Shown here piece by piece: positions 1 to 64,000 of a DNA stretch of 64,000 nt (within the stretch, counting starts at the first letter, position 1; the number at the start of each line of letters is the position of its first letter). Made by a program: the position numbers and the translations under genes. The notes under the pieces are model-generated. The model saw nothing but the letters and a program-made list of their open reading frames with translations, had not been told where the DNA came from and did no database searches. Origin of the DNA: Sulfuricurvum sp. (GTDB lineage: Bacteria; Campylobacterota; Campylobacteria; Campylobacterales; Sulfurimonadaceae); contig DYMK01000001.1 in NCBI GenBank assembly GCA_020721585.1, forward strand, positions 186,001 to 250,000, read 5' to 3'.

Positions 1-74
1 GTGGTTCAATCAACACCATTAAACTTCTTGGTTCTGATGAGATGACTGCCTTTAATGCCCCCTACCATCTATGA
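1..74 (+). CDS. C-terminal end of an unidentified protein (partial)
   Basis: An open frame enters from the left edge and stops with TGA at 72-74. Only about 23 residues are visible, ending in NAPYHL. That is too little to assign a family. The stop overlaps the ATG of the next gene in an ATGA arrangement (71-74), which suggests translational coupling with the ATPase that follows. No stop codon interrupts the frame from base 3 onward. The function cannot be told from this fragment. Confidence 0.5.
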   Translation, partial: GSINTIKLLGSDEMTAFNAPYHL

Positions 75-1135
75 CTACGTTACTCGAAGAGTATTATCGC
101 TACGACGTAACCACCCCTTTTTTTAGTCAGCGTAAAACGTCTCTCCCTTCAGAGAGCCTCTGGCTCCAAGGAATCACCCAATCGGGGAAAACGACCCTTA
201 TCAAACACACCCTCTTAGCCCATAAAAAATCGACCTACTTGTATCTGGATTGTCGTGATCTTCGCCTCGACATCGACGAACTCAATCGTAAACTTGAACC
301 TTTTTGCCATGACAATGGGATTAAAAGGGTTGCTTTGGATAATTATCGTCCCGACATTACCCTCTTTGACCTAGAGCAATGGATCCTCTCCGGTGAAATG
401 CCCAATCCTACCCCCTTTAAAACCATCCCCCTTAATCTTTTGGACTATGAAGAGTTCTTGGCGTTTGAATCCAAATACGACTCTACCGCACTGAACCATT
501 TTTTTCAATTAGGGGGGTTTCCCGCCCTCCATAAAATCCCCACAGAAAATCGGATCTTATACCTCCAAAAAGCCCTCTCCCAAAGCCTCAGTGACATTGA
601 ACGCTCCTTGCTCATCCAAGTGGCAAAAATGGTTTCCCAAAAAGTCTCCGCCTTTACCCTCTATGAGCGACTGCGCCATGAACGTAAAATCTCCAAAGAC
701 AAACTCTACCTTAACTTCCAATCGTTGCTGGATAAACGGTATTTGTATGGGTGTGAAAAATTCAATTACCCCAGTGCCATCAAAAAACTCTATGTGTGCG
801 ACATCACCATTAAGCAAGCCTTCGTCCTCCAAAAACATTTTGGGCGTATCTTTGAAAATTTGGTTTTTTTGGAATTGGTCAAACATAACATTGCGTGCTA
901 TTATGAGGAAGGGATTGATTTTTATCTCCCTGATCGACACCAAATTGTCTTGGCGTCCCCCTTTGCCAATGAACACGCGTTGTTTAAAAAAGTTGAAGCC
1001 TTAGAGGAGTTTATTGTCACCTATCAAGTACATCAGGTGATTGTGGTGACCATGAATTTGGAAAACACCCTTGCCCACCCCATCGCGACCATTGAGCTGA
1101 TACCTTTTTCCCAATGGGCGTTGGGGGAGGAGTGA
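71..1135 (+). CDS. AAA_14/DUF4143-type ATP-binding protein
   Basis: A 354-residue P-loop ATPase. A Walker A motif GITQSGKT is visible at residues 34-41. Further on are LxxYEEFLAF and LGGFPAL near residues 130-160. The C-terminal half has FGRIFENLVFLEL, the conserved segment of DUF4143 proteins. The order AAA_14 then DUF4143 is a common but poorly understood family of bacterial and archaeal ATPases; no substrate is known and none is inferred here. The protein is somewhat shorter than many members (about 380-450 residues). The ATG overlaps the upstream stop, so it is probably the last gene of an operon that begins outside the window. It converges on xseA with only 34 bp between them. Confidence 0.8.
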   Translation: MTTLLEEYYRYDVTTPFFSQRKTSLPSESLWLQGITQSGKTTLIKHTLLAHKKSTYLYLDCRDLRLDIDELNRKLEPFCHDNGIKRVALDNYRPDITLFDLEQWILSGEMPNPTPFKTIPLNLLDYEEFLAFESKYDSTALNHFFQLGGFPALHKIPTENRILYLQKALSQSLSDIERSLLIQVAKMVSQKVSAFTLYERLRHERKISKDKLYLNFQSLLDKRYLYGCEKFNYPSAIKKLYVCDITIKQAFVLQKHFGRIFENLVFLELVKHNIACYYEEGIDFYLPDRHQIVLASPFANEHALFKKVEALEEFIVTYQVHQVIVVTMNLENTLAHPIATIELIPFSQWALGEE

Positions 1136-1169
1136 TTTTTTTTTAAATTCGCCAATAGAAGTAATACGT

Positions 1170-2435
1170 TTAGGGGACTACACCCATAATCGCTATCTCC
1201 ACCACTTGGGCTTGTACACTCCGTTTATCGTTCATCGCCTCAAAGCGATCCCCAACACGCAGCGTATCCAAATCGATCACTTTTCCCTCACAGGTGATTT
1301 GAGCAAAGCCGCTTTTGTTTTTATGGCGTGGATGGTTGGCATCCAATCCTTGGGTGAGTTGCGTGATCATAAACTTTTTTTGATGGAGTGTTGATTGAAT
1401 GCTCTGCGTTAGCCGCTCCATCAACGGAGTAATCTCCCTTCGGCTTTGGTCTACGCGTTGTGTCATCTGTCGGTTCAAACGTTCCCGCAACTCTTTGACC
1501 AGCGCATGCTGAACTGCCAAACGGTGTTCTACCCCGTGATGGCTAAACGCCTCTTGCATGCTCGTAAGCTGTTCGTGTTTGCGCTCCAGTCGTTGCAAGA
1601 TCATTCCATAAGCACGATGTTCCATCTCATCGATGTTTTGCAATAGCTCATGGTGATCGGGGAGGAGCATCTGCATCGCAGCACTGGGGGTGGGGGCGCG
1701 CATATCGGCGACATAGTCACTGATAACCCAGTCGATCTCATGCCCTACCGCTGAGACCGTTGGAGTTTTCATCGCATACAGCGCATCGGCAACAATCGCT
1801 TCATTAAACGCCCACAAATCTTCGATGCTTCCACCCCCACGACCCACAACGACCGCATCGGCATGGAGGGTATCGGCGTAACGTAATGCCCTGGCGATTT
1901 GCCCCCCTGCCCGTTCCCCTTGCACCAACACATCGATTACGATGAGGCCAACCAACGGCCATCGTTGCGTTGCGACCCGTTGCATATCCTGCAGTGCCGC
2001 TCCTGTGGCGGAGGTGACCAGTACGATTTTTTGGGGAAATTTGGGGAACGCTTTTTTGCGGGTGAGGTCAAAATAGCCTTGGGCTTGGAGTTTTTGTTTG
2101 AGTTGTTCGTACGCAACTGCCAATGCCCCCGCACCGTAAGGCTCGGCACTAAAAACATTGATTTGATACTCGCCACGCGGTTTGTACAGGGACAACGCCC
2201 CATGCAAAACGATGTGCGATCCCTCTTGGAGGGAAAATTTTAGTCGTGCGGCATTGCCTTTGAACATCACACATTTGATGGCAGAATCGTTGTCTTTGAG
2301 GGTAAAATAGATATGACCACTGCCGTGTTTGGTGACACGAGAGAGTTCCCCCTCCACGCTGACAAACTCAAACGTCGTCTCCAATAGGGTCTTGATTTGT
2401 TCATTTAACCCCGAAACGCTCAGTGAAATCGCCAT
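1170..2435 (-). CDS. xseA: Exodeoxyribonuclease VII large subunit
   Basis: A 421-residue XseA homologue. The N-terminus (SVSGLNEQIK, then FVSVEGELS and GHIYFTLKD) is the OB-fold nucleic-acid-binding domain. The central region has LVTSATGAALQDM, VGRGGGSIEDLWAFN and SAVGHEIDWVISDYVADMRAPTPSAA, which are catalytic-core signatures. A long charged helical segment and a short C-terminal tail complete it. With the small subunit XseB it degrades single-stranded DNA to oligonucleotides in the cytoplasm; no xseB is seen in this window. It is the last gene of the minus-strand cluster, 5 bp after ubiE, and runs convergently toward the ATPase gene. Family length is usual (about 400-450). Confidence 0.95.
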   Translation of the reverse strand: MAISLSVSGLNEQIKTLLETTFEFVSVEGELSRVTKHGSGHIYFTLKDNDSAIKCVMFKGNAARLKFSLQEGSHIVLHGALSLYKPRGEYQINVFSAEPYGAGALAVAYEQLKQKLQAQGYFDLTRKKAFPKFPQKIVLVTSATGAALQDMQRVATQRWPLVGLIVIDVLVQGERAGGQIARALRYADTLHADAVVVGRGGGSIEDLWAFNEAIVADALYAMKTPTVSAVGHEIDWVISDYVADMRAPTPSAAMQMLLPDHHELLQNIDEMEHRAYGMILQRLERKHEQLTSMQEAFSHHGVEHRLAVQHALVKELRERLNRQMTQRVDQSRREITPLMERLTQSIQSTLHQKKFMITQLTQGLDANHPRHKNKSGFAQITCEGKVIDLDTLRVGDRFEAMNDKRSVQAQVVEIAIMGVVP

Positions 2436-2440
2436 AAAGG

Positions 2441-3151
2441 TTACTTTTTACGGGCAATCATCAAGGTCGAAATGTCCATCGAAAAACTTTGGGTGTACAG
2501 CATCTCAAATCCTGCTGCTTCAAGTTCCGCTCTCATTTTGGCGACCGTCAAAAATCCTTCGATGGAATCGGGCAAATAACGGTACGCTTCGTAGTTGTTG
2601 GAGATCATTCCTCCAATACGGGGGAGGACGTTGTTCATGTACCAATCCCGAATTTTGCCTAAAGGGGAGGGATTTTCGTTTTTCATAAATTCAAGGATAA
2701 CGACCAATCCTCCCGTTTTTAAGACACGGTGAAACTCGCCCAGTGCCGCTTGACGCTCCATGACATTCCGAATACCGTACGAAATACTCACAATATCGGC
2801 ACTATCCGCACCTTGGGGAAGCTCTGTAGCGGGGGCAATGTGAAATGAGAGATGGGGGAATTTTTCTCTCCCCACACTCACCATCCCCTCAGAGGGGTCA
2901 ACCCCCACGATGTTTTCTACGGTAACGCCGTTTTCGTGGGCTACGCGTCCCCAATACCCCATCATATCGCCCGTGCCGCACGCCACATCGACAATAGAGA
3001 GGGATTGACCTTTGGGACAGTACCCAAACGCCAAATTACACGCTTTTTTGCGCCAAATGGTATCCACCCCCATACTCAAAACACGGTTGGCACGGTCGTA
3101 GGTGGGTGCAATATCATTAAACATGGAGACAATTTTTTCTTGTTTGGTCAT
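2441..3151 (-). CDS. ubiE: Demethylmenaquinone/ubiquinone C-methyltransferase
   Basis: A class I SAM-dependent methyltransferase of 236 residues. MFNDIAPTYDRANRVLSMG is the family N-terminal signature. VDVACGTGDM is the SAM-binding motif I, and SISYGIRNV and LKTGGLVVILEF are later UbiE/MenG motifs. It methylates demethylmenaquinone in quinone synthesis; in Campylobacterota the quinone is menaquinone, so the MenG role is likely. An ATG two codons further upstream (3157) is possible. However, the Shine-Dalgarno GAGGA lies about 6 nt before the ATG at 3151 and directly abuts the upstream one. The ATG at 3151 also gives an ATGA overlap with the ribD stop. Confidence 0.93.
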   Translation of the reverse strand: MTKQEKIVSMFNDIAPTYDRANRVLSMGVDTIWRKKACNLAFGYCPKGQSLSIVDVACGTGDMMGYWGRVAHENGVTVENIVGVDPSEGMVSVGREKFPHLSFHIAPATELPQGADSADIVSISYGIRNVMERQAALGEFHRVLKTGGLVVILEFMKNENPSPLGKIRDWYMNNVLPRIGGMISNNYEAYRYLPDSIEGFLTVAKMRAELEAAGFEMLYTQSFSMDISTLMIARKK

Positions 3152-4167
3152 AAACATTCCTCATTTTTTCTCATCCACAGGAGAATCGTATCGCCGATTT
3201 TAGCGTGCAGTACCTCAAATTTCTCTGTAATGTTCCCCATTGTCACACAACCGCCCCCAAGGGTAGGGGCAAGGTAACACGCATACCAGTCACACCACGC
3301 ACCCGTTGCTTCAAGCATACCCGCTCCCCCCTCAATCATCACCAACGAATACTCAGTGATTTTTTCCAACGAGGAGCGAATAAAGACCTTTCGATTGGGG
3401 ACATGAAATAAAGGGATGGTACGATCAAAATCATCGTGATGGGAATAAATCATAATATCAGGGGCTTTTCCCCCGACCAAACGGGCATCCAGTACAGGGC
3501 GATCGGTTCGCACCGTATTGCCCCCAATGACCATTAAATCACATCGATCCCGCAACGCATGGACATGCTTACGGGCTTTGAGAGAGCTGATGATCCCCCC
3601 ATCGATGGTTCCATCCAGACGTTGCGCCCATTTAAAAAAAACAAACGGTTTGGTTTGCCACTGTAAAAAGGGGGCTAAGAGGTGTTGACCCTCCGCTTCT
3701 AAAATGCCAAAAGTACACGCAATCCCCGCTTCGTGGAGGAGCGTTGCCCCATGGGAGGCGATGGGGTTGGGGTCTTTGACACTGATAAAAAGGTGTTTGA
3801 TCCCCAAATCGCGGATGAGTAAGGCGCACGAGGGGGTTTTACCGTGATGGGAACACGGCTCTAGGGTCACTGCCATCCAAACGGTATGAAAAAGACCGCG
3901 ATGATGGGTACGAAGATAGTCATGAATGTGATGGGAATCGTCTGAATGGGCAATCGTATCATCGCCACTTAAACGCGTATAGGCATCCCGAAGGGCGTAC
4001 ACTTCGGCGTGCGGTCCACCGGCACGCTTGTGTACCCCAATGGAGAGAACCGTCCCCTCCAAAGAGAGACAAACCGCTCCCACAGCGGGATTAGGAAAGG
4101 TAAGAAGTTGATATTCCCATGCCGCAGTGAGGGCAAGGTGCATTGCATGAGAGGGATGGGTCACCAC
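3148..4167 (-). CDS. ribD: Bifunctional riboflavin biosynthesis deaminase/reductase
   Basis: A 339-residue RibD. The N-terminal cytidine-deaminase-like domain shows the zinc motifs HAEVYAL and TLEPCSHHGKTPSC, and the early segment FPNPAVGAV. The C-terminal reductase domain has FFKWAQRLDGTI, LVIGGNTVRTDRP and EGGAGMLEA, in the RibG_C pattern. It performs the deamination and the NADPH-dependent side-chain reduction of the pyrimidine intermediate in riboflavin synthesis. The start is uncertain. The frame opens with two GTG codons at 4167 and 4164 (the latter in a GTGA overlap with the rimP stop), and an ATG occurs eight residues later; none has a clear Shine-Dalgarno. Translation coupled to rimP is likely. 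Confidence 0.93.
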   Translation of the reverse strand: MVTHPSHAMHLALTAAWEYQLLTFPNPAVGAVCLSLEGTVLSIGVHKRAGGPHAEVYALRDAYTRLSGDDTIAHSDDSHHIHDYLRTHHRGLFHTVWMAVTLEPCSHHGKTPSCALLIRDLGIKHLFISVKDPNPIASHGATLLHEAGIACTFGILEAEGQHLLAPFLQWQTKPFVFFKWAQRLDGTIDGGIISSLKARKHVHALRDRCDLMVIGGNTVRTDRPVLDARLVGGKAPDIMIYSHHDDFDRTIPLFHVPNRKVFIRSSLEKITEYSLVMIEGGAGMLEATGAWCDWYACYLAPTLGGGCVTMGNITEKFEVLHAKIGDTILLWMRKNEECL

Positions 4168-4592
4168 TGAAAGTAGGTTTTTGCCTTGCTGATTGAGCGG
4201 AAAGAGATTTTTTGTTCCCCCTGATCGTCGGTTAAAAGAGTGATCTCTTCCCCCACAACCTCAAAGATTTCACCCTCGAATTTCTCTTTGCTAATGAGGT
4301 TAATAAGGGCTTTTTCCCCTACGGATTGCTTAAAATGGTCTAAGGTTTTTAAGCGTCGCTCAATCCCTGGAGAACTTACCTCTAAGCGGTATTCACCACT
4401 CATAGGGGGAGTTACGTCCAACAAAGGGTTGATCAAATGGGTCACTTGGGTGCATTGATCTAAGGTCACGCCCCCTCTGGCAGTGATGCTGACGCGATAA
4501 ATGGTATTTTCATTTTCATTCAAAATTTGGGTATCGTACAAAGCAAGCCCGATGGATTCAACTATTTTTTTAATATCACTCTCAAGACTCAT
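4161..4592 (-). CDS. rimP: Ribosome maturation factor RimP
   Basis: About 143 residues, beginning [15 protein letters not shown]. The segments TQVTHLINPLLD and YRLEVSSPGIERRL match the RimP N-terminal domain, and the C-terminal half is an SH3-like beta domain. It assists 30S subunit maturation. A longer open frame reaches 4631, but AAGGAG lies just upstream of the ATG at 4590-4592, so this start is preferred. It overlaps the 3' end of rbfA by 11 bp. The infB-rbfA-rimP order is the phylum's usual translation cluster. Confidence 0.92.
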   Translation of the reverse strand: MSLESDIKKIVESIGLALYDTQILNENENTIYRVSITARGGVTLDQCTQVTHLINPLLDVTPPMSGEYRLEVSSPGIERRLKTLDHFKQSVGEKALINLISKEKFEGEIFEVVGEEITLLTDDQGEQKISFRSISKAKTYFQW

Positions 4593-4947
4593 CTTTTTTC
4601 TCCTTAGCAATTTTGGCAAACAATGCTTCAATGTTTTTACTACGCTCTAACACATCATCAAAGACAAACGTAAGACGGGGACTTCTAAACCACCCTTGAT
4701 CTTTCATACAATGCTCTTCAATAATAGGACGGGCTTTTTCTAAGAGTTTCAAAAACGTGCTACGCTCTTGAGGGGTGTAATCGTTAGGATCCAAATAAAC
4801 CTTCGCATCACTGCGCCCTTTGGAACACTGCACATCAATCACATCCACCTCGCGAACGCGTGCGTCGGAGAGTTGCGAAATTGCCTCAGGAATTAACTCC
4901 TTGAGGATCGATTCGGTTCGTTTTATTTTAATTTGCGCCGGCGTCAC
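4582..4947 (-). CDS. rbfA: 30S ribosome-binding factor A
   Basis: A 121-residue protein with the RbfA KH-like fold pattern: [43 protein letters not shown], and [27 protein letters not shown] near the C-terminus. It binds the 30S subunit and helps 16S rRNA 5'-end maturation. The start codon is GTG at 4945-4947, overlapping the infB stop in a GTGA arrangement, which argues for translational coupling. It is followed by rimP with an 11-bp overlap. Confidence 0.93.
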
Positions 4948-7493
4948 AGGGTTACTTTGGTCTCAATTTTTTTGAAGGTTTCGATTACGTCACCTACTTT
5001 AACATCGGTATAGCCATTGAGAACGACACCACAGTCAAACCCTTTGGTAACCTCTTTGACATCGTCTTTGAAGCGGCGTAATGAGGTCAAATCACCCTCA
5101 TGGATAACGACACCCTCACGGATTACGCGCACCATTCCACCGCGCACCAATTTACCATCAACCACGACACATCCTGCAATGGTTCCGCCACCTTTTGGCA
5201 TTGGGAACGTATCACGCACTTCGGCTTGTCCGGTATTTTCTTCACGGAACTGCGGTGCCATCATACCACCCAACAACAATTTAACATCGTCAATCAATTG
5301 GTAAATGATAGAGTAGGTTTTGATCTCTACCCCCATTTGTTTTGCCATCGCATTCACATTACCCGTAGGACGGACATTGAACCCTAACAAGGCACAATTT
5401 TCACTGTTGTTGACCAAGGCAACGTCATTTTCGGTAATTCCACCAACGCCGCTGGAGATCACTTCCACCTTAACTTCTTCATTACGCAATTCAGCAAGGG
5501 CCGATTTAATCGCTTCAAGCGATCCATGAACGTCGGTTTTAAGCACCACTTTAAGGGCTTTGATACGACCCTCCGCAATCAACGAGGTCAAATCATCAAA
5601 CGAAGCTTTGGTACTCAACGAAAGTTCACGATGACGATCATAATCAGCTCGTTTTTGCGCCACTTCACGCGCTTCACGATCACTTTCCATGACCATCATC
5701 ACTTCCCCTGAGGGAGGAACATCACTTAGCCCTACCACCACAGCGGTTTGGCTAGGCCCAATCTCTCGAAGCTGTGCTTTACGGTCATTGATCAAAGCAC
5801 GCACCCGTCCATAAGCCCCACCGCACACGATGTTATCCCCAATACGTAAGGTTCCATTTTGAACGATAACGGTCGCAACCGGTCCACGCCCTTTTTCAAG
5901 GGTACTTTCCACAACGACCGCTTTTGCCATAACGTCAGGATTAGCGGTGAGTTCCATCACTTCCGATTGGAGTAAAATCGCTTCTAAAAGCTCATCAATG
6001 CCGGTCATTGCCTTGGCAGAAACCGCAACAAACTCAACATCTCCGCCCCACTCGGTAGGGTTAAGACCCAATTCCGCCATTTGTGCTTTGACCAAATCGG
6101 GATTGGCACCGGGTTTGTCCATTTTGTTCACCGCAACGATAACGGGAACTTTCGCCTCTTTGGCGTGTTTGACCGATTCACGGGTTTGCGGTTTCACCCC
6201 ATCATCCGCTGCCACAACGATAACAATAATATCGGTCAGTTGCGCCCCACGGGAACGCATCGCACTAAAGGCTTCGTGTCCCGGAGTATCCAAGAAGGTA
6301 ATTAATTTCCCTTTTTGTTCGACTGAATAGGCACCGATATGCTGGGTAATTCCCCCCGCTTCACCGTGGGCTACTTTGGCATTACGGATTGCATCGAGCA
6401 AAGAGGTTTTACCATGGTCAACATGTCCCATGATGGTAATAACCGGAGGACGTTCTACCGATCCAACACTGTCTTCATGCTCTTCATCATAAGCGGCTTC
6501 GAGATTAAAGGCATCTTTGGGATCAATTGTCGTTACCTCTACTCCAAATTCACTGGCTAAAATTTCGATTTCGTCTTTGCCAAGGAAGTCATTTTTGGTC
6601 ACCATCATCCCCAGATCAAAAAGGACTTTGATAACGGCGGAGATACTTTGTCCCACTTTTTCGGCAAATTCATAGACACGGACATCTTCAGCGATTTCGA
6701 CGTGGGTAATGACTTCGTCTTCTTTGGCATCTTTGGTGTATTTTTTACGGGATTCACGCGAGACTTGACGCGTTTTACCCCGATTGGAACCCTGTTTTTT
6801 CCCACCGTTACGACCGATAGGTTTTTTCTCTTTGGGTTTTTGCTCCTCTTCGGGAGGTAATTTTGCGTGCAAATCACCAAAATCCAAAAGAACAACTTGC
6901 TCATCTTCATAATCCATGGAGATTTCTGACATTCCTCCACCGAAGATGTCCAAACGAACCCCTTGGTCTTTTTTACTGACGGGGGCATTGCTTTGATTAC
7001 GTCTTGCTTTTTTCGCTTCCAACTCACGTTGTACTTCAGCACTGACTTTTCCATATTGGGAAACATTGACCGATTCATTGCGTATAGGAGCCGTCACAAC
7101 CTCAACGGGACGCGCTTTTTTGACAATACGCAATCCTGAAGGCTTAGGAACGACCACCGCTACGGGGACAAAAACCTCTTCTATTACAGGCGTTTCTACC
7201 ACAGTAGCCTTGGGAGGGGTGCTAATAGGTGATTCTACGGCAATAACATTCTCTTTCACGGCAGGGGAGACTTCAACAACAGCAGAGGGTGCAGGGGTTG
7301 AGACTTTAGCAGCACCGGTTTCATGGGCTACACCACCCATAATGTAGTTCATAATTTTTTCGGCTTCTTCCATTGATACGGTGCTAGAGGCGGTTTTTAC
7401 ATTCAATCCCATAATGGCTGCTTTATCAACAACCTCTTTTGAATTGATCCCAAGTTCCTTGGCTATTTCATGAACTCTTACTTTATCCATCAT
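4944..7493 (-). CDS. infB: Translation initiation factor IF-2
   Basis: An 849-residue IF-2. It opens with an IF2_N helix-rich domain ([19 protein letters not shown]), followed by a low-complexity Val/Pro/Lys-rich linker to about residue 250. A second IF2_N-like segment precedes the GTPase domain. The G motifs are [12 protein letters not shown] (G1), TPGHEAF (G3) and VNKMDKPG (G4). Domains II-IV with the initiator-tRNA-binding C-terminus follow. It delivers fMet-tRNA to the 30S complex. Two ATGs are adjacent at the start; AAGGAG is about 10 nt before the first. It overlaps the end of ylxR by 11 bp. Confidence 0.97.
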
Positions 7494-7737
7494 TAACGAC
7501 GATCTCCTTTAAACGATTCGCGAGCATTACAGGGGTATTGCTCTTGCAGTGGCGGGCAAGTTGCCCCGAAGTTTTTTTATGATCCACACACGAAGGGCAG
7601 ACATAGAAACTTCGCCCCATCCCGTTATACCGCTCTAACTTAGTTTCACGACACTGAAGTCGAAATAACATCGATTGCTCGAAGCGTCCACGACAGACAA
7701 TGCACATACGCACGGGATGACTACTATTTTGCGCCAT
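7483..7737 (-). CDS. YlxR family (DUF448) protein
   Basis: An 84-residue basic protein with the YlxR signature: [12 protein letters not shown] near the start, then [12 protein letters not shown]. Four cysteines (two CxxC pairs) could bind a metal, although this is not shown for the family. YlxR proteins are RNA-binding or nucleoid-associated regulators found beside infB in most bacteria. Here the gene overlaps the infB start by 11 bp and lies 21 bp after thrB, which fits translation coupling. Confidence 0.88.
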
Positions 7738-7758
7738 TATATCGAATTCTTCCTTTGT

Positions 7759-8640
7759 TTATCGTTCAACGACCAACCCATCATTATCGAAATTTAAAAT
7801 CTTCACGTCAAAATCGGGAAAAGCACCAATAAATTTATCGCTTAGCGATTGGGCATCTTGGTCATACACCATATTAAAAAACGTCGATCCGCTCCCCGAT
7901 AACGTCGACATCAATGCCCCGTTTTCGTAAGCAATTCGTTGAATATCAAACAACTCCGGCAACATTTTCATCCGCACACGTTGATGGAAACGGTCTTGCG
8001 TCGCCAAACGCAACATCTCCCAATCTTCATTAAAAAAAGCACCCACGGTCACTGCGGTATGGGAGAGGTTAAAAACGGCGTTCTCTTTGCTGTACGATTT
8101 GGGCAGTGTTAAGCGTGACTTTGCCGTAGAGATGGGTTTATTGGGGATAACGACCACCGCTTTGAGATAATCGGGCATATGCTTTTGTTGGGAAAAAACT
8201 TTTTGTTTTTCGACCATTGCGGCATTAAATCCCCCCATCACGGCGGGAGTGATATTATCAGGATGGGTCTCATACACCAACGCATAATTAAGAATACGAC
8301 GTTTAGAGACTTTTACCCCTGCGGCTTCATGCGCGCAGCTAATGGCACTCACAATCACCGCCGAAGAACTGCCCAATCCACGGGACATGGGGATTTGATT
8401 GTAAAAGGTAAATTTAAAATTTTGACGTTTTTGGGTCAAACGACGGTAATGTTCATTAAAAATACTCACAAAAAGGTTATTCCCTTTGAGACGAGGGTTG
8501 TTCTCCCCTTCCCCTTTAATAGAGACGGTAAAAAATCTCGAAGGAATCAATTCAACACGATTGCGCAGATCAACGGCTAACCCCAAAGAATCAAATCCAG
8601 GCCCAAGATTAGCACTGGTGGCAGGTACACTTACGAACAC
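7759..8640 (-). CDS. thrB: Homoserine kinase
   Basis: A GHMP-family kinase of 293 residues. The N-terminal [18 protein letters not shown] is the ThrB signature. [16 protein letters not shown] is the GHMP ATP-binding loop. The C-terminal [11 protein letters not shown] is GHMP motif 3. It phosphorylates L-homoserine in threonine synthesis. The gene sits between tsaB-like and ylxR in the conserved Campylobacterota order lpxC-tsaB-thrB-ylxR-infB, 9 bp after its upstream neighbour, so it is likely cotranscribed with it. Confidence 0.95.
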
Positions 8641-8649
8641 TTTTTTTCC

Positions 8650-9105
8650 TTATCCAACGGCATCTATTCCATAATACGGAGTATTATCGCTTTTAAAATT
8701 TTGTTTATCTAAATGGGTGGGCAGTTCAAATCCCCTTAACATTGGCGCATCAAGGGGTGTGACTGAAATGGTGGAGCTATTTTTAACGAAATAGAGCTTT
8801 CCGTACGCTTTGATAGGGTGATTTTGGTTAAAAAAGAACCCATCTACGGCAAAAAGGGGGATTTTTTTGACCAAGCTGATGGTTTTCAAAAATAAATAGG
8901 TCACTTTAATCCCCATAAAACTTCCCGGACCATTGGCATAGACCAAGTGACGCAGGGGATACTTTATCAAAAGTTCTTCAAAAATACCCCCCAATGCATC
9001 CGAACCCATCTTCTCACTGGCAATGGCTTCCACCAACGCGCCTGATTCATCGTATACACCGACCAATACAGGACTCCCTAAGGCAATCACCACCACATCA
9101 TGCAT
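8650..9105 (-). CDS. tsaB: TsaB-like tRNA threonylcarbamoyladenosine protein (short form)
   Basis: A 151-residue divergent ASKHA-fold protein. [22 protein letters not shown] corresponds to the TsaB motif GPGSFTGlR, here with Met-Gly-Ile-Lys in place of Thr-Gly-Leu-Arg. It is shorter than E. coli TsaB (about 230 residues) and lacks most of the second half; short forms at this locus are common in the phylum. TsaB scaffolds TsaD in making t6A on ANN-decoding tRNAs. The gene overlaps the lpxC stop by 8 bp. The family assignment rests on one motif plus gene position. Confidence 0.72.
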
Positions 9106-9985
9106 ACGCTTTTGCCATCACCTTGGATTCTGCCGTTGCCAATTCGATGACCTCATAATTGGCAGGATCTTTGAGCAACTTGACCGTCAATTTATGATTA
9201 AGGTCGTGACTCCCCGCAAACGCTTCGTAATTACCAATAAAGTTCATCCCAATGAGGGACATATCCCCAATCGCATCCAGAATTTTATGACGAACAAACT
9301 CATCGCTAAAGCGTAACCCTTCGGGATTGAGAACCCTTTTATCGTCTAACACCACCGCGTTTTCCAAACTTCCCCCCAACGCTAACCCTTTGGAGCGAAG
9401 GTACTGCACCTCATGGACAAACCCAAAAGTTCGGGCGCGGGCAATCTCTTTTTTGTAATTTTCTTTGGTAAATTTCAAACTGTAGCTTTGGCGATCAATC
9501 ACAGGGTGGGAAAATTTAATCGTAAAATCGTAATTAAGATCATTCGAGGGGGAGAGTTTGACGTATTTATCCCCCTCGCGAATCTCCACTTCTTTGGTGA
9601 TCCGCATCACTTTTTTGGGTGCATCCAGCTCCACAATCCCCGCTTCATCCAAAAGCATACAAAAACTCATAGACGAGCCATCCATCACAGGGACTTCATC
9701 GGCATCCACAATGACCCGAAGGTTATCGATCCCATAGGCATAAATGGCGGAGAGCATATGTTCGATGGTGGAGATGTTAACCCCCTCTTTGCCAATGACC
9801 GTTGCCATCTTGGTATCAACCACATTGGCAGGGGTTAAAGGGATCGAGACACCCGCATCGCTTCTAAAAAAGACAATGCCACTGTTGCTTTCCATGGGTT
9901 CAAGGGAGAGATGTACCGGCACCCCTTTATGGAGTCCGATTCCCACCAATTCGACTTTTTTACCAATTGTTGTTTGCCGTTTCAT
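9098..9985 (-). CDS. lpxC: UDP-3-O-acyl-N-acetylglucosamine deacetylase
   Basis: A 295-residue LpxC. TIEHMLSA carries the first zinc histidine and [15 protein letters not shown] follows. The second zinc-site region is [17 protein letters not shown]. Near the C-terminus [11 protein letters not shown] carries the catalytic histidine. It catalyses the committed step of lipid A synthesis in the cytoplasm. It is 55 bp downstream of the M23 peptidase gene and overlaps tsaB. All expected active-site residues are visible and the length is usual. Confidence 0.97.
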
Positions 9986-10040
9986 ACCCTTATCCCTCTA
10001 GCAATGCGCTTATCGTCTGTATTATAACCATTTTCAGGTA

Positions 10041-11408
10041 TTAGTGCATCACGATTTTTGCCGCATCAATGACGCTGGTGATATTATCATGAATCCATTG
10101 GCTGTCCATCCACTCTTCAGGTCGCACTTCGATCCCCTGAACCAAAACCCCAAAATGGAGATGATCCCCCATCGCATACCCGCTGGTTCCGGTTTTAGCG
10201 ATGGTTTGTCCCGCTTTAACGTTGTCTTTTTCTTGCGCATGGACTTCAGAACAGTGACCATACAGGGTATACAACCCTAGCCCATGGTCAATGATGGGGA
10301 GATTGCCATAAATCCCATTGGGTTGGGAAAACACGGTCTTGCCTGCATTGGAGCTTTTGATCGCTCCCCCCTGAATGCTTGCCAAATCCAATCCCATGTG
10401 GTAAGCACTGGAGACGTTTTCTTTCCCTTTGTAGCTGTAAATGCGGTGATCGGCAAAATCGGCCACTTTTTGTCCATTGACCAAGGGGTAAAACGGGATG
10501 GGTCTAAAATCGTGCAAGAGTGCCGTGGAAACTTTCGCGGTAATTCCATGAATTATTTTTTCATCATCGGCACGCACTTTTTCATTAATAATTTTAAATT
10601 GCTCTAAACGGTCGGTGACCCCGATGGTTTGGGGATACACATTCGCAAGTTGGGCAATTTTACCGTTTAAAAATGCATCACTTAACTCAATGTTGGAGAC
10701 TTTATAAGCATGGTCTTTAAGCCGTACGGGTACGGCGGTTCTGGTTTCATTGCCCGCTTTATCCCGTGCTACGATGGTCGCATTAAACGTCTCTTGTTGC
10801 ACCGGCCATGCCAACAACGATGCGTAATATCCTTTTTTATAAAAAGGTTGTGCCACAAACGTTTTACCAAAATTGGTCTCAATCGTCACGTTCTGCAATT
10901 GCGGATCATCTACTTTACAAATGACAATCGCCGATCCCCCTTTTTGGATCTTATACGAACTGGCGGTTACCGAGAGAAAAGGGGCGCGCTGATCAATGAC
11001 CAACGTCATCGTTTCTTTGGTCGTATTCCCCATAAATAATCCCCACAGACTGTTATCGGTCGCTTTGATGGTCAGCTCCACCGATTGGGCTTGCGGGTTG
11101 CGCACCCCTTTGGGGGGGAGAATTTTGAAATGGCGTTTGGTCACCATAGAGGGGGTGGTATCGTCGATAATGCTCCAATCCTCATGCGGCCCAACAAGGG
11201 TTGCACTAAAGGATTTAAGACCACTTTTATCTTCAACGGTGACATCAATGGGATCTCTAAAATTCCAATATCCCGTACGGCTAAGGGTGATTTTGGGATC
11301 CTCTCGCTCAAACTTGGGAGACATCATCATAAACCCTATTGCCCCAATAGCAGCGATACCCATTACCCATCCCATCCCATTGGAACCATTACCTCGTCGT
11401 CTACTCAC
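10041..11408 (-). CDS. M23 family metallopeptidase, membrane-anchored
   Basis: A 455-residue protein. A basic N-terminus precedes one membrane segment (about residues 13-28), leaving the rest in the periplasm. A central beta-rich region is followed by a C-terminal LytM/M23 domain. HMGLDLAS near residue 337 supplies the first zinc ligands and DHLHFGVLV near residue 416 the HxH motif. All zinc ligands of an active endopeptidase appear present. Such enzymes cleave peptidoglycan crosslinks; in Campylobacterota related M23 enzymes influence cell shape, but which homologue this is cannot be decided here. It overlaps the upstream DHH-like gene by 4 bp. Confidence 0.92.
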   Translation of the reverse strand: MSRRRGNGSNGMGWVMGIAAIGAIGFMMMSPKFEREDPKITLSRTGYWNFRDPIDVTVEDKSGLKSFSATLVGPHEDWSIIDDTTPSMVTKRHFKILPPKGVRNPQAQSVELTIKATDNSLWGLFMGNTTKETMTLVIDQRAPFLSVTASSYKIQKGGSAIVICKVDDPQLQNVTIETNFGKTFVAQPFYKKGYYASLLAWPVQQETFNATIVARDKAGNETRTAVPVRLKDHAYKVSNIELSDAFLNGKIAQLANVYPQTIGVTDRLEQFKIINEKVRADDEKIIHGITAKVSTALLHDFRPIPFYPLVNGQKVADFADHRIYSYKGKENVSSAYHMGLDLASIQGGAIKSSNAGKTVFSQPNGIYGNLPIIDHGLGLYTLYGHCSEVHAQEKDNVKAGQTIAKTGTSGYAMGDHLHFGVLVQGIEVRPEEWMDSQWIHDNITSVIDAAKIVMH

Positions 11409-12430
11409 CCTATTACCTCCGTTATTTTTTTCAGTAGTGTTTTCATCATTTTATCCGTTTGTTGGTGTCCTATGCGTGCGACCGCACCGCGTGCATCACC
11501 CTCTCCCCCGTAGGGATTTAGTAGCGTATCACACCCGATTTTCCCATCACTGTGAATGAAAATTTTCCCCGTGCCATAGCGATCTTCGAGGATCAAAAGG
11601 GCGACGTTGACCGTGGTGAGGGTTAATGCCTCATCCATGATCACCTCACACCCCCTTGGATCACACCCTGTGAACGCCAAAAGGGATTCATCCACCTCAA
11701 AAAGGGCGACACGACCATTAAGCAGTATTTTCATACGTCCCAACATTTTGCTTTTCATCCGCAAAAAGGCTAATGACCGAGTGTGCAACAACGCCTGAAC
11801 GCACTGTGCATGATTGGCACCCAGTCCAATTAAGTCATGCGCCATTGCAAAGGTTTCCCCCTTGCATCGATCATCACCAAACCCACGGGTACTCTCCACA
11901 AGTCCCGCATAAAGCGCGTTCGCCATTTTACCATTGATTTTGATGGAGTGGGCAATAAACCAATCATAAAGCATTTGCGTTGCACTCAACGCATCATTCG
12001 TCCATTGAGGATTCATCGTGATCACCTCCCCCGCATACCCACTTGGCAGCGATTGATGAGAACCAAAAGGTATCACCACATCGGCATCCATGGGAAAGGT
12101 TGCGGTCACTTTGGCAAACCACGGCAAAAAAGCAAACGTAGGATCAAGGGGAGAAGAGGGGCAAAAAAGGGTCACTTTTTTAGTCATGCGCAAAAGATGG
12201 GAGTACATCGCGCACCCCGCCCCCAACGCATCGACCCCGTGAGAGACACTTAAGACAATATGGGCAGCAGCATCGATACGGGTATGCACGGGTAAGATTT
12301 CCTGATCGCAAAAAAGATTCGCGATTATACCCGTTTTTAGAGATTGAACCGATGGAATCTTACGGTGCGCATTTCGTTCATCCCCAAAATTCTTAGCGTA
12401 TTTTTCCAACCACTTTAAGGAGCAAATCAC
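11405..12430 (-). CDS. DHH/NrnA-like protein lacking key catalytic motifs
   Basis: A 341-residue protein whose overall pattern recalls bifunctional oligoribonuclease/PAP phosphatase NrnA. VSHGVDALGAGCAMYSHLL matches the first DHH-family motif (H-x-x-P-D-G-D-A-L-G). LYAGLVESTRGF matches a later one (usually ADT-TG-F). The eponymous Asp-His-His is replaced by the segment MNPQWTNDALSA. The DHHA1 GGGH motif near the C-terminus reads GGEGDARGAVARIGH. It may therefore have lost or altered nuclease activity. It is the first gene of the long minus-strand cluster and overlaps the M23 gene by 4 bp. Its 5' end is divergent from the CRISPR leader, with 135 bp between them. Confidence 0.7.
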   Translation of the reverse strand: MICSLKWLEKYAKNFGDERNAHRKIPSVQSLKTGIIANLFCDQEILPVHTRIDAAAHIVLSVSHGVDALGAGCAMYSHLLRMTKKVTLFCPSSPLDPTFAFLPWFAKVTATFPMDADVVIPFGSHQSLPSGYAGEVITMNPQWTNDALSATQMLYDWFIAHSIKINGKMANALYAGLVESTRGFGDDRCKGETFAMAHDLIGLGANHAQCVQALLHTRSLAFLRMKSKMLGRMKILLNGRVALFEVDESLLAFTGCDPRGCEVIMDEALTLTTVNVALLILEDRYGTGKIFIHSDGKIGCDTLLNPYGGEGDARGAVARIGHQQTDKMMKTLLKKITEVIG

Positions 12431-12565
12431 CCTAAAAGTGGCTATACTACGGCATTGAAATGATTTTCATGGTATTTGAAAACTCATTGTCATTTTGATT
12501 GGAAAAAACGGCGAAAAGCCCTATTTTTAGGGAAACCGATTTTGGGAAACGCCCTATTTTCCGTA
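12431..12565 (+). promoter_or_regulatory. Putative CRISPR leader
   Basis: This 135-bp AT-rich region lies immediately before the first repeat and contains no gene. Two motifs occur twice: GCCCTATTTT at 12518-12527 and 12551-12560 (33 bp apart), and GGGAAAC at 12530-12536 and 12544-12550. CCCTATTTTTAGGG (12519-12532) can form a 5-bp hairpin with a T loop. The repeat's ATTGAAAC end points rightward, so this side should be the leader. It must also hold the promoter of the divergent minus-strand cluster; I could not assign confident -10/-35 boxes to either direction. Confidence 0.6.
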
Positions 12566-14636
12566 CTTGAACCGACACAGTCACTGTATTGAAACCTTTT
12601 TTAAACCTACAAGCTGAAGACGATAAATATAACTTGAACCGACACAGTCACTGTATTGAAACTCTAATCTTTGTAAATGTCTTCGTGTTTCTTCAATGCC
12701 TTGAACCGACACAGTCACTGTATTGAAACCTCAAAATCTTTCTTTGATTTATAGAAAATTCCTAACCTTGAACCGACACAGTCACTGTATTGAAACATGC
12801 CAATGATGTCTATAGCTCCTCGATCGTACTTCTTGAACCGACACAGTCACTGTATTGAAACCCGTTGGTTTTCTCATCCCCTCAATAGCTTTTTCAACTT
12901 GAACCGACACAGTCACTGTATTGAAACTTGATAAACTGCTCTTCGCTGCATCCGTCTTTTTCTTGAACCGACACAGTCACTGTATTGAAACCGGGTTGGT
13001 GCTTCCTCACGGGTTGGTGCTTCCTCCTTGAACCGACACAGTCACTGTATTGAAACATGGTCGTGGTCTTTGATGGGAGAGCAAACGCATGACTTGAACC
13101 GACACAGTCACTGTATTGAAACATTTTAGAGCCTACTCCCGGTGCAGGAAATGTTGTAACTTGAACCGACACAGTCACTGTATTGAAACTCGGAGAAGAT
13201 TGCGAATTGCTCCCGACAGGGAATCTTGAACCGACACAGTCACTGTATTGAAACCAAAGTGTGCGATGCCCTTGCCCAGCGCGTGTGAGCTTGAACCGAC
13301 ACAGTCACTGTATTGAAACAGCCGTGTATGTTTCGGCGTGTTTAGTTCCGAGATTCTTGAACCGACACAGTCACTGTATTGAAACTTTCGTGAACCGCTG
13401 TTCCGATACGAGAATCATCTGCTTGAACCGACACAGTCACTGTATTGAAACGTGATGCGTGTCGATATAGGCGATGACACGAACACCTTGAACCGACACA
13501 GTCACTGTATTGAAACTTTGGTTCGGTGTCTCATACTCTTTTTTGATGATCTTGAACCGACACAGTCACTGTATTGAAACACTTTTCGGTTGATTACTCT
13601 TGTGAGTATTCTTACTTGAACCGACACAGTCACTGTATTGAAACCCGTAACTAAAACTAGAAGTATTCATAAGTCGATTACTTGAACCGACACAGTCACT
13701 GTATTGAAACAAAGAAAAGGTGTCTCATGCACTGGAGCTACTGGGCTTGAACCGACACAGTCACTGTATTGAAACAGATCGTAGGCAGTTACAAGTCTTT
13801 TACCTAACATCTTGAACCGACACAGTCACTGTATTGAAACTTGAATTCAGATTGCTCCAAGATTTCAGGTTCCGTCTTGAACCGACACAGTCACTGTATT
13901 GAAACATGGAAAGGAGGTCATAGGAAAAGGCAGAATTTTAAACTTGAACCGACACAGTCACTGTATTGAAACACTAAATAGACGTTGGGCGCGGATTTCG
14001 CACAGGGACTTGAACCGACACAGTCACTGTATTGAAACGCAAAGGTTAAAAAAATGGATAGGTATTGGCTCAAACTTGAACCGACACAGTCACTGTATTG
14101 AAACTGCGAATAGGATGAACTGGTCACCGTCCTCCTCAATACTTGAACCGACACAGTCACTGTATTGAAACGAATGCTTCTTTGGTCGATCTTGATGGGA
14201 GACAACCTTGAACCGACACAGTCACTGTATTGAAACGCTGTTGAGGTAGTGTCATTCGCTCGACCCACTCAGTCTTGAACCGACACAGTCACTGTATTGA
14301 AACAATAGACGGATGGGATCGTTGTTGGTATGCCAAGCGCTTGAACCGACACAGTCACTGTATTGAAACTAACGTACAGTTGCAATAACGTCCACTTTGC
14401 GACCGCTTGAACCGACACAGTCACTGTATTGAAACTATAAAGAGAGGGTTGCACGCTATACGCCTCTTCAACGCTTGAACCGACACAGTCACTGTATTGA
14501 AACGGGGATGAAACTCGGTAACGATGGTGACGTATTTGGCTTGAACCGACACAGTCACTGTATTGAAACACTGGAAAAGAGACTCAAATACAATCCCAAA
14601 GATTCACTTGAACCGACACAGTCACTGTATTGAAAC

Positions 14637-15263
14637 TTGTTTAACCTCTGATTTTTTAGGATTTTTTAAATCTTGAACCGACACAGTCACTGTATTGAAA
14701 CAAGCACTATTTATGAATATCGGAAACAAAACCAAACCTTGAACCGACACAGTCACTGTATTGAAACATATTCCCAAGGGTGTTATTTAGTGTCCCCGTT
14801 GCTACTTGAACCGACACAGTCACTGTATTGAAACATGTTGCTCGCCGTTGCGAATTTCTGCTTAGTCCGACTTGAACCGACACAGTCACTGTATTGAAAC
14901 CAGGCAGTGGCTAAAGGGATGCAGGTAGATAGCAACTTGAACCGACACAGTCACTGTATTGAAACGCTATTAGAACTTTTTTTTCGTCCTTATTGATCCA
15001 GTCTTGAACCGACACAGTCACTGTATTGAAACTTTGCAATCACCACCGCATCGTTCCCGATTTGAGCTTGAACCGACACAGTCACTGTATTGAAACTTGT
15101 TGGTACTAACCGCACTACCCTTAAAGGTAATCTTGAACCGACACAGTCACTGTATTGAAACTTACTTGTTCCAATCTTTTAAAATGATTTCTTTTGCCTT
15201 GAACCGACACAGTCACTGTATTGAAACTTGTTTAACCTCTGATTTTTTAGGATTTTTTAAATC
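14637..15263 (+). repeat. Spacer pair from the same protospacer, different 3' ends
   Basis: Spacer 14637-14671 (35 nt) and spacer 15228-15263 (36 nt) are identical for 35 nt; the second carries one extra C at its 3' end. They lie nine units apart. The span given covers both spacers and the units between them. Confidence 0.9.
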
Positions 15264-18200
15264 CTTGAACCGACACAGTCACTGTATTGAAACCTTTAAT
15301 ATTTCATTAATATCATTCTCAATAAAATTCTTGAACCGACACAGTCACTGTATTGAAACCCGTTGGACACGATCGGATGGGAAAAAAGGTGAGACTTGAA
15401 CCGACACAGTCACTGTATTGAAACTCGGCGTTCTGATGGCCGTAAGGATGAACGAAAGACTTGAACCGACACAGTCACTGTATTGAAACTGTCATAATTC
15501 ACTCTATACTCCATTAATCCCGTACTTGAACCGACACAGTCACTGTATTGAAACTGGATGAAAGTACAACAACTTTTTTAGCGGGGACTTCTTGAACCGA
15601 CACAGTCACTGTATTGAAACTTGATCCACGTGGCTGGGTTGCAGATAAACCCATCCCTTGAACCGACACAGTCACTGTATTGAAACTTGCATAAGAGTAT
15701 CGGCACTCTGATTTTTCGCACGCTTGAACCGACACAGTCACTGTATTGAAACTTGATAAAAAAACGAAGTGTGAGCTTTATAACGACTTGAACCGACACA
15801 GTCACTGTATTGAAACTAATTTGGATTGTCGCGCCCTTGCTGATGGATTTTAACTTGAACCGACACAGTCACTGTATTGAAACTTCTTAACCCCCCAAAA
15901 AGGGGGATCACCCACTCATCTTGAACCGACACAGTCACTGTATTGAAACGTGAAACCTTCCGAGGCATTGTAATCCTCGGGAAAACTTGAACCGACACAG
16001 TCACTGTATTGAAACTTGTTTATCACAAGTCTTTTTACACCTACTACCACTTGAACCGACACAGTCACTGTATTGAAACCCTTTACCAATTACAGTAATC
16101 TGTCCATTAAAGCACCTTGAACCGACACAGTCACTGTATTGAAACAAGAGCCAAAAGAAACTGGCAAAGCCCCCGCCATGCTTGAACCGACACAGTCACT
16201 GTATTGAAACAAGAGGATAGGTTCTTCTACCCTCGCCATTTCATGCTTGAACCGACACAGTCACTGTATTGAAACTGGAGTTTCCCATCCCCCCCGTTAG
16301 CTTTGGACAACTTGAACCGACACAGTCACTGTATTGAAACATGTTCCCGTAAAATACCGAAATTGTGCTAAGGGGTCTTGAACCGACACAGTCACTGTAT
16401 TGAAACATCAACAACGGCGCACGGGTGTGGCTAATTTGTACTTCTTGAACCGACACAGTCACTGTATTGAAACAGTATGTAGCGATTCACAGCAGTATAA
16501 ACAAGCGGGCTTGAACCGACACAGTCACTGTATTGAAACTAAATGCCGTTATCGTGTCCCAATTTTTATACAAACTTGAACCGACACAGTCACTGTATTG
16601 AAACGAAACAGATATGCAGTTTAGATATTATCCATGCCCACTTGAACCGACACAGTCACTGTATTGAAACTTGACTTCAAAAGAGTTGAATAAACGCCTA
16701 ATGGGTCTTGAACCGACACAGTCACTGTATTGAAACAAAATGGCGGGCTAATAGAGTTCCAAGGGATCGAAACTTGAACCGACACAGTCACTGTATTGAA
16801 ACGTCGGATAAAATCCACACTTTAGAAGAATCAATAACTTGAACCGACACAGTCACTGTATTGAAACTGTGTTCCAAACAATCAATGTTTAAAATCTTCC
16901 CCACTTGAACCGACACAGTCACTGTATTGAAACTCTTTTCCCCTTTTGTTTTGTTACCACATTATATCTTGAACCGACACAGTCACTGTATTGAAACTCC
17001 CAATGCTTTTTAACGCATCTTTTTGGGATTTTCTTGAACCGACACAGTCACTGTATTGAAACTGGATGCCGTAATATGCTCATTTTTGAGCGTTTGCTTG
17101 AACCGACACAGTCACTGTATTGAAACAACAATACGACACGGTTTTCACCTTTACCAATTACAGCTTGAACCGACACAGTCACTGTATTGAAACTCTGCTA
17201 CGCACGTTATCGGGCGTGTTGCAACGGTTTCTTGAACCGACACAGTCACTGTATTGAAACTCGCCCCTTGGTAAGCGATAGCCGTCCGTTTTGCATCTTG
17301 AACCGACACAGTCACTGTATTGAAACCCGATATTGGTACCATTGTGCGTAAAAGTTGATGCTTGAACCGACACAGTCACTGTATTGAAACTCCCCCTGTG
17401 GAAAATGTTTTAAATTATGGCTTTTACTTGAACCGACACAGTCACTGTATTGAAACTCACCAATACCACCCAAAAAAATGTGAAAAGTGAGTTCTTGAAC
17501 CGACACAGTCACTGTATTGAAACACAAAATGCAAATGGTTATCGACTACGGAAAGAAACACTTGAACCGACACAGTCACTGTATTGAAACAATTTTTCTC
17601 CCGCGCTTTGGAGTGTCTTTAAGATTCTTGAACCGACACAGTCACTGTATTGAAACGCACAAAAAAAGGAGCAACAATGAATGAGATTAAATCTTGAACC
17701 GACACAGTCACTGTATTGAAACTCGATTTCAATTCGCACCAAAGCAAAAGCTAGCGAACTTGAACCGACACAGTCACTGTATTGAAACCCATGAAAACCC
17801 ACCATACAAGAGACTTAATTAGAACTTGAACCGACACAGTCACTGTATTGAAACAATTATATTTGGAGGTAACTATTTTAATCTACCGCCTTGAACCGAC
17901 ACAGTCACTGTATTGAAACTTTTTAGACCAATCGCTTAAGGAAGTGCAAGACATTCTTGAACCGACACAGTCACTGTATTGAAACTGGAAGGGGATACAC
18001 ACTTCCCCCGCCATGATAACCTTGAACCGACACAGTCACTGTATTGAAACTTTTTGATCGCGCTCCAAGCCCATTTAAGGGCTGCTTGAACCGACACAGT
18101 CACTGTATTGAAACTTACACGTTGTTGTCTTTTTGGTTACAAAACTGTATCTTGAACCGACACAGTCACTGTATTGAAACATCTTATTGGTCGGAAATAA

Positions 18201-21200
18201 AAAAAGGAGAAAAACTTGAACCGACACAGTCACTGTATTGAAACATACCAAGTGATTTACACGCTACGGCTGTTGTTCCGCCTTGAACCGACACAGTCAC
18301 TGTATTGAAACATGTGCAAACTTGTTACACAGAGATAGAGAAAGAGACTTGAACCGACACAGTCACTGTATTGAAACATCGAGGAGGCGAGTATTGTAGG
18401 GATCCCTGCAACTTGAACCGACACAGTCACTGTATTGAAACTTGTAATATTGCACCCCCTCGAATGCACCCAAAACCGCTTGAACCGACACAGTCACTGT
18501 ATTGAAACTTGAGGGCATCCGACGGTGTAGATTGTTCGGATTCGCTTGAACCGACACAGTCACTGTATTGAAACTTTTTTCGTAAAAATCCACTGATTAA
18601 TTTTTCACCTTGAACCGACACAGTCACTGTATTGAAACTCGGTTAGGGGGTAAAAAAATGCAAAAAAAACAGGTTCCTTGAACCGACACAGTCACTGTAT
18701 TGAAACTTTTTCGGAAACGTAGAGACACAAAACACAGAGATTCTTGAACCGACACAGTCACTGTATTGAAACGAACGCCGATAAAAATCGCAATAGCCAT
18801 TGCGATAAACTTGAACCGACACAGTCACTGTATTGAAACATGTCAACCTTATAGGATTTGATAAAACCCCCTAAACTTGAACCGACACAGTCACTGTATT
18901 GAAACTCAGAAGACTTATTGGATGTGTTCAAATATGCCAATCTTGAACCGACACAGTCACTGTATTGAAACGTCTTTTGGTTAGGTGAGGGATTGCGAGA
19001 GATTAACTTGAACCGACACAGTCACTGTATTGAAACTGCCTTCTGCGTTTAACGCTTTCTCTGCATCAGAACCTTGAACCGACACAGTCACTGTATTGAA
19101 ACACTGCATTGTTTACGATTACACGCGTTTTTAAACTACCTTGAACCGACACAGTCACTGTATTGAAACCCAAAGGGCTTGACGATTCCCTAAAGCGGAT
19201 CGTTTCTTGAACCGACACAGTCACTGTATTGAAACTGGAAAAATTCCTCTTCTATATAAGGAGTTGATTTTCTTGAACCGACACAGTCACTGTATTGAAA
19301 CTACAACCCATTATCACACGGACCCGACCCAAGAATCCTTGAACCGACACAGTCACTGTATTGAAACTGATTAAGTCCAACGTTTCAGAGTCCAGCCCTT
19401 GACTTGAACCGACACAGTCACTGTATTGAAACAACTTTGCATCAAGGTCAAGGGCGACCACGTCGCCCCTTGAACCGACACAGTCACTGTATTGAAACAG
19501 GTTTCAAAGGCGGGGCGCAATTTCACGGTTTCAGTCTTGAACCGACACAGTCACTGTATTGAAACTGAGTGTTCTTTCCCAACCCGCTTGATTAAAAGCC
19601 CCTTGAACCGACACAGTCACTGTATTGAAACAAAAATTTGACACCCCAAAAGCAGGGGCGGAAAAACTTGAACCGACACAGTCACTGTATTGAAACAGTG
19701 GACGGGCTAGAGCCTGTCATTGCTACCATTAACCTTGAACCGACACAGTCACTGTATTGAAACTGCGCTCCCCAATAGCTCCACGGTTCTGTGCAACCAC
19801 TTGAACCGACACAGTCACTGTATTGAAACGGCGTTTAAAGACCTCGTTACTTCCTTTAAAGGGGACTTGAACCGACACAGTCACTGTATTGAAACTACAA
19901 AATATCCGCTTTACCCTTAGCGGACGATTTCAACTTGAACCGACACAGTCACTGTATTGAAACTATCCATGAAAAACACCCTTAGATCGCACAGCAACAC
20001 TTGAACCGACACAGTCACTGTATTGAAACTCCTAAAACCTTTAACGAATCCAGTGATACACTTTACTTGAACCGACACAGTCACTGTATTGAAACTACTC
20101 CTTAAAAGATGATGATGACTTATTAGAGTCTTGAACCGACACAGTCACTGTATTGAAACACTCTAATGACGGTTGAAGACATATTTAAAATAACTCTTGA
20201 ACCGACACAGTCACTGTATTGAAACAGCGTAATTGTCAAAAAAACAGGCTCAAGACCCTGCTTGAACCGACACAGTCACTGTATTGAAACAGGGGAAACA
20301 CCCTCCCCAATACTTCCATATTAAAACTTGAACCGACACAGTCACTGTATTGAAACCCTGATTTATACAAACTAAAGATTTTAGGATCAATTCTTGAACC
20401 GACACAGTCACTGTATTGAAACTCATCAATCCTGAAGACACGCCAACAGGTACAGAACCTTGAACCGACACAGTCACTGTATTGAAACAATCTGATTGAA
20501 TTATTGGGGAAAAAAGCAAGCAAACTTGAACCGACACAGTCACTGTATTGAAACCTGTGGGCGTCGTATATAATAGCGTGGAGTACACGGCTTGAACCGA
20601 CACAGTCACTGTATTGAAACCACGTATAACCAGATTGGTGCCGCGCCGTCGATTGTCTTGAACCGACACAGTCACTGTATTGAAACTTTAGGTCGCTTGG
20701 CGACCAGTTAATCCCAGTCACAACTTGAACCGACACAGTCACTGTATTGAAACCAGTCCGCATTTACGAACATAATTAGCGTTTTAAAACTTGAACCGAC
20801 ACAGTCACTGTATTGAAACGCAGACCAGTTGTAAACGGTTTAGAGGTAGGACAAGCTTGAACCGACACAGTCACTGTATTGAAACACGAGTTATACATCT
20901 CGTTCTCCCAAACATTATACACTTGAACCGACACAGTCACTGTATTGAAACCTATTGTCGCAGGTTTAAGACCGTCGTACTCGGTTACTTGAACCGACAC
21001 AGTCACTGTATTGAAACAGAGTTAAACCAACTAGATTGGAAATTTGCGGTGGACTTGAACCGACACAGTCACTGTATTGAAACTAGGCACCAAAAACGGT
21101 GTCCATGAACCATTCCCGCTTGAACCGACACAGTCACTGTATTGAAACAAGCTTATTGTGACGCGAGTTAGCTGTTGAACGCTCCTTGAACCGACACAGT

Positions 21201-22233
21201 CACTGTATTGAAACTTATCAAAACTTTGACTATTGTTTTTATAAAGATTTCTTGAACCGACACAGTCACTGTATTGAAACAAGATTCCGTGACGAGAGAG
21301 AGCCAACCTCCCGAGACTTGAACCGACACAGTCACTGTATTGAAACCTTTAGCTATGGAGATATGAGCCAAATGAATGCACTTGAACCGACACAGTCACT
21401 GTATTGAAACGCTTTTTTAAGGACGAGTTGTTGTTTTTTATGCAACCTTGAACCGACACAGTCACTGTATTGAAACTTGAACGGGTAATTGAAGCTTATA
21501 TAGCGATCAACTTGAACCGACACAGTCACTGTATTGAAACCTCCATCCCCCTGTTTGAATACAAGAAGGTCAATGCTTGAACCGACACAGTCACTGTATT
21601 GAAACTTTTTTAAATTAGGGGCTAGGAATAATACCCTAAACTTGAACCGACACAGTCACTGTATTGAAACGTACGTTGTGATTGTGATGATGGTAATTTA
21701 GCATCCTTGAACCGACACAGTCACTGTATTGAAACGAGGTTTCTACGACGTTATCTATTAAAGCGGATAATCTTGAACCGACACAGTCACTGTATTGAAA
21801 CACAGCAACACCAGCCATCTCGAATAACTTTCGCACACTTGAACCGACACAGTCACTGTATTGAAACGTCCGTAGTGGGTAAGATCGAATTCCGTAGAAC
21901 TGAACTTGAACCGACACAGTCACTGTATTGAAACTTTCGTATTCTTGCTTCTTCGTCATATTGTTGCTTCTTGAACCGACACAGTCACTGTATTGAAACA
22001 GCGTTTAAAGACCTCGTTACTTCCTTTAAAGGGGACTTGAACCGACACAGTCACTGTATTGAAACTGTGATAACACGTACTCGCCACGAAGGGCGAGTAA
22101 CCTTGAACCGACACAGTCACTGTATTGAAACTCACGTGCATCCGAGAGGAACGAATTTGCGACATCACTTGAACCGACACAGTCACTGTATTGAAACTTT
22201 TTTGACAAAAATTTTTGACGATCATTGTCCAAT

Positions 22234-22363
22234 CTTGAACCGACACAGTCACTGTATTGAAACTGAAGAAGACGAAACCCGTCTCCTCCTGAACCGTACT
22301 TGAACCGACACAGTCACTGTATTGAAACTGAAGAAGACGAAACCCGTCTCCTCCTGAACCGTA
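22234..22363 (+). repeat. Tandem duplication of one CRISPR unit
   Basis: Spacers 22264-22298 and 22329-22363 are identical 35-mers in neighbouring units, as are the repeats before them. This is a 65-bp tandem duplication, most simply explained by recombination or slippage between repeats and not by two acquisitions. Confidence 0.93.
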
Positions 22364-25300
22364 CTTGAACCGACACAGTCACTGTATTGAAACATTAGCT
22401 TTACGCTAACCGTCCCCTCTTTTACTATTCTTGAACCGACACAGTCACTGTATTGAAACCTGTTTCCACCGAAGTTGATATCGGTACCATCAAGCTTGAA
22501 CCGACACAGTCACTGTATTGAAACATCTGCTTTTAAAGGTGATTGAGGAGCAGAATAGTCTTGAACCGACACAGTCACTGTATTGAAACTTGTAGACAAT
22601 GGTGGGTCATTAATCGGCGATGACTTGAACCGACACAGTCACTGTATTGAAACTAAGTGTCTAGCGCAGTTTATAGAGATCATTGATACTCTTGAACCGA
22701 CACAGTCACTGTATTGAAACCTGGACGTGGAAGAGATGCGGGAGTAAGTTTAAGACACTTGAACCGACACAGTCACTGTATTGAAACTTGGTATACTTTT
22801 TGTTTATCAAGCCCGAAATATTTCTTGAACCGACACAGTCACTGTATTGAAACTTTTTTTCTATCTTCCCCCTGAAGGAAAGAAAACGCCTTGAACCGAC
22901 ACAGTCACTGTATTGAAACAGGTGAGGTGCCAAAAAACACCATAAAGCGACCTCGCTTGAACCGACACAGTCACTGTATTGAAACTAAATAACAACCTCA
23001 TCAATCTCATTAAGAGATTGGCTTGAACCGACACAGTCACTGTATTGAAACAAGCTCTTGACCTTGCCATCGCCGTTTTTTCCCTTGCTTGAACCGACAC
23101 AGTCACTGTATTGAAACAATCCCTTAAAGATTTTGCATGAGTTGCTATGCTTGCTTGAACCGACACAGTCACTGTATTGAAACTCGATGTAATAGAATGT
23201 TACACCTTGTGTTTTATCTCTTGAACCGACACAGTCACTGTATTGAAACTAGTAACTGTCGGTGTTGGTGGGTTAAGATGTAAGACTTGAACCGACACAG
23301 TCACTGTATTGAAACATCATTGCCATTGTTGCACTCATGACGCATAGCTCCCTTGAACCGACACAGTCACTGTATTGAAACCAGCAAGCGGTTTTATGGG
23401 GTTGACGATTGGTTTCTTGAACCGACACAGTCACTGTATTGAAACTATCCTTCTGCCCAAAAATAAGTTTCGTCAATTGATCTTGAACCGACACAGTCAC
23501 TGTATTGAAACTGAATAACAACCTCATCAATCTCATCAAGAGATTCTTGAACCGACACAGTCACTGTATTGAAACAAAGAACAGGTTCTTTTAGGACTTG
23601 AGGATCAACGCTTGAACCGACACAGTCACTGTATTGAAACAAGATTTCAAAGATCAAGAGCTAAATACCCTTGATCTTGAACCGACACAGTCACTGTATT
23701 GAAACTGTGTCGTTTTTGTGCTTTTAAAAATAAAAAAAAGTCTTGAACCGACACAGTCACTGTATTGAAACTTTAAGAATATCTCACTCTTCAAATTGGA
23801 CAATGACTTGAACCGACACAGTCACTGTATTGAAACGTTGTTCGAGAAGGTAAGAATCGTCACCCCGAAAGTCTTGAACCGACACAGTCACTGTATTGAA
23901 ACTTTTGGGTGACGAAAGTATTATCGGACAAATATTTTCTTGAACCGACACAGTCACTGTATTGAAACAGAATTCAAATGGTGATTTAATGCACGGTACA
24001 GACACTTGAACCGACACAGTCACTGTATTGAAACAAAGAGCATTACTTTTAGCCTGAGCATCTCTGCATTCTTGAACCGACACAGTCACTGTATTGAAAC
24101 TTGTGTAGTAGTCAGCTTCCTCGCGTGGAATTTGACTTGAACCGACACAGTCACTGTATTGAAACGCATTTCAGCATGGTTACTAAAACCATGCCTTGAC
24201 GCTTGAACCGACACAGTCACTGTATTGAAACACCTCCCGAGACTAGTGGGAATCCGCATAGCGATGCTTGAACCGACACAGTCACTGTATTGAAACCCCG
24301 CATCTCTCCCCCGTCCTACGGATCAAGGGAGTGACTTGAACCGACACAGTCACTGTATTGAAACTACGTTTCCGTAGTCGCTCTCCCTAAAGGCGGGTTT
24401 CTTGAACCGACACAGTCACTGTATTGAAACTAAGGTTATCCGAGAAGTCCTTGATCTTTGCGCCCTCCTTGAACCGACACAGTCACTGTATTGAAACACA
24501 ATTCCCATATCCGTACTTGCGACAATCGCAATTCTTGAACCGACACAGTCACTGTATTGAAACGATGCAATTACAATTGAGGGAACGGGAACAACTATTC
24601 TTGAACCGACACAGTCACTGTATTGAAACTATTTGTAACGTCAGCTAAAGGGTCTGATGTGGACTTGAACCGACACAGTCACTGTATTGAAACCGTTTTT
24701 AAGCACAGTTTCGCCAGTGATTGATAATCCCTTGAACCGACACAGTCACTGTATTGAAACATACATAGTTATAAGGTATTGTGGACTTGCTGGTCTTGAA
24801 CCGACACAGTCACTGTATTGAAACGAGGTAGAGCGGACTTAAGCAATTAAGTTGTTGTCGCTTGAACCGACACAGTCACTGTATTGAAACATTGTTCCTC
24901 GATTATCGATTTCAACATAGAGATGAACTTGAACCGACACAGTCACTGTATTGAAACTATACCCGTTCTGACCGCCGTAGGTGGCATCCAGTGTCTTGAA
25001 CCGACACAGTCACTGTATTGAAACCTATGCTAGACGTGTAAAATTCATCGGTCTTCGCAGCTTGAACCGACACAGTCACTGTATTGAAACCTAATTTGTG
25101 CTTTATAGCGGTATCCAATCGTCCCAGCTTGAACCGACACAGTCACTGTATTGAAACTTCGCTTTGCTTGGCATTTGATCGTAGTATTTCTTCTTGAACC
25201 GACACAGTCACTGTATTGAAACCTGTTGTTCTTGTAAAGATTTTGAAAGAAATTATCACTTGAACCGACACAGTCACTGTATTGAAACTGACATAGGTAC

Positions 25301-27961
25301 TGAAAGAACGACATCCTTTTTAACTTGAACCGACACAGTCACTGTATTGAAACTTGAAATAAACACGTAAGTTTGCATTACAACCAGCTTGAACCGACAC
25401 AGTCACTGTATTGAAACTATTTTGCTTTTAATTTTTTTATCTCATCTTGTGACCTTGAACCGACACAGTCACTGTATTGAAACAATTTTGGATTATGGGA
25501 AAAAGTACGAAATGTCACACTTGAACCGACACAGTCACTGTATTGAAACTTTGAGCAATTTATCGAATTTTTACAGTTTAAATTACTTGAACCGACACAG
25601 TCACTGTATTGAAACACCAAATAAGCAGGGACAACCGAAACAGGCATAAAATCTTGAACCGACACAGTCACTGTATTGAAACAATCTTGATGAGTAATGA
25701 ATGCAATTTTGGCATTGCTTGAACCGACACAGTCACTGTATTGAAACTCTATAGACATAGGATCACCGATCTTGTCTATGCATCTTGAACCGACACAGTC
25801 ACTGTATTGAAACTGTTTTTGATGATCTGCTCTTTCACTAAATTCATTGCTTGAACCGACACAGTCACTGTATTGAAACTGAAATATATGAAAAAGGTGG
25901 GATAATATGAATAACTTGAACCGACACAGTCACTGTATTGAAACAATCTTTTAAGATGATATTTTTGGCTTGCAAAGTTCCTTGAACCGACACAGTCACT
26001 GTATTGAAACACACGCCAAAGAGGGTGTCGGGGCTTGGTTTTTATCCTTGAACCGACACAGTCACTGTATTGAAACAGAGCTTGACGATCACTAAGCAAA
26101 AAAGTAGGGGAACTTGAACCGACACAGTCACTGTATTGAAACACTGGGGAAATAAATGACAAAAAATCCCCCGTTAACTTGAACCGACACAGTCACTGTA
26201 TTGAAACAAGCTCCACCAATTGCAATCACAAAACTCCAACTTACTTGAACCGACACAGTCACTGTATTGAAACTGCGTTAAAGCTACTCTATATTTAGCA
26301 TAAGATTGCACTTGAACCGACACAGTCACTGTATTGAAACTGGGCGGAACGATTAAGTTTCCCCACCCCAAGGAGGCTTGAACCGACACAGTCACTGTAT
26401 TGAAACCGGATCAAAAAATATGAGTGTTTTCGATGCGTGGAGCTTGAACCGACACAGTCACTGTATTGAAACTTAAGAAAAGTGCTTTTCAGCACGGTTC
26501 TCATCCGGCTTGAACCGACACAGTCACTGTATTGAAACAAGCAACTAAAAATTAATGTTATGTTGTTGTTGTCTTGAACCGACACAGTCACTGTATTGAA
26601 ACATCAAAGCCCCCGTGATTGGGGCAACTCTCTCTTTTCTTGAACCGACACAGTCACTGTATTGAAACCAAGGGGGCGGGGGGTTCCCTTTGAGGGGGAG
26701 GGGCTTGAACCGACACAGTCACTGTATTGAAACCAACTACAACTCACTTCTCATCCTTTTTGATGACCCCTTGAACCGACACAGTCACTGTATTGAAACA
26801 CATTCATGCTATCGAGAGATTTTTTTGCGTTTACCTTGAACCGACACAGTCACTGTATTGAAACATGGGAGATTGGTAGTGGGGTGTGGTAGCCACAGCT
26901 CCTTGAACCGACACAGTCACTGTATTGAAACAGGGAAATGTTCCCGTCGTCGATGCCCTTCGATAAGCCTTGAACCGACACAGTCACTGTATTGAAACAA
27001 GCTGTGGTTAGCATCGAGCACTACGTGTACACCATCTTGAACCGACACAGTCACTGTATTGAAACTCAGTCCTATAGCCAAGCTCCTTGAGTATCTCGCC
27101 TCTTGAACCGACACAGTCACTGTATTGAAACGGAGATGCTTTAGAATGTTTTGCATCTTTACCACCACTTGAACCGACACAGTCACTGTATTGAAACGCC
27201 GCGAGCTGATCATCCTTGGTATTCCAGCTTCCATCCTTGAACCGACACAGTCACTGTATTGAAACTTTTTTTTCATAAGTCACCTCAATAACTCTCATAA
27301 CTTGAACCGACACAGTCACTGTATTGAAACAAGCCACGATAATATTCGAACCTAAGATCGTCTAATTCTTGAACCGACACAGTCACTGTATTGAAACGAA
27401 GCCCTTGAGCTTCTAAAAATGAAGAGCAACGCGCTTGAACCGACACAGTCACTGTATTGAAACGCGGTTTTCCCTTTGATGACGATTGACGGAAGTTTTT
27501 CTTGAACCGACACAGTCACTGTATTGAAACAGGAAGAAAAGCCCAAAAATAGGGAGGTTAAAACACACTTGAACCGACACAGTCACTGTATTGAAACAAG
27601 ACCTTAGAGGGGTCGCCATCTTTTCCGTTTTGGCTTGAACCGACACAGTCACTGTATTGAAACGCCGTTTAACTAAGTCGAACAACACGATATAGCAATC
27701 TTGAACCGACACAGTCACTGTATTGAAACTCCGCAATAAAACTACGGACGTCAGAATAGTACCCGCTTGAACCGACACAGTCACTGTATTGAAACATACC
27801 CACTACACCAATAGAGTCATTGGTAGAACCCTTGAACCGACACAGTCACTGTATTGAAACATTTACGCTTAATACATTGATAAAAAACCTCTTTATCTTG
27901 AACCGACACAGTCACTGTATTGAAACATGGATCCGAAACCCCTATTTTTTTTAGTCCGAGG

Positions 27962-28093
27962 CTTGAACCGACACAGTCACTGTATTGAAACATCTTGCAG
28001 GGAAACAACCATTAAACACGGTATTAACTTGAACCGACACAGTCACTGTATTGAAACATCTTGCAGGGAAACAACCATTAAACACGGTATTAA
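27962..28093 (+). repeat. Tandem duplication of one CRISPR unit
   Basis: Spacers 27992-28027 and 28058-28093 are identical 36-mers in adjacent units, so a 66-bp unit is duplicated in tandem. Confidence 0.93.
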
Positions 28094-29480
28094 CTTGAAC
28101 CGACACAGTCACTGTATTGAAACAGTCTAAGAATCTCCCACCTACTGCGTAGGATGGAACTTGAACCGACACAGTCACTGTATTGAAACTCGGCTTCCTC
28201 GATCACGAAGCATATTACCGCTTTCCTTGAACCGACACAGTCACTGTATTGAAACTATAAACCTTGATGTACTTATCTTGGCGCACAACCGCTTGAACCG
28301 ACACAGTCACTGTATTGAAACTAATTGCGCGCTCGGGTGCGATAAATTTGGTCATCTCTTGAACCGACACAGTCACTGTATTGAAACAAAATATATCTTT
28401 CTTTAAAAAAGATTTTATTTTTTCTTGAACCGACACAGTCACTGTATTGAAACCCTTTTTTCCCATACGATCGTACCCGACCGTGAAAGCTTGAACCGAC
28501 ACAGTCACTGTATTGAAACTTGAGATTTCGTTACGCATCATTGGAACGTCACATAGCTTGAACCGACACAGTCACTGTATTGAAACGTATTACAAGATAT
28601 ATTTAATCGCATGATTGCTCCCCTTGAACCGACACAGTCACTGTATTGAAACATTACTATCTCTTTATTACTATCTCTTTCTTTATAGCTTGAACCGACA
28701 CAGTCACTGTATTGAAACAGACGATTGTTCTTTTGTTGATGCCAAAATAGCAACTTGAACCGACACAGTCACTGTATTGAAACAAGAAGCTCCGTACAGT
28801 TGCACGGACTTCGGGAGACTTGAACCGACACAGTCACTGTATTGAAACAAATTCAGGCGATAACTTTGTATCCGTCTAAAGATTCTTGAACCGACACAGT
28901 CACTGTATTGAAACTTAGTGTTATTGGAGTATGTACGTTATAAAATTCTTTCTTGAACCGACACAGTCACTGTATTGAAACATAAACCTATAAGAAAAAA
29001 ATCCCTCTTTTCTATAGCTTGAACCGACACAGTCACTGTATTGAAACACGAGTAACACCGTTACCGAGTCTTTCACTATGGGCTTGAACCGACACAGTCA
29101 CTGTATTGAAACAGGATTTATAGCTGAGCTGTAAGCTCTCGATAGAACCTTGAACCGACACAGTCACTGTATTGAAACTATTTTTCCACTACTTCGTCGC
29201 GTATCTTTTTTTCGCTTGAACCGACACAGTCACTGTATTGAAACGGGCGGAATCCCCCAACCAAGATACCCCCCCCGTCAGCTTGAACCGACACAGTCAC
29301 TGTATTGAAACTGCACTACTTCCGCTGCAATGCGCTTTGCGCGTTCACTTGAACCGACACAGTCACTGTATTGAAACTTTGAACTAATATAGTCCACGGT
29401 ACCCCTTAGGGTACTTGAACCGACACAGTCACTGTATTGAAACTTGGAGAGTAAAGGGATAACTACCGTGACAAATTCCC

Positions 29481-29744
29481 CTTGAACCGACACAGTCACT
29501 GTATTGAAACTCATCCATATAAAGGGGAAACCACACACCCCCCAAGCTTGAACCGACACAGTCACTGTATTGAAACATCGAGGGTTCCGCCCTAAATGGG
29601 GGGGGGTATCTTCTTGAACCGACACAGTCACTGTATTGAAACTCATCCATATAAAGGGGAAACCACACACCCCCCAAGCTTGAACCGACACAGTCACTGT
29701 ATTGAAACATCGAGGGTTCCGCCCTAAATGGGGGGGGGTATCTT
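29481..29744 (+). repeat. Tandem duplication of a two-spacer CRISPR block
   Basis: Units 29481-29612 and 29613-29744 are the same 132-bp block: the spacers at 29511-29546 and 29577-29612 recur in the same order at 29643-29678 and 29709-29744. Because two different spacers recur in order, duplication inside the array is the only simple explanation. Confidence 0.95.
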
Positions 29745-31094
29745 CTTGAACCGACACAGTCACTGTATTGAAACAAGCTTTAGAGGAATCTAAAGCGAAG
29801 TATACGGATCCTTGAACCGACACAGTCACTGTATTGAAACATGGTTCTTACCGATTGTTGGGAGTGGGTTTTCTTCCCTTGAACCGACACAGTCACTGTA
29901 TTGAAACCGGCTCAAGGCAACATTTTAGGGGAAGTCGTTTCCCCCTTGAACCGACACAGTCACTGTATTGAAACTGTAAAGATTGTTTTTGTTCAAAACT
30001 TCCGCTATTCTTGAACCGACACAGTCACTGTATTGAAACTTGCTCATAAAGCTCTCCCAACTCAAAGGTCGTCCCCTTGAACCGACACAGTCACTGTATT
30101 GAAACTTTGAATGATAATAAAGTGCCGTGTAGAGAAATTTGTCTTGAACCGACACAGTCACTGTATTGAAACACGCTCTTGACGGCTAATACTGACTTTG
30201 TTCGCACGACTTGAACCGACACAGTCACTGTATTGAAACTTGGTTCTTGCAGCTTCCATGATAATTAGTGTCTCTTGAACCGACACAGTCACTGTATTGA
30301 AACTCGTCGAGTTTTACTTTTGAGACTGCATTTCGAGCATCTTGAACCGACACAGTCACTGTATTGAAACCGAATCCAGCAGTAACCTGCCTTTTCCCAT
30401 TCTTCCTTGAACCGACACAGTCACTGTATTGAAACGGCTCGAGACAGATTTGACAGGGAACAAAAAATACCTTGAACCGACACAGTCACTGTATTGAAAC
30501 TAGCATTAACCAATTTTTCTTGTTGTTCTTCTTCCCTTGAACCGACACAGTCACTGTATTGAAACGCTATGAAAATCTATATAAGGTGTACTTGCTGTAG
30601 TACTTGAACCGACACAGTCACTGTATTGAAACCCCGTATCCGTAGTGTCGATAGTATCATTATCAAGACTTGAACCGACACAGTCACTGTATTGAAACAT
30701 CTTATTCCAACAATCAGTTTTTCTATGGATGTAACTTGAACCGACACAGTCACTGTATTGAAACACGTCGAACTCGTAATAACGTACATCCGGAAGGTTG
30801 CTTGAACCGACACAGTCACTGTATTGAAACTCTTCACTAAGTGATTTGAACGCCTCAGAATATGTTCTTGAACCGACACAGTCACTGTATTGAAACTTTT
30901 GATCGACAACAGCCTTTTTAGAAAAACCGCGACTTGAACCGACACAGTCACTGTATTGAAACTTGCAGTGGCAATAAGTAGAATAGGGTTTTTAATAATC
31001 TTGAACCGACACAGTCACTGTATTGAAACTGCTTATCGAGGCGTTTAAGTCTAGCTAATCCTTGCTTGAACCGACACAGTCACTGTATTGAAAC

Positions 31095-31247
31095 ATTTTT
31101 ATGGACGCCGATTCAAAGAATAAGTACAACACCTATGCTTATTCGCAAACGCCCAATGCAACAGTCGTTTAATCACTCTAGCTCTTCAAACCTTCTTTAA
31201 CAATCCGCACGCTATAATTTTTCAACTACGATTGTAAAAGGAACATT
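31095..31247 (+). promoter_or_regulatory. Array downstream flank with promoter of the mutase gene
   Basis: 153 bp between the last repeat and the next gene. GAATAAG at 31118-31124 and CTTATTC at 31138-31144 could form a 7-bp stem, but no T run follows, so termination of array transcripts here is uncertain. TATAAT at 31213-31218 is a perfect -10 box, 30 bp before the ATG at 31248. No clear -35 is seen. AAAGGA lies just before the ATG. No degenerate repeat is present. Confidence 0.55.
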
Positions 31248-32618
31248 ATGAGTATTTATCGTGAATATGACATTCGAGGGATTTTTCAAGAAGAACTCAA
31301 TGAAGAGACCATCACCCGTTTAGGATACGCACTTGCCGATGAAATGCGTCATTTCGGAGAATACGTTGCGGTGGGGTATGATGCCCGTTCTCACTCTCCG
31401 ATCCTTTTTGAATACCTCACTGCGGGACTTAATGCGGGGGGAATGACTGTTTTAGGGATGGGTATGGTACCTACTCCGGTGAACTATTTTTGCAATTATC
31501 ACGAATTTGCGGGAGTCACCGCGTGCGCGTCCGTGATGATTACGGGGTCGCACAACCCCAGTGAGTACAATGGATTTAAGATCACCATCGATAAACTCCC
31601 CTTCTTTGGGGAGTCTATTTATGCCCTTGGTCGCACCATCGACATCCTCCCCTTTCCCCTCAAAGTACCCCGTAAGGTAATTGAGATTGATGCTCTCACC
31701 GAGTATAAAAATTACATGATTCGGGAGTTTGCTCATCTGCGTGGAATGAAAGAAAAAATCGTGTATGACTGCGGTAATGGGGTTGCAGGATTGGGATTGA
31801 TCGATATTTTTGCCGCGTTGGAACTGGATGCGTATGGCATTTATACCGATCCGGATGGAACGTTCCCCAATCATCACCCCGATCCTAGCGAAGAGCATAA
31901 TTTAGAAGACATCAAAGCGGTGCTTCAAGAGCGAGGTGATATTGCCTTTGCGTACGATGGAGACAGTGACCGTATTGCGGTCTTGACCCACAAGAACAAT
32001 ATCAAAGGGGACATGATGGCATTGCTGTTTGCCCTCAAAATGACCAACCCCATCGTCATTGGGGAGGTCAAATGTTCTCAAGTGATGTACGATACGTTAC
32101 GCGCGCGTGGTGCTACGGCGGTGATGTACAAAACCGGTCACTCCAATCTCAAAGTCAAAATGAAAGAGCTTCATGCCCATTTGGCGTGTGAAGTGAGTGG
32201 TCATGTCTTTTTCGCCGATCGCTATTTTGGGTATGATGATGCCATTTATGCTACGTTGCGTATGTTGGAACTCATCCATGAGGGGATCGATTTGGATGGA
32301 GAGTTAGCTCAACTTCCTCAGGTTTTTTCCACCGAAGAGATCAAGGTCAAAACCACCGAACATGAAAAATTTCCGTTGATGACCCGTCTTAAAGAGCTTC
32401 TTCAAACTCCCCCTGCGGATTTTCCGCCCATCATTGAGATTATTGATGTCGATGGGGTTCGGGTTATTTTTGATAAAGGATGGGGATTGGTACGGGCAAG
32501 TAATACCACGCCTGTCTTGGTCACCCGTTTTGAATCGACCGAAGCATCCGAAGCGATTCGCTACGAAACGGCATTAAATGCGTTAATTGCCAACGCTCAA
32601 CATCAGTTGAAAGGTTAG
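31248..32618 (+). CDS. Phosphomannomutase/phosphoglucomutase
   Basis: A 456-residue alpha-D-phosphohexomutase. YREYDIRGIF is the N-terminal signature. The catalytic loop ITGSHNPSEYNG carries phosphoserine Ser101. The metal-binding loop DGDSDR lies near residue 235, CEVSGHVFF is the sugar-specificity loop, and the C-terminal phosphate-binding segment is VRASNTTPVL. It interconverts hexose 1- and 6-phosphates for surface polysaccharide or LPS synthesis. ManB/AlgC-type enzymes often take both mannose and glucose; specificity cannot be decided from sequence. It is the first gene after the CRISPR array and is followed by pyrC with almost no gap. Confidence 0.93.
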   Translation: MSIYREYDIRGIFQEELNEETITRLGYALADEMRHFGEYVAVGYDARSHSPILFEYLTAGLNAGGMTVLGMGMVPTPVNYFCNYHEFAGVTACASVMITGSHNPSEYNGFKITIDKLPFFGESIYALGRTIDILPFPLKVPRKVIEIDALTEYKNYMIREFAHLRGMKEKIVYDCGNGVAGLGLIDIFAALELDAYGIYTDPDGTFPNHHPDPSEEHNLEDIKAVLQERGDIAFAYDGDSDRIAVLTHKNNIKGDMMALLFALKMTNPIVIGEVKCSQVMYDTLRARGATAVMYKTGHSNLKVKMKELHAHLACEVSGHVFFADRYFGYDDAIYATLRMLELIHEGIDLDGELAQLPQVFSTEEIKVKTTEHEKFPLMTRLKELLQTPPADFPPIIEIIDVDGVRVIFDKGWGLVRASNTTPVLVTRFESTEASEAIRYETALNALIANAQHQLKG

Positions 32619-32620
32619 TG

Positions 32621-33631
32621 ATGAACCAAAGCCTTACTTTGACCATGCCGCTTGATATGCACCTCCACCTACGGGATGGAGAGATGCTTGGGTTGGTTGC
32701 CCCGCTTAGTTCCTACACCTTTAGCGGTGCATTGATCATGCCCAATCTCGTCCCCCCTGTTAAAACGTTAGCGGACATACGGGAATACTCTCAACGGATT
32801 ATTGCAGCGATGGAATCGGATGATTTTGAACCCTATATGACCCTCTTTTACCAAAACTACAGTCGTGATTTTCTCATCGGTGTCCAAGATGCCATTACGG
32901 CGATCAAACTCTACCCCAGTGGCGTAACCACCAACTCAGAGGGGGGGATTAGCGCTTTTGATATTGAATCCATGCGAGAGACCCTTGAGACAATGTCCGA
33001 ATTGGGCATTGTGTTGTGCGTTCATGGGGAAACCAATGGGTTTGTGATGGATCGTGAAGCGGAATTTATGAGCGTGTATGAGATGCTTGCGGTCAATTTC
33101 CCCAAACTCAAAATCGTTATGGAACACATTACCACCGCACAAGCGGTGGAGATGCTAGACAAATACGACAATCTCTACGCCACCATTACCGTCCACCACC
33201 TTATGATTACCCTTGATGATGTGGCAGGGGGAATGTTACGACCCCATCTGTTTTGTAAACCCATCGCCAAACGCCCCGAAGATCGAGACGCGCTGTTGAA
33301 CCTTGCGTTAAATGCCCATCCCAAAGTGATGTTTGGTTCCGATTCGGCTCCCCATCCCCGTCATGCCAAAGAATCATGCGGCTGTGGCGCGGGGGTCTTT
33401 ACCGCCCCCATCGCGTTGCAACTGCTCTGTGAAGTTTTTGACGCACACGGTAAACTGGACAATCTTCAAGCGTTCGTCAGTGACAATGCTCAACGTATTT
33501 ATGGTATTTGTGCCGAATACAAAGAGGTTGTCCTGACCAAACAACCCTTCATCGTCCCGCAGATGTACGGTAGCGTCGTCCCCATGCGTGCGGGGGAAAC
33601 CCTTGCATGGTCGGTGAGCAATGTTGACTAA
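32621..33631 (+). CDS. pyrC: Dihydroorotase
   Basis: A class II-type dihydroorotase of about 336 residues. PLDMHLHLRDGEM gives the HxH metal motif, IKLYPSGVTTNS contains the lysine that is carboxylated, and FGSDSAPHPRHAKE carries the catalytic Asp. VCVHGET and MEHITT provide the remaining metal histidines. It closes carbamoyl-aspartate to dihydroorotate in pyrimidine synthesis. A GTG at 32618 is in frame, but the ATG at 32621 has AAAGG at a better distance. The end overlaps the response regulator gene by 11 bp. Confidence 0.95.
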   Translation: MNQSLTLTMPLDMHLHLRDGEMLGLVAPLSSYTFSGALIMPNLVPPVKTLADIREYSQRIIAAMESDDFEPYMTLFYQNYSRDFLIGVQDAITAIKLYPSGVTTNSEGGISAFDIESMRETLETMSELGIVLCVHGETNGFVMDREAEFMSVYEMLAVNFPKLKIVMEHITTAQAVEMLDKYDNLYATITVHHLMITLDDVAGGMLRPHLFCKPIAKRPEDRDALLNLALNAHPKVMFGSDSAPHPRHAKESCGCGAGVFTAPIALQLLCEVFDAHGKLDNLQAFVSDNAQRIYGICAEYKEVVLTKQPFIVPQMYGSVVPMRAGETLAWSVSNVD

Positions 33632-34283
33632 CCTTCTCCTCCTTGAAGATGACCCTCTCTTGGGGGAGTCCATTCAAGACTTTTTAGAAGAAGAGGGGTT
33701 TGAAGTCCGCTGGTGTCGTAACGGTCAAGAGGCACTCAATGCCACCTTTGAACGGCGTTTTGACTGTTACCTTTTGGACATTAACGTCCCCTTGATCGAT
33801 GGGTTAGCACTGCTCAAAGAGCTACGCACTGCCTCTGATGAGACCCCTGCCATCTATCTCACTTCCCACAAAGAGTCCACGGTTTTACACCAAGCCTACC
33901 AAAACGGTGCCGATGACTATCTCAAAAAGCCCTTTGATACCGATGAGTTACTCCTACGCATTCACGCCCTTTTACGCCGAAGTGGTGGAGGTTCTATCGC
34001 GCGTCACTGTGTGGGGGAACTGTGTTTGGAACCCCACCATAAAATGGTTTTTTTAGAGGGTCGAGAGATTCTTTTGTCCCCCAAAGAGTATCAGCTCATC
34101 GCCTTATTGATTCATCATAAAGGGGAAGTCGTGACCAAAGAGATGATCATGGATGCGATATGGAGTCCCGCTGAATCGATCAGTGAGGGGGCAATTCGGG
34201 TCTATATTAATCGACTCAAACAAGCCATCGGTGCGCAACGGATTCTCAACGTACGGGGGATGGGGTATCGACTTGTTCCGTAG
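33621..34283 (+). CDS. OmpR/PhoB-family response regulator
   Basis: 220 residues: an N-terminal receiver domain (acidic pocket in LLLEDDPLLGE, phosphoacceptor Asp53 in LLDINVP, Lys in YLKKPFD), then a winged-helix DNA-binding domain (EGREILLSPKEYQLIALL, VRGMGYRLVP at the end). It should control transcription when phosphorylated by the histidine kinase encoded next. The start overlaps pyrC by 11 bp and the end overlaps the kinase by about 11 bp. The placement before exbB/exbD suggests, but does not prove, a link to TonB-type energised uptake. Confidence 0.93.
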   Translation: MLTNLLLLEDDPLLGESIQDFLEEEGFEVRWCRNGQEALNATFERRFDCYLLDINVPLIDGLALLKELRTASDETPAIYLTSHKESTVLHQAYQNGADDYLKKPFDTDELLLRIHALLRRSGGGSIARHCVGELCLEPHHKMVFLEGREILLSPKEYQLIALLIHHKGEVVTKEMIMDAIWSPAESISEGAIRVYINRLKQAIGAQRILNVRGMGYRLVP

Positions 34284-35118
34284 CGTCGAAATCGCCCTTA
34301 TCTCGCTGTTTGTGATGGGGGTTGCCATCATCATCGCCATCATTTACGCACTCCATGAGATGCTTCATCTCAATCAATGGGGCGTTATCGCTTTGGGGGT
34401 ATTGATCGGATCGATTGGGTTGGGGAAAATCCTCGCTAAAATCGCCATTGAACCGCTCAAAGAACATTTTGACCATTTGGAACGTTTTTCCCAAGAGACC
34501 CTTCATGAACTTAACCTCCCCATCAATACCATCACCGCCAATGTCTCAATGTTGCGCAAAAATCACACCGATGAAAAATCGCTCAAACGGCTTGAACGGA
34601 TTGAACTGGCATCGGGGATGTTAAAAGAACGGTATAATGAGCTGGATTATTTGATTAAAAAACAGATGGAGCGGGAGCGTATTGAGACGTTTTGTCTGTG
34701 CGATGTGATTCACGAACGGTTGCGTTTTTTGGGTGGTTTATACGCTCACGTCCAATGGGAACACCACTGTACCCCCCTAGAAGTGACCCTTGATCGGATT
34801 GGTTTGGGGAAGGTGATCGATAATGTCATCGATAATGGGGTGAAGTATTCACCTTTTAGCCCTAAAATTACGGTCACATTGCACCATACCACCCTCACGA
34901 TTAGCGATAATGGGGAGGGGATGGATGAGATGGAGTTAATGCGCATCTTTGATCGCTATTACCAAAGTGACAAAAGTATGCCCGGATACGGGATTGGTCT
35001 TGGATTGGTCAAGCGGTACTGTGATCGGTATCGCATCGCGTTGCGTGTCCACTCGACCAAAGGTGAGGGAACCACCATTACATTAGATTTTACTAAGGGA
35101 AAACATGGAAAACAGTAG
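34273..35118 (+). CDS. Sensor histidine kinase
   Basis: About 281 residues from a TTG at 34273-34275 (MFRSVEIALISLFV). The open frame extends upstream to 34153, but only inside the regulator gene, so this TTG or a nearby codon is the likely start. Two membrane segments (about residues 4-22 and 33-50) enclose a very short periplasmic loop of about ten residues. The H box is LHELNLPIN with His78. DNVIDNGVKYSP is the N box, and ISDNGEGMDE and GYGIGLGLVKRY are the G boxes. With so little periplasmic sequence it probably senses a membrane or intracellular signal. It overlaps exbB by 14 bp. Confidence 0.9.
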   Translation: MFRSVEIALISLFVMGVAIIIAIIYALHEMLHLNQWGVIALGVLIGSIGLGKILAKIAIEPLKEHFDHLERFSQETLHELNLPINTITANVSMLRKNHTDEKSLKRLERIELASGMLKERYNELDYLIKKQMERERIETFCLCDVIHERLRFLGGLYAHVQWEHHCTPLEVTLDRIGLGKVIDNVIDNGVKYSPFSPKITVTLHHTTLTISDNGEGMDEMELMRIFDRYYQSDKSMPGYGIGLGLVKRYCDRYRIALRVHSTKGEGTTITLDFTKGKHGKQ

Positions 35119-35554
35119 TATTTTAACCTATGCGCATATAGGGGTCGATTATGGGATTATGGGTATCTTAATTCTCATGAGTATTTTTTCCATCACCCTC
35201 TTTTTGGAGCGGATGATGACCTATAAATCGGTGCGTATTGAGGAATATGCGACCAAAGAAGAGTTGGAGCTGGAGTTAAGCGATAACGTCTCAACCATCG
35301 CCACCATCGCCTCTAACGCTCCGTATGTGGGATTGTTGGGAACCGTTTTGGGAATTATGATCACCTTTTACTCTCTGGGGGATGTGGGGGCAGTCGATCC
35401 CAAAAAAATCATGACCGGTCTAGCCCTAGCCCTGAAAGCTACGGCGATGGGGTTGGTCGTTGCGATCCCTGCGATTGTTTTTTATAATATCCTTTTGCGC
35501 AAGATGGAGCGGTTGTTGACGCTGTGGGAAATCGATCAACGAAAACAGGGGTAA
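35105..35554 (+). CDS. exbB: ExbB/TolQ-family proton channel subunit
   Basis: A 149-residue MotA/TolQ/ExbB protein, the short form usual in Campylobacterota. Three hydrophobic segments lie near residues 15-33, 75-95 and 105-128. ASNAPYVGLLGTVLGIM and GLALALKATAMGLVVAIPAI are the family signatures. With ExbD and a TonB protein it uses proton-motive force to energise outer-membrane transport. No tonB or receptor gene is seen nearby. The ATG overlaps the kinase gene by 14 bp and exbD follows after 3 bp. Confidence 0.92.
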   Translation: MENSSILTYAHIGVDYGIMGILILMSIFSITLFLERMMTYKSVRIEEYATKEELELELSDNVSTIATIASNAPYVGLLGTVLGIMITFYSLGDVGAVDPKKIMTGLALALKATAMGLVVAIPAIVFYNILLRKMERLLTLWEIDQRKQG

Positions 35555-35557
35555 TCG

Positions 35558-35941
35558 ATGAAAATGAAACGGATGGATACGATCAACGTTATCCCCTTTA
35601 TCGATATTATGTTGGTGCTACTGGTGATGGTCTTAACAACGGCAACGTTTATTCGGACAGGGATCATCCCCGTCGATCTTCCCGATGCCAAAGGGACACA
35701 CGCAGACCATAAGCCTCACGAGATGAAACTGACCATCAAAAAAGATGGTACGTTGTGGATTGATGAAAAAATTTCGGTCACTTTAGAGCAGTTCGAGCAA
35801 CGGGTCAAGACTGGGGGAGCAGAGATGACCGTTGTCCTGTACAGTGATAAAGAAGCAGCGTTCCAAAATTTTGTCGGGGTCATGGATGTTCTCAAACGAC
35901 TGGGGCATGATCAACTATACATTGTGACCGATAAGAAATAG
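35558..35941 (+). CDS. exbD: ExbD/TolR-family protein
   Basis: A 127-residue ExbD. INVIPFIDIMLVLLVMVL near residues 9-27 is the single membrane helix with its conserved Asp. The periplasmic domain starts with the typical LPDAKG segment. It pairs with the ExbB encoded 3 bp upstream. Length and motif order are normal for the family. Confidence 0.93.
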   Translation: MKMKRMDTINVIPFIDIMLVLLVMVLTTATFIRTGIIPVDLPDAKGTHADHKPHEMKLTIKKDGTLWIDEKISVTLEQFEQRVKTGGAEMTVVLYSDKEAAFQNFVGVMDVLKRLGHDQLYIVTDKK

Positions 35942-35945
35942 TCGT

Positions 35946-36638
35946 ATGCACCAAATCAGTCAGTACGTTTATGCCAACGACGCGTTATTAAGTATGGAGA
36001 TTCCCACCAAACGGCTTCCCAATCCGTATCATGATTTTCCCTATATGGTCATTAAGGGGGTATTGCCTCCCCACGTGTGCCGTGACATGACTGCCTCCGC
36101 GCGAGAAGATCATGATGCTATCCAAGCGCAACTTCGGGGAAAAGCCCTCGATACCTCCATCCGAAAAACCGATATTCATACCCTCCTTCCCCAGCATCAA
36201 GCACTCTATGAAAAGGCATTTACTCTACTTCGTCCTACTATGGAACGTTTTTTTAACCTCTCTTTGGGGACTTCAACCAAAGTGCAAGTCTTGGGATATG
36301 AATCGGGAAGTTTTTACGCGCAACACAGTGATGATTCCAGTGAATTACGGGATCATTTCGGCAAGGTAATCGGTTATCGCGCCGTTGCTCCTGAACGAAA
36401 ACTCACCACCGTTTTGTTTACCACGTCGTATACCCCAAATCCGACCGACCATGACCATTTTAATGGGGGAGAATTGCTTTTTAATTATTTGTGCGATGAA
36501 AAGGGGAATACCATTACGTTGCGTCCGGAAGCGGGTGATATGGTGGTGTTTTTAAGCAATCCCTATTTTTCGCATGAGGTGCTTCCCGTGAAAAAGGGAT
36601 TTCGTCTTTCGTTGGTGCAATGGCACGATGGGTTCTAA
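35946..36638 (+). CDS. 2OG-Fe(II) dioxygenase (prolyl 4-hydroxylase-like)
   Basis: A 230-residue protein with the double-stranded beta-helix iron site. YAQHSDDS supplies His127 and Asp129 (HxD) and SHEVLPV supplies His210. An Arg in GFRLSLVQW would bind 2-oxoglutarate. DHDHFNGGELLF is the GGxL segment typical of the P4Hc fold. It is probably cytoplasmic, as no signal peptide is seen. It begins 4 bp after exbD, so it belongs to that operon. PiuC-type dioxygenases are known beside iron-uptake receptors, which makes an iron-related role plausible but unproven. Its substrate is unknown. Confidence 0.85.
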   Translation: MHQISQYVYANDALLSMEIPTKRLPNPYHDFPYMVIKGVLPPHVCRDMTASAREDHDAIQAQLRGKALDTSIRKTDIHTLLPQHQALYEKAFTLLRPTMERFFNLSLGTSTKVQVLGYESGSFYAQHSDDSSELRDHFGKVIGYRAVAPERKLTTVLFTTSYTPNPTDHDHFNGGELLFNYLCDEKGNTITLRPEAGDMVVFLSNPYFSHEVLPVKKGFRLSLVQWHDGF

Positions 36639-36642
36639 ACGA

Positions 36643-38537
<1,895 letters not shown>

Positions 38538-38562
38538 CTATCTCCTAATAGTGTATCGTTAA

Positions 38563-38823
38563 TTATTGAAGTATTCCAAGTAAATCATCGAGGTTAAGAA
38601 CCAAATAGCTTTTGCCATTTAGGGTCAATTCATTCCCTGCATATTTTCCAAAAACAACCGTGTCGCCATTGGTGACGTTTTTCACTTTGTTACTCACCGC
38701 AACTACGGTTCCTTGTAAAGGTTTTTCTTTTGCGTTATCAGGGATGATGATACCTGATGCGGTGGTGGTCGCCTCTTCGAGACGCTCGACTAATACGCGT
38801 TTTCCAAGTGGTTGAAAATTCAT
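38563..38823 (-). CDS. groS: Co-chaperonin GroES (10 kDa)
   Basis: An 86-residue Gro[17 protein letters not shown] at the start, the mobile-loop region [18 protein letters not shown], then GTVVAVS and [11 protein letters not shown]. It caps the GroEL ring. It is first in the groES-groEL operon, with a strong promoter 29-57 bp upstream. Confidence 0.97.
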
Positions 38824-38851
38824 TCTACGTCCTTTGTTTTTTTATGAGCGG

Positions 38852-38880
38852 ATTGTACACAAGTTAGGGTTAATAGTCAA
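38852..38880 (-). promoter_or_regulatory. Sigma-70-type promoter of groES-groEL
   Basis: On the minus strand TTGACT (38875-38880) and TACAAT (38852-38857) are separated by exactly 17 bp, close to the sigma-70 consensus, and the groES ATG is 28 bp beyond the -10 box. I looked for a CIRCE element (TTAGCACTC-N9-GAGTGCTAA) and a HspR-type inverted repeat here and saw neither. Confidence 0.7.
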
Positions 38881-38992
38881 TAAGTTTAGTCTTAAAGGCT
38901 CAACTTTATTTAGTTTTAATCACGAATAGTTTGAAAAAAAGCTTTCGACATTATATTCTGTAACTTTTAGCTAATAATAAGCAATAAGTCAT

Positions 38993-38998
38993 TATAAT
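38993..38998 (+). promoter_or_regulatory. -10 box upstream of tRNA-Met
   Basis: A perfect TATAAT 31 bp before the mature tRNA 5' end in an AT-rich stretch. No good -35 is visible, as is common for this phylum. Confidence 0.5.
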
Positions 38999-39029
38999 CA
39001 CGCCCTCATTCGACATCTACATTTAAGAT

Positions 39030-39106
39030 GGCTGGGTAGCTCAGCTGGTTAGAGCGCTGGTCTCATAAGCCGGAGGTCGGGGGTTCGAGTCCCCCCCCCG
39101 CCACCA
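39030..39106 (+). tRNA. tRNA-Met (anticodon CAT)
   Basis: A 77-nt cloverleaf with encoded CCA. The anticodon loop CTCATAA gives CAT; the anticodon stem CTGGT/GCCGG pairs with wobbles, the D arm is normal and the T arm is GGGGG-TTCGAGT-CCCCC. The acceptor stem GGCTGGG/CCCCGCC has a T-C mismatch at position 4-69 within a run of nine C. Because the stem does not show the unpaired first base of initiators (G1 pairs with C72), it should be an elongator Met tRNA. Confidence 0.93.
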
Positions 39107-39279
39107 TCTTACGCAAACATCCTTTTTTATTTTTTTATTTATCAGAAACTTGTGAATTCCTGATTTTTTCCACATATTTTTATTTGAGTATAGTTGATAA
39201 TTTTTATATCCATTGAAAATTTGCATTTTTTTGCAGAGTAGTAAAGAATAAGAAATTGGAAGAAATTTTTGAAGATAAC

Positions 39280-39364
39280 TGGTGCGGTCGGGGGGATTTG
39301 AACCCCCACACCCGTAAGGCACTACCACCTCAAGGTAGCGTGTCTACCGTTCCACCACGACCGC
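39280..39364 (-). tRNA. tRNA-Leu (anticodon GAG)
   Basis: An 85-nt class II tRNA on the minus strand with encoded CCA. The acceptor stem is GCGGTCG/CGACCGC. The anticodon stem CTACC/GGTAG encloses the loop TTGAGGT, which gives anticodon GAG (Leu). The long variable arm includes TGCCTTACGGGTGT. It lies downstream of atpE in the same direction, beyond a hairpin terminator. The 173 bp between it and tRNA-Met hold nothing I recognise. Confidence 0.94.
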
Positions 39365-39374
39365 ATAAAAAGGT

Positions 39375-39393
39375 GATCAGCTAAAAGCTGATC
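39375..39393 (-). terminator. Hairpin terminator after atpE
   Basis: GATCAGC-TAAAA-GCTGATC forms a perfect 7-bp stem 17 bp beyond the atpE stop. On the minus strand a run CCTTTTTAT follows, as expected of an intrinsic terminator. Confidence 0.7.
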
Positions 39394-39410
39394 GGAAGAG
39401 AAGATAAAAC

Positions 39411-39728
39411 TTACGCAGCCAAATATGGGTTAGCGTAAAGAGCAATAAGAGCGATAACCAAAGTATAGATAACTTGTGCTTCGATCATAGCAAGGGCGAT
39501 GAACATAGTCGTCATCAATTTTCCGCCAAGACCTGGATTACGTGCCGTACCAGCGATAGTTGCAGCAGCAGTGCTACCCATACCGATAGCTCCACCAAGT
39601 GCAGCCAAACCTAGACCAACACCTGCAGCGATCATTGAATACGCTTTAAGGGTTTGATTTGCTACTTCTGCATCAGCACCAAATGCTACTGCGGCAAGAG
39701 CAACCATAAGAAAAAGAACTTTTTTCAT
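39411..39728 (-). CDS. atpE: F-type ATP synthase subunit c
   Basis: A 105-residue c subunit, longer than most because of an N-terminal signal-like helix (residues 1-18) that is usual in Campylobacterota. AAGVGLGLAALGGAIGMG is the first ring helix, ARNPGL is the polar loop, and the second helix FIALAMIEAQVIYTLVIALI carries the ion-binding Glu. It forms the membrane rotor ring of ATP synthase. The other ATP synthase genes are not nearby, as in related genomes where atpE stands alone. The Shine-Dalgarno ACGGAG precedes the ATG. Confidence 0.95.
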   Translation of the reverse strand: MKKVLFLMVALAAVAFGADAEVANQTLKAYSMIAAGVGLGLAALGGAIGMGSTAAATIAGTARNPGLGGKLMTTMFIALAMIEAQVIYTLVIALIALYANPYLAA

Positions 39729-39821
39729 GAATAATCTCCGTAATTAATATCAAAGTCCGTTCGGATAGTGTCCCTACTTATCACTTTGTGTTTGGAATTT
39801 TATCCATGAAGAGCTAAAAAC

Positions 39822-41996
39822 TTACTTAGCCCGAGCTAATCCAATTTTTGTCCCTTTAAATTCCACAATCTCTACTCTAATGGCATCCCCCTCACTCACC
39901 ACATCGCTCACACGGCTAATATGACTATCAGAGAGTTTTGAGATATGAATAAGACCATCGGTCCCCCCTGGAAGTTCGATAAAGGCACCAAAATCGACGA
40001 TTTTTTTCACTTTACCCTCGACAACATCCCCTACTTTGTATTCAACTTTTGGGCTTGCTTCGCTCGTGCCAACAATACCCATAATGTGTGTTCGCGCCCC
40101 TTTAATCCCTTCCCGATTTTTACCTGTCAATTTAACGGATCCACTTTTTTTGTCAATATCAATACTCACCGCAAATTTTTCGATAATTTCTCGAATTGTT
40201 TTGCCTGCTTGACCGATAACATCCACAATAGACGTTGCGGGGATACTAAAAATATCGGTCGAAGGGAGTGTCCCCTCGTTGAGTTCAATGGTGCTTTCAG
40301 CGTCAACCATAATATCGATAATATGAGCGCGTGCTGCTTTGGCTTGATACAACGCTTCGCGAAGAACATCCAAGTGAATTCCCCCAAGCTTAATGTCCAT
40401 TTGCATCGCAGTGATCCCCTCTTTGGAACCGGCTACTTTAAAATCCAAATCACCATCATGGTCTTCCAATCCCATAATATCGCTCAAAATAGCGTGACGA
40501 TTCCCCTCTTGAATCATCCCCATTGCCACGCCTGCAATAGGCTCACACACCTCAATATCCCCTGCACGCAATGCCATGTAGCCACCACAAATGGTTGCCA
40601 TCGACGAAGAGCCATTGGATTCCAAAATTTCCGAGACCAAGCGAATGGTTTGCCCATTGCGAACCGTGGAACCTTCCAATGCTCGCTTAGCTAAGTTACC
40701 ATGCCCCAGTTCACGACGACGGGGCGCGCCAATGGAGGAGGGTTCCCCTACGCTAAATCCTGGGAAATTGTAATGTACCATAAACCCTTCATTCTGGGTT
40801 CCACTGTCGGCCAACCCCTCATACATTTGGGCATCTTTGGCTCCCCCCAACGTCAGTACCACCAACGCCTGGGTCTGACCACGGGTAAACAACGCAGAAG
40901 CATGGGCGCTGGGAAGAATATTGGTCTCAATACGAATAGGGCGCACTTGTGTTAGCGTCCTACCATCAGCACGGATAGCATCGTCCAAAATTTGGGCACG
41001 CACCATGGAACGCTTGACCACTTCAATTGCTTTTTTCAAGGCGTGTTCATCCCAGTGAGACTGTGACTCCATAATTTTTTTACGAATGGTACGTAACGCT
41101 TTGGAGCGTTCCGTTTTTGCCATTTGGGTGATACCACGCTTAAGATCTTCGGTGTGGTGCAAACGAACATATTCCATCATCGCTTCGTCTACCTCACTGA
41201 CCACATATTTCAACTCAAAGGCAAATTTAGCCTGCGGTTTAAAAGCCGTTTCATACGCGATATTCGCCGTGGTAAGCTCCTCTTGGGCGCGTGCTAAAAT
41301 TTCAATCAGTTCATCTTCGGGCAATGCATTACTGCGACGTTGAAGTGCCACTTCAGGAAGGGCAAGGGGATCCATAAAAAGCTCACTTCCCACCCCTAAG
41401 GCGATTGCTTCATCGGTGCCATTGGCTTGCATCTCAATCATCAACATATCGTCACGACTTCCCGCGAGATAGAGATCAAGGGTGCTTTGTTTTAGTTGTG
41501 ACAAGGTCGGGTTGATAATAATGTTCCCATCAATTTTTCCTACACGAACCGCACTGACGGAGGTAAAAATATCAATATCGGACAGATACAAAGCAGCCGA
41601 TGCTGCATTAAGTGCCAAGACTTGTAAATCCGATTCAGGATCACTGCTTAAGACCAAAATCGAAATTTGGATAGGATTGGCAAACCCTTTGGGAAACAAA
41701 GGTCGAAGCGATCGATCCACAATACGGGAGGTGAGCGCTTCAAAATCGCTGGGTTTGGTCTCACGTTTGATAAATCCACTGGGAAATTTCCCCGCCGCGT
41801 AACTTTTTTCGAGGTATTGTACCGTCAAGGGTAAAAAATCTTCATCAACAAAATCGGTCTCATCGACCACAACGGTAGCCAAAATAACGGTATTTCCTGA
41901 CTTTAGCCACACCGCTCCATTGGCTTGAGCCGCCACTTGATTGAGTGCATACGACTCCTCTTTGTTGGTCAATGCCAATGTAATATCATATTTCAT
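39822..41996 (-). CDS. pnp: Polynucleotide phosphorylase
   Basis: A 724-residue PNPase. Two RNase PH domains are separated by an all-helical domain: the first has FIKRETKPSDFEALTSRIVDRSLRP, the second RRRELGHGNLAKRAL and DIMGLEDHDGDLDFKVAGS. A KH domain (VIGQAGKTIREI) and a C-terminal S1 domain (VGDVVEGKVKKIVDFGAFIEL) follow. It degrades RNA 3' to 5' with phosphate. The gene is 28 bp after the MCE gene. No autoregulatory hairpin was resolved upstream. Confidence 0.97.
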   Translation of the reverse strand: MKYDITLALTNKEESYALNQVAAQANGAVWLKSGNTVILATVVVDETDFVDEDFLPLTVQYLEKSYAAGKFPSGFIKRETKPSDFEALTSRIVDRSLRPLFPKGFANPIQISILVLSSDPESDLQVLALNAASAALYLSDIDIFTSVSAVRVGKIDGNIIINPTLSQLKQSTLDLYLAGSRDDMLMIEMQANGTDEAIALGVGSELFMDPLALPEVALQRRSNALPEDELIEILARAQEELTTANIAYETAFKPQAKFAFELKYVVSEVDEAMMEYVRLHHTEDLKRGITQMAKTERSKALRTIRKKIMESQSHWDEHALKKAIEVVKRSMVRAQILDDAIRADGRTLTQVRPIRIETNILPSAHASALFTRGQTQALVVLTLGGAKDAQMYEGLADSGTQNEGFMVHYNFPGFSVGEPSSIGAPRRRELGHGNLAKRALEGSTVRNGQTIRLVSEILESNGSSSMATICGGYMALRAGDIEVCEPIAGVAMGMIQEGNRHAILSDIMGLEDHDGDLDFKVAGSKEGITAMQMDIKLGGIHLDVLREALYQAKAARAHIIDIMVDAESTIELNEGTLPSTDIFSIPATSIVDVIGQAGKTIREIIEKFAVSIDIDKKSGSVKLTGKNREGIKGARTHIMGIVGTSEASPKVEYKVGDVVEGKVKKIVDFGAFIELPGGTDGLIHISKLSDSHISRVSDVVSEGDAIRVEIVEFKGTKIGLARAK

Positions 41997-42024
41997 ATCA
42001 TTCCTTAAAATTAAATCTCGTCAT

Positions 42025-43425
42025 TTATCGTGCTAAAGTAGCTGCACCCGATAAATATTTTATATCGTTGTCAATAAATCGAACTCCTACGCCAAAAAAG
42101 ACATTCTGAGCTTTAGCATTCAAGAAGTTATCCCATCCAGCAGAGAATTCCAAATGTTTTAAGAGTTGGTATCGTGCTTGTGCTTTGAGGTGGACATTGC
42201 TTCCTCGAACATCGTTAATGGCACTCCAGTCAAACGCCTCTGCGGAAAATTTGAGTTTATCATGATCCATAAAATAATCAACCCCTATACCGCCGGTGGA
42301 TTCAATCGCACCAAAGCGAAGAAGGGTATTATTAAACCGCTTCCCGTATTGTCCTGAGATGTACCGCTTCCCTTTGACATGCGGTCCTGGGAGTGCGGTT
42401 TGGGTAATCGAATAATCATTGGTACTGACTAAATCCAGCATATAATACGTCTCTGGATTCGGAAGATACGTCGCTCCCAAATAAATTTTTCCATACCCAT
42501 CGCGCATCATAGCATCGGTGTGCATCGCCACTTGTAATTCACTGGTCGTAAAAGTAGAAAGGAGAGTATCTACCCGAGAAAAGGCTTGTTCGCCACTTTT
42601 GAAAAACGAATCAGCTGAGGTAATAGTGCTTTTAAGACCACTACGATTTTCCGCCAAAATATCACTAACGTTGTCCTCGATTTTTACAAATTTATCGACC
42701 GCCTCAGGGAGTTTATGCTCCAATGCACCACTGATGTTATCAATACGGGTGGTCAAAGAATTCGCATGATCCATAATAGCGGGGAGGTCTTGATTGATCG
42801 TATTGGCGGTTTGGGCAAAACCACCGCTCATCGCCCTGAAATTACTAATAGCATCGTGTAGTTCGGTACGATTTTCGGTAATAACCCCATTAAGGTTGAC
42901 CCCCACATCGCGGAAAGCGACAATCGCATCTTGAATCGCTTTTCGGTGTTCTTCATCTAAGGTAGTACGGAAATCGTGCAATAAAAGCTGAAGCTCTTTA
43001 GCCGCATCATTGACCGAATCACTGGTTTGGTCAAACGAGGCGTATCGTTTAGACTGCGATAATATCCCTTGCGTTTTAAGATACGTATGGGCATCTCCTA
43101 CCACGATGTTAAGTACTTTTGAACCTAATAACGACTCTTGGGCAACGATAATGGAGGAGTCTTCGGGAATTTTTACCCCTTCATTAATCAACAATTGGAG
43201 TCGTACGTGTTTGCCCTCAATGGTAATGGATTGTACCTCACCAATCATGACCCCATTCATGGAGACGTGGGTTTGTTTCTCAATCCCTGAAGCATCATCA
43301 ATGTAAGCGTCAATGGGATACCCTTTTTGCCCCCATTTTCCCAACGAGGTCACCTGAGTAGAGAGAAGTAAAAGGGCTCCAAGCGATACCGTAACAAATA
43401 ATCCAACTTTTGCTTCTAATTTCAT
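42025..43425 (-). CDS. MCE/MlaD-family protein with beta-rich C-terminal extension
   Basis: A 466-residue protein. One N-terminal membrane helix (about residues 7-25) precedes an MCE domain (YPIDAYIDDASGIEKQTHVSMNGVMIGEVQSI and PEDSSIIVAQESLLGSKVLNIVVGD, about residues 36-113). A long helical segment of about 190 residues follows, as expected for MCE periplasmic needles. The last 160 or so residues (YGKIYLGATYLPNPETYYMLDLV, FNNTLLRFGAIESTGGIGVDYFM, LKHLEFSAGWDNFL, FFGVGVRFIDNDIKYL) alternate like strands of a small outer-membrane barrel. MCE proteins move lipids between membranes. The gene sits 14 bp downstream of lptD, which suits an envelope role. Confidence 0.82.
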   Translation of the reverse strand: MKLEAKVGLFVTVSLGALLLLSTQVTSLGKWGQKGYPIDAYIDDASGIEKQTHVSMNGVMIGEVQSITIEGKHVRLQLLINEGVKIPEDSSIIVAQESLLGSKVLNIVVGDAHTYLKTQGILSQSKRYASFDQTSDSVNDAAKELQLLLHDFRTTLDEEHRKAIQDAIVAFRDVGVNLNGVITENRTELHDAISNFRAMSGGFAQTANTINQDLPAIMDHANSLTTRIDNISGALEHKLPEAVDKFVKIEDNVSDILAENRSGLKSTITSADSFFKSGEQAFSRVDTLLSTFTTSELQVAMHTDAMMRDGYGKIYLGATYLPNPETYYMLDLVSTNDYSITQTALPGPHVKGKRYISGQYGKRFNNTLLRFGAIESTGGIGVDYFMDHDKLKFSAEAFDWSAINDVRGSNVHLKAQARYQLLKHLEFSAGWDNFLNAKAQNVFFGVGVRFIDNDIKYLSGAATLAR

Positions 43426-43439
43426 AACGTTGCGCCCCT

Positions 43440-45587
43440 TTAGTTGTTATTCAAATGGTAATTAAACATCGAACCACCCAATGGTTTAAAGAGAATGGTG
43501 ACATAAACATACCTATCATTCACCGAATCATTAGCATTGACAATGGTGGAAATAGGTCGAATATTTTGAACAAACTTTAACCCAAAATCGAGGCATCGGG
43601 TAGTGTACATAAAACCAACTTCCTCCCGTTTGAGTACGTTTGCATGGTAATCGTATGCGGCAAGGGCAAAAAATTTGTAATTGTCATTATACGTATAATT
43701 GGCATTGGCGGTTAGATAACTGGCATACGTGGGCATACCATTAATGAGCGTATCCGTATAGTAATGACTCATACTAGCGCTAAGCGATTCATCGGTATAG
43801 CGAACCGTATTTTGTTCTTTGGTAATACGGCCACGGGAATGGTTAAACGCCGTTTGGTTGTACAATGACAACGACTTATTTACTTGCCACTCAGCTTCAT
43901 TTTGCAGTTCAGATGCGCTATTACCTGTGGGATCACGGTAAAAATTTTGGGATAACCGATCGGAAAAAACTTGCTTATTTTTTTGCATGATATAGTTGTT
44001 AAGGGCAAATGCCAAGGTATCACGCGGAGGATTAAGGGTATAAAAATCGCACGCAGGATTGGTATTCCCCAACGTACACGTTGCAGAGTATTCTTTATAA
44101 TATCCACTGTAGACATGACTTCCTGCACTGGAATAACTCACTTCCGGTGCCATAACATGGGTAAAGGTTGCATAAGGGCGTACCAAGGTACTGCTTAGCT
44201 TAAAGACGTGACTCAGCTGTGCATACAACCCCTGATTGGTATTATTAAGGGTTTGCCCTCCGTTACTGAGATTCGCATCGTTACCATACAAACTCAAAGT
44301 ACGCAATGAACCTTTCGCCGTATAACTGGCATCCACTATCCCATCGAGTAAAGACGTCCGTAACGTAAGGGGGATGACCATATCCCCTTGAATCCCTTTT
44401 TTACCTTCGTCACGATAAAAATTATTGACCGTTGCATCCCCATTGAGGAGAAGATGATTTCCAAAAAAACTCTCTAAGTAACGGTGATAATGAAGATTGG
44501 GAAGGGTTTGGATGGTACGTGCGTTACTGGATTGATCCAAATATTGGTAATACTTAGCATAAAGACCAAAATAGTTTTTCTCCCCATTGTAGTAACTGTT
44601 CACCCGAGAGATCACTTGGTTTGAGGTGACGTTATAAATTTGGTCGCTGTGCTGAAGATTGAGGTAATCCACATCACTCATGCGACTGATACGGACATAC
44701 AATCCTGACTCACCGGAGAGATTTATCCCAAACCACTGCGATAAAAGAGCGGTATTACGATAGTCAAAATTGTATCCATAGTGTTTTTTAAACGCCAAAT
44801 TGTGGGCTACGGCATACCCTTCTTGCTCTTTAAAATACCCCAAACGGAGCGTTCCTTTGGAATTAGCCCCATCGACAAATCGAAAATCACTGTATATTCC
44901 CTCTCCGCGTGAGGTACGAATTTGAGGGCGCAACTCCACATCCCACCAATTTTTGGGGGCAAGATAGATTGGTTGTTGGTAATAAAATCCTTCTCCATTG
45001 GAAAATCCAAACGTGGGTATCAACAAGCCACTTCGGCGTGTTTGATCGGTGGGGTACCCAAAATAGGGTAAATACATCACGGGGACATCTTTGACGTATA
45101 ACAGTGCGTTATACATATTGACCCACTGGCTTTGGGTATCGTAATCGGCACTGCTAAAATGGATTTTCCATAAAGGCTTCGTCGAATCACACCCCGAAAG
45201 CATCCCTTTGGAGAGATCAATCTTATTTTGACACCCTGTGGCATCCATTGCACTAATCCACGCACTGCTGTTGGTATCAATAGCGTAATAGGGTTTGAGA
45301 TAACGGGTTTCTTTGGCGAGATTGAGACGAGAATACTCACTGATTGTGTGGTATTGTCCCCCCTTAAACGCATTTACCTGACCAAATGCTTCCACCGTAC
45401 TGGTATTATTATCGTACGTTAAGGTTTTGGCACTCACCACTTGATCTTGATAGATTAACGTCGGATACGTCGTGGAATGGACAATCCCATTATTGGCATC
45501 CACAGCCTGACCCATCATCCAAACGTGTTCGCCACTCCATGCCATGGTGGCATTTAAAAGCCCAATAAGAACAATACTACGCATCAA
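43440..45587 (-). CDS. lptD: LPS-assembly protein LptD
   Basis: A 715-residue LptD/OstA. A signal peptide (about residues 1-17) is followed by an OstA-like N-terminal domain and a large beta-barrel domain with RRSGLLIPTFGFSNGEGFYYQQPIYLAPKNWWDVELRPQIRTSRGEGIYSDFRF, the conserved early barrel region. Two cysteines occur near residues 118 and 128. It inserts LPS into the outer leaflet of the outer membrane with LptE. It overlaps the RDD gene by 11 bp. A 36-residue LptM-like lipoprotein, a family linked to LptD maturation in E. coli, is encoded 9 kb away at 54648-54758. Confidence 0.93.
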   Translation of the reverse strand: MMRSIVLIGLLNATMAWSGEHVWMMGQAVDANNGIVHSTTYPTLIYQDQVVSAKTLTYDNNTSTVEAFGQVNAFKGGQYHTISEYSRLNLAKETRYLKPYYAIDTNSSAWISAMDATGCQNKIDLSKGMLSGCDSTKPLWKIHFSSADYDTQSQWVNMYNALLYVKDVPVMYLPYFGYPTDQTRRSGLLIPTFGFSNGEGFYYQQPIYLAPKNWWDVELRPQIRTSRGEGIYSDFRFVDGANSKGTLRLGYFKEQEGYAVAHNLAFKKHYGYNFDYRNTALLSQWFGINLSGESGLYVRISRMSDVDYLNLQHSDQIYNVTSNQVISRVNSYYNGEKNYFGLYAKYYQYLDQSSNARTIQTLPNLHYHRYLESFFGNHLLLNGDATVNNFYRDEGKKGIQGDMVIPLTLRTSLLDGIVDASYTAKGSLRTLSLYGNDANLSNGGQTLNNTNQGLYAQLSHVFKLSSTLVRPYATFTHVMAPEVSYSSAGSHVYSGYYKEYSATCTLGNTNPACDFYTLNPPRDTLAFALNNYIMQKNKQVFSDRLSQNFYRDPTGNSASELQNEAEWQVNKSLSLYNQTAFNHSRGRITKEQNTVRYTDESLSASMSHYYTDTLINGMPTYASYLTANANYTYNDNYKFFALAAYDYHANVLKREEVGFMYTTRCLDFGLKFVQNIRPISTIVNANDSVNDRYVYVTILFKPLGGSMFNYHLNNN

Positions 45588-46014
45588 TCACCAACGTTCT
45601 GGCACTCAAATCGTGCCAACTGCGACGGAAAGGGTCAAAAAATGCCCATATAAATCCTAGGTAAACGACTATTTCACTGACGATGCGAAAAACAGCGCGA
45701 TTCAAGGCAGACCAAAATTGGGGATGTCCTTGGGGATGCGCCAACTCAATGACCCGTATTTTCATCGCCATTTTTCCTAAACTTGCCCCATACATTAGGG
45801 TAAACAAGGTCTGATACGCAATGCACAAAAGGTAATACTCCCCTATAAAGCGTTGCGTCAATGCCATAATTTCTTCAAAACCCATATCAGGACGTACATA
45901 CGAAAAAAGGATAATGGAAAGCAAAAGAGAGAGGAGCAGTTGATCGATGGCAAACGCCCAAGAGCGTTTCCACGTCGAGGCGAGTTGATACTCGAGTATA
46001 ATTTCGTCGTTCAT
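45577..46014 (-). CDS. RDD family membrane protein
   Basis: A 145-residue protein. It shows [21 protein letters not shown] near the start, the R and D residues that name the family. Membrane segments lie near residues 20-40 and 60-80, with [12 protein letters not shown] after them and a C-terminal hydrophobic stretch with [11 protein letters not shown]. Function is unknown for most members. It overlaps purD by 4 bp and lptD by 11 bp, so it is tightly coupled. Confidence 0.85.
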
Positions 46015-47282
46015 TGACGTAAAGCCTGATACGCAATATCGGTACGGAGTTTTTTACCGGCAAAATGGACTTGACCGCAGAGCATATAGGCACGATCGCG
46101 AGCTTGCTTGATACTTTCACCCACGCCGACGCAGACCAAAACCCGTCCACCTGTGGCATAAAGTTTCCCCTCTTCTTCACTTACCCCTGCGTAAGCAATA
46201 TGGGTATGCTGCGCAATTTCTTCGTGATGCACGGTATCCACGATAATTTCCGCAGGTACGGAGTTATCGTAGGGATAGTTATGACTTGCCATGACCACAC
46301 CCACCGCGTATTGGTCATGAAATTCGACTTTGAGGGTATCGAGTTGTTTGGTAGCGGCTTTATAAAACAGCTCACTGGCGGGTGTTTTAAGTAACGGCAT
46401 CAAAATTTCACATTCAGGATCCCCAAAACGGACATTAAATTCCAAGGTAATGGGTTCGCCATTGACAATCATTAATCCGATAAACAAAACACCCTCAAAC
46501 GGCGCACCCTCTTCTTGCATCCCCTCTAGCGTAGGTCGAACGATACGCTCTTTAACTTTTTCGTAAATGACCTCATCGACCAACGGTGTCGGCGCATACG
46601 CCCCCATCCCACCGGTATTGGGCCCCTCGTCATTGTCCAAAAGGCGTTTATGGTCTTGAGCTGCGGGGAGAAGGATAAAATCTTTTCCATCACACAAAGC
46701 AAACATCGAAAGTTCATAGCCGTCTAAGAACTCTTCGACGACCACCCGTTTACCCGCATCCCCAAACGATTTACCGCTGAGCATTTCCGAAACGGCTACT
46801 TTTGCCTCTTCATAGCTCATAGCGATGATCACCCCTTTACCCGCGCACAATCCATCGGCTTTTACCACAATGGGAACGGTGAGTGATTCGATAAACTTGA
46901 ACGCATCCCCGATATGATCGGTCTGGATATAGCGAGCCGTCGGAATGTTATATTTGGCCAAAAAGTTTTTCATATACACTTTAGAACCCTCTAATTGTGC
47001 AGCGGCTTTGGAAGGACCAAAAATGACCAACCCTTTTGCCTTGAAAATATCGACAACGCCATCACTAAGCGGCCCTTCAGGTCCTACGATGGTAAGATCA
47101 ATGCCATTATCAAGGGCAAACTGCGCCAATGCGTCGTATTCTTTAATCGCAACATTTTCACCCAACATAGACGTTGCACCATTACCCGGAGCAAAATAAA
47201 GGGCAGAGACTTCAGGGTCATTTTTAAGAACTCTCCCGATCGAAAATTCTCGTCCACCACTTCCAATGACCATTACTTTCAT
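46011..47282 (-). CDS. purD: Phosphoribosylamine-glycine ligase
   Basis: A 423-residue ATP-grasp enzyme. The N-terminal [12 protein letters not shown] is the GARS signature. [13 protein letters not shown] binds [12 protein letters not shown] and [18 protein letters not shown] are PurD motifs. It joins 5-phosphoribosylamine and glycine in purine synthesis. It is preceded by a candidate 6S RNA on the same strand and leads into the RDD-lptD-MCE-pnp group. Full length. Confidence 0.97.
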
Positions 47283-47349
47283 GTGATACCTTATAAAAAA
47301 TTGCTTATATTAGGTCAATATTTATCCCTAAATGTTCATCTAATACAAA

Positions 47350-47538
47350 CTCCCCGGGCGGGCGTTTCGCAACTGCCTTGGTTCTCAAAGCGTAAAAAAA
47401 GCAGACCGAGCATCCATCGGGCGGCAATCTCTCACCCCGTAAGGCTCAAACAAGACCACCGACACACCAAGACGACTACCAATCCACAGAGTGTATATGT
47501 AGAACCCTCAAAATGCGATTAGTCGCTGCGCCCAGAGA
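47350..47538 (-). ncRNA. ssrS: Candidate 6S RNA
   Basis: This 340-bp gap between hemD and purD has no gene but strong structure. On the minus strand a perfect TATAAT (47545-47550) would start a transcript near 47538. The first bases CTCTGGGCG pair with the last CGCCCGCCCGGGGAG, and TCGCA then pairs with TGCGA, giving a long closing stem of a roughly 189-nt RNA with a large middle loop. Inside is GGATGCTCGGTCTGC, close to the GCATGCTCGGTCCG of E. coli 6S RNA. Size, end-pairing and promoter fit 6S RNA, which binds sigma-70 RNA polymerase. A search with the Rfam model would decide it. Confidence 0.62.
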
Positions 47539-47544
47539 ATGATA

Positions 47545-47550
47545 ATTATA
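47545..47550 (-). promoter_or_regulatory. -10 box of the candidate 6S RNA
   Basis: TATAAT on the minus strand, 7 nt before the proposed RNA 5' end and in the gap downstream of hemD. No strong -35 is seen. Confidence 0.5.
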
Positions 47551-47623
47551 ACCTCAAAAAGCTTAATTCTCATGTTATAGCGTTTCTCATTCAACACGTG
47601 TTTCACCATTTTTAGCTTCAAAA

Positions 47624-48247
47624 TCAGCTTTGCAATACCGAAAGTTCTTCCCCTTTTTCAACACACGATTGAACGCTTGTCACATCACTTACGATCGATG
47701 GTACTCCTAAGGGCAACGCTTTTTGGGTTGTTTTTCCAATCACAATCACCGTATGGGTAGGGAGAAAAGAGGCTTTAGCTAAAAAACACGCTACGCTGGA
47801 GGGGGAGGTAAAAATCATAATGGCATTCTCTTCTATCTGAATGGTTTCAATACGATCATTACACTGGGTTTCATACAAAATGACCTGATCCACGATCCCC
47901 TCCCTCCATGTGGTAGCCACCACTTTAGGACGGCAATAGAGCCATTTTCCCCCGTGTTCTTGTATCAAAGGTTCCAATTGTACCCCATACCCTTTAGCCG
48001 TAGCAATCACCGTATGCCCCGCGTTACGAAAATGGCGTGCGGTTGCCTCAGAAATGGCGATAATGGGGAGATGTTCCCATCCCGTGTAAGGACGTAATGC
48101 TTCTAGTATTTGCTTGGAGGTGACCACCAGCCCATCATAGCGGGTAAAATCGATCGAGGGGGTAAAAAACTGAGTCTGCAAGATGGGAATATGATGCACC
48201 CCCGCGTAGGGGGTGTGCGAAAAGAGGTAAAGGGGTCTTATTCCCAT
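47624..48247 (-). CDS. hemD: Uroporphyrinogen-III synthase
   Basis: A 207-residue HemD-like protein. The family diverges greatly, so the call rests on pattern: [34 protein letters not shown], then [14 protein letters not shown] and [14 protein letters not shown], and the late [12 protein letters not shown]. These match the two-domain HemD layout (a Ser/Thr-rich loop after the strand in each domain). It closes hydroxymethylbilane to uroporphyrinogen III in haem synthesis. It overlaps the guaA end by 10 bp. Confidence 0.82.
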
Positions 48248-49782
48248 TCGATGGTAGCGGGGGGTTTGGAACTAATATCATACACGACACGATTGATCCC
48301 ATCGACTTCGTTAATAATACGACGGCTAATACGCTCTAATAAGGTGTGAGGAAGATGGGCAAACGTGGCGGTCATTCCATCCACGGCTTCGACGACACGG
48401 ACACACACCGTATTATCATAGGTACGATTGTCCCCCATCACCCCAACGGATTTAACGTTGAGCAATACCGCAAACGCTTGCCATGTTTTGGTGTAATAAC
48501 CGCTGGCTTTGAGTTCATCGAGCAAAATGGCATCGGCTTCGCGTAAAAGGGTCAAATCATTTTTGTTGACTTCCCCCATAATGCGGATCCCCAATCCCGG
48601 TCCGGGGAAAGGGTGACGGTTGACCAACGAATCGGGTAAGCCCAATTCAAGCCCCAATTTACGCACTTCGTCTTTGAACAAATCGCGTAAGGGTTCAATT
48701 AACTCAAAATCCATCCAATCCGGTAATCCCCCAACGTTGTGATGCGATTTAATGGTCACCGAAGGACCATTGACCGAAACCGATTCGATAACGTCAGGAT
48801 ACAACGTCCCTTGCGCAAGGAATTTAATCCCATCATGTTTTTTGGCTTCTTGCTCAAACACTTCAATAAAGGTATGACCAATGATTTTGCGCTTGGTTTC
48901 AGGATCGGTCACTCCGGAGAGTTTACCCAAGAAATTCTCCGACGCATCGGCAACGACAAGAGGGACTTTGAGATGCACTTTAAAAATATTTTCTACCGAT
49001 TCACGTTCCCCTTTGCGTAAGAGACCGTTATCGACAAAAACGGGGATAAGTTGATTCCCAATGGCTTCGTACAACAACGCTGCCACCACCGAAGAATCGA
49101 CTCCACCACTCAAAGCACACAGCACTTTGCCCTCACCCACTTGGGCGCGGATTTTGACAATTTGTTCTTTGAGGAAATGTCCCATATCCCATTTTGCCGT
49201 GATACCACAAATCGTACGAGCGAAGTTACGGAGCATCAAATACCCCTCTTCGGAGTGATTCACCTCAGGGTGAAACTGCATGGCGTAGACCATTTTTTCT
49301 TCATGGGCAATGGCAGCGTAGGGAGAGTTCGCCGAATAGGCGATCGGGACAAACCCCTCAGGCAAGACATCGACTTTATCGGAGTGACTCATCCACACCG
49401 TACGCTCATCTTCACAATGAGCAAAAAGGGGAGAGTGTTGGGTCATATCAATGGTTAATTCAGCTTTACCATATTCGTGATGGTCACTGCGGATGACCGA
49501 ACCACCAAAATCAACGGCAATCCGTTGCATTCCATAACAAATTCCCAATACAGGAATATTCAGGGCATAAACCCCTTGATCGACTTCATACGCATCTTTA
49601 TTATAGACCGATGAAGGCCCGCCGCTGAGAATGATCCCTTGGGGATTTTTGGCTTTAATCGCCTCAACTTTAGTGTGATACGGAAGCACCTCACAATAGA
49701 CTTTATCTTCGCGTAACCGGCGAGCAATGAGCTGCGTGTACTGGGAACCAAAATCAAGGATGATAATACTGACATCTTTCAT
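48238..49782 (-). CDS. guaA: GMP synthase (glutamine-hydrolysing)
   Basis: A 514-residue GuaA. The class I glutaminase domain has the catalytic Cys in LGICYGMQ and the His-Glu in [11 protein letters not shown]. The ATP-pyrophosphatase domain has the P-loop [12 protein letters not shown]. The C-terminal dimerisation domain ends KPPATIEWE, as in nearly all GuaA. It converts XMP to GMP. It is followed by hemD in overlap; the two share no pathway. Confidence 0.97.
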
Positions 49783-49927
49783 GGATGAGCCTTTAGAGAG
49801 GGATGTTTTGAAAGGAATTAAAAAACCCTTGTGAATGGATGGAATGATACCTAATCGTAGTTTAATTTTGCTTTTTAGAGTTATCTATAGTAACATATTG
49901 ATCGTAGATCACTCAAAAAGGGTTTTT

Positions 49928-50569
49928 ATGCAATTTACTGAAAAAATTACTTTTGGTGAGCAGTGGCTCTTTAGTATTGTTTTCATTATGGGGATAAGCG
50001 CGTTTATCACTTTGACTGTTTTTATGCGTAATGGTCAACTCACACACTTCGATCATACTGGGCTGCATTGGTTTCATAAAATTAAAAATCCTTCCTTTGA
50101 TCATTTTTTCTCTTTGATAACTTGGTTAGGTTCTTTATGGGTACTCTTACCTCTTTATGTTATATTAACCGTATTTTTTTCTCCTTTTTTTGAAAATTTT
50201 GAACAACTTTTAGGGATAGGATTTTGGGGTACTGTTATCACAACCTATGCGCTTAAATATGAATTTCAACGAAAACGACCCCACCTCTTTTTATCCCTCA
50301 ATGAACTTCCGATTGATCCCTCTTTTCCTAGCGCGCATACGGCCCAAATTGTCGCTTTTAGCCTTCTTCTTTGGTTGATTGTCTATAATGGCACTTCACT
50401 ATTTGGCATTTTACTCACAGGGATTTTGGGATTGGTTACATTGGGCGTTGCTTCCTCACGTATGTATTTGCAAGTACATTTTCCTACCGATGTCCTTGCA
50501 GGGGTATTCATTGGGATTAGCTGGAGTTGTCTATCAATGTTGATTACAATGTCAGGAGTAATAAAATGA
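49928..50569 (+). CDS. PAP2-family membrane phosphatase
   Basis: About 213 residues from an ATG at 49928 (MQFTEKITFGEQW); a longer frame opens at 49835, but the extra segment is not conserved-looking. The three phosphatase motifs are complete: KYEFQRKRP, FPSAHT and SSRMYLQVHFPTD. There are about six membrane segments. Such enzymes dephosphorylate phosphatidic acid, PGP or undecaprenyl pyrophosphate. The coupled dgkA gene, with which it overlaps by 4 bp (ATGA), suggests lipid phosphate recycling. The 145 bp upstream hold nothing else I recognise. Confidence 0.9.
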   Translation: MQFTEKITFGEQWLFSIVFIMGISAFITLTVFMRNGQLTHFDHTGLHWFHKIKNPSFDHFFSLITWLGSLWVLLPLYVILTVFFSPFFENFEQLLGIGFWGTVITTYALKYEFQRKRPHLFLSLNELPIDPSFPSAHTAQIVAFSLLLWLIVYNGTSLFGILLTGILGLVTLGVASSRMYLQVHFPTDVLAGVFIGISWSCLSMLITMSGVIK

Positions 50570-50949
50570 AAAACAAATTTTTAGACACAGGCGAACATGG
50601 ATATCATCCCTTACGAAAATTTAAAATCATTTTGTCTGGTTTGCGCTTTGCAGTACTTTACGACTTCAGTGTACTGTATAAAATCATCATATCCGCGCTT
50701 ATCCTCATACCCGTCTTAATTTTTAACGCGTGGATTGATGCTTCTTTAATCATTCTTTCTACGGGTGTTATGCTTGCAGCCGAAATGTTTAACACTGCTA
50801 TTGAGGCGATTTGCGACTTTATGGAAACCCATTACAACGAAAAAATACGAATGATAAAAGATGTAGCCGCTGCGGCTACAGGAATTACCATTTTTGTATG
50901 GATCATTGTCCTCCTTTTGGAAGTGATCAAAGTCCTCAAAATCTTTTGA
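50566..50949 (+). CDS. dgkA: Diacylglycerol kinase, prokaryotic (DgkA)
   Basis: About 127 residues starting MKNKFLDTGEHG at the ATG 50566-50568, which has AGGAG upstream and overlaps the PAP2 stop. Three membrane helices and EMFNTAIEAICDFM, the DgkA signature with the catalytic Glu, identify it. It phosphorylates diacylglycerol (or undecaprenol in some relatives) in the inner membrane. Coupling to a PAP2 phosphatase pairs opposite reactions on lipid phosphates. Confidence 0.93.
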   Translation: MKNKFLDTGEHGYHPLRKFKIILSGLRFAVLYDFSVLYKIIISALILIPVLIFNAWIDASLIILSTGVMLAAEMFNTAIEAICDFMETHYNEKIRMIKDVAAAATGITIFVWIIVLLLEVIKVLKIF

Positions 50950-51026
50950 AATGACAAGTAAGGGAAAAAAAGATTTTCTTAAAGAGCAATAGTTAGATAC
51001 AATTCCCTCCAAAAAAGGGGCTTTAC

Positions 51027-52352
51027 ATGGAAATGACCACCATTTTAACCTTACTGTATCTCCTAAGTATTATCATTTTTTCCCTATTGGCTTCCAAAAA
51101 AACTGCGATTGCCGATGTCCTCTTTTACCTCATTGGGGGTCTTATCGCCGTCAATCTCCATCTCCTCTCCTGCGAATCGGTCACCATTGAAATTTTCGCC
51201 TTCATTGGTACCATTTTTTTGTTTTTTTATCTGGGGCTGGAAGAGAATCTCCACAGTTTTATGGTCGGTGTTCAAAAAGGGTGGAAAATTGCCATTGCAG
51301 GGGTTATTCTCCCCTTTGGTGTGGTCTATGGGATCCAAATGCTGCTCACCCACAATACCATCCACGCACTGGTCTTTGCCATGGCATTTGCCCCAACCTC
51401 CATTGGCATCGCCTTTTTAACCCTTAATACGCTTCAGTTTAGAGCCAAAGAGGAACTCCAACCCATTATTGTCGCAGCTGCGTTGACCGATGATGTGATT
51501 TCTTTGATTTTATGGGGTGTCTTGGGGGGGATGTTGGTCTCTTTGGCATCGTCAACAGGAACTATATCGCTGGAAAATATCCTCTTACTGGCATTACCAC
51601 CCATTGAATCTTTTCTCCTCTTTAGTCTCACCATGGGGGTAATCGCGTATCTCTTTTTTCTCTTTCACCCCATTGATTCGCTCAAAAAAAATGGCCTTAT
51701 CGCTTTTTTGACCCGCACCAAAGCTTCCATCTATTCGCACGCAGGAGCAGGAATCTTTTTAGGGAAACAAGAGGAAAATGCTGCCATTGTCATGATGATC
51801 TTTTTGGCGTTTTTGGGGTCTATGATTGCCGATTTTTTTGGAACCAGTGTCGCTTTGGGGGCGTATTTTATGGGGCTGATTATCAACAAAGACCATTTTA
51901 GTGTTCATTCACACGGGTCAAAAGATATTTTTCATGAAGCCAGCGAAAAACTTCGCTTTTTAACGCTCTACTTTTTTGCCCCTATTTTCTTTATCAATAT
52001 CGGTTTACACATGGAGATCAAGGATTTTTCTGCGTTAGGGGGACTCCTTTTGAGTGCATTATTCCTCTCTGTGAGTGTCTTTGTTGCCCAATTTATCGCA
52101 GCATCCTTTGCCGCACGATTTATCAACCATCTTCCATGGCGGTCGGCCACGCTCATTGGGATCGCGATGCAAGGGAGAGCGGAAGTGACCTTTTTGGTTG
52201 CCATAGCAGCATTGTCATTAAAACTTATCTCCAATACCGATCTGTTTTTAATCTCACTAAGTGCCTTTATCCTCAATCTTAGCGTCCCTTTTTTACTCAA
52301 AATGGCAGCTGATTATCATGAACGGTGCGATGATTTGGGGATTAAAAACTGA
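51027..52352 (+). CDS. Cation:proton antiporter (CPA2 family)
   Basis: A 441-residue integral membrane protein with about twelve hydrophobic segments. FLFFYLGLEENL, FAPTSIGIAFLTLNTL, AALTDDVISLILWGV (the double Asp of the exchanger core) and APIFFINIGLHME match NhaP/KefB-like CPA2 antiporters. No TrkA_N domain is fused. It exchanges Na+ or K+ for protons. It stands alone 77 bp after dgkA, with GG-rich Shine-Dalgarno AAAGGGG, and is followed by a hairpin. Confidence 0.88.
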   Translation: MEMTTILTLLYLLSIIIFSLLASKKTAIADVLFYLIGGLIAVNLHLLSCESVTIEIFAFIGTIFLFFYLGLEENLHSFMVGVQKGWKIAIAGVILPFGVVYGIQMLLTHNTIHALVFAMAFAPTSIGIAFLTLNTLQFRAKEELQPIIVAAALTDDVISLILWGVLGGMLVSLASSTGTISLENILLLALPPIESFLLFSLTMGVIAYLFFLFHPIDSLKKNGLIAFLTRTKASIYSHAGAGIFLGKQEENAAIVMMIFLAFLGSMIADFFGTSVALGAYFMGLIINKDHFSVHSHGSKDIFHEASEKLRFLTLYFFAPIFFINIGLHMEIKDFSALGGLLLSALFLSVSVFVAQFIAASFAARFINHLPWRSATLIGIAMQGRAEVTFLVAIAALSLKLISNTDLFLISLSAFILNLSVPFLLKMAADYHERCDDLGIKN

Positions 52353-52378
52353 CTTTACGCACTTTTTACGTAAAGTCA
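52350..52378 (+). terminator. Hairpin at the antiporter stop
   Basis: TGACTTTACG and CGTAAAGTCA form a perfect 10-bp stem with a 9-nt loop, beginning at the stop codon, followed by TATTTATG. It is likely the terminator of the antiporter gene and could act in both directions. Confidence 0.65.
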
Positions 52379-52390
52379 TATTTATGTTTC

Positions 52391-52444
52391 GTCATTCCCG
52401 CGAAGGCGGGAATCCAGCTAGACTCCCGCCTTCGCGGGAGTGAC
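52391..52444. repeat. dRS3-like inverted repeat element
   Basis: Two 24-nt arms, 52391-52414 and 52421-52444, are complementary at 22 of 24 positions with a 6-nt centre. Each arm is itself palindromic. The left arm holds ATTCCC-N8-GGGAAT (52394-52413), the pattern of the dRS3 repeat of Neisseria. Similar GTCATTCCCGCG elements are scattered through many environmental proteobacteria. Only one pair is seen in this window. The remaining 83 bp to the next stop codon hold nothing I recognise. Confidence 0.75.
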
Positions 52445-52527
52445 GGAAGTTTGATCTGATTGATTGTCTTCAACCATTTTATTGACCCATTTCTCTATCG
52501 AAGTTTGATTGGATAAATTTTGTGTAT

Positions 52528-53187
52528 TCAGTTTTTCATCCTCGTTTCCAATTGCATCTGACTAGGAATAACAATTTCTTTTTTACCCATTTTTGGGTTT
52601 TTAGCCAAATAGAATACTCTATAAAGAAAAATTCTATCTCCATCTTTTAAGTCGATATACCCACTTGATTTAGGTATATTTTTTTTTGTTCCTTGCATAG
52701 TTATTGCATAAATCACATTCGTTTGCAATTTTTTAGGTGGAAAAGACGCTGACATATTTTTTACCCCATAAAGGAGACACTGATCTTTTCCAGTTATAGA
52801 GCTAAGAGAGATAGTGCTATTATCGTCCATTTTATACGTGTAAGTTTTCTTCCTCCAGTCGATCTCTGAATCCATTTTAGATATAGTAAAATCATTGATC
52901 TTGAAATTTTCAATACCTTCAAAGGCATCAACGTAAAAACACGGGTTATCGTCTTTTATGGTTACATGAAGTTCTTTATGAATAGGGGTGGGGAAATGTT
53001 CACTTGCACCCCATAGTAAAAACATCATCAACGCTAAAAAAATTCCAACCCATTGAAAAAGAAGTTTAGCCCCTCGCAAGATATTTAGGCTTCTTGGTGA
53101 GCGATAAGGACGCAAATAACTTATCACTACAAAAATAGCCAGTATCGCCATAAGCCATAACATAATCAAGATTACTATTTCTATCAT
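52528..53187 (-). CDS. Hypothetical membrane protein
   Basis: About 219 residues from the ATG at 53185-53187, which has AAGGAAAC upstream; the open frame reaches 53289, but only within nadB. Two N-terminal membrane helices (residues about 2-22 and 46-66) are followed by a soluble domain of about 150 residues with two cysteines (NPCFYVD, DQCLLYG). I recognise no family. Base composition is AT-richer than the neighbours, and an inverted repeat lies just downstream, so recent gain is possible. It follows nadB by 28 bp. Confidence 0.7.
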   Translation of the reverse strand: MIEIVILIMLWLMAILAIFVVISYLRPYRSPRSLNILRGAKLLFQWVGIFLALMMFLLWGASEHFPTPIHKELHVTIKDDNPCFYVDAFEGIENFKINDFTISKMDSEIDWRKKTYTYKMDDNSTISLSSITGKDQCLLYGVKNMSASFPPKKLQTNVIYAITMQGTKKNIPKSSGYIDLKDGDRIFLYRVFYLAKNPKMGKKEIVIPSQMQLETRMKN

Positions 53188-53215
53188 GGCACGTTTCCTT
53201 GTATTTTCAACACAG

Positions 53216-54661
53216 TTACGAGTGCGTGATGTAATGCACCCCGATTGATTCACTCCGATTGAGTGCTGATTGTACGATCTCTCTTGCACTCAGCAAGCGT
53301 AATTTTAATAATCTCCCTACTGAAGAATCCAACATATCATTAATTGCTTCAAGCGCTTTTTGGAGACCTGTGGGAGTTCGTTTGATGGAGACATAGTCCC
53401 ACATTACACGGCGGAGGCGATCTTTTTTCTCTTTATCTCCTAGCACTTCAAGGGATTCTTCTCCCACATCAAAGTGTTTTGTGCAAGGGTCATTGGCACT
53501 GTGGTTGATGGTCTGTGCGGCATATTTTCCAAAAACCAACCCCTCCAAGAGCGAATTACTTGCCAAGCGATTGGCTCCATGCACCCCAGTACACGCCGCT
53601 TCACCGATGACATACAACCCTTGGGTATGGGGAACACTCCCATCCAAATTGCTTTTAATCCCCCCAATAGCGTAATGAAAAGCAGGCGAGATAGGGACAC
53701 GTTGTTTAGGGAGCGTATAGCCTAAATCGCGCAGTGCGTTGTAAATATTAGGAAAACGTCCCCGAAAATAGTCTTGATCAAAATGTTCACACGACAAATA
53801 CACTTGGGAAGCGGTGCGCTGTTTATAATCAAAAATTGCCCGACTCACAATGTCACGTGGAGCCATTTCTCCCCGTTCATCGTACTCAAACAAAAAGCGA
53901 TACCCAGCATCATCCACAATCCATGCCCCCTCCCCGCGCAATGCTTCAGAGAGTAACTGTTTACGCGCACCGCTATTGGTCACAAAGACGGTGGGATGAA
54001 ACTGCATCATCTCCATATTTTCAAGGGTAATCCCCTTCTCAAGGCAAATTCCATGAAGATCGGCACTAATGGCGTGGGAGTTGGTATGGTATTCGTACAG
54101 CGATCCTACTCCGCCACTGGCGATAATGACATTGTTGGCGTAAATAAGTTTTCGTTTCCCCTCACTAAGTACCTCCACACCACAGCAACGGCTATCTTCC
54201 ATCAACAAATCAATGACCGTCGCGTTGCTCAACATCGGGTGGGGATTTTGTTGTAATAAAAAAAGATGGAGATAACGACCCGTTGCATCCCCCCCCGCGT
54301 GCAAAATACGGTTACACGAATGGGCAGCCTCTTTGGTATACAACAGATTCCCTGCTTCATCAGTATCGAAGCGAAATCCCCGATCAATGAGATCACGAAT
54401 CACCCCTTGGGAGGCTTCACTCATAAACTGCACCGCTTCACGGTCGCACAATCCCGCCCCTGCTTCAAGGGTATCGGCTACATGGAGAGGGATATCCGCG
54501 TCATTGTAAGCGGTGGTCACCCCCCCCTGCGCATAATAGGTATTGCACTCCCAGGGGTGTGACTTACTGATAATCAATACCTTCTTATCCCGCGAAAAAC
54601 CCATCCCCGCATATAAACCGGCAATCCCTGCGCCAATGATCACCGCATCATAACGCAACAT
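53216..54661 (-). CDS. nadB: L-aspartate oxidase
   Basis: A 481-residue flavoprotein. YDAVIIGAGIAGLYAGM is the FAD-binding motif. TYYAQGGVTTAY is the NadB signature. FHPTVF, EALRGEGAWIVDDAG, RDIVSRAIF and YAIGGIKSNLDGSV are later FAD/substrate motifs. It oxidises aspartate to iminoaspartate in NAD synthesis. The frame extends to 54724, but the ATG at 54659-54661 with GAGGAAAA before it gives the family's N-terminus. nadA is not nearby. Its start overlaps a small lipoprotein gene by 14 bp. Confidence 0.95.
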   Translation of the reverse strand: MLRYDAVIIGAGIAGLYAGMGFSRDKKVLIISKSHPWECNTYYAQGGVTTAYNDADIPLHVADTLEAGAGLCDREAVQFMSEASQGVIRDLIDRGFRFDTDEAGNLLYTKEAAHSCNRILHAGGDATGRYLHLFLLQQNPHPMLSNATVIDLLMEDSRCCGVEVLSEGKRKLIYANNVIIASGGVGSLYEYHTNSHAISADLHGICLEKGITLENMEMMQFHPTVFVTNSGARKQLLSEALRGEGAWIVDDAGYRFLFEYDERGEMAPRDIVSRAIFDYKQRTASQVYLSCEHFDQDYFRGRFPNIYNALRDLGYTLPKQRVPISPAFHYAIGGIKSNLDGSVPHTQGLYVIGEAACTGVHGANRLASNSLLEGLVFGKYAAQTINHSANDPCTKHFDVGEESLEVLGDKEKKDRLRRVMWDYVSIKRTPTGLQKALEAINDMLDSSVGRLLKLRLLSAREIVQSALNRSESIGVHYITHS

Positions 54662-54758
54662 TTTTTTCCTCAGCTGATGGTTTTTCATAATACGGAGGAG
54701 CTTTATGCCCGCATCCAGTGACACTAAGTATGATTAACAAAAAAAGGACTGTTTTCAT
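54648..54758 (-). CDS. LptM/YifL-like small lipoprotein
   Basis: A 36-residue reading frame too short for usual gene calling. ATG at 54756-54758 has AGGAAT upstream and the stop TGA is at 54648-54650. A hydrophobic signal (residues 3-13) ends in the lipobox VTGC with Cys16. It continues GHKAPPYYEKP, very close to the GCGxKGPLYxP pattern of LptM (YifL) lipoproteins, which in E. coli assist maturation of the LPS translocon LptD. The 3' end overlaps the nadB start by 14 bp, so it is likely translationally coupled. Family length is usually 50-70 residues, so this is a short member. Membership is inferred from the motif alone. Confidence 0.7.
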   Translation of the reverse strand: MKTVLFLLIILSVTGCGHKAPPYYEKPSAEEKNVAL

Positions 54759-54794
54759 TTTATTCCTACAACACTAAAAGAGATAGGGGGATGG

Positions 54795-54800
54795 TATAAT
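54795..54800 (+). promoter_or_regulatory. -10 box of uvrC
   Basis: A perfect TATAAT 33 bp before the chosen uvrC ATG and divergent from the lipoprotein/nadB genes. No clear -35. Confidence 0.5.
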
Positions 54801-54832
54801 AGCTACTATAAATACTTGATTAAGTGGTTTTG

Positions 54833-56638
54833 ATGATTGAAATGATCCGTTCTCTCCCTCACAGTGCGGGAATTTATCAATATTTGGATGCCAAAGGGCG
54901 CATTCTCTATATCGGAAAAGCAAAAGACCTCTCCAAACGGGTTAAGAGTTATTTTACCCTAACCCCCAGTCTCTCCCCTAAAGTGACCCTATCATTACGT
55001 ATCCAAAAAATGCTCTCGGAAACCGTTTCACTGCACTATATTGTCGTGGACAATGAACATGATGCGTTGATTCTCGAAAATTCGCTGATTAAACAATTAG
55101 CCCCAAAATACAATATTTTATTACGCGATGACAAAACCTATCCCTATATTTTTATCGATCTTAACGACCCTTATCCCAGATTTGACATTACCCGAAAAGT
55201 AATTTCAGGGAAAAATATTCACTATTTTGGTCCTTTTTCTACCGGTGCGCGCGACATTCTCGACTCACTTTATGAGCTTCTCCCTTTGGTTCAAAAAAAA
55301 AGTTGCCTCAAAGGGAAAAAAGTGTGCCTTTTTTACCAAATGAACCAGTGCTTGGGACCGTGTGAATTTTCGGTTGATCCAAGCTATTATCGGACGTTTG
55401 TGGATACTGCCATTACGTGGATCCACACTAAAAAGTTACTTTTATCCCAACTCACCGAAAAAATGGAGTGGTATTCCCAGGCGTTGCGTTTTGAAGAGGC
55501 GATGGGGCTACGCGATCGGTGTGAACGGATTGAAAAAAGTGTCCTCAACTCTACGATTGATTTGGCACGCAATGTCCATTACGATGTATTTGCCATTGCT
55601 ACCACCGATGATCGCGGATGTATTGTACGGCTCTTTATCCGCAATGGCAAAATTGCTTCCAGCTCCCACGATTTTTTCACCGCACCTGAGGATTTTTCGT
55701 TGGATGAGGCGTATGAACGAACCTTGGTAAACTACTATGGCACCACCAAACCTCCCATTATCGCCCCCATTTTAACGGCACACTCTTTTGAAGAGCAACC
55801 GTGGATCAACACCCATCTAAGTCTCCTGTTTGAAAAAAAAGTGTTGATCGAAACACCCAAACAGGGGATAAAAAAGCAATTAGTCACCCTAGCCATGACC
55901 AATGCGTATACGTTGCTCAAAACCAAAAAACCGCTTAATGACCCCCTCTTGCATTCGCTTCAAGCCCTGTTTACGTTGGAAGTAATCCCCCGCCGTATCG
56001 AAGTGTTTGACAACTCTCATTTAGGAGGAGTTGCCCCTGTTGGAGCCATGATTGTGTATAACGATGATAGCTTGGAGAAAAAATCGTATCGTACCTATCA
56101 TCTGCATCACAAAGATGAATACGGTCAAATGAGAGAGATGCTTAAGCGTCGTATTGACGATTTTAGTACCAATCCGCCCCCTGATTTATGGATACTTGAT
56201 GGCGGAGCGACCTTACGGTCACTGGCATTGGAATTACTCCATTCTTCGGGAACAACTTTTGATGTTATCGCTATTAGCAAAGAAAAACTCAATGCTATTT
56301 CACACCGCGCCAAAGGTTCAGCACGTGATGTTTTACATGGAGCTTCCCAAACGTTTCGACTTGAACCCTACGACAAACGGCTCCAATTGATCCAAATGCT
56401 ACGCGATGAAGCCCACCGAAGTGCCATTACCTTTCATCAAAAAACCAAACTCAAACACGATCAACTCTCCCAATTTCTCTCCAAAAATGGATTAACCCTC
56501 CCTAAAATTAAGAAGTTATTGGACTATTACGGAACCTTTAGTGAGCTACAAAAAGGGAGCTTTGAAACACTTAGTGAACTGGTTGGGACAAAAGATGCCA
56601 AAATCATCCAAAATCTTTCTCAACACAAGACAACCTAA
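54833..56638 (+). CDS. uvrC: UvrABC system protein C
   Basis: About 601 residues. The N-terminal GIY-YIG domain (AGIYQYLDAKGRILYIGKAKDLSKR) makes the 3' incision. A Cys-containing segment GKKVCLFYQMNQCLGPCE follows. The UVR helix (RFEEAMGLRDRCERIEK) binds UvrB. The RNase H-like domain (EVFDNSHLGG, LWILDGGATL) makes the 5' incision, and a helix-hairpin-helix tail ends it. It performs nucleotide excision repair. GTG at 54824 and ATG at 54842 are alternative starts; none has a strong ribosome site. Confidence 0.95.
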   Translation: MIEMIRSLPHSAGIYQYLDAKGRILYIGKAKDLSKRVKSYFTLTPSLSPKVTLSLRIQKMLSETVSLHYIVVDNEHDALILENSLIKQLAPKYNILLRDDKTYPYIFIDLNDPYPRFDITRKVISGKNIHYFGPFSTGARDILDSLYELLPLVQKKSCLKGKKVCLFYQMNQCLGPCEFSVDPSYYRTFVDTAITWIHTKKLLLSQLTEKMEWYSQALRFEEAMGLRDRCERIEKSVLNSTIDLARNVHYDVFAIATTDDRGCIVRLFIRNGKIASSSHDFFTAPEDFSLDEAYERTLVNYYGTTKPPIIAPILTAHSFEEQPWINTHLSLLFEKKVLIETPKQGIKKQLVTLAMTNAYTLLKTKKPLNDPLLHSLQALFTLEVIPRRIEVFDNSHLGGVAPVGAMIVYNDDSLEKKSYRTYHLHHKDEYGQMREMLKRRIDDFSTNPPPDLWILDGGATLRSLALELLHSSGTTFDVIAISKEKLNAISHRAKGSARDVLHGASQTFRLEPYDKRLQLIQMLRDEAHRSAITFHQKTKLKHDQLSQFLSKNGLTLPKIKKLLDYYGTFSELQKGSFETLSELVGTKDAKIIQNLSQHKTT

Positions 56639-56718
56639 GAATGTTTTTACCTTGTTTATGTCATATTCTCTGAATTGTAAATTTATTTTAGTATTTTTTT
56701 CACCCAAGGAGTTGCAGT

Positions 56719-57132
56719 ATGCAAAAACCCGTTCCAGTAGATGAGGAGTTTTCTTTTGAAGGACGTGCCATCGTCAGCGAAACGGATGTGGAGGGAGTCA
56801 TTACCTTTGTTAATCGAAAATTTTGTGAAATTTCTGGTTATACCGCCCAAGAACTTTTAGGACAGCCCCATAATATTCTTCGTCACCCCGATATGCCTAA
56901 AACTATTTTTGCAGAGATGTGGAAAACACTTCACGCAGGGATAACAGCCCACATTGTGATCAAAAATTTGCGTAAAGATGGAAAGTTTTTTTGGGTGGAC
57001 ACTCAAATCTCCCCTGTTTATAATGATGATAGTATGCTAGTGGGATATATAGCCGCTCGTAAACCTGTAGCGACAAGTGACATCCAAGAAAAAGCAGATG
57101 CCTACAAAAAATTGATTGATCAAGAAAGCTAA
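56719..57132 (+). CDS. Single PAS-domain protein (Aer-like)
   Basis: A 137-residue protein made almost wholly of one PAS domain: GVITFVNRKFCEISGYTAQELLGQPHNILRHPDMPKTIFAEMWKTL is the Aer-type PAS signature, then KNLRKDGKFFWVDTQISPVYND. No output domain is fused. PAS proteins of this type bind FAD or haem and signal redox or oxygen. It begins the plus-strand phosphorelay cluster, 9 bp before the Hpt gene, so it may feed signals to the hybrid kinase. Shine-Dalgarno AAGGAG is visible. Confidence 0.85.
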   Translation: MQKPVPVDEEFSFEGRAIVSETDVEGVITFVNRKFCEISGYTAQELLGQPHNILRHPDMPKTIFAEMWKTLHAGITAHIVIKNLRKDGKFFWVDTQISPVYNDDSMLVGYIAARKPVATSDIQEKADAYKKLIDQES

Positions 57133-57141
57133 GGGGGGAAA

Positions 57142-58659
57142 GTGCTATTATATAACCACAAACAAGAGTTTATTGGCATTAATGATGAGGGATTACGGAT
57201 ACTTAATTACTCTTCACTTGATGAACTTTTAAGTGTTTGTAGTGATGTTGCTGATCTGTTCTCTGATGAACCGGGGTATATCCATAATTTTAAAAATTTT
57301 GGCTGGATTAATTTTCTTCTCCATGCTGATTCGGATGCCTCTAATGCCATAGTCAATGGCAATGGTCGTACTTTTAGTTGCAAACTTACGGTTAATAAAA
57401 TATATCTTCGAGAAAATCCTTCCCAAAATGGATTTACCGTTGAAATGTCACAGATACGAACTTTAAGTGGTACAGAGTTTAGAACACGAGTAGTTGCAAC
57501 AGAGAGCGTTAGTGTCCAGCATCATCCATCCTATCTTACTCCTGAGTCGCATAGTAGTGTGGCTTCTCATCCTATCCCGCATCAAGTTACTCCGTCCATA
57601 CCTGTCGCGGATACTCCCAATACTACCCTTCACCCTACTACTCAACCATTTAAGGAGCATTTTCAGGTACCAGATACGCCAGAAGATATTTATCCTTCCC
57701 CATTTCACAACAATCCGGATGTATCGCCATCCATCATCGAATCACCTGCTGTAGTGACACCAACAGTGGTAACTCGTCGTGTCTCTCGTTACACTCCTGA
57801 AGAGAAAGAGTATCTTTCCCACCATAAAGTTGATAAAGCATATATTTTTGATCCCCATGTGGCTGCGGGAGAGTTGGGATTACCCGTTGATTTGATCGAA
57901 GAATTTATCGGTGATTTTATTCAACAATCTTTTGAATTTAAAGAGGGACTTTTTGAATCGGTCAGTAAAGCTGATTTTAACAACCTCCATATTTTGTCTC
58001 ATAAACTTAAGGGGGTAGCTGCAAATCTTCGTATTGAAGATGCATTAGAGGTGTTAACAATTATTAATACCTCGATGGAACTCACAGAAGTTGAGGCAAA
58101 TTTAAAATATTATTACGAAGTTATCGCCAAACTCTCAGGGGAACCATTACCTGAAGAGATAGAAGAAGAAGTAATGGTCGTTCCTACCCAAAAATCGGTG
58201 ATACAACAAGAAACTTTATTGGTTCCAACTAAAGAGACGGTTGATCTTTATCAGTTCGCTCCAAGAGATTATCAGGAAGTAGCTTTATCACCACAAGCAA
58301 CGGAAGATATCTATCAAAAAGAGTTTTTTGATATGAATGCTGGTACAATTGATGCGCCAGTATTGCACTACAATTCTAAACAGGCATCAGAGGAATTAGG
58401 AATGGAAGAGAGTTTCTTTAATGAACTGCTTTTAGACTATAAAAATGATGCCCGTGTAATTAGTAACGAGATTGCTCAAGCTATTATGGCTTTTGACTCC
58501 ACCATTTGGAAAAGAAGCGCAGGTAAACTTCATGGAATTAGTGAAAATCTCCGATTGATTGAAATCTCTGAAGAACTCGTACGCTTATCCCAAACCAATG
58601 ACGCACAAGAAGCTAAAAGAGCCTCATCACGGCTTAATAGATATCTTGATCAACTTTAA
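57142..58659 (+). CDS. Hpt-domain phosphotransfer protein with PAS-like N-terminus
   Basis: A 505-residue protein starting with GTG (AAGGGGGG just before). Residues 1-120 look like a degenerate PAS fold (NHKQEFIGINDEGLRIL). A Pro/Ser/Thr-rich linker of about 90 residues follows. The first Hpt domain (about 240-330) has ILSHKLKGVAANLRI with the phosphoaccepting His287. A second, similar domain at about 410-505 reads AGKLHGISENLRL, where the His position is Gly461. The first Hpt can relay phosphate between the hybrid kinase's receiver and a response regulator; the second probably cannot. Confidence 0.85.
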   Translation: MLLYNHKQEFIGINDEGLRILNYSSLDELLSVCSDVADLFSDEPGYIHNFKNFGWINFLLHADSDASNAIVNGNGRTFSCKLTVNKIYLRENPSQNGFTVEMSQIRTLSGTEFRTRVVATESVSVQHHPSYLTPESHSSVASHPIPHQVTPSIPVADTPNTTLHPTTQPFKEHFQVPDTPEDIYPSPFHNNPDVSPSIIESPAVVTPTVVTRRVSRYTPEEKEYLSHHKVDKAYIFDPHVAAGELGLPVDLIEEFIGDFIQQSFEFKEGLFESVSKADFNNLHILSHKLKGVAANLRIEDALEVLTIINTSMELTEVEANLKYYYEVIAKLSGEPLPEEIEEEVMVVPTQKSVIQQETLLVPTKETVDLYQFAPRDYQEVALSPQATEDIYQKEFFDMNAGTIDAPVLHYNSKQASEELGMEESFFNELLLDYKNDARVISNEIAQAIMAFDSTIWKRSAGKLHGISENLRLIEISEELVRLSQTNDAQEAKRASSRLNRYLDQL

Positions 58660-58671
58660 CGAGGAATACCT

Positions 58672-61600
58672 ATGCATTTAAAACTTAAAAATCGGCTTCG
58701 ACTTATCAGTCTCTTCCCTATTCTGATTCTTTTTTCGATCGCCAGTTACTACGTGTATACATCGTATTTGAACTTTCAATCAGCATCTGTCCTTCAAGCA
58801 CAACTTGAAGAGAACAAAGAGCTCAATGATTTGATCAATAATATTTCTCGTGAACGCGGAATGACGGTTATGTACCTAGGTAATGGGTCAGAGATAACAT
58901 TTGCATCACTTAAAGCTCAGCGGGTTATCGTTGATCAAAAGATCAAAGCATTTAATACACGCTATAACTTTGGAAAAACCAAAAAAATATTGGCCGATTT
59001 CCAAAGAGAGCGTGCGCGAGCAAAACCAATTGTTAATAATCGAACTGTTGAATTTAACGACGTTTTTGAGGATGTTTATGGCAAATCGCAAGGGGATCTA
59101 ATCGCTGAGATGAGTGCCCTTGATGCGCTTCAAAACAACATTCAAATTTCTGCTTTGGCAAGTAGTTATCTCTCGTTGGTTCGTGCGAATGAAAATACCA
59201 GTGCAGAAAGAGATTACATTACCTATCTTCTTTCTCGTGGAACAACCATTGATGAAAGTGAAAGTGCTAAATGGCTTGAGTACATTGCTAAAGCAGATGC
59301 GTTGCATTTTGACTCAATTTTTGATAAAGAACTTAAAACTTCTCTTACAACTTCCCTTTTCAGTGAAGATAATACCGATCTTTTCACCGATATTTCGTCT
59401 GATCGTAGTAGTATTTTGCATACAGCACCTGGTGCTGCGTTTGAGACCAAATCTTCTATTTGGTTTGCTGAGTTATCAGAAAAAGTCAATGCTATTAATG
59501 CAACTGAAAAGCTTTTAGTCCAAAAAATGGATATACGCTCAGCTGGCGTTAAAACACAAGCATTAGAGCTACTTGTCGTAGCAATTGTCATCTGGATTGT
59601 CACTATCTTGACAGGGATCTTTGGTGTTTTACTCTCTAATGAAATTGAGAAAAATATTAAAAACCTTGAATCTGTTCTACAACGTGTTGCAGAACACACC
59701 CAAAATGATGAAGCAGAAACGCTCAGTCTCTCTATTGATCTTGACACAGTTGAAGGAACCAAGCAAGCCTACTCCCTTCTTGAACATATTATTCAAGAAG
59801 CAGTCGATGATAAGCAATTCGCACAAGAGGCTAATAAAGCTAAGTCCATGTTCTTGGCCAATATGTCTCATGAGATTCGTACTCCGCTTAATGGTATCGT
59901 TGGGTTTACAGCGCTTCTTAAAGATACCGAGTTGCACGATGAACAACGTGAGTTTATTGATATTATCGAAAAAAGTTCTGAGAATCTTCTTGAAATTATT
60001 AATAATATTCTTGACCTTTCTAAAATTGAGAGCAATAAAATCGAGATTGAAGACATTGCATTCAATCCTATGGATGAATTTGAAAGTGCCGTTGAAGTGT
60101 ATGCTGTTCGTGCTTCTGAAAAGCATATCGACCTTGGATGTTTTATCGATCCTAGTCTTGAGCGACCGCTTAAAGGAGATCCGATTAAAATCAAAGAGGT
60201 TATTATTAACCTTTTAAGTAATGCAGTCAAATTTACTAACAGCAATGGTAGCATCGACATTGATATTCGTCGTATTGAAAGTGATGAACCTCACCGCGCA
60301 CAAATCCGCTTTCAAGTAAAAGACAGCGGTATTGGTATCAGTAACGAACAAAAAGCTCGTATTTTTGAAGCTTTTGGGCAAGCAGATACCTCAATTACTC
60401 GTAAGTATGGGGGAACAGGATTAGGATTAACTATCTCAAGTCGCTATACTGAATTGATGGGAGGAAAACTTGATCTTACAAGTGAACCAGGCAGTGGTAC
60501 TACTTTCTTCTTTACCCTCTCTTTTGATGAAATTGAGACTTTAAATGAACCAGTAAAAGGTTCTTTTTCTAATATTAATGCGGTAATTCTTGAGAGCAAA
60601 ACCAAGAAAAAATTACAAAGCACTTATCTCAAAGAGTATCTTGACTATTTAGGTGTTAGTTACACTACTTTTACCGAGTTAGAGGAGTTACGCAATCTTG
60701 AGCGTCAGGTGAACTATAATCTCCTTTTTGTCGATAACGATTATGTCAATGATAGTGAACTCATTGCTTATTCTTCTGCCAATGAACAAACAGTTTTGAT
60801 CACCAAATCGTACTATATGAAAAAAATTGATTCCATGAAATTGGATCTATTCAAAGTACTTTATGAACCACTTAACAGTGGGAAAATTCGCACTATTCTT
60901 GAGTTATATGATGCAGAAGCATTTAATACCCGTAAACAAAAAACAACTCGTCGCAAAAAATTTGATGCAACTAATTCTCGTTTTGTTGCCAATGTACTCG
61001 TCGCAGAAGATAATATCATTAATCAAAAACTGATTAAGCGCACTTTAGAAGATTTAGGACTTACTATCACGGTTGCAAACAATGGGCTCGAAGCGTTTGA
61101 GAAACGTAAAAATGGGAATTTTGATCTTATCTTTATGGATATTCAAATGCCCATTTTGGATGGAATGGAAGCAACACAAGAGATTATTGATTTTGAAGTA
61201 GATACCAATCAACATCATGTTCCCATTATTGCACTAACAGCTAATGCACTTAAAGGGGATCGTGAACGCTTTTTGGCAGTAGGAATGGATGAATATACCA
61301 CTAAGCCATTGGTGCGTAGTGATATTATCTCTTTGTTAAATAACTTTCTGTCTCACAAAATTGTGGATTTAAATGTGATTCCAAAATCATCTGGCAAACC
61401 CATTGAGGAAGAAAAACCAGCGGTTGTACAAGAAAAACCAGTGGTTATAGAAGCACCTCAGATGACAGCGCCTACTCGTGAATATGCAGCTCCACAAGTG
61501 CAAGCAACTACCGTTTCTCATAATTCAACAGAGATTGTTGATGTTTTACTCGCCAAGCAAAATACCCTTGAGCGAAAACTTTTTGGTCGAATTTTAGATG

Positions 61601-61881
61601 ATTTGGGATATAGTTATGTGACCGTTGATAATACCAATGATTTTTATGCCAACATAGAGCATAAAAAATATAAAGTGGCATTATTTGATAAGATCTTATC
61701 AGGGCTTGATTTAAAGGAGCTCTCTGCTATAATCCACAAAAATGAAAGTGAGATTTCATTGGTTATGTTGGTTGATCCATTAGCAGAAACCGATCCCAGT
61801 GATGAGCTATACGTTCACGAAATGGTTAAGAATATCGTAAATAAAGATGTATTACGTCTTGTGTTTGAAAAATTTATTTAA
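58672..61881 (+). CDS. Hybrid sensor histidine kinase with NIT-type sensor and several receivers
   Basis: A 1069-residue membrane kinase. A helix at residues 9-27 is followed by a periplasmic helical sensor with [16 protein letters not shown], the nitrate/nitrite-sensing (NIT) pattern. A second helix lies near 300-325, then a HAMP-like segment. The HisKA box [15 protein letters not shown] has His400, followed by the ATPase ([31 protein letters not shown]). A degenerate receiver (about 620-750) precedes a full receiver ([10 protein letters not shown], Asp823 in FMDIQMP, Lys in TTKPL). A C-terminal receiver-like domain has Asp1006 in LFDKILSG. The nitrate link is family inference only. Confidence 0.92.
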
Positions 61882-61896
61882 AGCAGGAACCCGTTG

Positions 61897-62274
61897 ATGG
61901 ATGATAAAAAACTTACAATTCTTTCAGTTGATGATGACTTAATTAACTTAAAGCTATTAAAATCAATGCTTATGAAAGCACCTAATGTTGGTGCTGTCAT
62001 TGAAGCCAAAAATGGGGCTGATGCTATAGGTATTTTAAAGTCACGTGATGATATTGATATTATCTTGTTAGATATTATTATGCCTGTTATGGGGGGAATT
62101 GAGATGCTTAAGGTTATCCGTGCAGATGATTCTTTACGTCAACTTCCTGTTATTGTTCTTACCACTGATGAAACAAAGAAAAGTGAAGCTTTAGATTGTG
62201 GCGCTAATGGTTTTTTGATGAAACCTATCCGAGAGAGAGATGTTATCTCTAAAATCGAACAACTAACCATTTAA
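61897..62274 (+). CDS. CheY-like single-domain response regulator
   Basis: About 125 residues, a lone receiver domain: SVDDDLINLKLLKSML (acidic pocket), LLDIIMPVMGG (phosphoacceptor Asp), VLTTDE and GFLMKPI (Thr/Lys switch residues). No output domain. It probably ends the phosphorelay that runs from the hybrid kinase through the Hpt protein. A TTG one codon upstream (61894) is possible. The gene lies 15 bp after the kinase and is followed by a terminator. Confidence 0.9.
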   Translation: MDDKKLTILSVDDDLINLKLLKSMLMKAPNVGAVIEAKNGADAIGILKSRDDIDIILLDIIMPVMGGIEMLKVIRADDSLRQLPVIVLTTDETKKSEALDCGANGFLMKPIRERDVISKIEQLTI

Positions 62275-62275
62275 G

Positions 62276-62301
62276 AAAAAGCCCTTCTTAGTGGGCTTTT
62301 T
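62276..62301 (+). terminator. Terminator of the phosphorelay operon
   Basis: AAAAAGCCC-TTCTTAGT-GGGCTTTTT forms a 9-bp stem ending in a T run directly after the stop codon. The A/T arms make it work in both directions, also serving the convergent pilin-like genes. Confidence 0.85.
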
Positions 62302-62340
62302 CTTTGTATCCTTATGTATTCCTTTTTATCAAATCCCTTC

Positions 62341-62781
62341 TTATAGTTTTTGCCACGATCGTTTATGAACGCGAATTCGCTCAGTGTTCAAGTTGTGATC
62401 GCTCACGGTCACATCAATTAATACACGTGTGTTACTCCCAGTATTACTCGCTAAAGTATGCGTAGCAGTGCAAGATGCAGGTTTGGCACCGATAAAAGAA
62501 TAGCTTAGTGATGCATTAATGTCATAAGCAGCATTCCCACTAGCATCCTTTACGGTAATATTAAGATTTTCAAGGCACGTTGCCCCTTGTGCCCGCATAA
62601 CAGCAAATTCAGTGGCACTATCGGCTAATAACTCTGCTTGTGCTTTTAGGTAATTGTCCCCCATCGATTTACTTCCAACTGAGGTATTACTTAGCAATAA
62701 AACTCCCCCTAAAGATACCAATACCATCACAAAGATGGCTAATATCATAGCAAATCCAGCTCGTTGATTAATATCGGACAC
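62341..62781 (-). CDS. PilX-like membrane protein of a pseudopilin operon
   Basis: About 146 residues from GTG at 62779-62781 (MSDINQRAGFAMILAIFVMVLVSLGGVLLLSNTS), with AGGAG upstream; an ATG further up at 62808 lies inside the neighbour. RAGFAMILAIFVMVLVSL resembles the hydrophobic start of PilX/pseudopilin-like proteins, although the Glu5 of true prepilins is missing. Two cysteines near residues 68 and 103 may form a disulphide. It overlaps the preceding gene by 14 bp. Confidence 0.68.
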   Translation of the reverse strand: MSDINQRAGFAMILAIFVMVLVSLGGVLLLSNTSVGSKSMGDNYLKAQAELLADSATEFAVMRAQGATCLENLNITVKDASGNAAYDINASLSYSFIGAKPASCTATHTLASNTGSNTRVLIDVTVSDHNLNTERIRVHKRSWQKL

Positions 62782-63721
62782 GAACTCTCCTTTCACGACA
62801 AATTTCATCCTCTACCTTCGTACTGTTGCTTAAATCACTATTTAACCCTTGCATACAAATTTTAAGGGTATGCACCAATCCTCGATCTGTTAATGCAGGA
62901 TCTTCCCCATAGTCACTCATATTATAATTCACTCCAAAACTGGCTACATTACGTCCTAAAATATTCTTTTTTCCTTGGGTATATTTTTCTCCCTTCCATG
63001 GACGGAAATTGCTATACATAGTGAAGTTCCCATTATCTAAAACTCGAAACGCGTACCCTGTCCGAATAAGATATTTTTGGGTACCATCCATAGCATTGGG
63101 ATTAGAATTATTATTCAGGGTTAATGTTGTTGCCGTAAAACTATTAATGGTTTTAACCCCAAGAATAGTACCACCAGCATTATCCCAATTATACCGTCGA
63201 CAACTGTTTGTTTGATCTCTTGGTGAAGTAAGATTTTTATCATACACAGCCGAGCTAACCAAGTTGGAGGTTGGATACAATGCGGTAATAATCGTATTGG
63301 ACATGGCATAATTAGCATCAAGAGCTGTCAACATAAAACCAGTCACTTTTACATCTTCACTCCAACCGGGAGTTCCCGCTGTGTGCAAACTCTCTTCATC
63401 TGCTGCTAAAAAGGCTGTCGTGTAATCACTATTCGGTACAGCCTTATTTAACGCACCATCACAGGCTCCCGTTAAACTACCATCGCTTGCATCTTTATCC
63501 AAGTTCACCATAGAGTTCATAACAGCAGTTTCAAAATACTTGGAAGCTTGCTCAAGAATGTGATCTGCTTGTGCTACTCGTTTACTGTATTCCTGAGTAC
63601 GATAAATTCCTTCATAATAAACACGTATCGCTTCTAAGGATATCCCCCCGACGATCCCTAAGACTACAATCACAACAAGAAGCTCAATAAAAGTAAACCC
63701 GTGACGATATTGCTGATCCAT
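62768..63721 (-). CDS. Prepilin-type N-terminal methylation protein (PilW-like)
   Basis: A 317-residue protein with the prepilin peptidase site HGFTFIELLVVIVVLGIVGGISLEAIRVYY at residues 7-36; cleavage after Gly8 and Glu5 of the mature protein are as expected. The rest is a large, probably extracytoplasmic domain with disulphide candidates (GACDGA, NSCRRYN, KICMQGL, DEICRERR). Minor pilins of this shape (PilW-like) help start type IV pili or type II secretion pseudopili. It follows the gene at 63722 with no gap. Confidence 0.83.
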   Translation of the reverse strand: MDQQYRHGFTFIELLVVIVVLGIVGGISLEAIRVYYEGIYRTQEYSKRVAQADHILEQASKYFETAVMNSMVNLDKDASDGSLTGACDGALNKAVPNSDYTTAFLAADEESLHTAGTPGWSEDVKVTGFMLTALDANYAMSNTIITALYPTSNLVSSAVYDKNLTSPRDQTNSCRRYNWDNAGGTILGVKTINSFTATTLTLNNNSNPNAMDGTQKYLIRTGYAFRVLDNGNFTMYSNFRPWKGEKYTQGKKNILGRNVASFGVNYNMSDYGEDPALTDRGLVHTLKICMQGLNSDLSNSTKVEDEICRERRVRVRY

Positions 63722-64000
63722 TTAATTTCCTTTATTGGATTTAAAAAACGTTAATACCACATCTGCCTTATTGGTTGTATTATAAAAACGAATCACAACA
63801 CGCTTAAGATGACTTGTCCCTGATGGAGAGGGATTCATGTTAGTTGATGACCCTAATGTCCATGTAGCACTAGCTGTATTACCCGAAACCGTTACGCTAG
63901 AGGGGACGTATGCTACCCTATAGGTCGCAGTTACGGTTTGTGTTGTCCCATTGGAGGTAGTAATAGTTATGGGTTCACTCCCACCATTAAGTTGTTCAAT
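63722..64000 (-). CDS. Probable pseudopilin-operon protein (partial, C-terminal)
   Basis: An open frame of 93 codons enters from the right edge and stops with TAA at 63722-63724, immediately before the PilW-like start. The visible sequence is Thr/Ser/Val-rich (TSNGTTQTVTATYRVAYVPSS and, near the end, RVVIRFYNTTNKADVVLTFFKS), consistent with the beta domain of a minor pilin. The N-terminus is outside the window, so the family cannot be confirmed. Confidence 0.6.
   Translation of the reverse strand: MEQLNGGSEPITITTSNGTTQTVTATYRVAYVPSSVTVSGNTASATWTLGSSTNMNPSPSGTSHLKRVVIRFYNTTNKADVVLTFFKSNKGN

Follow-up and report, generated by a model that had tools for sequence, protein, structure and literature searches.

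The DNA analysed here, called the window throughout, is a stretch of 64,000 nt from Sulfuricurvum sp. (assembly GCA_020721585.1, contig DYMK01000001.1, positions 186,001-250,000 of the forward strand). It contains a same-strand run of genes in the order purD - RDD - lptD - mlaD - pnp - atpE (Table 1), in which mlaD codes for a long MlaD (MCE) protein with a predicted C-terminal β-barrel, referred to as barrel MlaD in what follows; the last gene of the run is atpE-like, a name given on the basis of its sequence. A gap of 14 bp separates lptD from mlaD, in agreement with an earlier note on this DNA, which had placed the gene directly after lptD, and 28 bp lie between mlaD and pnp. A scan for promoters and terminators, which is weak evidence and returned about as many sites as expected from shuffled sequence, placed a terminator-like site after the atpE-like gene (39393-39375) and none on the minus strand within mlaD or its two flanking gaps. 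Most of the close relatives of barrel MlaD that carry a name come from Sulfuricurvum (Campylobacterota) and share about 70-78% identity with it; the top relative, at 81% identity, is labelled Campylobacterales only.

Table 1. Features of the mlaD locus and of the protein that it encodes (positions are those of the window).
Feature	Coordinates	Strand	Remarks
mlaD-barrel gene	42025..43425	-	466-aa long MlaD (MCE) protein with predicted C-terminal β-barrel; ATG start
N-terminal inner-membrane helix, residues 3-28	43342..43419	-	helix in the AlphaFold2 (AF2) model
MCE (MlaD) domain, residues 34-109	43099..43326	-	PF02470, E 9e-17
Helical bridge region, about residues 127-293	42547..43047	-	AF2 and helix amphipathicity
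Predicted ten-stranded outer-membrane β-barrel, residues 296-452	42070..42540	-	AF2, structure matches, profile comparison
Last barrel strand, residues 441-450	42076..42105	-	NVFFGVGVRF; outer-membrane-type pattern, ends in Phe450
Conserved post-barrel tail, residues 453-466	42028..42069	-	helix 456-465 predicted, low confidence
lptD, immediately upstream of mlaD	43440..45587	-	PF04453, E 3.6e-15; listed start TTG, true start uncertain
RDD-family membrane protein, upstream, same gene run	45577..46014	-	PF06271, E 4.2e-22
purD, upstream, same gene run	46011..47282	-	PF01071
pnp, downstream neighbour of mlaD	39822..41996	-	PF01138; neighbourhood conserved
atpE-like gene, last of the gene run	39411..39728	-	105 aa

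Elsewhere in the window, positions 12574-31094 hold a very large CRISPR-like array, in which a 30-nt repeat (CTTGAACCGACACAGTCACTGTATTGAAAC) occurs 282 times without mismatch, at a spacing of 64-68 bp; no Rfam match was found between positions 12000 and 32000.

The earlier note had read a membrane helix, an MCE domain, long helices and a β-rich end of about 160 residues into the protein, and all of these were recovered by AlphaFold2 and by the match to PF02470, the β-rich part measuring about 157 residues, plus a tail of 14 residues. In the full-length model, which was built with 34 sequences, the N-terminal helix (residues 3-28) is followed by the strands of the MCE part (35-126), helices (132-293), ten antiparallel strands (296-452) and, with low confidence, a short helix at the C-terminus. 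The MCE part resembles solved MlaD structures (e.g., 5uw8, TMt 0.88), and the first rank for the full-length model in Foldseek goes to mycobacterial Mce1 (PDB 8fed). Between the MCE domain and the barrel, the helical region counts 168 residues in 24 of the 31 Campylobacterota rows of the homologue alignment (range 143-168), a length that would correspond to about 25 nm for a single straight helix; its amphipathic peak at 100 degrees was reached by none of 2000 shuffles. The pLDDT of helices 132-293 is mostly below 50 and the pTM of the full model is 0.38, so that the geometry of a bridge across the periplasm is not predicted by the model.

The barrel was modelled with more confidence: the last 177 residues, taken separately, again gave ten strands (pLDDT 84.5, pTM 0.76). 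Outer-membrane barrels dominate the Foldseek list obtained with this model and also occupy its top; with VIA-align, the top row is OpcA (Z 16.4, rmsd 2.8, 142 aligned residues), and the other matches include Pla (Z 14.6, rmsd 3.3, 141 aligned), a Legionella porin (Z 14.3, rmsd 3.4, 152 aligned), the designed ten-stranded membrane barrel TMB10 (Z 13.8, rmsd 2.6, 133 aligned) and OmpT (Z 11.1, rmsd 3.3, 145 aligned), OpcA, Pla and OmpT being ten-stranded as well. The fold check thus returned the barrel that the earlier note had suspected, with soluble nitrobindin-type ten-stranded barrels still aligning at Z 11-12. At the level of sequence, the barrel matched none of the chains of solved structures at E up to 1, and a Pfam scan of 32 barrel sequences assigned no family to the barrel of the window protein and four families to the set, each with one member matched (best UPF0164, E 0.0038).

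A canonical outer-membrane barrel terminates at an aromatic residue, and the aromatic last strand that the note had looked for is present, though not at the extreme C-terminus. Indeed, Phe450 is invariant in the homologue alignment (32/32 rows) and the last strand is hydrophobic at positions 442, 444, 446 and 448 in 30, 32, 32 and 30 of the 32 rows, respectively; 16 residues follow Phe450, and this tail is conserved in Campylobacterota, whereas the two Negativicutes relatives described below lack it and stop exactly at the equivalent Phe. Putative periplasmic turns of 2-4 residues alternate in the model with outer loops of up to 30 residues (one loop has only 2), as expected if both ends of the barrel face the periplasm. 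Strand alternation, considered as a proof of membrane insertion, was dropped because the strands of the MCE domain, used as a control, are equally amphipathic; barrel strand 3 shows almost no alternation. Taken together, the predicted structure and its matches support a ten-stranded outer-membrane barrel as the C-terminal domain.

The fold has a counterpart in a distant group. With the family alignment as query, tblastn retrieved proteins from Selenomonadaceae (L075, E 2e-21) and Anaerovibrio (L077, E 2e-18) over residues 1-450, and a profile of the Campylobacterota barrels aligned with these two Negativicutes barrels in hhalign with 96.3% probability (E 1.8e-9); at both of these loci, the barrel mlaD comes after mlaE-mlaF. 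According to the main text of Grasekamp et al. 2023 (PMC10665443), MlaD of Veillonella parvula (419 aa) consists of a helix, an MCE domain, about 150 helical residues and a ten-stranded barrel, and this barrel, taken separately, fractionates with the outer membrane. The protein of the window is a long MlaD with a C-terminal barrel, of the V. parvula type, the comparison having been made with the Negativicutes relatives, and with V. parvula itself by its description. The earlier note's expectation of an outer-membrane barrel is thereby strengthened, as far as a model can do so, by the ten strands, the top matches OpcA and Pla, the pattern of the last strand and the Negativicutes homology.

We then looked at the neighbourhood of barrel mlaD at 48 loci of Campylobacterota (L027-L074), using tblastn with the proteins of the window. 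LptD lies upstream in 44 of them; among the four others, L068 and L069 start at or close to the start of a contig, and no LptD was found at L070 (Thiovulum) and L071. Neither MlaE nor MlaF was found in the flanks of any of the 48 loci. The linkage also holds in all 28 carriers of barrel mlaD in a phylum-wide sample (see below), where LptD is upstream on the same strand and Pnp downstream; the stop codon of lptD falls -4 to +18 bp from the start of mlaD in 27 of these, and the distance of 209 bp read in the remaining one (L144) possibly comes from a truncated LptD match. A gene that looks phosphoribosyltransferase-like by its sequence often sits between mlaD and pnp (e.g., L057-L067) and is absent from the window. 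In Campylobacterota, mlaD has thus left the mlaEFD operon and now stands directly after lptD, an arrangement that is new as far as the literature shows. This link suggests co-expression with LPS export, and physical coupling is a possibility.

The earlier note had proposed to locate the genes for MlaE and MlaF, and the genome that holds the window has homologues of both, carried on contigs other than that of mlaD. It contains mlaE twice and has MCE genes at two loci: one contig (C20) carries a complete MlaE-MlaF-MCE locus, and the second mlaE is solitary on another (C90). The MCE protein of the C20 locus (L002, L004) has about 303 aa, without a C-terminus of barrel length, and the MlaE frame there has 394 aa, with a possible extra N-terminal domain. 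Outside C20, the best ATPase match is a solitary mlaF-like gene on a third contig (C61), whose top NCBIfam model is MlaF, at 212 bits (below the cut-off of 441), with the next model at 180; its upstream neighbour codes for a DUF4149 protein. Such a DUF4149 membrane-protein gene precedes the lone mlaF at 20 of 20 loci in the family and at some, not all, loci in the phylum, and its product may be an additional component of the system. The lone mlaE has matches to AcpS and/or FliL beside most copies, across genera; within the family, DUF493 and carbonic anhydrase genes lie beside most copies on the side opposite to fliL/acpS, all four neighbours being named on the basis of their sequences. Against the MlaE and MlaF encoded in one operon with barrel MlaD in Negativicutes (e.g., at L077), the orphans outscore the C20 proteins, for MlaE (151 vs. 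110 bits, the C20 query being the shorter, 209-aa reading) as well as for MlaF (207 vs. 166 bits).

In order to follow the three genes beyond this genome, we scored them in a phylum-wide set of 200 genomes from 47 genera, each with a completeness of at least 90%. Barrel MlaD, lone MlaE and lone MlaF occur in an identical set of 28 of the 200 genomes, in 15 of the 47 genera; in all 28, any two of the three genes that share a contig are separated by 21 kb or more. The calls are well separated: for MlaF, with 13 candidates scored per genome and a threshold of E up to 1e-50 (1e-60 in the family sample), the E-values of the 28 carriers do not exceed 6e-76, and the match that follows them has 3e-56; for the orphan MlaE, the corresponding values are 1.3e-78 and 1.2e-31. 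MlaA was found in none of the 28 carriers and in 110 of the 172 other genomes (110/200 in total); at the genus level, 15 carrier genera and 18 MlaA genera of the 47 do not overlap. Barrel MlaD and MlaA are thus mutually exclusive in the phylum sample; Fisher values for such counts treat genomes as independent and ignore shared ancestry, and are over-stated.

The picture in a sample of 61 genomes of the family is close to this. The protein is matched in 20 of them and is of the barrel type in 19; its recurrence in this sample and in the phylum sample shows that the reading frame and its architecture did not arise by chance. The counts are 19 for barrel MlaD, 18 for lone MlaE (one of them, in G041, split between two contigs and scored once) and 20 for lone MlaF; lone MlaE accompanies 17 of the 19 barrel MlaD proteins and lone MlaF all 19. 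The exceptions are G008 (100% complete) and G033, with MlaD and MlaF without MlaE, and G004, with MlaE and MlaF without MlaD. Counts of barrel MlaD exclude G028 (E 6e-5, residues 7-190 only) and short second matches in G037 and G045, and include G023, whose match ends at the contig end, at residue 175. A mirror-tree comparison of 27 genomes, where the MlaD set was used without G137 (a match split in two rows), gave correlations of 0.78-0.90 between the pairwise distances of MlaD, MlaE, MlaF, Pnp and LptD; the partial correlations given Pnp are 0.60 for MlaD-MlaE, 0.53 for MlaD-MlaF, 0.58 for MlaE-MlaF, 0.48 for MlaD-LptD and 0.30 for MlaE-LptD. These values fit joint vertical descent and are not decisive. 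Overall, there is strong evidence that the partners of barrel MlaD are the products of two unlinked single genes, a pairing that we infer.

With the domain order, the predicted fold, the homology to the Negativicutes barrels, the adjacency to lptD, the co-occurrence of the three genes and the exclusion of MlaA established, we consider it quite probable that Campylobacterota use a dispersed, three-protein, ATP-driven phospholipid bridge, a scheme in which we infer outer-membrane insertion, the hexamer, the pairing with the orphans, the substrate, the direction and the coupling to lptD expression. By analogy with V. parvula and the matched MCE structures, the MlaD subunit, presumably hexameric, would rest on an ABC transporter of the composition MlaE2F2, its N-terminal helix lying in the inner membrane; the cognate permease and ATPase would be the unlinked MlaE (its gene next to fliL/acpS) and the unlinked MlaF (its gene next to a DUF4149 gene). 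The MCE ring and an amphipathic helix of about 25 nm would form a hydrophobic conduit through the periplasm, along which ATP hydrolysis by MlaF would drive glycerophospholipids, and the ten-stranded barrel would be inserted in the outer membrane. Since the V. parvula barrel is held by its authors to be too narrow for a phospholipid (PMC10665443, main text), the barrel would probably anchor the end of the tunnel in the outer membrane, the lipid not passing through its narrow lumen. Flow would most likely run from the outer to the inner membrane, which would make MlaA and MlaC unnecessary, and mlaD would be read with lptD, so that the amount of bridge would be coupled to LPS export. The one-protein bridge of the earlier note keeps its predicted span between the two membranes and loses its solitude: the MlaE and MlaF partners exist, and its MCE part presumably forms a hexamer.

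Two of the parts of this scheme, the barrel and its partners, can be read differently. The C-terminal domain could be a soluble periplasmic lipid-binding barrel of ten strands (calycin/nitrobindin-like), that is, a lipid carrier tethered at the end of the helix, and an amphipathic strand pattern suits either topology; nitrobindin and other soluble barrels do reach Z 10-12 against the model, but outer-membrane barrels rank first (Z 13.8-16.4) and top the Foldseek list. The tail beyond the Phe of the last strand, unlike the ending of a canonical outer-membrane barrel, would also suit a soluble domain, yet the last-strand pattern with its constant Phe450 is of the outer-membrane type and the Negativicutes homologues end exactly at this Phe. 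Together with the homology to the Negativicutes barrel, whose V. parvula counterpart fractionates with the outer membrane (PMC10665443, main text), this makes the soluble carrier improbable in our view. As for the partners, barrel MlaD could serve the C20 ABC complex, made of MlaE, MlaF and a short MCE protein, or more than one permease, and the two orphans would then belong to a different transporter: the C20 locus is complete and could supply partners within the same genome, but it already has its own MCE protein, and MlaE of the C20 type also occurs in many genomes without a barrel protein. Two of the 19 barrel genomes of the family have no detectable orphan MlaE, a point in favour of such service, against which stand the single 28/200 set formed by the two orphans and barrel MlaD and the higher scores of the orphans against the Negativicutes operon partners, reached with a shorter (209-aa) MlaE query for C20. 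We give this reading little credence and retain the unlinked MlaE and MlaF as partners.

Doubt is larger for the direction of transport, as it is for Mla systems in general, where it is debated (PMC10665443, main text). The mla mutants of V. parvula show phenotypes of disrupted lipid asymmetry, which are suppressed by tamB mutations and were taken by the authors of the same study as a sign of retrograde transport; by analogy with these mutants, retrograde flow would be somewhat the likelier direction for the Campylobacterota bridge as well. It is conceivable, though on the unlikely side, that the bridge carries lipids outward, from the inner to the outer membrane, and supplies phospholipid beside LptD as the outer membrane grows; the close linkage of mlaD to lptD, which encodes the protein that inserts LPS, would suit this role, but gene order is uninformative on direction and the V. 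parvula mutants speak against it. A further step, which we consider distinctly speculative, would make the phospholipid bridge and the LPS exporter one coordinated module, in which co-translation of lptD and mlaD would let the MlaD barrel settle at LptD or close to it and remove phospholipid from the outer leaflet at the sites of LPS insertion, the ATPase and permease being encoded elsewhere.

The type of protein is known, and its genomic arrangement is new as far as the literature shows. The idea of the earlier note, an MCE protein that ends in its own barrel, was already described in 2023 (PMC10665443). In the literature covered, open-access main texts, neither a linkage of barrel mlaD to lptD nor a scattering of its mlaE and mlaF partners was seen to be described, and only PMC10665443 was directly relevant to these subjects and to barrel MlaD in Campylobacterota; its main text contains “campylobacter” once, in the reference list, and neither “epsilonproteobacteria” nor “sulfurimonas”, and its supplement may list Campylobacterota barrels. 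Isom et al. 2017 (PMC5561183) describe the MCE neighbourhoods of Proteobacteria as having permease and ATPase upstream, and LptD goes unmentioned in their section on neighbourhoods. The 2023 survey named MlaF only when it adjoined another mla gene and built its tree from clustered genes only (PMC10665443, main text); because MlaF was named by synteny, a scattered system would enter this survey without its ATPase and be missing from the MlaD-MlaE tree. The common set of 28 genomes offers a route to recover such systems without synteny, and it names the partner genes. Barrel MlaD and MlaA separate cleanly within one phylum, and sometimes within one family, which makes the proposed exchange between bridge and shuttle systems testable between close relatives, and the fixed lptD-mlaD order is a concrete ground on which to ask whether the removal of phospholipid is coordinated with the insertion of LPS.

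Among known systems, MlaEFD of V. parvula is matched in domain order, in the logic of three components and in a genome without MlaA; it differs in that the Campylobacterota mlaD follows lptD outside any mlaEFD operon, with mlaE and mlaF as unlinked single genes, and the Campylobacterota proteins bear a conserved 16-residue tail beyond the Phe of the last strand, unlike V. parvula MlaD. Helical extensions are present in some long MlaD proteins (PMC10665443, main text), and we take clustering in mlaEFD as a usual, not a defining, trait of the long barrel MlaD. With MlaD of the six-part E. coli system (MlaFEDB-C-A), the protein shares the membrane helix, the MCE domain and the partners MlaE and MlaF, whereas E. 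coli MlaD has 183 aa and no barrel (PMC10665443, main text) and its system requires MlaA and MlaC. An assignment to the short MlaD of that system was rejected, as the match of the window protein to TIGR04430, the NCBIfam equivalog model for MlaD, reaches 80.9 bits, below the cut-off of 135. Mycobacterial Mce1 (8fed) likewise has an MCE ring followed by long helices; it is a heterohexamer with a tip barrel to which each chain gives one strand (PMC10665443, main text), whereas the window protein would provide ten strands per chain. Membership in the mycobacterial Mce family was also rejected (TIGR00996, 93.5 bits, under the cut-off of 140.5).

PqiB and LetB (YebT) have multiple tandem MCE domains and are not known to have an outer-membrane barrel (PMC5561183). 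The idea of a transenvelope lipid tunnel is common to them and to barrel MlaD; they differ from the window protein, with its one MCE domain and its predicted barrel, in exactly this architecture. Some relatives in the family that carry barrel MlaD (e.g., G002, G005, G024, and G042) also have multi-MCE proteins of about 880-940 aa that are LetB/YebT-like; tunnel-type and bridge-type systems thus coexist in some genomes of the family.
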